From a virus: a DNA stretch of 35,066 nt. The DNA lies in the IMG/VR virus record IMGVR_UViG_3300025617_000906, positions 1-35,066 of that record; one strand, written 5' to 3'. Both the position numbers and the translations under genes were made by a program. Position 1 is the stretch's first letter. Every line of letters begins with the position of its first letter. A model generated the notes under the pieces. It was not told where the DNA came from. It worked only from the letters and a program-made list of their open reading frames with translations, and ran no database searches. Below are positions 1 through 35,066 of the stretch, in pieces.

Positions 1-131
1 CAGCAATAAGAGCAGTTATAATTACAAAATCTAGCCAGGATCCACGAAACCGTGAAAAGATGGCTCTTTAGGAGGGTTTTCTGGCCAAACTCAGTAATAT
101 TATCCCAGGGTATGTTTTGAAAATTGTTCAT
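1..131 (-). CDS. Radical SAM protein, N-terminal fragment (runs off left edge)
   Basis: The minus strand from the ATG at 131-129 is open for 43 complete codons to the window edge. The last of these spell a radical SAM signature, FCNYNCSYC, with C36, C40 and C43 in the CxxxCxxC spacing that binds the 4Fe-4S cluster and S-adenosylmethionine. The lead-in (K..L..HLFTVSWILAR) has the beta-strand character expected before this loop. The start overlaps the 3' end of the preceding glycosyltransferase-like gene by 32 nt in another frame. There is no clear Shine-Dalgarno sequence, so translation would depend on coupling. No other Met, GTG or TTG start lies between 131 and the motif. The rest of the protein, including any SPASM or twitch domain, is outside the window. 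The motif makes a chance ORF unlikely; the substrate is unknown. Confidence 0.85.
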   Translation of the reverse strand, partial: MNNFQNIPWDNITEFGQKTLLKSHLFTVSWILARFCNYNCSYC

Positions 132-774
132 ATAACCAATCGAAGTCGTTAATTAATTGAAGATTATCGCTGTTAGAAATGCCAAACTCCATACCAGCAT
201 TAGCACCTCGTATCGCATCTCTACCAAAGTCTCCATTGCCGACAGTAGTCCAGATTTTAAGTCTTTCATTTGTTTCATCCTCATTTTGTCTATCAATAGT
301 TTTACTTGCTAATTTAGCACATTCTCTAAATGCACTTTTCCATGTTTCAAATTCACTTGTATTAAATGCAGTAACATTTGCAATTTTGTCTACTGCACAA
401 AACTTATCTGATATACTTGTAGTCATATCAGGTTTATTTGTGTCCATATTAATTGTAAGTTTACGGGGAAGAAGTTTTACGCCTCCATAACCATATTTTA
501 AACCATTAACTGGATTAATACTACGCCAAACATGTACAGTTTCTAAGTTATAACTGTCAACTTCATAATCAAAGTTAAAATCATCAACTAACTGTGCATC
601 TGCATCTACAACCCAAAACATTTTAGTAAAGCATTTCTTTGCCGCTTTAATATGTGCTTGATGAATTCCTTTTACATTAGCTACACGCTTTGCTGTAGGG
701 TATCTGTTTTTTAGTAAGTTCCAGTTATCTTCGGCATATTTTTCGCCATAACTGATAAAGACAATATCATACAT
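100..774 (-). CDS. DAD-motif glycosyltransferase-like phage protein
   Basis: A 224-residue protein starting YDIVFISYGE with a D57-A-D59 motif after a hydrophobic strand (FWVVDAD). This is the arrangement of the nucleotide-sugar/metal site in GT-A glycosyltransferases. It is a clear paralog of the 297-residue protein at 10529-11422: both share the N-terminal D-I-V-F-(I/L)-S-Y strand, AKRV, the G..AH segment, VDAD, the VNGL.YG.GG(V/L)K segment and a C-terminal DFDWL/DFEWL. I know this family from marine phage genomes as an uncharacterised or putative glycosyltransferase protein. It starts with ATG, 24 nt after the upstream radical SAM gene, the largest gap inside the operon, with only a weak purine stretch upstream. 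Its end overlaps the next radical SAM start. Transfer activity is inferred from the fold-like motif only. Confidence 0.8.
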   Translation of the reverse strand: MYDIVFISYGEKYAEDNWNLLKNRYPTAKRVANVKGIHQAHIKAAKKCFTKMFWVVDADAQLVDDFNFDYEVDSYNLETVHVWRSINPVNGLKYGYGGVKLLPRKLTINMDTNKPDMTTSISDKFCAVDKIANVTAFNTSEFETWKSAFRECAKLASKTIDRQNEDETNERLKIWTTVGNGDFGRDAIRGANAGMEFGISNSDNLQLINDFDWLYEQFSKHTLG

Positions 775-798
775 TTTAATACTATAACACCTTATATC

Positions 799-1773
799 CT
801 ATTTGTCAACCATATAATCTTTTAAACTAAAATTAGTGCCTAGCATATGATCCGGTGTAGCTGTTTTGTCATTAGACCACACTAATACTTCGGGATCCTC
901 GTATAAAAAATCACAATCCTTGCAATAATCTATACTATCAAAATCTCCTAGCTCGTGTGCCTTGCGAAGTTTGTTATACTCGTCTCCGTACCAAATATCT
1001 TCTACGGTTTGATTTTGTATATGTCCTAACACACTTTTGCTTTCATTCGGAGGACCCATTGTTTGACAACACGGAGTTACAGCACCTTTTAATCCTGCAA
1101 TGCCGCCTGAGCGTATTGTAATTTCTGGAGCAAAAGGACGTCCACATGTTCTACGCTTACTAGGATCACGTACATATAACGGTTGGTAGTTGCCGCTCCA
1201 ATTATGCATTTTCCATATGTAACCAATAGTTCCGGTAGGACCTATGAAATTGTTTCTATATTGATCTACTTCGTACTCAACTTGATTATTATCAAGTATT
1301 AAATGATAACTGCTAATTATACACTTGCTGTTTGTTTCTTTAATATACTCTTTTGATTTGATAATATTTGTCTTTAATAATTCAAAATTATCTACTGCCA
1401 TCCATTCTTTGTACTTGTCTTTGTTATAACCAATACAGCTAAATCTTGCAAAGCTAAGTCCTGCATCAATACAGTCCTGCATAAAGTGTCCGCTAAAGAA
1501 ACTTCCGTTGCTGTACATAAAACTAGGCAAGCCACGCTTAGTACATGCTTCAATGTAACGTGGCAAGTCCTTTGCCATAGTAGGCTCACCCGAACCTTCT
1601 AAGTTAATTACAGGGTTACCTGGTAATTGATCTAAAATGTTTTCAAACATTTCAAATGGCATCTTGCGAGTCCACTCTTTACCTCTTCCGGTAGTCTGTG
1701 GACACATTTGACATTTGTAATTACAGCCGCCGAATACTTCGACTACTGCACGTTCTAAATCAGGTACACTCAA
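799..1773 (-). CDS. Radical SAM/SPASM-domain protein (TTG start)
   Basis: A 324-residue radical SAM enzyme with C17, C21 and C24 in CNYKCQMC, and a GSGEP motif near residue 60 that contacts SAM. The C-terminal third has a SPASM-like set of cysteines: TCGRPF near residue 210, a VTPCCQ pair near 235, and a YCKDC pair near 285. SPASM domains carry auxiliary Fe-S clusters and are typical of enzymes acting on peptides or proteins. The start codon is TTG; an in-frame stop lies just upstream and the first internal Met sits inside the cluster motif, so the protein must start near here. A GGAG sequence 6 nt before the TTG supports it. The gene overlaps the previous one by 14 nt. It is the only one of the five radical SAM proteins seen with the usual core-then-SPASM order. 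Substrate unknown. Confidence 0.9.
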   Translation of the reverse strand: MSVPDLERAVVEVFGGCNYKCQMCPQTTGRGKEWTRKMPFEMFENILDQLPGNPVINLEGSGEPTMAKDLPRYIEACTKRGLPSFMYSNGSFFSGHFMQDCIDAGLSFARFSCIGYNKDKYKEWMAVDNFELLKTNIIKSKEYIKETNSKCIISSYHLILDNNQVEYEVDQYRNNFIGPTGTIGYIWKMHNWSGNYQPLYVRDPSKRRTCGRPFAPEITIRSGGIAGLKGAVTPCCQTMGPPNESKSVLGHIQNQTVEDIWYGDEYNKLRKAHELGDFDSIDYCKDCDFLYEDPEVLVWSNDKTATPDHMLGTNFSLKDYMVDK

Positions 1774-2494
1774 TTTTTACTCCATAATTTTCAAAATTTT
1801 TGTAAAGAGGCATGAGTAAAAATGCTTTATCTATAGATTCTTTACTTTCGACACTAACTTTTATGGATGATTTAGGATGAGTAACTTTAAAATTATATCC
1901 ATATTCCTTCATATCAAAATTCGCATCTATATGTGTTTCTTTAAAAAATTTTTCAATTTGTAATTTCATTTCAACTACTTTAGGTTCTACTAAATTACTA
2001 TCAATATGAACATGAGGTACTTCAGTATTGCCTACTTGATTATTAATTTCTATACGTATATTACTTTTATTAAAATAGTTATCTATATCATTTGCATTTT
2101 TAAAAATTTTATTAAACTTTACTTTTCGACAATCAGCATTATAAACTAATGCAGGAATTATATCTTCTCCAAAATGATACAAAATTATCGAACGTCCTAA
2201 CCCTGGATGAACTTGCCATAGCAATTCGTTCGGTACTGAAAACAATCCTATAGGATTATCAAACGACTGTTTTTTTAAATAATCATTTGTTAGCCAAACA
2301 CATTTACAATAGTTCCTTACACTATTTTCCCAATAACCGTTATTAAAAAAATCTTTTATCCAATTTTTTAAATCGTTAACTCTATGAAAATTAATTTCAC
2401 TCTTTTGAATATTAGCTAAACCTAAATTTATATTATTAGATTTTTTACTCCATATTCTATTTCTGGAGTCAATTCTAAATCTTTTATCCCTCAC
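1760..2494 (-). CDS. Unrecognised HPG-motif protein, copy 2 (GTG start)
   Basis: A 244-residue protein of a family I do not recognise, rich in Asn, Lys and Ile. It is a tandem paralog of the upstream gene (2484-3332). Shared blocks are VW(I/L)TND.L, a central (I/V)HPG..R motif (here QVHPGLGR), RK(I/V)K(Y/F).K(I/V)F, a (V/I)P.VH or VPHVH segment, and a C-terminal L.P...NF(D/E)NYG(I/V)KI block. No transmembrane segment or signal peptide is evident. The GTG start lies inside the upstream gene, giving an 11 nt overlap; its own 3' end overlaps the TTG-start radical SAM gene by 14 nt. The conserved His, Arg and Asn-Asp residues could form an active site, but that is inference; no function is assigned. 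Confidence 0.8.
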   Translation of the reverse strand: MRDKRFRIDSRNRIWSKKSNNINLGLANIQKSEINFHRVNDLKNWIKDFFNNGYWENSVRNYCKCVWLTNDYLKKQSFDNPIGLFSVPNELLWQVHPGLGRSIILYHFGEDIIPALVYNADCRKVKFNKIFKNANDIDNYFNKSNIRIEINNQVGNTEVPHVHIDSNLVEPKVVEMKLQIEKFFKETHIDANFDMKEYGYNFKVTHPKSSIKVSVESKESIDKAFLLMPLYKNFENYGVKIECT

Positions 2495-3332
2495 TTATTT
2501 TTATCCCGTAATTATCAAAATTTCTTTGTGTAGGTAGCAACATCCAAACTCTTAAAACAGTTTGTAAATCTTCTGTTTCTACTTCTACATTTATTTTACG
2601 CTTTTTATTAGTTAACAAACTAGGAGAATATCCTAAAGATGTTATATCAAAGTTTCCGGTTATTTCAGTAGTTGAATAAAATTCTTTTACTAACTTATGC
2701 CAGTCATTAATAGTTGTCTTAAGAACATTTTGGTTAAAATGAACATTAGGAATATAAAGGTTTTTTAATTGTGTTATATCAAGATTTATATTTTTATGAC
2801 CAAAATACTTATACATGTCTTCCATAGAATTAAAAACTTTTTTATATTTTATTTTTCTACCAGAATTAAATGTTACACATGTTATTTTATCTTTACAAAA
2901 CAAATAAGCAATAACTTGTCTGATACCGCCAGGGTGTATTCTCCATCTTTCATTGAAAGGATTCCAATAAGCACCCATTGGACTTTGAAAATCTCCTTCT
3001 TCGAGAAGGTCATTAGTTATCCAAACTGTTTTAATATATGATTCAACCGAACTTCTCCAACTTTCATACGTTGGATCAATATACAAAGTGTCCATAAAGT
3101 TATCTGTGTTCATGTGAATTCCGTGTTCGAAGAAATTTTTTGTATACAATACTTGATTTCTTAGAAAATACCTATCAACAAATAATTCATCTTTAGAGAT
3201 TTCTGCAATACCTAGTTTATCTCTTTTTCCGATATACTTCCAAAACATGTTGTTAGCAACAGCCCATGACTCTGTCTTAGAGTTATACCGTTGTTTGAAG
3301 AGGCGTTTTAATCTTGCCTTTTCGTTAGCCAC
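2484..3332 (-). CDS. Unrecognised HPG-motif protein, copy 1 (GTG start)
   Basis: A 282-residue protein, the longer member of the tandem pair with 1760-2494. It carries VWITNDLL, RIHPGGIR, RKIKYKKVF, IPNVHF and a C-terminal NFDNYGIKI block, all matched in its neighbour. The first ~50 residues are basic (KARLKRLFKQRY) and differ from the paralog. The start codon is GTG, overlapping the stop of the preceding gene by 8 nt (the sequence AGTGGCTAA serves both), so re-initiation is the likely mode of translation. The HPG..R signature flanked by a Trp is the best-conserved patch and the obvious candidate for a functional site. I cannot name a known domain; position in a radical SAM and glycosyltransferase operon suggests a part in the same pathway. 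Confidence 0.8.
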   Translation of the reverse strand: MANEKARLKRLFKQRYNSKTESWAVANNMFWKYIGKRDKLGIAEISKDELFVDRYFLRNQVLYTKNFFEHGIHMNTDNFMDTLYIDPTYESWRSSVESYIKTVWITNDLLEEGDFQSPMGAYWNPFNERWRIHPGGIRQVIAYLFCKDKITCVTFNSGRKIKYKKVFNSMEDMYKYFGHKNINLDITQLKNLYIPNVHFNQNVLKTTINDWHKLVKEFYSTTEITGNFDITSLGYSPSLLTNKKRKINVEVETEDLQTVLRVWMLLPTQRNFDNYGIKISEG

Positions 3333-4290
3333 TCCACTTACTCCACATATTCTCTAATAAAGTTAAATATTCAGCGTCATTATGCTTATAGGTATATTTA
3401 ATAGCATTATCTTTATATTCTATACTATAAAAATCAGTATATTCTTTAAAAAAATCTTGAGCTTCTGTACCTGTCATATTAATTATTTTTCCAACAGGTG
3501 CAAATCCTAGTGCTAACTGCTCGTCTTTAGGATCTACTCCTCTAGCTTCTAACCAAGCAGTAAACTTGTCATCCATTGGTAATTCAAAACCATTACCAAA
3601 GTAGCAATTAAACTCTCCTGTAATAACCCTATGTTCTGATATACCTGCATCTTCAACTATATCATCACCATCTAGATATGCTTCGTACCAAGTCTTACCT
3701 GTTTGTGCATAATGCAAGTATACCATACCATCTGTCATAGTGCGAGTAAAATTTGCTTTTTCTTCTAAGGGTATTTCTACTCTATCAGTTACTCCTAATA
3801 GATTATAGTAGAAGTAACCGTTGGTCCAGTTGTGTTTTTTATTTTCTTCAGTATCATACCATGCTTCTAATTCATGACAACAATGATTAAGAAAACAAAT
3901 GGCATTTCTAACTTCTCCAGACGAATTTGCTAATACAGATCCAGGAGACCAAAGTTGTCCTTGTGTTGTTTCAAAATGATGATGTAATACATTTAATAAT
4001 TCTTGATTGTACATTGTTCTAAGAGAAGTAAAATCTTCAGATATATTATAAGCACCCGAATCATTTATTTTTTGTACACTTCGATCTAAGTCGTTGCATA
4101 TATGTTCTACTGTTCTGTTAGAATTATGAAATCCTAGCAAACTAAAGTTTTTCTGAAAGATTTTTGGTCCGTGGGTAGATAACAACTTGTCTAGTTGCTT
4201 TAACCAAATGGTTGCTATGTTAGTATTGTCCGGCTCTATAGTAATATATCTTATATCACCATTTAACTTTCGAAACCCAAGATTTATCAT
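3325..4290 (-). CDS. Unknown protein with His-rich motifs
   Basis: A 321-residue protein not assignable to a known family by eye. Two His-containing helical-looking motifs stand out: LLNVLHHHFE (residues 98-107) and FLNHCCHELE (133-142). Both fit L(L/N)...H..(F/L)E, as if repeated, and could bind a metal or act as a catalytic pair. The middle is acidic and aromatic (YLHYAQTGKTWYEAYL), and the C-terminal half contains a soluble alpha/beta-like region. The ATG start is preceded by GAGGA and lies 35 nt inside the upstream SGNH hydrolase gene, the longest overlap between full-length genes in the operon. No signal peptide or membrane helix is seen. Function unknown. Confidence 0.75.
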   Translation of the reverse strand: MINLGFRKLNGDIRYITIEPDNTNIATIWLKQLDKLLSTHGPKIFQKNFSLLGFHNSNRTVEHICNDLDRSVQKINDSGAYNISEDFTSLRTMYNQELLNVLHHHFETTQGQLWSPGSVLANSSGEVRNAICFLNHCCHELEAWYDTEENKKHNWTNGYFYYNLLGVTDRVEIPLEEKANFTRTMTDGMVYLHYAQTGKTWYEAYLDGDDIVEDAGISEHRVITGEFNCYFGNGFELPMDDKFTAWLEARGVDPKDEQLALGFAPVGKIINMTGTEAQDFFKEYTDFYSIEYKDNAIKYTYKHNDAEYLTLLENMWSKWSG

Positions 4291-5134
4291 TAAACATCCT
4301 CGTTATTTGTCTTGCATGTGCTGCTTGTGATTTAGTACCCGGATGCATTCCATCTCTAGCACATTTATCGTCTATATTTGGAAATGGGTCTATAGTTATG
4401 TCAGGATACATTTTCTTTAATACACCTGTTAAGGGATAATCCCACGAACTTAATATTATTTTTATATTATGTAACTTAGCAACACTTACTATCCATTCAA
4501 CTGTTGATATTGACGACGTAACATAAAATTCGTCGTCTAGCTCAGTCAATTGCTTACTAATCTTTTTATAATTTTCATGAGGCCATTGAGGAATTAAATT
4601 AATTATTTGTCCGTGTTCGTTAATATGCATCCTGCGTCTCCATGCAGGTAAAGTAAAAATTGCATATTCTAAATCTAATACATTTGCTGCGGCGGCAAAT
4701 GTCCTAGCAACTCTATCTAGTGATGAACCGCCAATTCCAAAATTTAATCCGTTTAATCCACACTTGTAAGATACTATATCAGCAAACGTTTCTTCTTCTG
4801 CAATGCCTTCACCAAATGTAAAACTACATCCAAAAAATCCAGCCATAGGTTTTTTGCTGTTTAAGTTCCATTTTCCTCTAAAATTATACTTGTTAATATA
4901 GTATTTCCAATCATCTTCGCCTACTACCTTTTCCTCTACTTGATTAGTAGACGAAATTAAAATATGATCTTTGCCTTCTGCATGTTCGTCCCATGTATCT
5001 TTATAATATTTTCCATACGGAAACAAATCATTTACTGTTTTTGCACTAACAGGAGCCGTTAACATATATGTATTAAGTTCTTCGTCTGTTAATTGTATGT
5101 TGTCGTTCCGCATTTTTTTATTTTTAAAGTACAT
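4256..5134 (-). CDS. SGNH/GDSL-type hydrolase
   Basis: A 292-residue protein with the blocks of the SGNH hydrolase superfamily. Block I is FFGCSFTFGEG, with S104 as the likely nucleophile. A block II-like NFGIGGSS (131-138) supplies the oxyanion glycine. DGMHPG near the C-terminus gives the D261-x-x-H264 pair. Family members de-acetylate or esterify glycans or hydrolyse esters; in a glycosyltransferase-rich operon the natural guess is O-acyl removal or transfer on a sugar. There is no signal peptide, so it would act in the cytoplasm of the infected cell. An alternative ATG at 5113 lacks a ribosome binding site; the ATG at 5134 has a weak GGA upstream. It overlaps the preceding gene by 11 nt. 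Confidence 0.85.
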   Translation of the reverse strand: MYFKNKKMRNDNIQLTDEELNTYMLTAPVSAKTVNDLFPYGKYYKDTWDEHAEGKDHILISSTNQVEEKVVGEDDWKYYINKYNFRGKWNLNSKKPMAGFFGCSFTFGEGIAEEETFADIVSYKCGLNGLNFGIGGSSLDRVARTFAAAANVLDLEYAIFTLPAWRRRMHINEHGQIINLIPQWPHENYKKISKQLTELDDEFYVTSSISTVEWIVSVAKLHNIKIILSSWDYPLTGVLKKMYPDITIDPFPNIDDKCARDGMHPGTKSQAAHARQITRMFNDKSWVSKVKW

Positions 5135-6386
5135 CTTTTAATTCCGGATTAAGTTCAAATACGTTTGTTCCTCTAATAGAATCTAATTGATTTGATTTTC
5201 TTTTAAAGTCTTCAAATAAATGACTAGTATCTTCTCTATACATAAACTCAATTATATTATGCCATCCCTGAAAAGGTATACCTGTGTCTTTTTCTAATTG
5301 TTTTCCGTATTTAAATATTTTTTCAGCTGCTCTTTCTTTTAGTGCAGGAGGCAAAGAAGTAATACAATAGTAGTCTGGAGTAAATAAAGGATTAATATGG
5401 AATCTGTCTACCCAATAATTATTTAAGTTAAATGCCCTATCTTTATGCACACGCTCCAAAGGCAGTAAATCTTCTTTGTGTAACAAGTTGTGCATTTCTG
5501 TTAATCTAAAAATATTAAGTATACTTACAGTAGGATGCATCCAGTAATCAACACCGCTATGCCTGATCTTTTTTAGATTTTCTAAAACTTCTTTCCATTT
5601 TCCTTTATAACGAATGTGTTCAAATGCATTTTCTACTCCGTCAATGCTTAAACTTAAATGAACATATTTAAATTTCTTCCAAATAGATAATATATCTTGG
5701 TTTTTATTTCCTAGTGTTGTTCCGTTAGTACTATATCTTAAATCAATATCGTGCATTTGTTTTTCATCAAGCATATTAAGAATACGCCAATGCTCGGGCA
5801 TAATTAATGGTTCGCCTCCAGCAAAGTGTATTTCTTTCATAGTACCAAGATTTTCTTCAATGTCTTCCCAGAACACATTTGCTTCTTTCAAATCTATTAG
5901 TGTAGTAGGATATTTGTCGTGACTAGGATATAATTTTTTATGATCCTTTGCCCATTGAGTACTAAAAAGAGGCGAACATGTAGTACACGCTAAATTACAA
6001 TAATTACTAAATCTAAAATCCCAGTACTTTAGTTCTACTGATGGTATGGTGCCGTCATCTTTTGTACTAGCAATTAAATCCTTTGTATCATCGTACCATT
6101 TGTTATTTAACCCAGTTCGCATAGTGTTTAAATTAGTATCTTCCTTAGCGACACAACGTTGACATGCGCTAGGTAGCGGTTTATTATCTAACATATCCTT
6201 ACGCATTTTCTTAGCAACGTCACTATTTACTACTTCGTTTAAGGTTTGTGTTTTAACATTTCCAAAGCTGTTTTCATCACGCAACGGTGTTTGACAGCAA
6301 GCAAATGAACGTCCGTCATTAATAACATGTAGATGCATCCAAGGCGCTACACAAAAATTAGGACTATGTTTTAAATCATTACTCAT
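5124..6386 (-). CDS. Radical SAM protein with N-terminal SPASM/twitch-like cysteine domain
   Basis: A 420-residue protein. The radical SAM motif CNLACTTC lies at C130/C134/C137, followed by a GGEP motif (HFAGGEP) about 60 residues later. In front of the core is a cysteine domain beginning FC.APW.H (C12), then ACC (C30, C31) and ACQRC (C75, C78). This resembles a SPASM or twitch auxiliary-cluster domain but sits N-terminally instead of C-terminally. I know this architecture from marine phage proteins annotated as twitch-domain radical SAM. The C-terminus ends in an EDFKRKSN..D..R segment resembling the ends of the two paralogs at 7718-10532. ATG start with a modest AGAGA upstream; 8 nt overlap with the previous gene. 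Substrate unknown. Confidence 0.9.
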   Translation of the reverse strand: MSNDLKHSPNFCVAPWMHLHVINDGRSFACCQTPLRDENSFGNVKTQTLNEVVNSDVAKKMRKDMLDNKPLPSACQRCVAKEDTNLNTMRTGLNNKWYDDTKDLIASTKDDGTIPSVELKYWDFRFSNYCNLACTTCSPLFSTQWAKDHKKLYPSHDKYPTTLIDLKEANVFWEDIEENLGTMKEIHFAGGEPLIMPEHWRILNMLDEKQMHDIDLRYSTNGTTLGNKNQDILSIWKKFKYVHLSLSIDGVENAFEHIRYKGKWKEVLENLKKIRHSGVDYWMHPTVSILNIFRLTEMHNLLHKEDLLPLERVHKDRAFNLNNYWVDRFHINPLFTPDYYCITSLPPALKERAAEKIFKYGKQLEKDTGIPFQGWHNIIEFMYREDTSHLFEDFKRKSNQLDSIRGTNVFELNPELKDVL

Positions 6387-7725
6387 ATTTCATCTCTTTA
6401 AACAAATTATAAAACTTACTACTATGTCTAGCCATATAAAATGTTCCTTTGTTATGTATTAAAAATGGTTTAACGTCTTCTATCTTGCCATTAATATTAT
6501 CTAATGATAAAGTTGATAACTTTCTAATGTTATCGCATATTAATTCAATCTTTCTATACAAAGTACTTACACGATCATACTTCTGATCGAACAAATCGTG
6601 ATATCCAAAATACCCTTGATTGTTTAAGTAATTCCACACACCCATACTACCAATAACCATAAAAGGATGCCCTATTGCGATCATTTTCCACACTGCTTCA
6701 GTTAAGTATAATGCAGTTGCTTCTTCGGGGTAATTAGATTGTGTTGACGAGCAAAACTTTTCACTTGTTACTGTAAACAATGTATTTTCAAAGATAGTTT
6801 TATCAAATCTTAAAGTATCTTTGCCAAACTTATTATAATCATAATCTATTACATTTTTACTTTCTATAACTTTATCAATTGCTTTATATTTTTTCTGCTT
6901 GTACTCTGGAGTCCAATACTTATAAATTAAGTTAATATTATTTTTATCAACTTGATAGTTTGTGCGTTCATTAAAAATATTATAGCTAACTAAACCGTAC
7001 TGGTCTAAATTGTTTGCTATTACATCACTTACAAATGCTATGTTATGTATATTTAAAAATCCGGTAAGGGAGTTAAACAATGCCGGCGGGCTATTCCAAG
7101 TGTGTACATTAAAATTTTCAGTTTCATGGTTAACTAATTTATTTTTACTGTGCATGTTCACCCAATAAAAATCTTCTCCATGATATCTACTTTTAGCTGT
7201 TAATTGATGAGAGATTTGCCACCAATCTATTCCAAATATTTTTATATCTCCAAAAAACTTTTTCCAGGCACCAGATAATTCACTTGTAATAACATATACA
7301 TTATGTTTAGGAATATTATAAGTTTTTAGCTCTTCTTCTAGTTTATTTTTGATACTTTCCATATAAACGTAATCAGGAGATAACTGCTGTATTAAAAACA
7401 ACATCTTCATTTTACCTTTTCGTATTCTAGCAATACTTTTTTCTGGAATATCTATTAGAATATTATGTTTTAAATTACCTGTAAATTCTATCGGATAAAA
7501 TAGATTAGGAACTTGGCGCTTTCCAGTATAAAGATTTATTTCAACCCCAACTGCTTTCATAGTATTAAAAAACTCAGTTGTTTTATTTAAAGCATAATTC
7601 CTATCTCTATCAGATACAAAAGCAACTTTAAGTTTTTTTTTAAAATTATAACTTAATGTACCATTTGGAACTGGTATACTTTTATCGATAAGTTTATCGT
7701 AGTAAAGATTAACAATATCAATCAT
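6379..7725 (-). CDS. GT-B/GT10-like glycosyltransferase-like protein
   Basis: A 448-residue, Asn/Lys/Tyr-rich protein. The C-terminal third holds a pattern typical of phage and viral GT-B proteins: FTVTSEKF (317-324), then LTEAVWKMIAIGHPFMVIGS (341-360), then G..GYHDLFDQKYD. The TE..(W/F)K.(I/L)..G.PF.(V/I).G core resembles the donor-binding region of GT10 (fucosyltransferase-like) enzymes and the many marine phage relatives with E.YD at the end. The N-terminal half is poorly conserved and may bind the acceptor. No membrane segment is evident. The gene sits between two radical SAM genes with 8 nt overlaps on both sides, and appears more AT-rich than they are. GT10 membership is a judgement from motif shape, not a search; donor sugar unknown. 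Confidence 0.7.
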   Translation of the reverse strand: MIDIVNLYYDKLIDKSIPVPNGTLSYNFKKKLKVAFVSDRDRNYALNKTTEFFNTMKAVGVEINLYTGKRQVPNLFYPIEFTGNLKHNILIDIPEKSIARIRKGKMKMLFLIQQLSPDYVYMESIKNKLEEELKTYNIPKHNVYVITSELSGAWKKFFGDIKIFGIDWWQISHQLTAKSRYHGEDFYWVNMHSKNKLVNHETENFNVHTWNSPPALFNSLTGFLNIHNIAFVSDVIANNLDQYGLVSYNIFNERTNYQVDKNNINLIYKYWTPEYKQKKYKAIDKVIESKNVIDYDYNKFGKDTLRFDKTIFENTLFTVTSEKFCSSTQSNYPEEATALYLTEAVWKMIAIGHPFMVIGSMGVWNYLNNQGYFGYHDLFDQKYDRVSTLYRKIELICDNIRKLSTLSLDNINGKIEDVKPFLIHNKGTFYMARHSSKFYNLFKEMKYE

Positions 7726-9166
7726 AAGTTGCTAGTGGTTCATCTATATTTTTATTGTCAGGTTTTAAAATCCAACCTTCTTTTTCAGCAAGTTCCATAA
7801 TGCTTGCATCTGTATCAGGAATACTGTCTACCCAATCTGTAAGTATTTTTGGAAAAACATAGATACTTTTGTTTCTACGAACATCATACTGTGCATAAAA
7901 AGTTTTAAAATCACGCCATAGCGTAGTAGGATTGCTTGTACGTCTATGCGGAGCATCTACAGTTACTAAGTAATCTATTAACCGTTCGATACTTGCCTTT
8001 TCAAATTCGTGCCAGCCTATATCGCCTTTGTGTTCTTCCCACCAAGTACTTAATTTTTCATGACAATAATCCTTAATATGATTAGGCAATGCTAATGGAC
8101 TTTGGAAACTAGGAAAACGTAATAGGTTTAAACTTACTGTAGGTGTTCTACTTTGTGTAAGTTCTTTTAGTTTATAAACTTCGTCTAAGAAATCTGTAAT
8201 ACTAAACAAGCACAAACTATTAATAGTCATCATAATATTAATATTATTACAATTACCTTCTGTTAACATACGTTTAATATTAGTAAGCCATTGTTCGTAA
8301 TCTAGTCCGTCTCGAATGTACTCTGCTTGTGCGCCGGTTGCTTCGCAACTAGTATACAAATCAAAGTGTTTCATGCCTTGAGTTTTAGCAATCAGTTTGT
8401 CAATAATATCATCTTTAGCAATTAAATTACTATTGATAGCAAATCGCATATTTGTTTCCTGTGCGTTAAACCAGTCAAACAATTTCCAAGTATTTCCGCT
8501 CATAAGGGGTTCGCCGCCAGTAACACGCAATTCTTCTAAACTATCTGCAAGCCCATTATCCCACCATTTCCAAAATGCTTGAATATAGGGATTATTCTCA
8601 TCATCTTTATATGGTTGAGTCCACGATCCATCTTGTCTAAACGCACCTGCACCATCGCTTACAAGATTAGTATATTCACCGTTCTTTTTAATGTCTTTAG
8701 CCCAAGTAGTTGAGAAAGAAGCATTACAATACGAACATGCAAGATTACAAGTTCTATCAAATGCAATTTCAAATGTTTTTAGATTGACACTTTCATTATG
8801 ATCCATTTCGTATGCACGTTGTAATTCTTCATCTGAGTAAATAATGCTTTTAAAAGTTCTGTCACTTACAGCATCTTTCTTCATGTCTTCCATTTTCCAA
8901 CAGTATTCACACTCGGCTGGACGCTCGCCTGTTTGCATCATACGGCGCATTTCTTTTTTGTGCTTAGTATTATGAATAGCAGTGTAGTCTTCTTCTACTT
9001 CAATTACTGGAATCTTATGTGCCGGTGGGTGATGGCAACTGGCCGTAGTGCCACTACCTAGCCAGGTAGTTGCATTGAACCACTTTGCTCCGCAAAAACT
9101 TTTACTTTTACTGTCTAGTACTCTATCTCTATACTGTTGTAGAGATTCATCTTTTTTCTTAGCCAT
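7718..9166 (-). CDS. Radical SAM protein with N-terminal CHHP cysteine domain, copy 2
   Basis: A 482-residue protein. The radical SAM motif CNLACSYC lies at C140/C144/C147 and VTGGEP follows. The N-terminal domain holds C25 (FC.AKW), C44-H45-H46-P47, H50, and C86/C89 (ECEYCW). These residues fall at exactly the same numbers in the paralog at 9159-10532, which suggests an auxiliary metal cluster in a fixed scaffold. The C-terminal end has a YDVRRNKS segment shared with the paralog; no extra C-terminal cysteine cluster is seen. Start ATG is supported by AGAGGA upstream, with an 8 nt overlap onto its paralog. Marine phage relatives are annotated as twitch-domain radical SAM proteins. Target unknown. 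Confidence 0.9.
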   Translation of the reverse strand: MAKKKDESLQQYRDRVLDSKSKSFCGAKWFNATTWLGSGTTASCHHPPAHKIPVIEVEEDYTAIHNTKHKKEMRRMMQTGERPAECEYCWKMEDMKKDAVSDRTFKSIIYSDEELQRAYEMDHNESVNLKTFEIAFDRTCNLACSYCNASFSTTWAKDIKKNGEYTNLVSDGAGAFRQDGSWTQPYKDDENNPYIQAFWKWWDNGLADSLEELRVTGGEPLMSGNTWKLFDWFNAQETNMRFAINSNLIAKDDIIDKLIAKTQGMKHFDLYTSCEATGAQAEYIRDGLDYEQWLTNIKRMLTEGNCNNINIMMTINSLCLFSITDFLDEVYKLKELTQSRTPTVSLNLLRFPSFQSPLALPNHIKDYCHEKLSTWWEEHKGDIGWHEFEKASIERLIDYLVTVDAPHRRTSNPTTLWRDFKTFYAQYDVRRNKSIYVFPKILTDWVDSIPDTDASIMELAEKEGWILKPDNKNIDEPLATYD

Positions 9167-10532
9167 TCCATTCCTCTAACAAATCTTTAAACCGTAAAAA
9201 AGTATCCGAAAAACTTTTATTTCTACGTTTATCATATGCTTGTATGTATCTTACAAAGTCCTGTCTATGCTCTACTGCTGGTTCTGTTGTACGTAGATAA
9301 TCACAAAAGCGTTGTATTTGATCAAATTCTTCTAAGTAAATTCTTGCATACTTTTCTTTAGTATAGTATTTTAACCAGGATTTACACAATTCTTCTATAG
9401 TATTAGCAAACTTTACTCGTTCGTCTTTATCTAATAATGTACACTGTAAATGCGGCGGCCAATGCATTGTGTTAACACTTAGCGGCACTCTGTTAACTTC
9501 AAAACTTTTATTGTATTCTGATCTTAAATCCATTACTTCCATAATGAAGTCTGTAAAGGAAGGTAAACTTAAAATATTAATTGTTGTCATAATTGCTACA
9601 TTAGACTCTGTCAAATCTAAAAATTTACGTACATTACTTTTCCAATTATTATAATTCAATCCGTCTCTTGCATATTCTGCCTGTTTGCCTGTACTCTCTA
9701 AACTTGAGTATATATCAACCTTTACTCCGACCGTTGCTAGTGCGTTGACTTTTTCAATAAGTTTATTAATTAACTTATCTTCAACACACGCATTGGTATT
9801 AATAGCAACATCCAATCCTTGTCGTGGATTTTCTATTAAGTAATCTAACAATTTCCAAGTATCTTTGGACATTGTGGGTTCGCCGCCGGTAATGCGCAAC
9901 ACTTTTAAATGTTTTAATGCATCAGGGAACCATTTCCAAAATGCTTCAACATAAGGATTATGCTCTCTTTGAGGTATAGGCATTTTGCCTGTTTTTTCTA
10001 GATAGTCTAAATGATGAGCGCCATGCTTAGTAGGATAAGGTCCGTTTTGTTTTACGTCTTCCATCCACTTTGAGCTAATCTCAGGAGAGCAGTATGCACA
10101 TGCAAAGTTACAAGCATTTGAAAAACTTACTTCTAAGTAACTAGGATAAACATTTTCACCCGGATCACTCATTGCAATTTCTTCAAATCTATCCCAGGCC
10201 CATGTATCACTAGTTTTGTAATGTCTATCACTAAAGTAGTCTTTACCTAGATCTTCAATCTTCCAACAATAGCTACATTCGCTAGGGCGTTCGCCCATAA
10301 TCATTTTAAGACGCTGTTCTTTTTTGTATTGACTGTTGTGTAATGCAGCAGGATCTGCTTCAATTTCTTTTAAAGGAATTTTATGAGGGGCGGGATGATG
10401 GCAACTATGATTATAACCATTCTGGAGCATAAGTGTAGTTTGTAGCCACTTGGCTGTACAAAAACTACAACTTACATTGTTAATTTTCTCACGCTTTTCT
10501 TCTAATACTTTTATACGTTGCTCGTTACTCAT
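9159..10532 (-). CDS. Radical SAM protein with N-terminal CHHP cysteine domain, copy 1
   Basis: A 457-residue tandem paralog of 7718-9166. The N-terminal domain has C25 (FCTAKW), C44-HHP, H50, and C86/C89 (ECSYCWK), plus an additional C22. The radical SAM core begins with CNFACAYC (C141/C145/C148) and carries RITGGEP. It shares the SDR segment after the cysteine domain and the YDKRRNKS segment near the C-terminus. ATG start with a 4 nt ATGA overlap to the upstream glycosyltransferase-like gene. Conservation of all cluster cysteines in both copies argues that both are active rather than one decaying. Two such enzymes side by side may act on different positions of one substrate or form a heterodimer; this is inference. 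Confidence 0.9.
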   Translation of the reverse strand: MSNEQRIKVLEEKREKINNVSCSFCTAKWLQTTLMLQNGYNHSCHHPAPHKIPLKEIEADPAALHNSQYKKEQRLKMIMGERPSECSYCWKIEDLGKDYFSDRHYKTSDTWAWDRFEEIAMSDPGENVYPSYLEVSFSNACNFACAYCSPEISSKWMEDVKQNGPYPTKHGAHHLDYLEKTGKMPIPQREHNPYVEAFWKWFPDALKHLKVLRITGGEPTMSKDTWKLLDYLIENPRQGLDVAINTNACVEDKLINKLIEKVNALATVGVKVDIYSSLESTGKQAEYARDGLNYNNWKSNVRKFLDLTESNVAIMTTINILSLPSFTDFIMEVMDLRSEYNKSFEVNRVPLSVNTMHWPPHLQCTLLDKDERVKFANTIEELCKSWLKYYTKEKYARIYLEEFDQIQRFCDYLRTTEPAVEHRQDFVRYIQAYDKRRNKSFSDTFLRFKDLLEEWNG

Positions 10533-11422
10533 TTAGCTCGCTTTATAATTCTCGGAGTATTTTGATATACTGTTTTAAAGAATTTACTTTGATCAGTATC
10601 TAACGGTTTTGTAGAAATATCAACTCCGGTGCCTTTAAGTATTTCAAACCCCAAACGTTCTGCTTCACTTTCTGGGTTTAAATCTTTTACATCACTTTCC
10701 CAAAAGTTGTTTAGCCATTCAAAGTCACGCACATTAGCGTAGTCCCAATCTGTACAATTAGTCATATAGCAACCTTGTCTAGCGCCTAGTATGCTCCACA
10801 TACCATTATCTACATCAGCACCCACTTGACTCCAAATAAGCAATCGTTGGTAGTTTTGCCACCATACTTTACGCAGATCATCTACTTTGGCTCCTTGATC
10901 CAAAGACATCTTGACACCTTCCCTAAAGCCAGCCCTCCAAGCCTGCCAAGGTGTCGCATTAGTATAAGATACGCTATAGTTCTCGTTAAACTGGTAATAC
11001 TTGTCGTCGAAACAGAATTCAACTTTGCCACGTTCGTCTCCTTCTTCTGAGTGTTCATGTGTTTTCATATTATGTACAAATTTACGTGTCCACATTTTAA
11101 GTCCGCCGTTGCCGTACATTAGTCCGTTAACATGTAATTTTCCACACCAGCTAAACACATGATCTGCTGTTAGCCCTAAACTTTCGTAGTCAACTTCGAC
11201 ATTAAGAAACGTAGGGTTGACAATATTGTCTGCATCTACTGTTACAAAATATTCTGTTTCTGAAATATCTGCACAAGCCTTGTGTGCAGCATCCGATCCT
11301 TCTACGCCATGTACACGTTTTGCCCATGGTACTTTCTGACACAAGTCTGCGTAATTCTTTTCTGCATTAGGTTCGTCATACGACAAAAACACAATGTCTT
11401 GTTCTGCAATTTTTATGTTCAT
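10529..11422 (-). CDS. DAD-motif glycosyltransferase-like phage protein (long paralog)
   Basis: A 297-residue protein with D63-A-D65 following the hydrophobic strand EYFVTVDAD, as in GT-A fold enzymes. It matches the shorter protein at 100-774 through most of its length and adds about 50 C-terminal residues (SEAERLGFEILKGTGVDI onward). Shared features are IVFLSY, AKRVHGVEG, AHKA, VNGLMYGNGGLK and AFREG/GFREG. Immediately downstream is the first CHHP radical SAM gene, joined by an ATGA overlap. The previous gene also ends in an ATGA overlap, so three genes are stop-start coupled. A catalytic sugar-transfer role is inferred from the DxD motif and neighbours only. Confidence 0.8.
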   Translation of the reverse strand: MNIKIAEQDIVFLSYDEPNAEKNYADLCQKVPWAKRVHGVEGSDAAHKACADISETEYFVTVDADNIVNPTFLNVEVDYESLGLTADHVFSWCGKLHVNGLMYGNGGLKMWTRKFVHNMKTHEHSEEGDERGKVEFCFDDKYYQFNENYSVSYTNATPWQAWRAGFREGVKMSLDQGAKVDDLRKVWWQNYQRLLIWSQVGADVDNGMWSILGARQGCYMTNCTDWDYANVRDFEWLNNFWESDVKDLNPESEAERLGFEILKGTGVDISTKPLDTDQSKFFKTVYQNTPRIIKRAK

Positions 11423-11997
11423 TTAGGCTCCACTATGTGAATATAGTTTTCAAATACTTTAGCACAGTATACACTAATATCACTTCTCTGAGCAACCTCT
11501 TTTTTATAATCTTCAACAACATATCTTTCACCGTACAATATTTTCCACATAGGAATTTCTAATGTATCTAATAAAATATTTGGATTATTTTCTTCAGTTA
11601 TATAAAATCGTATTACTTGCTCTTTATAATATGATGTTGACGATAATAATCGTTGCATACCTTCTGTTAAATATACTACCCAGTTATTATTATTTTGCAT
11701 TATTAATACTGCGTTATTATCATTATACTCAGCAACTTTTGCCAATCTATGAATACTATTGTCAACATCAAATGCAGAAAAGTCTTTATGTTTTGTTTTT
11801 ATTTCGTATTTTACATCATTTCCGTTAACTACAGGAACAACAGTATAATCCTTCATTTTTTTTGTTCCCGACGACCAGAGTTTGTATTCGTCTCCTTCGA
11901 TTTCTATACTAGGGGTAGAGTTATCAAACGAGTTAGTAACTTTCCAAATTTCTCCTGTATCTTCTTTAAAGTTTATATAAAAGTTCATTTCCCACAT
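11419..11997 (-). CDS. Small beta-rich phage protein of unknown function
   Basis: A 192-residue protein that I cannot assign. The N-terminus (YINFKEDTGEIWKV, then EGDEYKLWSSG, then DYTVV) looks beta-rich and recalls small marine phage proteins with a TG.I opening and a following (F/W).SG..... DY.V segment. No cysteine cluster, signal peptide or membrane helix is present. The ATG at 11997 is chosen because AAAGG lies 8 nt upstream; an ATG at 11988 would give a simple 4 nt ATGA overlap but its ribosome binding site spacing is worse. It sits between the tandem GT-A genes and the long DAD protein. It could be a partner or scaffold; no role is assigned. Confidence 0.7.
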   Translation of the reverse strand: MWEMNFYINFKEDTGEIWKVTNSFDNSTPSIEIEGDEYKLWSSGTKKMKDYTVVPVVNGNDVKYEIKTKHKDFSAFDVDNSIHRLAKVAEYNDNNAVLIMQNNNNWVVYLTEGMQRLLSSTSYYKEQVIRFYITEENNPNILLDTLEIPMWKILYGERYVVEDYKKEVAQRSDISVYCAKVFENYIHIVEPK

Positions 11998-12818
11998 AAT
12001 TCTAACCTTTTGATTAAATCGTCTGTTAAGAAGTTATCTTCTACATAATGTAACACACCTTTTTGCAAATAATTCCCTAACAATAATGTATCATCGTTTC
12101 GATAGTACTGTCCTATAACTTTTGTCCATTTTTCAGGAACCCTTGACCACTTTTGTGCTCGGGTTTTCATATGTGTAAATGTTATATAACTATTAGGATC
12201 AGTTATCTCTTTTTCGTTACCTAATATTTTACTAGTTAATGCACAAGAAACATCTATGCTACACCATTTTTGATACTCATGCGAAGCATACTTTCCATAG
12301 AATAGTTGCCAATTATTTACTACCATCTCAAGCAAGGTGTAGAACTCTTTTGCTTTGTCGCCCTTTTTAAAGTAGTGTAAAGCACTATACAAGTTTGGCA
12401 AATTATTTGCATCAAATGTTTTTCTATAAAATCTACTAGTTACCAATTCATCTCTATATGTTCTAACATTACTAACGAAAAATAATTCTCGTTTTTTTAA
12501 TTCTTCCCACCAGTGCGTAATATCACTTAAAACAAGCATGTCAGCTTCTAGAGCAATAGTTTCATTATAAGGACTTGCATGATATAGTTTCCATCTGTTG
12601 TTAATTTTCCAGGTGCTATCTTTTGCATCATCTGACCAAGGAATAGGAATAATTTGATCAAACACGCTTTGCCATTCTTTTGGGACTGTGTCGTTAGTAA
12701 TTAAACTAATTTTTTGATCTTTATTATACTTGTGCAGACTAAGTGCTAATGCATATGCTTGTCTAATATAATTAGTCTTATCATTATTCTGTGCTAATAA
12801 ACAAAATCCTTTACTCAT
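11985..12818 (-). CDS. GT-A (GT8-like) glycosyltransferase-like protein, ExD variant
   Basis: A 277-residue protein starting MSKGFCLLAQNN, matching MSKGVLLFAQNN of the upstream gene. The ATG at 12818 is preferred over an in-frame TTG at 12824 because AAGGA lies 8 nt before the ATG and the paralog begins at the same residue. The segment ASPYNETIALEADML places E91-A-D93 where the paralog has DTD. This is the metal/nucleotide-sugar motif position in GT-A enzymes such as GT8. The replacement of the first Asp by Glu may be tolerated or may mark a changed donor. Later segments (LYSALHYFKKGDKAKEF) also match the paralog. It overlaps the upstream gene by 8 nt. Confidence 0.8.
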   Translation of the reverse strand: MSKGFCLLAQNNDKTNYIRQAYALALSLHKYNKDQKISLITNDTVPKEWQSVFDQIIPIPWSDDAKDSTWKINNRWKLYHASPYNETIALEADMLVLSDITHWWEELKKRELFFVSNVRTYRDELVTSRFYRKTFDANNLPNLYSALHYFKKGDKAKEFYTLLEMVVNNWQLFYGKYASHEYQKWCSIDVSCALTSKILGNEKEITDPNSYITFTHMKTRAQKWSRVPEKWTKVIGQYYRNDDTLLLGNYLQKGVLHYVEDNFLTDDLIKRLELCGK

Positions 12819-13671
12819 TTTCAAAGTCCTTATCTATTGCTCTATTTAAACTAAATTTATTCATAATATGAACATTTACATCATTAACTTTTCCGACGTG
12901 ATATTGTCCTAACCATTCTTTTTTATCAAGTAAAAAAGTATAACTATCATCTTCTGTTTTTAATAATATATCTGAATCTGTTGTTAACCACATATTTCCA
13001 GGCATTGGTCTTGGCCAATTTGATCTCTGAAATCCGTTTAAAATGTGAATTGCTATACTAAATGCAAAATCATTTCTAAAATTTGCTCTAGGTATTTGAT
13101 ATATTAAACGATAAAAATTCCAATTTTCTCTAATGTGTTCAATTAAATCAAAAAACGATTTAGTATCTTTACTTTTCTTAAAATAAAATAAAGTAGCCCA
13201 ATACATATCGATAGATCTATCTGATATCTTATTAAATCTATGTTCGTCGGGCCTATCCATGTTAACATCAGTAACATTTCGGTGTATAAGAAAATTTTCA
13301 CTTGTGTTAAAACATTGTAATAATGTATCATTCCCAATGATAAAATCAGTATCCATAACTATAGTTTCGTTAAATGGTGATAGTTCGTAACAAGTTCCCC
13401 TATTATGATTTTTCCATTCTAGTTCCCTAGCAGACATAGTACCATCTTTAAAATTTCTACGCTGTTTTGTAGAATATGGTTTTGTTTCTATAACATGTTC
13501 TATATATTTTTTATAAAACGGGTATGTTTTTTCAAGATACGACTTATTGTCTGTAGCAAGAGCAACAGATAAATTTAGATGTTGTTTAATTTTTTTTGCA
13601 CAAAAAATTGCTTGTTTAATATAATCAATACTAGCATTGTTTTGTGCAAATAATAAAACACCTTTACTCAT
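12811..13671 (-). CDS. GT-A (GT8-like) glycosyltransferase-like protein, DxD
   Basis: A 286-residue protein with the sequence SPFNETIVMDTDF (D107-T-D109), the classic DxD of GT-A glycosyltransferases. It is followed by a region with a (Y/W)WATLFYFKKSKDTKSF segment that aligns with the downstream paralog. The N-terminus (GVLLFAQNN..IDYIKQA) resembles the first strand and helix of family 8-like sugar transferases seen in marine phages and bacteria. It starts with ATG in an ATGA overlap with the first gene of the operon. No membrane anchor, so a cytoplasmic enzyme. Donor and acceptor are unknown; virion or host-surface glycosylation are both possible. Confidence 0.8.
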   Translation of the reverse strand: MSKGVLLFAQNNASIDYIKQAIFCAKKIKQHLNLSVALATDNKSYLEKTYPFYKKYIEHVIETKPYSTKQRRNFKDGTMSARELEWKNHNRGTCYELSPFNETIVMDTDFIIGNDTLLQCFNTSENFLIHRNVTDVNMDRPDEHRFNKISDRSIDMYWATLFYFKKSKDTKSFFDLIEHIRENWNFYRLIYQIPRANFRNDFAFSIAIHILNGFQRSNWPRPMPGNMWLTTDSDILLKTEDDSYTFLLDKKEWLGQYHVGKVNDVNVHIMNKFSLNRAIDKDFENE

Positions 13672-14015
13672 AAATCAACTAATCCTTTGACAGTTCTATT
13701 TTTCTTTATTTCTGTATATTGATTTAAGTACTCGTTACTAGTTGTAAAATAAATGTCTAATAATTCAGTTAAAAAATCTTCTATATTATCAATTTTTACT
13801 GGCATATCATTGTCGTCAATTAAGACAGTATCTTCTTGTCCTGTTTGTACTAGCATGTGACAAAAATTAATTAATTCTCTAGTTACAGAAAATTTTCCGC
13901 CATTTAAATAGTGTACACAATTTTCTAAGAATTTTTCTTTAATAATTCTACGCTGATTATTAAGTGTAACCATATAGTTGGAAAATTCCAACGCTTTTTC
14001 TAATCGTTCGTCCAT
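13668..14015 (-). CDS. Small conserved phage protein, first gene of accessory operon
   Basis: A 115-residue, mostly helical-looking protein (MDERLEKALEFSNYMVTLNNQRRIIKEKF) with an NGG.F segment (residues 54-57) and an acidic VLIDDNDMPV stretch. It resembles small hypothetical proteins of T4-like marine phages that I cannot name. It directly follows the sigma-70-like promoter and has the strongest ribosome binding site of the region (AGGAGG, 5 nt before the ATG). Its end overlaps the first GT-A gene by 4 nt. Being promoter-proximal with a strong start it should be the most heavily translated gene of the operon. A structural or regulatory role are both possible; the linkage to the sugar genes may be only positional. 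Confidence 0.8.
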   Translation of the reverse strand: MDERLEKALEFSNYMVTLNNQRRIIKEKFLENCVHYLNGGKFSVTRELINFCHMLVQTGQEDTVLIDDNDMPVKIDNIEDFLTELLDIYFTTSNEYLNQYTEIKKNRTVKGLVDL

Positions 14016-14020
14016 AAGAA

Positions 14021-14026
14021 CCTCCT
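14021..14026 (-). promoter_or_regulatory. Strong Shine-Dalgarno AGGAGG
   Basis: AGGAGG on the minus strand, 5 nt before the ATG at 14015. It is the best match to the anti-Shine-Dalgarno consensus at any start in the accessory region and lies almost at the predicted transcript 5' end. Confidence 0.85.
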
Positions 14027-14033
14027 ACACTAT

Positions 14034-14062
14034 ATTATATAACATAATGTAAGCAAAGTCAA
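14034..14062 (-). promoter_or_regulatory. Sigma-70-type promoter (TTGACT-N17-TATAAT)
   Basis: Minus-strand TTGACT at 14062-14057 and TATAAT at 14039-14034 are separated by exactly 17 bp. The -10 matches the bacterial consensus fully and the -35 at five of six positions. An AT-rich stretch (AATTCATTTAATAC) precedes the -35 like an UP element. It sits in the 59 nt gap between the last tail gene and the accessory operon. The expected start point is about 14026-14028, giving a leader of only about 10-13 nt that begins at the ribosome binding site. The form is that of an early, host-RNA-polymerase promoter, unlike the late-type elements further right. Confidence 0.85.
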
Positions 14063-14074
14063 GTATTAAATGAA

Positions 14075-15559
14075 TTAGGAGTTTAGAGGATCGTTCAAAT
14101 CTCGAGTAACTAATCCCTTAGGGCGTCTAGTATTATTATCAAAATCAATAGCAGATCCGTTAGGAACTTTTAAGTGAAGTCCGCAGAGCATACTGGCATT
14201 GCCCGTAAGTACTGGTTCGTCTATTGGATCGCCAGGGGGATCAACACCGTCATCGCCGTATTGTACGCCATATCCGTCGTTTTTATTTTGTCCTAGATCA
14301 TTAGGTCCTTCTGGATCTGCTCTAGAGCCATCAAAAAACTGAGCAAAAAAGTACACACGGGTGTATCCGTTAGCATCAGAATTTATTTTTTTAGCATACA
14401 CTCTTACTGTATTTTCGTAGTAGTCAGCATCTTCTTCGCCGCCTTCTCTTTGGTAAATGATTTGATAAGATGAATTTAATCCAAATGCTCCTAGTGCATT
14501 ATCAATGCCGCCGCCATCGTTAGGATCTACATCATTATTGCCATTTCTAGGTCTTCCACTAGCAGCAGTTGTAGATGTTCTAGTAAGGACAACATCTCCC
14601 ATATTCTGTAGCATTGTTCCCCAATCACTGTCTTTCAAACTGCCACCGGTTAAGTATGCACTAAATCTAATTTCGCCGCCAGCATTAAAATAGTGTCTAA
14701 AATGATCAAAGCCCGAAGCAGTAGTCGCGCCATTTACATCCGTAGTATCATATCCGCCATCAAATCTTGCATAACATTCAAAACTAATAGTTTGAATCTG
14801 TCCGGAGCCACCCCATTGTTGTGTTCTATTAACAGAAGAAAGTAGAGTCCTTTCGCCTTTTAGTTCAATATGATTACTGTGTACGCTATGTATATTGCTT
14901 TCAATACTGCCAATCGCAGTTTGCCAATCCTTAGCACCTAAATTGTTGTTTGGACTATCAATACTAAATGAATCAGTGCCGCTATTGTAGGTAACACTAG
15001 GTCCAGATGCGTCTGCACCAACTATATAATCAGCTGACTGGTTAAATGTATCAGGTAAAGCTGAGGTATTACTTTGATGCTGTGAACATCTATTAACGTC
15101 AGTTCTTAATGTATTCCAATTAAGATTATCAATAAGATTGCCAGTAACTTTTCTAAGGCGTTGAAACCCTGATCCTGTACTAGTTAAATCTACAATAGTT
15201 CCAGTTAAATTTGATGGTGCATTAGCAAGTTTTAACGATCCTGCACCAACTCTATAAACAAAGTAATGCTTTTGGTCTACTAAGCCTCCGATTACAGTTC
15301 CGCCATCTGCTTCATACTTTACTAAATCACCGTTTACTAAACCATGACCACTGATAGAAATTTCGTTACTATTTAAATCTAGAGAACTGCCAACAAACTG
15401 GACGTCTGCGTATGTAAAGGAATTAACAATTGAATTATAACTAGGAACTTCATATCCGTATCCAGTAGATCCAGATCCGTTACCCAGTACATCAACAACA
15501 TCTAGTATTAGACCGTTGAAGTCATTTGCAGCAACTAAACTTCCTTTAGATATTGTCAT
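14075..15559 (-). CDS. Virion tail-associated protein with inserted HGL-type module
   Basis: A 494-residue likely virion protein, paralogous to 15572-16477. Shared parts are an N-terminal (I/V)LG.G.G..GYG segment, a helical L(N/R).L(R/K).D(V/I)N....HQ segment, and a FNAGGEI..S....G......W..ML.NMG core followed by SYQ.IY.R.G and IFIYAK/VRVYAK strands. Between the first two parts it carries a ~70-residue module (15206-15412) with ISGHGLVNGDLVKY and GG..IGGLVDQKHYFVY, absent from the paralog. Modules of this kind recur in phage and bacterial surface proteins. ATG start with AGAGGA upstream, 12 nt after the paralog's stop. Exact place in the tail is unknown. Confidence 0.75.
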   Translation of the reverse strand: MTISKGSLVAANDFNGLILDVVDVLGNGSGSTGYGYEVPSYNSIVNSFTYADVQFVGSSLDLNSNEISISGHGLVNGDLVKYEADGGTVIGGLVDQKHYFVYRVGAGSLKLANAPSNLTGTIVDLTSTGSGFQRLRKVTGNLIDNLNWNTLRTDVNRCSQHQSNTSALPDTFNQSADYIVGADASGPSVTYNSGTDSFSIDSPNNNLGAKDWQTAIGSIESNIHSVHSNHIELKGERTLLSSVNRTQQWGGSGQIQTISFECYARFDGGYDTTDVNGATTASGFDHFRHYFNAGGEIRFSAYLTGGSLKDSDWGTMLQNMGDVVLTRTSTTAASGRPRNGNNDVDPNDGGGIDNALGAFGLNSSYQIIYQREGGEEDADYYENTVRVYAKKINSDANGYTRVYFFAQFFDGSRADPEGPNDLGQNKNDGYGVQYGDDGVDPPGDPIDEPVLTGNASMLCGLHLKVPNGSAIDFDNNTRRPKGLVTRDLNDPLNS

Positions 15560-15571
15560 ACTAGTCCTCTT

Positions 15572-16477
15572 TTACGAACCAGTGCCAAGATCAGATTGAT
15601 TAGAATATGACGGTGATGCTATAGATACATAACTTCCTGTAGGTCTGCGTTGTTGAACTTGACTGTCAAGTGTTCCATAAACTAATTCGTCAATATTAGG
15701 GTCGCCTACATCAGCATCGGAAAATTCTAATCTAAATTGTATAGATCTATTACTAGTTTCTTTTGCATAAATGAATATTCGATTTTCGTTATAGGCATCG
15801 CCGTTTCCTTGCCTAAAATATATTTGTTGATAAGATAAAGTAAGCTGATAGTTACCTATTGCATAAACTTGGCCTCCGCCACTATCTTTAGTGGTGCTGT
15901 TTTTTCCAAATTTAATTGTCCCCATATTTGACAACATATCTGTCCAATTCTGTCCTTTTTCGGTGTTGTCACCAGCAACAGAACCTGACATCCATATTTC
16001 GCCGCCGGCATTAAAAAATGCACGTCTATGTGTTTCATCAGTAAACGTTACAGTAAAACTATGAACTGGCATACCGTTCCACGGACTAGTTCTAGTACTT
16101 GAAATGCCCGTTTCTATAGTAAATTGTGTCCCGTCAATTCGATCAGGATCGTCTTCAATATTATTAATAACAGAAACATATTCAGTCCACCCTTTTAAAG
16201 GGTCTCCGTCAACTGCGTCTGCACCTATAATATCTGTTGGATCAATAACTTCTAAATTTGAAAGGCTGCCAAATTGATGTACATAAATTTTGTTTATGTC
16301 ATCTTTTAACTTTCGAAGATGATCTGCTGTTATTATTGAAGTAGTAGTAACTAAACTACTACTAGTATCTTGTCCGTAACCTAATTGTCCGGTGCCAGCT
16401 CCGAGTATATTTGCAACTCTGTTTTGCAAAGTATTATAATTTGCGGCGGTAATTTCTGAATTGCTTGCTATTGCCAT
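15572..16477 (-). CDS. Virion tail-associated protein (short paralog)
   Basis: A 301-residue protein with the same layout as the following gene but lacking its inserted module: AANYNTLQNRVANILGAGTG, a LRKLKDDINKIYVHQF helix, then FFNAGGEIWMSGSV, WTDMLSNMG, SYQQIYFRQG and IFIYAKE. Such proteins are found beside tail fibres in T4-like marine phages and are annotated as virion structural proteins. A late-promoter-like TATAAATA lies 28 nt before the ATG. The nearest AGGA is 12 nt upstream of the start, a slightly long spacing. I infer a role in the distal tail, perhaps a fibre or baseplate decoration, from position and homology between the two copies. Confidence 0.75.
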   Translation of the reverse strand: MAIASNSEITAANYNTLQNRVANILGAGTGQLGYGQDTSSSLVTTTSIITADHLRKLKDDINKIYVHQFGSLSNLEVIDPTDIIGADAVDGDPLKGWTEYVSVINNIEDDPDRIDGTQFTIETGISSTRTSPWNGMPVHSFTVTFTDETHRRAFFNAGGEIWMSGSVAGDNTEKGQNWTDMLSNMGTIKFGKNSTTKDSGGGQVYAIGNYQLTLSYQQIYFRQGNGDAYNENRIFIYAKETSNRSIQFRLEFSDADVGDPNIDELVYGTLDSQVQQRRPTGSYVSIASPSYSNQSDLGTGS

Positions 16478-16505
16478 TACTTACGTATATCCTATTATGT
16501 GCTAG

Positions 16506-16513
16506 TATTTATA
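16506..16513 (-). promoter_or_regulatory. T4-type late promoter element TATAAATA
   Basis: Minus-strand TATAAATAC 28 nt before the ATG of 15572-16477, overlapping the stop codon of the previous gene. It matches the T4 late promoter -10 consensus. In AT-rich DNA single copies can arise by chance; position at a gene start, and two similar sites upstream of other virion genes, raise confidence. Confidence 0.65.
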
Positions 16514-18068
16514 CTTTTAAAACACACTCGACTAATTTTTCCGAATCAGTATCGTTAGACTCAAGTGCAATTCCTACAAAACCAAAAGTAGCTACAGTAG
16601 TTCCGCAGCCGTCATCGCCTGCATAAATTGCATCGCCTTTTTTAACTGTTCCAACTACACGAACAGGAACACGACCTTTAAGTGCAAGTGGTTGACCTTC
16701 TGCTTCAGCATTCATTAAGTAAGCAGGATTTTCTGATATAACACCTACAGGTATGCCTCCCATTTGTGAAGGTTCAGCTTCATAATCTTCTTGTGTTCCG
16801 ATTATCATAACTGTTCCTACTGGATGATTTTCGTTAGTAGAATATACTTCAGCTAAGTCAGCATATTGTGCTTGTGTTGCTGTACCTACAAAATATGCTG
16901 CTTTTATTGATCCAGCATCGATAATTTGACCATTTTGTAGTTCTTCGGCAGCAACTGTTCTAATAACAACAGTTCCTGCTGAAACAGTTTCGCTACCAGA
17001 AGCAATCCCATTATTTGCAGCAGTATATTCTAATGAAGTAGCAACATCAGCTGTTCCTTTAAAGGAATCTGAATGTACTTCTGCCCAAGGATAATCAACA
17101 GTACCTAAGGTTGATAAGAATCTGTCTGGAGTTGGATTGTTTTCTGTAGCAATAGTGTAACCAGGAATAACTGCATTAGCAAGTATTCGCATTGGGTTCT
17201 TTGTTACACCATTAATATCTTTAGCTTTAAATACTAACTGTGTTCCGATGTTATTTTCAATAACACCTTGATTATCGTATTGTATGTAAAGTTTTAAATC
17301 GCCGGATATACCAACTTCTAAACCAAGGTCTGAAAATGTTGCTAATTGTCCAAAATCAGCATTTTGTGTAGTAATATAATCCGAAGCAGGAAAACCGCCA
17401 AGTTTTTCAGAGTTAGATGATGTTCCCCATAGTCTAAATCCTTGACCAACTGCTCCTGAAGTTACACCGCCATTACTGTTTAATGTATTCTTTAATGTAA
17501 GTCCTTGGTGTATTCTATCAAAGCCAGGAATATTAGAGTCAACGTCTGTTGTGTCAATGGTAAAATCTTGAGAGCTAATTGTAAATACTACTTCGTCGTT
17601 TACAACTGCTGTAATAATACCTCTGCTAGTACCGCCTGTATCTCGCACTGAACGGCTAGTAATCTGTGTTTGTCCCGATCCTGCACTTTGGGGTCCAATA
17701 AGTACAAAATCTGTTCCATTATATGTATAAAGCTGCTCGTTGCCGCTATCCCACCAAAAATCACCAACTTTTAATCCTGCAGGTACACTGTTATTAACTT
17801 CAGCGCCGCCTGATGTTCTCCATTGGAATCCGTCGTAAAATTTTAATTTACTATTATCTGTATCAAACCAAATTTGACCTTGCAATGCTCTGGAAGGTGC
17901 TGCCGAACCTGCAAAATTTTCTAATAAGAAAACAAAGTTTTCGTTCTGTATTTCACCGTATCCAGCATAATTTTTACCTACTAATTTAAGATCAGTAGTT
18001 TGATCAATAGTACCATCTTCAATAACTGTTAGCTGTGTGTTATTGTATTTGTCAATTGTATATGCCAT
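16509..18068 (-). CDS. Tail fibre-type protein with Peptidase_G2-like C-terminus
   Basis: A 519-residue fibre-type protein. Residues 1-130 form an adaptor shared with the next two upstream genes: EDGTI, LVG(K/R)NY.G(Y/F)GE, (E/N)NF..LLENFA, G(Q)(I/L)W(F/Y)DT, GD(F/L)W.D, L(Y).(Y/F)(N/D)G. The C-terminal ~120 residues (from about 16870) read AQYADLAEVYSTN, PVGTVMI, GVISENPAYLMN, LKGRVPVRVVGTVKKGDAIYA, the pattern of Peptidase_G2-type intramolecular chaperone domains at the ends of phage fibres. These self-cleave or stay attached in other systems; which applies here is not visible. ATG start with AGGGG 7 nt upstream and a late-type promoter 25 nt upstream. Likely a host-recognition fibre. Confidence 0.8.
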   Translation of the reverse strand: MAYTIDKYNNTQLTVIEDGTIDQTTDLKLVGKNYAGYGEIQNENFVFLLENFAGSAAPSRALQGQIWFDTDNSKLKFYDGFQWRTSGGAEVNNSVPAGLKVGDFWWDSGNEQLYTYNGTDFVLIGPQSAGSGQTQITSRSVRDTGGTSRGIITAVVNDEVVFTISSQDFTIDTTDVDSNIPGFDRIHQGLTLKNTLNSNGGVTSGAVGQGFRLWGTSSNSEKLGGFPASDYITTQNADFGQLATFSDLGLEVGISGDLKLYIQYDNQGVIENNIGTQLVFKAKDINGVTKNPMRILANAVIPGYTIATENNPTPDRFLSTLGTVDYPWAEVHSDSFKGTADVATSLEYTAANNGIASGSETVSAGTVVIRTVAAEELQNGQIIDAGSIKAAYFVGTATQAQYADLAEVYSTNENHPVGTVMIIGTQEDYEAEPSQMGGIPVGVISENPAYLMNAEAEGQPLALKGRVPVRVVGTVKKGDAIYAGDDGCGTTVATFGFVGIALESNDTDSEKLVECVLKV

Positions 18069-18093
18069 TTATAAACCCCTAAGTGCGATATTG

Positions 18094-18101
18094 TATTTAT
18101 C
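18094..18101 (-). promoter_or_regulatory. T4-type late promoter element GATAAATA
   Basis: Minus-strand GATAAATACA in the 38 nt gap between two fibre genes, 25 nt before the ATG at 18068. It differs from TATAAATA at the first base, as does the copy at 22747-22754. Confidence 0.6.
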
Positions 18102-18106
18102 CGCGT

Positions 18107-19999
18107 TTACGAAACTACTGTTGTACGTACCCATTGCCATACTCCTGAGTTAACAATAAATTCTATTTGTGCCCTGTCAGGCGTAAAGTTAGCAACACCA
18201 GATACAGGAGAAAATGCAATATCCTGTACAACCGATTCAAGTTGCGGTGTTGTGCTGTCTTCTGGATCAACAATTACTGAAACATAAGACTTGTTAGTTG
18301 CTGCCGATACATCAATACCTGTAACAACAGTATTTGAATACGATGTTCCATATACTCTAGCGACTGTTCCTTCTTCTTTTTCAGAGGCTGGATACATAAA
18401 GTCTAAAATATTTTTAACATCGATATAAGGACCATTTGATGCAAAAGATGCAACAGGATTAGATAATCCAGTTAAGTCTAAACTTAACACAACTGGTTCG
18501 TTATCTATTTGTGTATCTACATATCTTTTATTTGCTACATCTAAATCTGTAACTGGATCAAGTACACCAGAAACATTTTGATTATTTATAGTGATTGTGC
18601 CAGTACTTGTAATATTTAAAGCACCACTAACAGAAAGATTGTCTTTTATTGATACATTTCCGTTAACTGATAACTGTTGTAATGTACCAATACTAATTAA
18701 ACCTTCAGCATATATAACAGTGTCATGTAATCTGTTCGAACTTAGTGTCGTAATGTCTGCTATTTTAAATGATTTTCCTGCGGTAAGATCAATACTTTGA
18801 TTAGATGTCCAAGATCCTGTTTCTACTTGCCATGTAAAATCTTTACTACCGTCGGAGGATCTAACAATAATACCTGCACCGTCAATTTGTGCATCGTTGC
18901 CCTGGGTACTATCATTTAGTAATCCAAGTTCAATGTTCTTATCTTCAACCCTCAATGTAGAAACATTAAGATATGTAGTATCTCCTGTAACTAATAAATT
19001 TCCTTCAACTTCTAAATCACCTGTATAACGGCCACTACCATTAACATCAAGTTCTACAGAAGGTTGATTAGTGTAAATTCCTACACGCTGTAGCGATCCA
19101 GATGCATAAAATGCAATACTATCTGCGTTTTCTTGTTTAGTGTTTATTGAAATGTCAGTATTAGAACGTCTAGTTTCAATAGTACTAACAGTTCCGTTTA
19201 TTGCAATACCTAAAGTTTCTTTGTCTTGTGAATAGATTGTTAAGCCTTTGCCAGCAGGATCTTTAATTGCTAAACTACCAGTAGTACTAGTGTCTCTGTC
19301 AGTTTTCATAAAGTTTGCTTCGGTAAATTCTTCACTTGCATCTGAAATTAGAGATCTTGTACTTTGTGCTGTTCCTCTAAACCAATAATCTTCACTAACT
19401 GGATTAAATCCTTGTCGTATAATCTGCCTACGAGGTGTACTTAAATCATCCGGATCTACAGGATATCCTACGATGTTAACCAAAGGTCTAAATGTTGCTT
19501 TTGATAATATTCCTGTAAGAGCGCCTGCAATATAAAAGAATAAAACTGTTTGGTCTTGCGAGTTGCTGTCAATAACTGTTACTGCTTCATACCCTGTTTT
19601 GCCTTGGGCAGCATCGTAGTTTGGTCCTACTAATATTAATTCCGAACCATCAAAGAAATATAGTTTATTATTTTCACTATCAATCCATAAATCTCCTAAA
19701 ACAAGATTAGGTTGCACATTACTTACAACAGGACCGCCTGCACTTTTAAAAGTTTCGCCTGTATATATTTTTAGTCTTTCTTCTCCAGTGTCATACCATA
19801 ATTGTCCTGTTAACGGAGCTCCAGGTGAACTAGTTTTAGCAAAATTTTCTAGTAGTTTGATATAGTTTTCATTTAAAAACTCACCAAATCCTTTATAGTT
19901 TCTACCAACAAGTGTTATGTCTGTTGATGTAGTATCAATTTGACCGTCAACTAGCTCAACTAATAGTTCTCCGTTTGTTTTATTAAGTCTGTATGCCAT
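18107..19999 (-). CDS. Tail fibre-type protein
   Basis: A 630-residue protein with the common N-terminal adaptor (LVGRNYKGFGEFLNEN, LLENFA, GQLWYDT, GDLWIDSENNKLY). The middle has the fibre-shaft signature ELDVNGSGRYTGDLEVEGN followed by LLVTGDTTYLNVSTLRVEDK, then NIELG, which I know from phage tail and head fibre proteins. It also has a VLDPVTDLDVANKRYVDTQI segment, also typical of fibres. The C-terminal ~110 residues (WQWVRTTVVS at the end) form a separate domain that I cannot name, unlike those of its two paralogs. The start shares a base with the previous stop (TAATG), so translation is coupled. A trimeric fibre is likely by analogy; its receptor is unknown. Confidence 0.8.
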   Translation of the reverse strand: MAYRLNKTNGELLVELVDGQIDTTSTDITLVGRNYKGFGEFLNENYIKLLENFAKTSSPGAPLTGQLWYDTGEERLKIYTGETFKSAGGPVVSNVQPNLVLGDLWIDSENNKLYFFDGSELILVGPNYDAAQGKTGYEAVTVIDSNSQDQTVLFFYIAGALTGILSKATFRPLVNIVGYPVDPDDLSTPRRQIIRQGFNPVSEDYWFRGTAQSTRSLISDASEEFTEANFMKTDRDTSTTGSLAIKDPAGKGLTIYSQDKETLGIAINGTVSTIETRRSNTDISINTKQENADSIAFYASGSLQRVGIYTNQPSVELDVNGSGRYTGDLEVEGNLLVTGDTTYLNVSTLRVEDKNIELGLLNDSTQGNDAQIDGAGIIVRSSDGSKDFTWQVETGSWTSNQSIDLTAGKSFKIADITTLSSNRLHDTVIYAEGLISIGTLQQLSVNGNVSIKDNLSVSGALNITSTGTITINNQNVSGVLDPVTDLDVANKRYVDTQIDNEPVVLSLDLTGLSNPVASFASNGPYIDVKNILDFMYPASEKEEGTVARVYGTSYSNTVVTGIDVSAATNKSYVSVIVDPEDSTTPQLESVVQDIAFSPVSGVANFTPDRAQIEFIVNSGVWQWVRTTVVS

Positions 20000-22110
20000 T
20001 ATTCTGATCTTCCTGTGTAAATAATATAGTTAACAGTTACAGTTGGTGGCATAATGTTAAATGGTGCCGATAATGTTTCATTAGCAACTCTGCCACTTGT
20101 TTCAATAACTTGGTATGTATTATTGCCGGCTATAGTAATAGTGCCAGCACCTGAACTTTGTGTTGGCTGTGCTGAAATATCACGTACTGCATAGAACTGA
20201 TTGTTATCATAATCTCTAAGGGTATGTTCGTGTTGCGGTAGATTTGAAATACCAATTATTTTAGTTTCTTCACCGTCCTTAGTACCAACAGTATCTGCTG
20301 CTTCTGCTGTAACAACTCCGGCACTTGTGCCTCCCATGTTATCAGCACCTAGTGGCATTCTACCACGCATATCCGGTACTCTAAAAAATCCCGGTGCTAC
20401 ACTACTTCTAGGAGCAAATCTATAGTCAATTGCTGTAAAAAGTTCTTTGAATAGTTCTTTATCGTATGCCGAGCCGTCACATAACAACCAACCAGAAGGT
20501 GCAGTTTCTCCACCATACGGAACAATTACACCAGGAGGGTTAACAGGTACTGACTTAAGAAAGTCATCTTTTGAAATTTTTCTTAAACCTTGCGAATTTT
20601 CAACAATATTAACAATTAACTCGTCTTTTCCAATAGCACTAAATACCGGAGGTTTAGATGTAATAAAAGCATTACTAATTTCAGTACGTAATACTTTTCT
20701 TAACGGTTGTTCACCTCTTGGCAACGCAACTTGGATTTCATTACCTTCTTCATCTTCTTGTGTTGTAACGCCATTGTCAAAGTTTGTATCTTGGAATTTT
20801 CCGTCAAAAACTACATCTACAACAGATTCTACATCACCTGTAATGGCAAATGTTGTTTGAGAAGTTAATTGGTCAGCTCCAGTAGCTCGTCCTGTAATTG
20901 TACCTGTTACGTTACCTGACACATCTCCAATAAATGTACCTGCATAAATGTTTCTAAATTGTTTTGTAGGCGAGCCTGCATCTCTAGTTACGTCACTATC
21001 TGGTACTAAATTAGCAGTAGTAACTAATCCTGAAACTTTTAAGTCGCCGCCAATGTTAACATTCCTTGCTATTCCTGCGCCACCTTTTACAGACAAAGCA
21101 CCATTATTAAATACTGTACTTTCAGTAGTTCCGTTAATTATAACTGAACCACTAGACTGTATATCGCCAGTTACGTCAAGTTCTTTGTCTGGGGCTTCGT
21201 TATTAATACCAACTTTTAGTCCACTATCTAAACGCATAATTGTTTTAGTCGAATCTTGGCTTCTTACACGAATGTCGATGTTAGATCCACCAATATTATG
21301 TTGTATAATACCTGCGTTTCCTTCAACACCAACTGTTAACTCTGCATTAACACCGTAATTAATACCTTGGTTATTTTGTACGTTTAATGGAAAACTAGTT
21401 GTACTAGTTGTATCACCTCTTATAAAATCTGCTGCTTGTACAACTTCTGTTCCTACAATTAAGTTTTCTGCTTTTTCAGCTGTACCGTAGAACTTAAAGT
21501 TACTTAGATTGTCGCCTGAAGTATCTTTATTAATTAAGTTTAATCCAGGATTAATTACGTCAAATCCTGCAATTCTCGCCTTTGGCGAAAATGATGTATT
21601 GTTAGAAAATATTGCAACAACTTCTGAAGCAACTTCTGTTTGCAAAACAGTATACGGTTGGTTATCTGTACCTACAATTTGTGTCGCGGTTGTGCCTGTT
21701 ACTAAACCTTCACTAAACTGTGGCCCAACTAGAATCCAGCCGCCGCCTGTAAATAAGTATAACTGCTGATTGTCTGTATCAACCCATAAATCACCATCTT
21801 GTGCAGATGCCGGAGTATTAATTTGTTTTGTAATACCACTTGCTGGAACCCAGTTAGTTCCATCGTAAACTTTTAATTGCTCAGCACCTAACGTAGTATC
21901 ATACCAAAGCTGGCCTTCTGTAGGTGATGCAGGTTGAGTTGTATCTGCAAAGTTTTCTAATAAGTGTAAAAAGTTTTCGGCAATAACAGCACCGTACGCT
22001 GTAGTATTACGTCCAGGAATACGGAGACTAGTTTCTGTATTGATAGTACCGTCTTCAATTGTAATAGTACCTTTGTTCGGTTCGTCTGTATATGAAATAG
22101 TATAAGCCAT
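19999..22110 (-). CDS. Tail fibre protein with Phage Tail Collar domain
   Basis: A 703-residue protein. The N-terminal adaptor (RIPGRNTTAYGAVIAEN, LLENFAD, GQLWYDT, GDLWVDTDNQQLYLF) is shared with the next two genes. A shaft region (DVTGDIQSSGSVIING, GGAGIARNVNIGGDL) leads to a Phage Tail Collar domain at about 20330-20545: PPGVIVPYGG, APSGWLLCDGSAYD, LF..I.YRF, FRVPDMRGRMPLG. The tail ends in a HEHTLRDYDNN and MPPTVTVNYIIYTG segment, usual for short-tail-fibre tips (T4 gp12-like collar proteins). GGAGG lies 7 nt before the ATG, and the stop is joined to the next start by TAATG. Probable role: host binding and fibre attachment at the baseplate. Confidence 0.88.
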   Translation of the reverse strand: MAYTISYTDEPNKGTITIEDGTINTETSLRIPGRNTTAYGAVIAENFLHLLENFADTTQPASPTEGQLWYDTTLGAEQLKVYDGTNWVPASGITKQINTPASAQDGDLWVDTDNQQLYLFTGGGWILVGPQFSEGLVTGTTATQIVGTDNQPYTVLQTEVASEVVAIFSNNTSFSPKARIAGFDVINPGLNLINKDTSGDNLSNFKFYGTAEKAENLIVGTEVVQAADFIRGDTTSTTSFPLNVQNNQGINYGVNAELTVGVEGNAGIIQHNIGGSNIDIRVRSQDSTKTIMRLDSGLKVGINNEAPDKELDVTGDIQSSGSVIINGTTESTVFNNGALSVKGGAGIARNVNIGGDLKVSGLVTTANLVPDSDVTRDAGSPTKQFRNIYAGTFIGDVSGNVTGTITGRATGADQLTSQTTFAITGDVESVVDVVFDGKFQDTNFDNGVTTQEDEEGNEIQVALPRGEQPLRKVLRTEISNAFITSKPPVFSAIGKDELIVNIVENSQGLRKISKDDFLKSVPVNPPGVIVPYGGETAPSGWLLCDGSAYDKELFKELFTAIDYRFAPRSSVAPGFFRVPDMRGRMPLGADNMGGTSAGVVTAEAADTVGTKDGEETKIIGISNLPQHEHTLRDYDNNQFYAVRDISAQPTQSSGAGTITIAGNNTYQVIETSGRVANETLSAPFNIMPPTVTVNYIIYTGRSE

Positions 22111-22113
22111 TTA

Positions 22114-22728
22114 TTATCCTCCAGTCAAACCTGTTAAACTTTGCACCCTTACAGTATAATCAATTTGTATTAATCTGTTTAGCGATTTTTGTATTGGATG
22201 GAAAATAACATGTGTTAACAATCTTGAATTTCCATCAGTGCTATATGCTTTTAAACCTAATTCGTCAAATACATATAAACTTTCTGCGTTAGTTGCTGTA
22301 TCAAAGGCATCTTGACCGTCGGGCTCTCCATAATCTAGCAAACAAGTTACTAAAATGTCTGTATAGTTAGTACCGCTTACGTGACGTGTTTCTAATTTAT
22401 TGCGGACAGGATCAATATTATTAACACTTCTATCATCAACCACTTTTGAAAATGTTTGATTATACAAATCTGCGTTTGTTCCAGTACTATTAGGAGTCAA
22501 ATACGTAATGATTCCTGTTGGATCAATACTAGTTCCTCCATTTCCAAAGGACATTTCATGTATCCATCCTTCTCCTGCATTAGCTAAACTTTCAGCAAGA
22601 GAAATACTCATGTTTTCATAGTGTATAGCATTACGCTTATTAATAAGCACTTCGCCACTAGTTGGATCATGAATTTTAATATGTCCTTCTAAAAGGATTC
22701 CATTTTGTTCGTTAAATTTATCTGCCAT
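22114..22728 (-). CDS. Small virion structural protein
   Basis: A 204-residue protein (GILLEGHIKIHDPTSGEVL, NAIHYENMS.SLAESLAN, I..MSFGNGGTSID) of a type found next to the giant structural protein in T4-like marine phages and annotated as virion structural. The sequence looks beta-rich with no signal or membrane segment. ATG start with AGGA 7 nt upstream; a late-promoter-like element lies 18 nt before the ATG. It is followed 3 nt later by the collar fibre gene, suggesting the two are made together. It may link fibre to baseplate, but that is inference. Confidence 0.75.
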   Translation of the reverse strand: MADKFNEQNGILLEGHIKIHDPTSGEVLINKRNAIHYENMSISLAESLANAGEGWIHEMSFGNGGTSIDPTGIITYLTPNSTGTNADLYNQTFSKVVDDRSVNNIDPVRNKLETRHVSGTNYTDILVTCLLDYGEPDGQDAFDTATNAESLYVFDELGLKAYSTDGNSRLLTHVIFHPIQKSLNRLIQIDYTVRVQSLTGLTGG

Positions 22729-22746
22729 TTTTATATCCTGTCAATG

Positions 22747-22754
22747 TATTTATC
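22747..22754 (-). promoter_or_regulatory. T4-type late promoter element GATAAATA
   Basis: Minus-strand GATAAATACA overlapping the stop codon of the giant structural gene, 18 nt before the ATG at 22728. It shares eight to nine bases with the element at 18094-18101. Confidence 0.6.
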
Positions 22755-25700
22755 GCGGTAGATTAATTGTCTTTCCACGTAAGAAATTAGATACTTCTGT
22801 ATTAGATTTTCCTAGTGGATTTCTTTCAGCTACTTTTTTCCAATTATTTAAACTAAACTCTGACGAACTAACATCAGTTAAGGCTTCGTAATAATCGCCA
22901 TTATAAAACACTACGTCGGTAGCAACATACGATTTAGTTTCATCAAAGTTATATTTAAATGCACCAGTTGGTCGTTCGTCAATTTCGTTCCATATTTCAC
23001 CAATACGCTTTTCAATTGTAATTGAAACGTTTGGTGGCGGTGCATCTGTTAACCTAACATACGCACCTACTGCTTTATTCACAGCAAATTCTGCTTCTCT
23101 AGTTTTATCACCGTCTGGACTATCTTGTCCAACTTCGTGATCCCATTCTGTTGTAGGATTTTTACGCAATCTTCGTCCACTTATGAATACGTCTATATCC
23201 ATTCCCTCCCAGTATTCATATGGTATACTTGAAAAGTCCAACACTGTTCCAGTTCCTGACCCAACTGATGATGCTGTAAATTCTGCACCCACGCTACTAG
23301 TTGCTCCAATTGAATTCCAATTTGTATCGCCTAGTTTAGAAATAATATAGCCTCTTCCAGGAATAATTTCACTTACGGGAATTTCTGTTTGTTCTTTATA
23401 CCATCCAGTCTCAGTTTTTGGGTTAGGAAGAGGTGCAAACGGTAATAGTATTTGCACATACTTCATTACTTTAGATTCAACATAACTTGTTGCAGGTATC
23501 AAAATAGGATCTGTTTCTACATCATTATACATTACTAAATCATATGCACCTACTGGAAGTGCAGGAGTTATAAACGTAAATTCAGTTTCACTAACATATG
23601 TAGTTTCACATTCTATATCTTGCACAAATGCTTTAATAGTAGGTCTAATACCAGTTCCGGTTACAGTTGCTACTTGAGTTCCTAGAGGAAATACTGTATT
23701 GTTATTAAAGTTATATTTTATGCTCTCAAATGATAGCCCTAAACTATTTTCATAAACAGTAGACATATCTTTATAAACACCAGATTTAACATTTACAACC
23801 TGAGTTTCATCTTTATACGGAACTGTACTGTCTGGGCTCTGATTTAAAACTTGTGTTCCAACTTCATGAATGGCTTTAATTCCAGTTCCAAGTGTTCCTC
23901 TACGTAACTGTTTTAATTCATTTCCATCTCTTCTAAAGAATTCAATACGTTCTCCGCCAATAAACACAATGCCTGGTGTTCTACTGCCAAGTTCTGGTAT
24001 TGGTAAATCTGTAGCATCGTCTAATACAATAACTCTATCATAAAAGTTTAAATCTGTTGACAGTTTATAAGTCCTATCATCACCTAATCTCTTATAATGA
24101 TTTCTATTCATCATATCTTTAAACTGTCTCCAACCATATTTTGTAGATAACGGTGGATTACTGAAATGTATTAAATCTAGTTTATCGCCTTCATTTACAT
24201 CTAAAGTAATTTTAATATATTCTTTATTTTCTAACAAAATATAATCTGATGTTGGGGTTAACCATTCACCATTTATTGCTACCCATACATACGCAGTTGA
24301 TACCGCAGGTGAACGTAATTTAATAAGACCGTTTCTTGTTCTACGTGCTTCTGAATATCCTTCGGTGCCAACAGTCATTTGTGTTCTCTCTACAGCATCA
24401 TATCTAATACGATCAATGTCTAGAGAATCATGATTACTAAATTGATAAATTCTAATTAAAGAGTTTTCTTCAGGTATTACATCAAAGTGTATTGTATTTG
24501 TTGTACTAACAAATTGTCCAGTAGAATCATCTGCTGTTTCAAAATAACCAAATCTGTATTCGCCACCTGATACAATGTAAACTTTTAACTCGTCGCCTGG
24601 AACTCCTATACCTCTATTAAGTATAACGGTACTTCCGATTTGTCCATCAGCTGGAATTGCAGGATTAAACGCAGTAGCACCTTCGTATGTCCATTCCTGT
24701 AAGTATTCTAATCTTCTACCATTTAAGAAAACTTCAATTTCCTTACCTGTTACACTTCCAATTGGCACTTGCCATAATTTTAATTTATATTCTCTCGAAT
24801 CAGATATTTCAAATTCTTCAGTATATCCTGTACTTAAAATTTTACCATCAACAGTAACTACTGTATAATAAGTAACTGGCTCTTGATTGAACGGTGCTTG
24901 GCTAATTTCATATGCTGACGAACTACCATCTGCATTAATATCTTCTACTGTAACTTGACTATACGATATAGCATTACTTTCAAATAACGCAAATTGTATT
25001 CTTGCATTTACTATTGGAGGTTGTGCAAATCTAATCACAACATTTCCAGAAATATCATAAGAATTATCTGATTCAAATAATTCAAACGATAGTATTTTTC
25101 CGTTAACCGTTATATACGCACTAATATTTTCGGTCCATTTTACGTTAGTTAGAAATTCTGATGTTTCGCCATCTGCTATAAATTCATCATAATCTCTAAT
25201 GTCGTCTCCTGCAAGACCCATACCAATTAAACTAATGCTATCTCTATCTGCTGGTGCAGTATAAAAAACTATTTCTTTAGATTGATAATCAATTCTATAA
25301 TCAGTCCTGTCAACTACCGGAACATTATTTATTTTTACAATTAATGAGTCAATACTATACGGCGCACCACCTAAGTCAAATCGTGTAGTTGAGCCATCAC
25401 CTCTATAGTTTCTATTATAGATTAAACTAGATCCTCCAATCGGACGTTCATAAACTTGAATGTCAAGCGTGTCGAGAACTTGTCCCGGAACATGCTCTTC
25501 TGGTCCTTTACTTGTTGTCGGTGTTACAAAACCGTCACCGTCTATAGTTATTTCATCTGCGTTTAGACCTTTAGCAGTAGTATATGCAATATCACCACCG
25601 GAAATTGCTGTATCAAAACTCTCTAAATTTTGTTCTCTAGACCCATCACTAGTACTACGTCTTATTGTAATCGTTTCTGTATATCCAGGGTCTGTATAAG

Positions 25701-28700
25701 GTTGTTCTTTTGTAGTTCTTTCTAATAGCAACTGATATGCTTGTAAATTTTCTATAGTAAATGTATCAGTTACACCGTCGCCTACAAGCGGACTCATAAA
25801 TGCATCTTTATTTTCAAGATTATCTATTGATGTTGTTCCATCGTAACCTGGATCATCAACACGCACACCGTTTACATAAACGTTATATGTAACTCCGTCA
25901 GCTAATGGTTTACTTAACTGAAATACTGTTGTAGAACCATCTGTACTAATTGTTTCGTCGTCAAAAAACTCGTCGTATGTATCCCATGCATTATCGTACC
26001 ATGTATCTGAATCCCAACCCGGAGGTCCTCCAAATTCATAGCTTTTAACCTGTGTGCCGCCGTAATCAACACCATCCATTAACTGAGCAATATCGTTACC
26101 AATTTGTCCCGTAGTTGGATTATAAAACAAACTAATTCTATCAGCAGCAGAAAGTAAAGTAACACTCTTTAAATAATTTATTTCAATTACTGCATTATCT
26201 TCAGGAGGTAGAGTAAAGTCAATTTGTCCATAAGACCTATTATACCCCTGATCAGTGTCAGTAACATTTTGGTATGAATACTGACTGCTCAATGCTAAAT
26301 CTCCATCTACAATTACTTCAACTGTAGTAGTTCTCATATCCATTGGATATTTTAACTTAAATGATGTACGTGCATTATTTCCTGTGTAAAATTCAGTTTG
26401 ATTTAATCTAGTTACAAGGAAAGCACCCGTAGTTCTATCAAACTTCATAGTTGTATGAAGATTTCTAACTAAACTGTTACCTATTTTAGCTGAAAGTACT
26501 GCTGGTCTTCCTCCGTCAGCTAACGTTCCGTTTAAAGTAACAATTGGAGTGGTTGCATATCCTGAACCAGGATTGGTTACTAGAACATTTGATACTTTTC
26601 CGTTCGGTCCCAGAGACGCTTTTGCAGTTGCACCTGTTCCTATTGAACCATCAATTGTAATTATTGGCGCTGTTAAATATCCTTCACCTGGATCACTAAT
26701 TCCTATTTCAATTACTTGATAGGTATAGTTGTCTAACCAATGCTTATTAGGATACTGTTCTAAACTTTCGTCGGCACCAGCAAGCAATCCTTTAATAACT
26801 CTTAAAGGTTTAGGAACAATAGCATTATCGTCTATATTGTATGTTGGTGGTAAATCAAAATCGCTAATCGAACTTGAACTAGAATCAAGTCTATCGTAAT
26901 TTGAAACATATTCTCTAAGTTTTGTCTTATACGGTTTTACTTCTTCTAAGTAATCTTGATAACTTTCAAGATTATCGTTTTGGAAGGTAATCTTTTGTTG
27001 TAATTCGCCAACATTGTGTTGCGCTTTAATAAAGCTAGTTTTAAATGCCCAGTCAACATAACCTTGTTCTGCAAATACATAACGCAAACTTGCAAAAAAT
27101 AGTTTGTTATATTCGTCAGCTAGATCGTCAACAAGAATTTGATCTCTAATAGTTTCTAAAATAATTCTAATTTCAGAAATTGGCTGACTATCAAAGAATT
27201 TAGTATCATAACTTTGCGAGTCAAAGCCTACTTGACTTAGATCAATATTATATAAGTCTTCTTTAAATTGAATAGTTCCATCTTGCTGACCTATTGTTTT
27301 ATAGTTAACTGTATAATCTGTTGTATACTCTGTGTTAACTTTTTGTAATAATAACCAGCCTCCAGTGCCTATTGTTAATATCTTAACAATATCACCTAAG
27401 TTATCGTCTAAAGATTGTAATTGATACGGTCTTTCAATTACGTGATCAATTTCAGTAAACTCATTATATCCAGTAGCATACCAATCTTGGTAATTCCAGT
27501 ACAACGAAGTATCAAATGCCTGGCTTTCTTTTCTGTTCCACGACCTTGTCTCAATTATTCTTTCGTATAGTGCCCATTTACCTCTAATAGTGTCGTCATT
27601 TTTTACAAGAATAGTAAATCGTCTTACAATAATTTGTGTGTCGGCTTTATAATTATTTCCTTGGTCAATTACAGTTGCCGAAACAACTTTTCCTTGCTGA
27701 TCAATATCTAGTTCTATTTCGGCGCCGGATCCCGAGCCAAGAATTTCAAATGTCGGTGTAGTTAAATATGCTCTACCAGGATTTACAATATCTACACGAA
27801 TAATTTTTCCGTTTTCAATTACAGGTGATAGTTCACATCTTACTGCTCTAGCAACACCTACAAAATCTAAATCAATAATTGTATCTACAACACTGTCAAA
27901 TTTTCTAGTTGCTAATGTAGGTTCAGCATCATTATCAAATAGTTTTGTAATATTTCTAGTGTCAACAATTAAATTGTCTTTTAAAATATTATTAGTTCTT
28001 TCAATAAATTGTTTTAATGCTTCACTTCGATTAATAAACCACCCTTGTCTTGGAACATTTAATACTCCGTATCTTTGATTTGGACTTAAATTAGGATTAG
28101 GTACTGGTCTATCTTTACTATCATATCCTACTAAACTATCAAACCATTTACGTTCTATATCCACACCAGGCTTACTTGACGATAAACCTTCAGTTAGTAT
28201 CTGATACTGATTGTGTATGTTTGAATCTTTATCGCTATAAGTCCAATATTGTATATTAAGGACTATATCTTTTTCTTTAATAATACTTTCACAATTCCAT
28301 AAAGCAAACCTGTTTTCAGTAAAGAAAGTAACAAACTTATATCTTAACGAAGCAGGATCTGTAATATATTGTGCAATAGTTTCTGTATTAATAGATCTAA
28401 AATCTACATCAGGAACTGTTGTTTTATTTTGAACCCAGTAATAATAATATGTCGTAAATGTTTCTGATAACTTATCATATTTTCTTTTCTTAACAAATAC
28501 ATCATTACCATATTTTGTTTTTCCAGAAATTGAATTTGATAATCCGGCCTCTGTGTCGCTTAAGGTATCCCATTGTTCTGGAGATATAGTAGACTCTACC
28601 CATTCGTAAATATCAATTGACGATTTTTCAAATAATTTATTCCAGTTATTAGTTTGATATATAATATTTGACTGATAAGCATTTAAAAATTTTGCATTTG

Positions 28701-31700
28701 TTAAATCCCACCAAACACGACCAACATGCTCTTCTCCCCATGATTCGGTTTTATTAACTGAAATTCTTGTAGGAGCATTTTTTGTAACGTCACTATATAT
28801 TGCAGGATCAAATATTGTTTTAAAACTAATTTCTTGATCTGCCGGGCCTGCAATTTTACCTTGTATTGGATCAATATAATCTAAATTAGTTATAATTTCA
28901 TTTTTTTCTTTATCATAAACAAGCACACGTTTAATCTTATCAAGATTAACTACATTACTTGCAGATCTATGTATTTCCCAAATATTTTTATTTTCAGGTC
29001 TTCTAAAATCAAGTATTGCACCCTTTTTACCAGCTTCTGTTAGATTTTCTGGAATCGTAGTATAGATATGATTTTGTTGAGCAAAAATGTTTCTGCCAAA
29101 CAACATTGCATTTTTATCGTTACTATCAATAGTTTGACCATAGATTAGTTTATTATCAACTCTTTCGTAAATGTAAATTACACCATTGTCATTAATTTCA
29201 TTACTAAACGATGTAAATCCGTTATCAAAATATGTTCTTTCTGTATTTCTAGTTGAATTAACATCACTTACATATTTTGCGATATAATTATTTCCAGTGT
29301 ACGGATCTATCTTATCTAACGTATAGTCTCTCAATGTTTGAGAATAAACGTCGAACGTAGTAATATCGTCACTATTTGTATTAAACGCTGAAACAAATAA
29401 AGTCTTACCGTCAAACTGTAAATTAGATCCAAATTGCTCGCCTTTTCTTTTATTTCTACTGCTAAGGACTTGACCTATACCGTTATCTGTATCTAATACA
29501 AATACAAAGTCGTCATCAACTTTTTGTAGTTCGTAAATATAAATTAATCCTTGGTTTTGTATTTCGTCACTATCTGAAGGTGCGCTAATAGCAAGCAATG
29601 TCCCGTCACTACTTATACTAATTGCCTCGCCAAACTGCATTGTAGTGTTTGGTGCAATTATATCTTGACTCTTTACAAAATTACCGTTTAAAGATCTATA
29701 TACTACAATTCTATTTTTTGATTCAACACTATATTCGGCTGTTGTAACTAGCACTTCACCAGTATCATCAATATCAAAAGTTCTTCCAAATGATATTAAA
29801 TTTTCTTGATCTAATTTTAGTGATGAATCACTATCTGGAACAAAGTCTGTATAGTTAGGAACAACTCCTAAATAATCAATACCTGTGTAGAACAACCCGT
29901 CAAATGCAATTCTTTCCCAGTCTAAATTGTTAAAGTTGTTGCCAGGAGGAATGTTTGTTTGTGCTTGATAAAAGTTTCCATCTAAAAATACAATGTCGTC
30001 AATGTAAAATTGTTTATCTTGGCCAAATTCACCTCTATAGTTTTTATGTTTAGAAAGTTCCCAATTAAATGATTGCCCATCGGCATATGTTCCGTTGTTT
30101 ACAAAATAAATTTTTCCTAAATTGTCATTTGTGCCGTTTCCTGCTGCGCCAACAAACAATCGATAAAAATCATTATACTTAGAAATTTGTATGCTAGAAC
30201 CCAATCTTAGACCTGACGTTCTTTCAGGTACAATATAAGAACCGATGGGCGTAAATGTTGATATATTTTCTCTAGCATATATGCTATACATACCAATATT
30301 ATTTCCCGGTATGGGCTCACCTTCTATATTAACAGGAATGTTATATACTGCTCTCCAGTCTGGATTTTCCTGCGATGGAATATTAGGTGTTGTTGCTCTA
30401 CCTAATATTTCCTGATCTTTGTATAATACATACTCGGCACCAATTACAGAATCCTGGGCTGGAACTTCGTCAATAAAATCGCCTAACTTTATAACTACCA
30501 GGCCGCCAATATTTAAGTCTTCGTCTCCTAACGAAGTGCCTGTAATTTCACCTACCGGGTTATCAACATTATAGCGGTTATCAGGATCGTTAGCAATCCT
30601 GTTCATTCTTAAAAATCCAATATCACCTGCTTCAGAACCTTTAGACCAAGCACCTCTTACATTTTTAACAAACGCTGTCATTTTTAGACCATTTCTTTGT
30701 ATAAATGCAACTGTTGCAACGCCGCCGGCACTCGAATCAGTTATAGTTTGTCCAACTTTAGGTTCAAAAGGAAATCCATTAGTGTCTGGTTCGTCTAGAT
30801 TAAACTCAATATAACCGTCCCATACATCATACAGTTTATGCATTTTATTAGTAAATGCATACTGTAGCCCTGTTGGTGAAATATCAATATATGTGTCGTT
30901 GATTAAGTTAGGAAGATTAACAACTGTTAATCCAACATCGTCATTTTCGTCGCTGCCGGGCTCTACTACATTTAATATATCTGTTAATGTTTTTTGAGCT
31001 CTTACTACAAATAGATCACTTCTTTGTACTCCTCGAACACCTTGTGGTCCAGGGAAACCTTCATATGTTAATGTCCTTATATAACTATAAATTTTATTTT
31101 GACTATCAAATTCAATATTGTATTCATTATATTGATCGTAACTATTGCCGCCTGCTGCACCTGGATCAGCTTCTCCTTCTGGAACAATATTATATACTGC
31201 TAATTGTTTTCCTTCATCAAAATTATTATTGCTAATTAACGGAATTGTAGTTTCTAAATTAAACCACCAGTATCCGCCCAAGTCGTTAGTAGTGTTAATA
31301 TTTTCATCAGGTGCTGATTTTTGATATTCACCTATATATTCACCTGTTTCTAAATATGTTGATCCGGCACTATCCCATACTCCTGAAGTATTTTCAACAT
31401 AAATTGTTGCAGCACCGTCGTCAGTATAAACAAATGCCACGTATCCAAATACTCCTGTTGACTCTATTTGATCGCCAATTTCAGGAATATCTTGGAAAGT
31501 AGGAACAAATAATACTGCATCAATTTTTCTTTGTATTACTAATCCTTTTTCTAAGAATTCTTCTGTAACGGAGGGGTATTCTCCCTCAAATGGTGCTCGA
31601 GGTGTTAATGCTAAGTCGTATTGCTGTGTTGTTGACCTTGCATACCAATCTAAAAATACTGTGTCGCCGATACTAGTTGCTTCGTATTGATCTGCAAATG

Positions 31701-34700
31701 CTCTTACTAATATATGATCTGTATCTGTATCTGTAAAGGGAAATTTACCTAATAATAAATTTTTGAATGTAGACTGATTTTCAGTAATATTATACTTCAT
31801 TAACAGTTCTACTTGAGATCCAAAACTAGTAAATGGTAGTTTTTCTTTTGCACCGTTAATATCGACTACAACTTCCCAAATTTGATCGTTATATAATATC
31901 GATTCTCCGTTTTGATAATCGGCTGTTGTCTCGTACTCGCCTCTAAACCTAGTCTTTACGTTAGATGCAGCAGGAGACCCTACAACAATGTATTTTCCGT
32001 CTGGAGAAACTGCAACTGCTCGGCCAAATTCTTGTCCATCATCTGATAAATTATCAAGAGGTTCGATTACTTGTGTAAATTGGAAATTTTGACTATTTCC
32101 GCCACGAGTATAAATGAATACTTTACCATTGTCTCCTGCATTAGGAGAGCCAACAACTAATACAGTATTTCTAGTATCAACCGATAATGCATCACCAAAT
32201 TCATTTTCTAAGCCGCTCTCGTCTGCTGTTATTTTTTGTAATAAATTATATGCTTGATTATTTTTTAATACTTTCCAGTTAGAAATATCATCGTTATCAA
32301 TCCAAACATAATCGTCTTGCATTACTCCTTCTTGTGTTAAGTCGTTAGCAGCAGCGTAGTCTTTAACTCTAACTTCTTTAAACTTTGTTATAAGACCTCT
32401 ACAAGACGGAACGTCTTGTATAGTTTCACTAGTTCCCATTATTACAGTATTCAAAACTACATCGAGAACTTTAAAAAATCCTTGTACATCTGAAGTAGTT
32501 TGGAAATCAATAGGATAGGAAGAGTCTTCTATATCATGCTCTATATTACTAATTAAATCGTAAATACCTATAACATCACCAGCTTTAATATCTTTTGGTT
32601 CTCTTTCTAATGTAATACTAAACTGATTCTTATCTGCACTTCCTACTGAAACAGCATCGGCATTACCAGACATGCTAGTAATAATATTTTCAGATATAGT
32701 ATGTTTAAATACTCCCCAAGAGTTATTATAGTCGCCAACCCAAACATATTTTTCTTTATCAAAGTCAGCAAACGGTATAGTAAGAACATCTGTAAACGAC
32801 GGTACAATATACAAAACATCTTCTTGATTTACATATCCTGCATCTTTTGTAAATTTTGTACTTTCGGCTACAGGAAATGGTTTATGGTCATATACTGTTG
32901 GCTTTTTGTAAACTTCAAACGGTTTGATTCTATAAATTAAGTCCGTTTCTGTTCCAGAAGTTGATGTTACTAGTTCAACAGGTTGTGGAGATAAGTTAAA
33001 TTGTTTTTCGTCTAAGTTAAATTCAACTTCATCAAATCCGTCACTTGCTCCGTATTGACCTTCTTTAATAGCCCATTCTTCGTAAAATTCTAAACTTTCT
33101 TTATCTAAACTACCTAACACATCAAACAATTTTGTTAATGAGTTTTCAGTTCCTTTATCAGCAATCATGCCTTGATAAAATTTATATTGACTTACATCAT
33201 CATTAATAATATTTTCTAAATATTGACGTTTTTGGTAACCAATTAAATGTTGTGCAAGACGCTGTTGTTCTAAGTCAAAATTATCACTATCTAAATCATA
33301 AAAATCAGCAAATTGATTTATTTTATATTCAAAATTGGTTATTAGTCCAGCTGATGGTTTTTCCGGTAAGCGAGTCCATTCGTTATCTACAAAATTTTCT
33401 GTTCCAGTAATTTTAGACAATGCTGAGTAATAAAACTCTTTATACTTTACAACAGCCCCAATATTATAATCAGTCCACGATTCCCATTCTACAATTTTTG
33501 CAGAGTCGTACACAAATCCAGGAATATTTAAACTACCTGTCCATTCTGTAGTTCGATAACCTAAAACACGTAATCTATCTTGACGATAGCCTGTAGTTTG
33601 TTCATAAATTATATCTCCAAAAACAGTATAATTATCAATTAACACAATATGCTCTTTTTGAACTAATGGAAGTTGTATTGAATAAATGCCTTCAAATCTT
33701 CTTGGTTCTATTATAAAGCTATTTGGATCTTGTCTGTTAATCTTTATGTCTTCTTCGTTTAGCTTTTTACCATCAGCTTTTAATATAGAATAACCATAAA
33801 AACTACCAAATACATCTCCTACAACAGTATAATCAGTATCTAATCTTAATTCGTCGGCAGATGGACTTAAAGTAATAAGTGTTCCGGCATCCCATTCTTG
33901 CGTTGTCCAAAACATAAATTCTTTAGAACTAGTTTCCCAGTTAGAAAGAATTTTTTCTTCGCCGTCATAATATTCAAATCTAAATCCTTTACTCTCTAAC
34001 CACTTTCCGTATCCTAATAAAAAGTCAACAACGTCTTGTGTTGTTTTTAATAAAGTTCCATACGGGATAACAAGTTCGGTACTTGTATCGTAAGACTTAC
34101 TAAAGATTGCATCTCGTCCTCCAGATAACGGTAGTCTAGGAAGTTTAGCATGTTTTGTTGGATCAAATGTGCTTGTTGTTTTATGAGTTTCTAGTACTCT
34201 ATAATAACCATTATTATATTCAACATTTTTTCCTTCTAGTAAAGTTTGCTCCGGCGCCCATACTGAAAATACTTCACTAATTCCGCCTACGTTAATCACT
34301 GGATCACTTTGTTTTCTGAGTGGTTCAAAATATGTAAAGTACGGATCTTCAGTGTTATATCCTTTTAGAATAAATCCAGATGGTTGTTTTTCAACTATAA
34401 CACCACTATAATGTATTGTTGTTAAAGGCGAAGAAGTATTTAAAAATATTTTATAGTTTTCAGGGGGTACGAACACATTACCTTTGTTTAAAGGAGTTCT
34501 ACTATCTAAAATTAATTTAAATTTGTCTTTATCAGTAAATCCACCTACTTTTAATGCTAATTTATTTTTTATACTTTTTAATCTATTATTATAATTCTTA
34601 AAACTAGATGTTACATTAGATGCCATATAAGAGGAAATATAATTAATAATTCCTGATGTAAAAACTTGTATATCATCATCAGCTGTATTCGGAAATACAA

Positions 34701-35066
34701 TATCATTTAAAGTAATATGATGGCCTGTAGATTTATAAACAATTTGACCGACATTATTCCTTGTTTGTCTTGATCTATCAAAACCTGTCGCTAATAATTT
34801 ACTAGTTTGGTTAATTGCCCAGCTTGTCAATATTGCAAACGGATATTCAGAACTTTTACGCCAAGCAGTTTCTACCGGTGCATGATCACCGAATATAAAA
34901 CTATCTTTAATATTAACATCATTAAAGTTGATCGGAATATTTGCTGTAGACGGGCTTAATAGATTACCATCTGCATCAACAGGTTTAAAATTTGACAATC
35001 CTGGTCTAACATATTTTTGATTAATTTTAAAAGGTATTCCAGGCTGACGAATAATTCCTTTTTCTA
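22750..35066 (-). CDS. Giant virion structural protein (5' end outside window)
   Basis: At least 4,104 codons, open to the right edge. A TTG at 34998 can be read as a start but has no ribosome binding site, and the frame continues upstream through sensible protein (IIRQPGIPFKINQKYVRPG), so the true start lies beyond the window. Residue numbers below count from that TTG. Segments typical of large structural proteins of T4-like cyanophages are present: DLDS.NFDLEQQRLAQHL with YLENIINDDVSQYKFYQGM (about 33180-33310), RYVFAEQGYVDWAFKTSFIK with EVKPYKTKLREY (about 26900-27090), and GGERIEFF with QLRRGTLGTG (about 23880-23970). It also contains FG-GAP-like blades, CBM-like modules, paired Gly-rich repeats and a beta-sandwich array, described separately. 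Likely a baseplate or tail-fibre-scale component that binds glycans. Confidence 0.9.
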   Translation of the reverse strand, partial: EKGIIRQPGIPFKINQKYVRPGLSNFKPVDADGNLLSPSTANIPINFNDVNIKDSFIFGDHAPVETAWRKSSEYPFAILTSWAINQTSKLLATGFDRSRQTRNNVGQIVYKSTGHHITLNDIVFPNTADDDIQVFTSGIINYISSYMASNVTSSFKNYNNRLKSIKNKLALKVGGFTDKDKFKLILDSRTPLNKGNVFVPPENYKIFLNTSSPLTTIHYSGVIVEKQPSGFILKGYNTEDPYFTYFEPLRKQSDPVINVGGISEVFSVWAPEQTLLEGKNVEYNNGYYRVLETHKTTSTFDPTKHAKLPRLPLSGGRDAIFSKSYDTSTELVIPYGTLLKTTQDVVDFLLGYGKWLESKGFRFEYYDGEEKILSNWETSSKEFMFWTTQEWDAGTLITLSPSADELRLDTDYTVVGDVFGSFYGYSILKADGKKLNEEDIKINRQDPNSFIIEPRRFEGIYSIQLPLVQKEHIVLIDNYTVFGDIIYEQTTGYRQDRLRVLGYRTTEWTGSLNIPGFVYDSAKIVEWESWTDYNIGAVVKYKEFYYSALSKITGTENFVDNEWTRLPEKPSAGLITNFEYKINQFADFYDLDSDNFDLEQQRLAQHLIGYQKRQYLENIINDDVSQYKFYQGMIADKGTENSLTKLFDVLGSLDKESLEFYEEWAIKEGQYGASDGFDEVEFNLDEKQFNLSPQPVELVTSTSGTETDLIYRIKPFEVYKKPTVYDHKPFPVAESTKFTKDAGYVNQEDVLYIVPSFTDVLTIPFADFDKEKYVWVGDYNNSWGVFKHTISENIITSMSGNADAVSVGSADKNQFSITLEREPKDIKAGDVIGIYDLISNIEHDIEDSSYPIDFQTTSDVQGFFKVLDVVLNTVIMGTSETIQDVPSCRGLITKFKEVRVKDYAAANDLTQEGVMQDDYVWIDNDDISNWKVLKNNQAYNLLQKITADESGLENEFGDALSVDTRNTVLVVGSPNAGDNGKVFIYTRGGNSQNFQFTQVIEPLDNLSDDGQEFGRAVAVSPDGKYIVVGSPAASNVKTRFRGEYETTADYQNGESILYNDQIWEVVVDINGAKEKLPFTSFGSQVELLMKYNITENQSTFKNLLLGKFPFTDTDTDHILVRAFADQYEATSIGDTVFLDWYARSTTQQYDLALTPRAPFEGEYPSVTEEFLEKGLVIQRKIDAVLFVPTFQDIPEIGDQIESTGVFGYVAFVYTDDGAATIYVENTSGVWDSAGSTYLETGEYIGEYQKSAPDENINTTNDLGGYWWFNLETTIPLISNNNFDEGKQLAVYNIVPEGEADPGAAGGNSYDQYNEYNIEFDSQNKIYSYIRTLTYEGFPGPQGVRGVQRSDLFVVRAQKTLTDILNVVEPGSDENDDVGLTVVNLPNLINDTYIDISPTGLQYAFTNKMHKLYDVWDGYIEFNLDEPDTNGFPFEPKVGQTITDSSAGGVATVAFIQRNGLKMTAFVKNVRGAWSKGSEAGDIGFLRMNRIANDPDNRYNVDNPVGEITGTSLGDEDLNIGGLVVIKLGDFIDEVPAQDSVIGAEYVLYKDQEILGRATTPNIPSQENPDWRAVYNIPVNIEGEPIPGNNIGMYSIYARENISTFTPIGSYIVPERTSGLRLGSSIQISKYNDFYRLFVGAAGNGTNDNLGKIYFVNNGTYADGQSFNWELSKHKNYRGEFGQDKQFYIDDIVFLDGNFYQAQTNIPPGNNFNNLDWERIAFDGLFYTGIDYLGVVPNYTDFVPDSDSSLKLDQENLISFGRTFDIDDTGEVLVTTAEYSVESKNRIVVYRSLNGNFVKSQDIIAPNTTMQFGEAISISSDGTLLAISAPSDSDEIQNQGLIYIYELQKVDDDFVFVLDTDNGIGQVLSSRNKRKGEQFGSNLQFDGKTLFVSAFNTNSDDITTFDVYSQTLRDYTLDKIDPYTGNNYIAKYVSDVNSTRNTERTYFDNGFTSFSNEINDNGVIYIYERVDNKLIYGQTIDSNDKNAMLFGRNIFAQQNHIYTTIPENLTEAGKKGAILDFRRPENKNIWEIHRSASNVVNLDKIKRVLVYDKEKNEIITNLDYIDPIQGKIAGPADQEISFKTIFDPAIYSDVTKNAPTRISVNKTESWGEEHVGRVWWDLTNAKFLNAYQSNIIYQTNNWNKLFEKSSIDIYEWVESTISPEQWDTLSDTEAGLSNSISGKTKYGNDVFVKKRKYDKLSETFTTYYYYWVQNKTTVPDVDFRSINTETIAQYITDPASLRYKFVTFFTENRFALWNCESIIKEKDIVLNIQYWTYSDKDSNIHNQYQILTEGLSSSKPGVDIERKWFDSLVGYDSKDRPVPNPNLSPNQRYGVLNVPRQGWFINRSEALKQFIERTNNILKDNLIVDTRNITKLFDNDAEPTLATRKFDSVVDTIIDLDFVGVARAVRCELSPVIENGKIIRVDIVNPGRAYLTTPTFEILGSGSGAEIELDIDQQGKVVSATVIDQGNNYKADTQIIVRRFTILVKNDDTIRGKWALYERIIETRSWNRKESQAFDTSLYWNYQDWYATGYNEFTEIDHVIERPYQLQSLDDNLGDIVKILTIGTGGWLLLQKVNTEYTTDYTVNYKTIGQQDGTIQFKEDLYNIDLSQVGFDSQSYDTKFFDSQPISEIRIILETIRDQILVDDLADEYNKLFFASLRYVFAEQGYVDWAFKTSFIKAQHNVGELQQKITFQNDNLESYQDYLEEVKPYKTKLREYVSNYDRLDSSSSSISDFDLPPTYNIDDNAIVPKPLRVIKGLLAGADESLEQYPNKHWLDNYTYQVIEIGISDPGEGYLTAPIITIDGSIGTGATAKASLGPNGKVSNVLVTNPGSGYATTPIVTLNGTLADGGRPAVLSAKIGNSLVRNLHTTMKFDRTTGAFLVTRLNQTEFYTGNNARTSFKLKYPMDMRTTTVEVIVDGDLALSSQYSYQNVTDTDQGYNRSYGQIDFTLPPEDNAVIEINYLKSVTLLSAADRISLFYNPTTGQIGNDIAQLMDGVDYGGTQVKSYEFGGPPGWDSDTWYDNAWDTYDEFFDDETISTDGSTTVFQLSKPLADGVTYNVYVNGVRVDDPGYDGTTSIDNLENKDAFMSPLVGDGVTDTFTIENLQAYQLLLERTTKEQPYTDPGYTETITIRRSTSDGSREQNLESFDTAISGGDIAYTTAKGLNADEITIDGDGFVTPTTSKGPEEHVPGQVLDTLDIQVYERPIGGSSLIYNRNYRGDGSTTRFDLGGAPYSIDSLIVKINNVPVVDRTDYRIDYQSKEIVFYTAPADRDSISLIGMGLAGDDIRDYDEFIADGETSEFLTNVKWTENISAYITVNGKILSFELFESDNSYDISGNVVIRFAQPPIVNARIQFALFESNAISYSQVTVEDINADGSSSAYEISQAPFNQEPVTYYTVVTVDGKILSTGYTEEFEISDSREYKLKLWQVPIGSVTGKEIEVFLNGRRLEYLQEWTYEGATAFNPAIPADGQIGSTVILNRGIGVPGDELKVYIVSGGEYRFGYFETADDSTGQFVSTTNTIHFDVIPEENSLIRIYQFSNHDSLDIDRIRYDAVERTQMTVGTEGYSEARRTRNGLIKLRSPAVSTAYVWVAINGEWLTPTSDYILLENKEYIKITLDVNEGDKLDLIHFSNPPLSTKYGWRQFKDMMNRNHYKRLGDDRTYKLSTDLNFYDRVIVLDDATDLPIPELGSRTPGIVFIGGERIEFFRRDGNELKQLRRGTLGTGIKAIHEVGTQVLNQSPDSTVPYKDETQVVNVKSGVYKDMSTVYENSLGLSFESIKYNFNNNTVFPLGTQVATVTGTGIRPTIKAFVQDIECETTYVSETEFTFITPALPVGAYDLVMYNDVETDPILIPATSYVESKVMKYVQILLPFAPLPNPKTETGWYKEQTEIPVSEIIPGRGYIISKLGDTNWNSIGATSSVGAEFTASSVGSGTGTVLDFSSIPYEYWEGMDIDVFISGRRLRKNPTTEWDHEVGQDSPDGDKTREAEFAVNKAVGAYVRLTDAPPPNVSITIEKRIGEIWNEIDERPTGAFKYNFDETKSYVATDVVFYNGDYYEALTDVSSSEFSLNNWKKVAERNPLGKSNTEVSNFLRGKTINLPR
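24155..26392 (-). repeat. Array of beta-sandwich repeats in the giant protein
   Basis: About seven to eight degenerate modules at residues ~2870-3615 follow the pattern DG.(S/T)..(F/Y).(L/I) ... V.VNG(K/V)......Y .... I.F..(A/P)P ... I.(I/L). Clear examples start near 25975, 25425, 25190 and 24945. They look like stacked fibre domains. Confidence 0.65.
26500..26725 (-). repeat. Glycine-rich paired repeat, copy 2 in giant protein
   Basis: Residues ~2758-2833: ISDPGEGYLTAPIITIDG, GTGATAKASLGPNGKVSNV, then VTNPGSGYATTPIVTLNG. The two halves repeat the unit (D/N)PG.GY.T.P......G, and the whole resembles the copy at 27610-27835. Confidence 0.75.
27610..27835 (-). repeat. Glycine-rich paired repeat, copy 1 in giant protein
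   Basis: Residues ~2388-2463: IVNPGRAYLTTPTFEILG, GSGAEIELDIDQQGKVVSA, then VIDQGNNYKADTQIIV. Same unit order as copy 2 at 26500-26725, about 370 residues earlier in the protein. Confidence 0.75.
29000..32210 (-). other. Seven FG-GAP-like propeller blades, split by an insertion
   Basis: Within the giant protein, seven segments open with an (F/L)G....(I/V/F) strand and most follow with a V(G/S)(S/A)(P/A)-type turn: FGDALSV (near 32205), FGRAVAV (32040), LGSSIQI (30210), FGRTFDI (29795), FGEAISI (29640), FGSNLQF (29435) and FGRNIF (29105). This suits a seven-bladed integrin-type beta-propeller. About 580 residues separate blades two and three. Confidence 0.65.

Follow-up and report, generated by a model that had tools for sequence, protein, structure and literature searches.

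Radical SAM enzyme genes dominate a glycosyltransferase-rich operon beside the tail-fibre genes of an uncultured, probably jumbo-type, myovirus

An operon of radical SAM and glycosyltransferase genes directly follows the tail-fibre genes, on the same (minus) strand, in an uncultured large phage, probably a jumbo-type myovirus, of which this would be the host-recognition region. Its radical SAM genes show no decay and evolve under strong purifying selection, and it has a sigma-70 promoter where the fibre genes have T4-like late boxes. Our leading interpretation, held with slightly less than even confidence, is that the operon would remodel surface glycans during early or mid infection, before the virion genes are used, and would act on the host.

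Results

Gene content of the operon

The window, i.e. the whole stretch analysed, comprises 35,066 nt (positions 1 to 35,066 of IMG/VR record IMGVR_UViG_3300025617_000906). A DNA search returned no matches. Its genes are:

1-134 (open frame from about 131), minus strand: fifth radical SAM gene, 5′ end, cut by the contig end; CNYNCSYC
100-774, minus strand: GT_A, GT-A-type glycosyltransferase-like, paralog family of GT_F (alignment A5)
799-1773, minus strand: radical SAM/SPASM enzyme; CNYKCQMC, GSGEP; PF04055 41.5 bits and PF13186 42.3 bits, both over cut-off
1760-2494, minus strand: DuOB-like protein B; PF22557, E=2.1e-6, over cut-off
2484-3332, minus strand: DuOB-like protein C, adjoining B; homologs in relatives
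3325-4290, minus strand: protein D, no assigned family; 53-73% identity in close relatives
4256-5134, minus strand: SGNH-hydrolase-like protein, fast evolving; motif blocks with invariant S104, N131, D261 and H264
5124-6386, minus strand: NTwi1, N-terminal-twitch radical SAM; CNLACTTC, GGEP; NF033640 377 bits
6379-7725, minus strand: protein E, an ORF with no assigned family, fast evolving
7718-9166, minus strand: NTwi2, N-terminal-twitch radical SAM; CNLACSYC, GGEP; NF033640 298 bits
9159-10532, minus strand: NTwi3, N-terminal-twitch radical SAM; CNFACAYC, GGEP; NF033640 323 bits; PF04055 over cut-off
10529-11422, minus strand: GT_F, GT-A-fold glycosyltransferase-like; AlphaFold pLDDT 92.5
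11419-11997, minus strand: protein G, no assigned family; syntenic in relatives
11985-12824, minus strand: GT_H, glycogenin/GT8-like glycosyltransferase; glycogenin-1 in PDB profile search, E=1.2e-7
12811-13671, minus strand: GT_I, glycogenin/GT8-like glycosyltransferase; aligned with GT_H in one profile
13668-14015, minus strand: protein J, first gene of the operon, no assigned family; conserved in relatives
14075-22110, minus strand: upstream of the operon, five genes of tail-fibre/collar type, several of which match PHROG and Pfam tail families
22750-35064, minus strand: giant structural protein of the virion; 4104 aa up to the contig end, where the frame stays open; tblastn matches to jumbo-phage virion structural proteins

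The original prediction of five radical SAM genes in about 10.5 kb, with CxxxCxxC in all five and GEP in the four seen in full, was confirmed by reading the motifs in four complete ORFs and in a fifth that is cut by the contig end. The latter frame is a real gene, because in a relative the equivalent glycosyltransferase-like gene is followed by a complete 338-aa homolog that carries this motif. The figure of five is nevertheless an undercount caused by the contig end, as the operon continues in relatives, one of which packs 13 radical SAM genes into 19 kb at the corresponding locus; a second relative carries 25 on a 77-kb contig.

Three of the five belong to NF033640 (NCBIfam, twitch domain-containing radical SAM protein), all above the cut-off of 170 bits whole-protein score, and one is the radical SAM/SPASM enzyme. 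Seven NF033640 cysteines (C12, C31, C75 and C78 of the N-terminal cluster plus C130, C134 and C137 of CxxxCxxC) are invariant in 55 sequences including the three window proteins. PF04055 detects all four complete genes, NTwi2 below the Pfam cut-off. No sequence match to NTwi1 was found in the PDB; its AlphaFold model (pLDDT 93) shows a radical SAM fold (best Z 13.0) that is predicted to lie at roughly the same distance from enzymes acting on peptides (anSME, CteB) as from those acting on sugars or nucleotides (BlsE, MoaA). A direct tblastn of NTwi3 against cultured phages gave no matches.

The interleaving with glycosyltransferase-like, SGNH and unknown genes also held. GT_F, GT_H and GT_I were assigned by fold or profile and GT_A by homology to GT_F, to which its homologs are about 32% identical, while the SGNH call combines the motif blocks with a weak PDB profile match to acetyl-xylan esterase (E=0.015). 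Neither protein D (family or PDB profiles) nor protein E (Pfam or PDB) had a convincing match. Homologs of B or C in relatives often stand directly upstream of the radical SAM/SPASM gene.

Among the matches listed, the best ones for unkK and the giant protein were to jumbo phages of the Atu_ph07/Phosso/121Q/PA5oct type. No tRNAs were found in the window or in the relative G001; another relative, G004, has tRNAs and a permuted tmRNA, and these hint, for G004 only, at an alphaproteobacterial host.

Gene order and selection among relatives

The core gene order is common to about 20 contigs. CxxxCxxC is kept in all 87 radical SAM homologs, with pN/pS of 0.08-0.20, and in 19/19 homologs of the radical SAM/SPASM gene; the SGNH, unknown and fibre genes change fast among relatives. 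Synteny, intact motifs and pN/pS thus support the proposed dedicated multi-gene radical pathway under strong selection, and the homologs are not degraded. Scattering of the genes in relatives, which would speak against such a pathway, was seen in part: contigs L042-L044, L047, L048 and L050 carry the radical SAM/SPASM gene at 89-90% identity with no other window gene within the flanks searched, so this gene also moves alone.

The larger island of the relative G014 adds NDP-sugar epimerase/dehydratase, DegT sugar aminotransferase and GT10-like genes. An Fe-S supply module was considered and appears unlikely, the A-type carrier and IscU families not being found in the close relatives; among the records, most of them fragments, PF01521 was found solely in G006 and G015 and PF01592 solely in G006.

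Promoters of the operon and of the fibre genes

Three promoter elements were recognised:

781-809, minus strand: sigma-70-type promoter, TTGACA-N17-TATAGT; several relatives arranged alike
14034-14062, minus strand: sigma-70 operon promoter, TTGACT-N17-TATAAT, preceding protein J
16506-16513, minus strand: T4-like late promoter box TATAAATA, belonging to the fibre gene at 15572-16477, which it precedes; kept in 16/17 contigs

A generic promoter scan was by itself uninformative (96 sites vs 91 expected), so the call of the operon promoter needed conservation across relatives: TTGAC[AT]-N17-TATA[ACG]T occurs in 17 of 18 contigs, with 0.01 expected in shuffles. The fibre and baseplate genes have T4-like late boxes instead, which recur across relatives before fib2 (16/17), fib3 (4/5) and unkK (2/2). 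The same split is seen in G001, where sigma-70-type boxes precede the genes for the late sigma factor, GroEL, SbcD, HNH endonuclease and GTP cyclohydrolase, and late boxes precede the tail tube, baseplate wedge, baseplate hub and tail fibre genes.

Judged from its sequence motif, the operon promoter would be of the early type; late read-through from the fibre genes into the operon is possible. The -10 box of the sigma-70-type element at 781-809 ends 6-7 nt ahead of the GT_A start codon, and the GT_A transcript may be leaderless.

Related clusters in bacteria

GT_A homologs adjoin radical SAM genes in bacterial genomes as well. Some marine bacterial matches sat in genomes with T4-type capsid genes of their own, the capsid gene and a GT_F homolog sharing one contig in at least two of them, and we therefore restricted the argument to Bdellovibrionota genomes in which no T4-type capsid gene was found. 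These contain clusters of several radical SAM genes in which, as in the window, N-twitch genes lie near GT_A/GT_F homologs; unlike in the phages, the gene order is another one. Since no T4-type capsid gene accompanies these clusters, the pathway does not need a virion.

Discussion

Three substrates had been proposed for the operon: a host surface glycan, a virion protein and a small peptide. We favour the first over the second because of the promoter evidence and the Bdellovibrionota clusters. The operon genes in the window would then form the promoter-proximal section of a large operon for glycan modification, started by the host RNA polymerase with sigma-70, before a phage late sigma factor activates the virion genes. 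The two GT8/glycogenin-like and two GT-A-like glycosyltransferases, the SGNH esterase/acyltransferase-like protein and the radical SAM series may jointly assemble or modify a glycan of the infected cell, with LPS or capsule as the simplest candidate. Dehydrogenation, epimerisation, deoxygenation or bond formation are examples of the unusual sugar or linked amino-acid chemistry that the radical SAM enzymes could contribute. The phage would probably benefit in that competing phages could no longer adsorb and progeny would be kept off debris. This reading also draws on the sugar enzymes, namely the glycogenin matches of GT_H and GT_I, the GT-A fold of GT_F and the additions in the G014 island, and on the role assigned to the comparable region of pelagimyophages (PMC7029224). 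Against it count the NTwi1 fold, which points to peptide and to sugar or nucleotide substrates about equally, and the gene content of the window, in which neither NDP-sugar biosynthesis nor a flippase or ligase was recognised.

Decoration of the virion, with tail fibres or another structural protein modified during assembly, is in our view unlikely. The co-directional position right after the fibre genes fits this idea, as does the best PDB fold match of GT_F, a PBCV-1 glycosyltransferase linked to capsid glycosylation, but the operon has its own promoter without the fibre genes' late box and related clusters exist in the bacterial genomes without a detected T4-type capsid gene.

Less probable still is a RiPP-like or protein-maturation role, in which peptides or host proteins are modified and sugars are added afterwards. 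In favour of this role, peptides are the substrates of most SPASM/twitch radical SAM enzymes whose function is known, and the NTwi1 model is predicted to be structurally close to anSME, CteB and SuiB. However, between 799 and 14015 each operon gene overlaps the next, and downstream of them the sole gap measures 24 nt (774-799), so that between 134 and 14015 the window has no room for a precursor gene beyond these 24 nt; the proposed small-peptide substrate is thus not borne out. Moreover, no NCBIfam peptide-maturase equivalog was matched at cut-off.

A role in counter-defence or takeover, in which the enzymes alter nucleotides, cofactors or other small molecules of the host cell, suggested by weak viperin-family similarity (NF038283, below cut-off) and QueC-like genes in relatives' islands, appears improbable given the steady linkage to glycosyltransferases in both phages (several of them, plus the SGNH-like protein) and bacteria.

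The phenomenon as such is already known from reports of 2017 and 2020, to which the present analysis contributes the anatomy, the scale and the promoter logic. By its description, TARA_ERS488813_N000010, a T4-like environmental phage genome of marine origin, resembles the phages here in its richness in radical SAM genes, of which it has 12 (Nishimura et al. 2017, PMC5332604). The part of that account drawn on here places it under Fe-S metabolism with an A-type carrier and gives no operon, promoter or glycan context (PMC5332604). A host-recognition island with radical SAM cassettes was reported for pelagimyophages in 2020, with a proposed role in changing the host surface and avoiding coinfection (PMC7029224). 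In pelagimyophage genomes VrlC and gp14 bound that cluster; of the locus analysed here, one border lies beyond the contig. The window shares with it a variable region beside the tail fibres that combines radical SAM and glycosyltransferase genes, of GT8 type in pelagimyophages (PMC7029224); it differs in that its nearest listed cultured relatives are jumbo phages and that radical SAM genes dominate the operon rather than occurring as occasional cassettes. Agrobacterium phage Atu_ph07 and Sinorhizobium phage Phosso have, like the window, the giant structural protein, an unkK homolog, a fibre gene and then a radical SAM cluster, but only four PF04055 matches each, and blast of their radical SAM genes against those of the window gave no matches.

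Radical SAM enzymes usually number one or two per pathway. Up to 25 such genes on one phage contig, and 13 in 19 kb, under purifying selection point to substantial unexplored biochemistry. Possible, though rather doubtful, is that phages and Bdellovibrionota-type bacteria share a many-step radical SAM pathway to a new class of surface glycan or glycoconjugate, which would be used early on the cell surface and varied by swaps of radical SAM and glycosyltransferase cassettes. The promoter split predicts action on the host ahead of virion assembly, and the smaller radical SAM cluster at the same locus in the cultured phages Atu_ph07 and Phosso would make genetics feasible.

Organization of the operon

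The window corresponds to a whole linear viral contig of 35 kb, in which the radical SAM genes belong to an operon of overlapping minus-strand genes that extends past the contig end. The elements are, in transcription order:

giant structural protein, minus strand, 4104 aa, first in order
unkK, then five fibre/collar-type genes, minus strand
59-nt gap before the operon
13668-14015, minus, operon protein J
12811-13671, minus, GT_I, glycogenin/GT8-like
11985-12824, minus, GT_H, glycogenin/GT8-like
11419-11997, minus, operon protein G
10529-11422, minus, GT_F, glycosyltransferase-like
9159-10532, minus, NTwi3, N-terminal-twitch radical SAM
7718-9166, minus, NTwi2, same type
6379-7725, minus, operon protein E
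5124-6386, minus, NTwi1, same type as NTwi3
4256-5134, minus, SGNH-like
3325-4290, minus, operon protein D
2484-3332, minus, C, DuOB-like
1760-2494, minus, B, DuOB-like
799-1773, minus, rSAM/SPASM
100-774, minus, GT_A, glycosyltransferase-like
contig end, minus, start of the fifth radical SAM gene

In profile searches, three radical SAM proteins of the window passed the cut-off of the twitch family NF033640 and one passed those of both PF04055 and PF13186. The original prediction of five radical SAM genes stands as four complete genes plus the start of a fifth; as a total, five is limited by the contig end, which interrupts a gene that is complete in a relative, and relatives hold more.

Radical SAM gene numbers

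Related viral contigs yielded 11 (G012, G013), 12 (G010, G011), 13 (G009), 16 (G001) and 25 (G014) PF04055 matches. The 13 genes of G009 lie within 19 kb behind the equivalent glycosyltransferase genes. On G014, a 77-kb phage contig, 25 ORFs with CxxxCxxC were mapped (L107-L110), and the island also carries sugar-nucleotide (NDP-sugar) epimerase/dehydratase, DegT aminotransferase, GT10-like and QueC-like genes. The cultured phages HTVC008M, P-SSM2, PBECO4, SCTP-2 and PA5oct and the record C48C1 had 0-1 matches, Atu_ph07 and Phosso four each. In the latter two, the cluster occupies the equivalent place, behind a giant structural gene, an unkK homolog and a fibre gene; no blast match was found between their radical SAM genes and those of the window. 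The relative G004 encodes a permuted tmRNA (L217:12108-12387, RF04321; ARAGORN tag ANDETFALAA) and, elsewhere on the contig, 11 tRNAs.

Conservation and gene mobility

The order NTwi3-NTwi2-(E)-NTwi1-SGNH-D is kept across ~20 contigs, usually followed by rSAM/SPASM, GT_A and the fifth radical SAM gene. For the four complete radical SAM genes, each of the 87 homologs examined retained CxxxCxxC. Copies are interrupted in a single contig, G010, possibly through sequencing errors. At moderate divergence, pN/pS was 0.084 for NTwi1, 0.112 for NTwi2, 0.197 for NTwi3 and 0.110 for rSAM/SPASM, whereas the glycosyltransferases reached 0.19-0.35, SGNH 0.58, E 0.53 and the fibre-region gene fib2 0.42, a contrast pointing to constant radical chemistry paired with fast-changing partners.

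In other phage contigs rSAM/SPASM occurs at 89-90% identity as the sole window gene in the flanks searched, which indicates horizontal movement of single genes. One phage contig that does not belong to the syntenic group, G006 (L043, 126 kb), has a copy ~90% identical to the window's, plus A-type carrier and IscU-like genes. In many contigs the DuOB-like genes (1760-3332 in the window) lie directly upstream of rSAM/SPASM; since this adjacency persists without most other window genes (L051, L072, L091, L093, L100), the two may work as a pair.

Promoter classes

A sigma-70 promoter, TTGACT-N17-TATAAT, is located at 14062-14034, inside the fibre-operon gap, and TTGAC[AT]-N17-TATA[ACG]T occurs at the operon start in 17/18 contigs (0.01 expected from shuffled sequence). 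A second directly precedes GT_A (781-809); in several contigs 6-7 nt separate its -10 box from the start codon, a spacing that suggests a leaderless GT_A mRNA. T4-like late boxes precede the fibre-region genes fib2 (16/17), fib3 (4/5) and unkK (2/2); within the operon none was found except one match before GT_A. The relative phage G001 has late boxes upstream of its genes for the tail tube, the baseplate wedge and hub and the tail fibre, and also of those for endonuclease V and DNA polymerase; sigma-70-type boxes lie before the genes for a late sigma factor, the phage's own GroEL (L207:4159-5748), SbcD, an HNH endonuclease and GTP cyclohydrolase. By motif, we infer that the operon would fall in the class that host polymerase transcribes, either earlier than the virion genes or separately from them, which weakens the main rival explanation, decoration of the virion by the operon enzymes.

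Bacterial counterparts

Virion decoration is also weakened by bacterial clusters. Many bacteria have relatives of the N-twitch radical SAM enzymes, the closest mainly in Bdellovibrionota. In several of these genomes 3-6 radical SAM genes cluster around the match (nine at locus L152), and GT_A/GT_F homologs of roughly 30-50% identity are present. No T4-type capsid gene was found in six such genomes (G017-G021, G028), five of which have GT_F homologs; the pathway is thus not virion-dependent. Around a wider set of matches, radical SAM and glycosyltransferase family 2 made up most of the Pfam content, alongside some 2OG-Fe(II) oxygenases. In at least two bacterial records, a T4-type capsid gene and a GT_F homolog share a contig (G024:C57, G022:C3; L194, L147), so that some contigs in public bacterial genome records seem to be phage contigs binned as bacteria.

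Discussion

The NTwi1 model (pLDDT 93.4) has a radical SAM fold, with the best VIA-align Z of 13.0 to anSME, followed by BlsE, CteB, SkfB and MoaA; because peptide and sugar/nucleotide enzymes score alike, the fold does not identify the substrate. The window offers no precursor gene, which makes modification of peptides by the operon enzymes less likely. The GT_F model (pLDDT 92.5) matches GT-A glycosyltransferases, the PBCV-1 enzyme first, with modest TM-scores.

Multiplicity of radical SAM genes in phages is a known phenomenon: a T4-like marine phage with 12 such genes was reported and considered there in terms of Fe-S metabolism (PMC5332604), and radical SAM cassettes were described in the pelagimyophage host-recognition cluster (PMC7029224). 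To this the present analysis adds how the operon is built, a scale of as many as 25 genes, the split between promoter types, the contrast in selection and the related clusters in bacteria. The data are compatible with a glycan-modification operon, the products of which would modify glycans of the infected cell early in infection.
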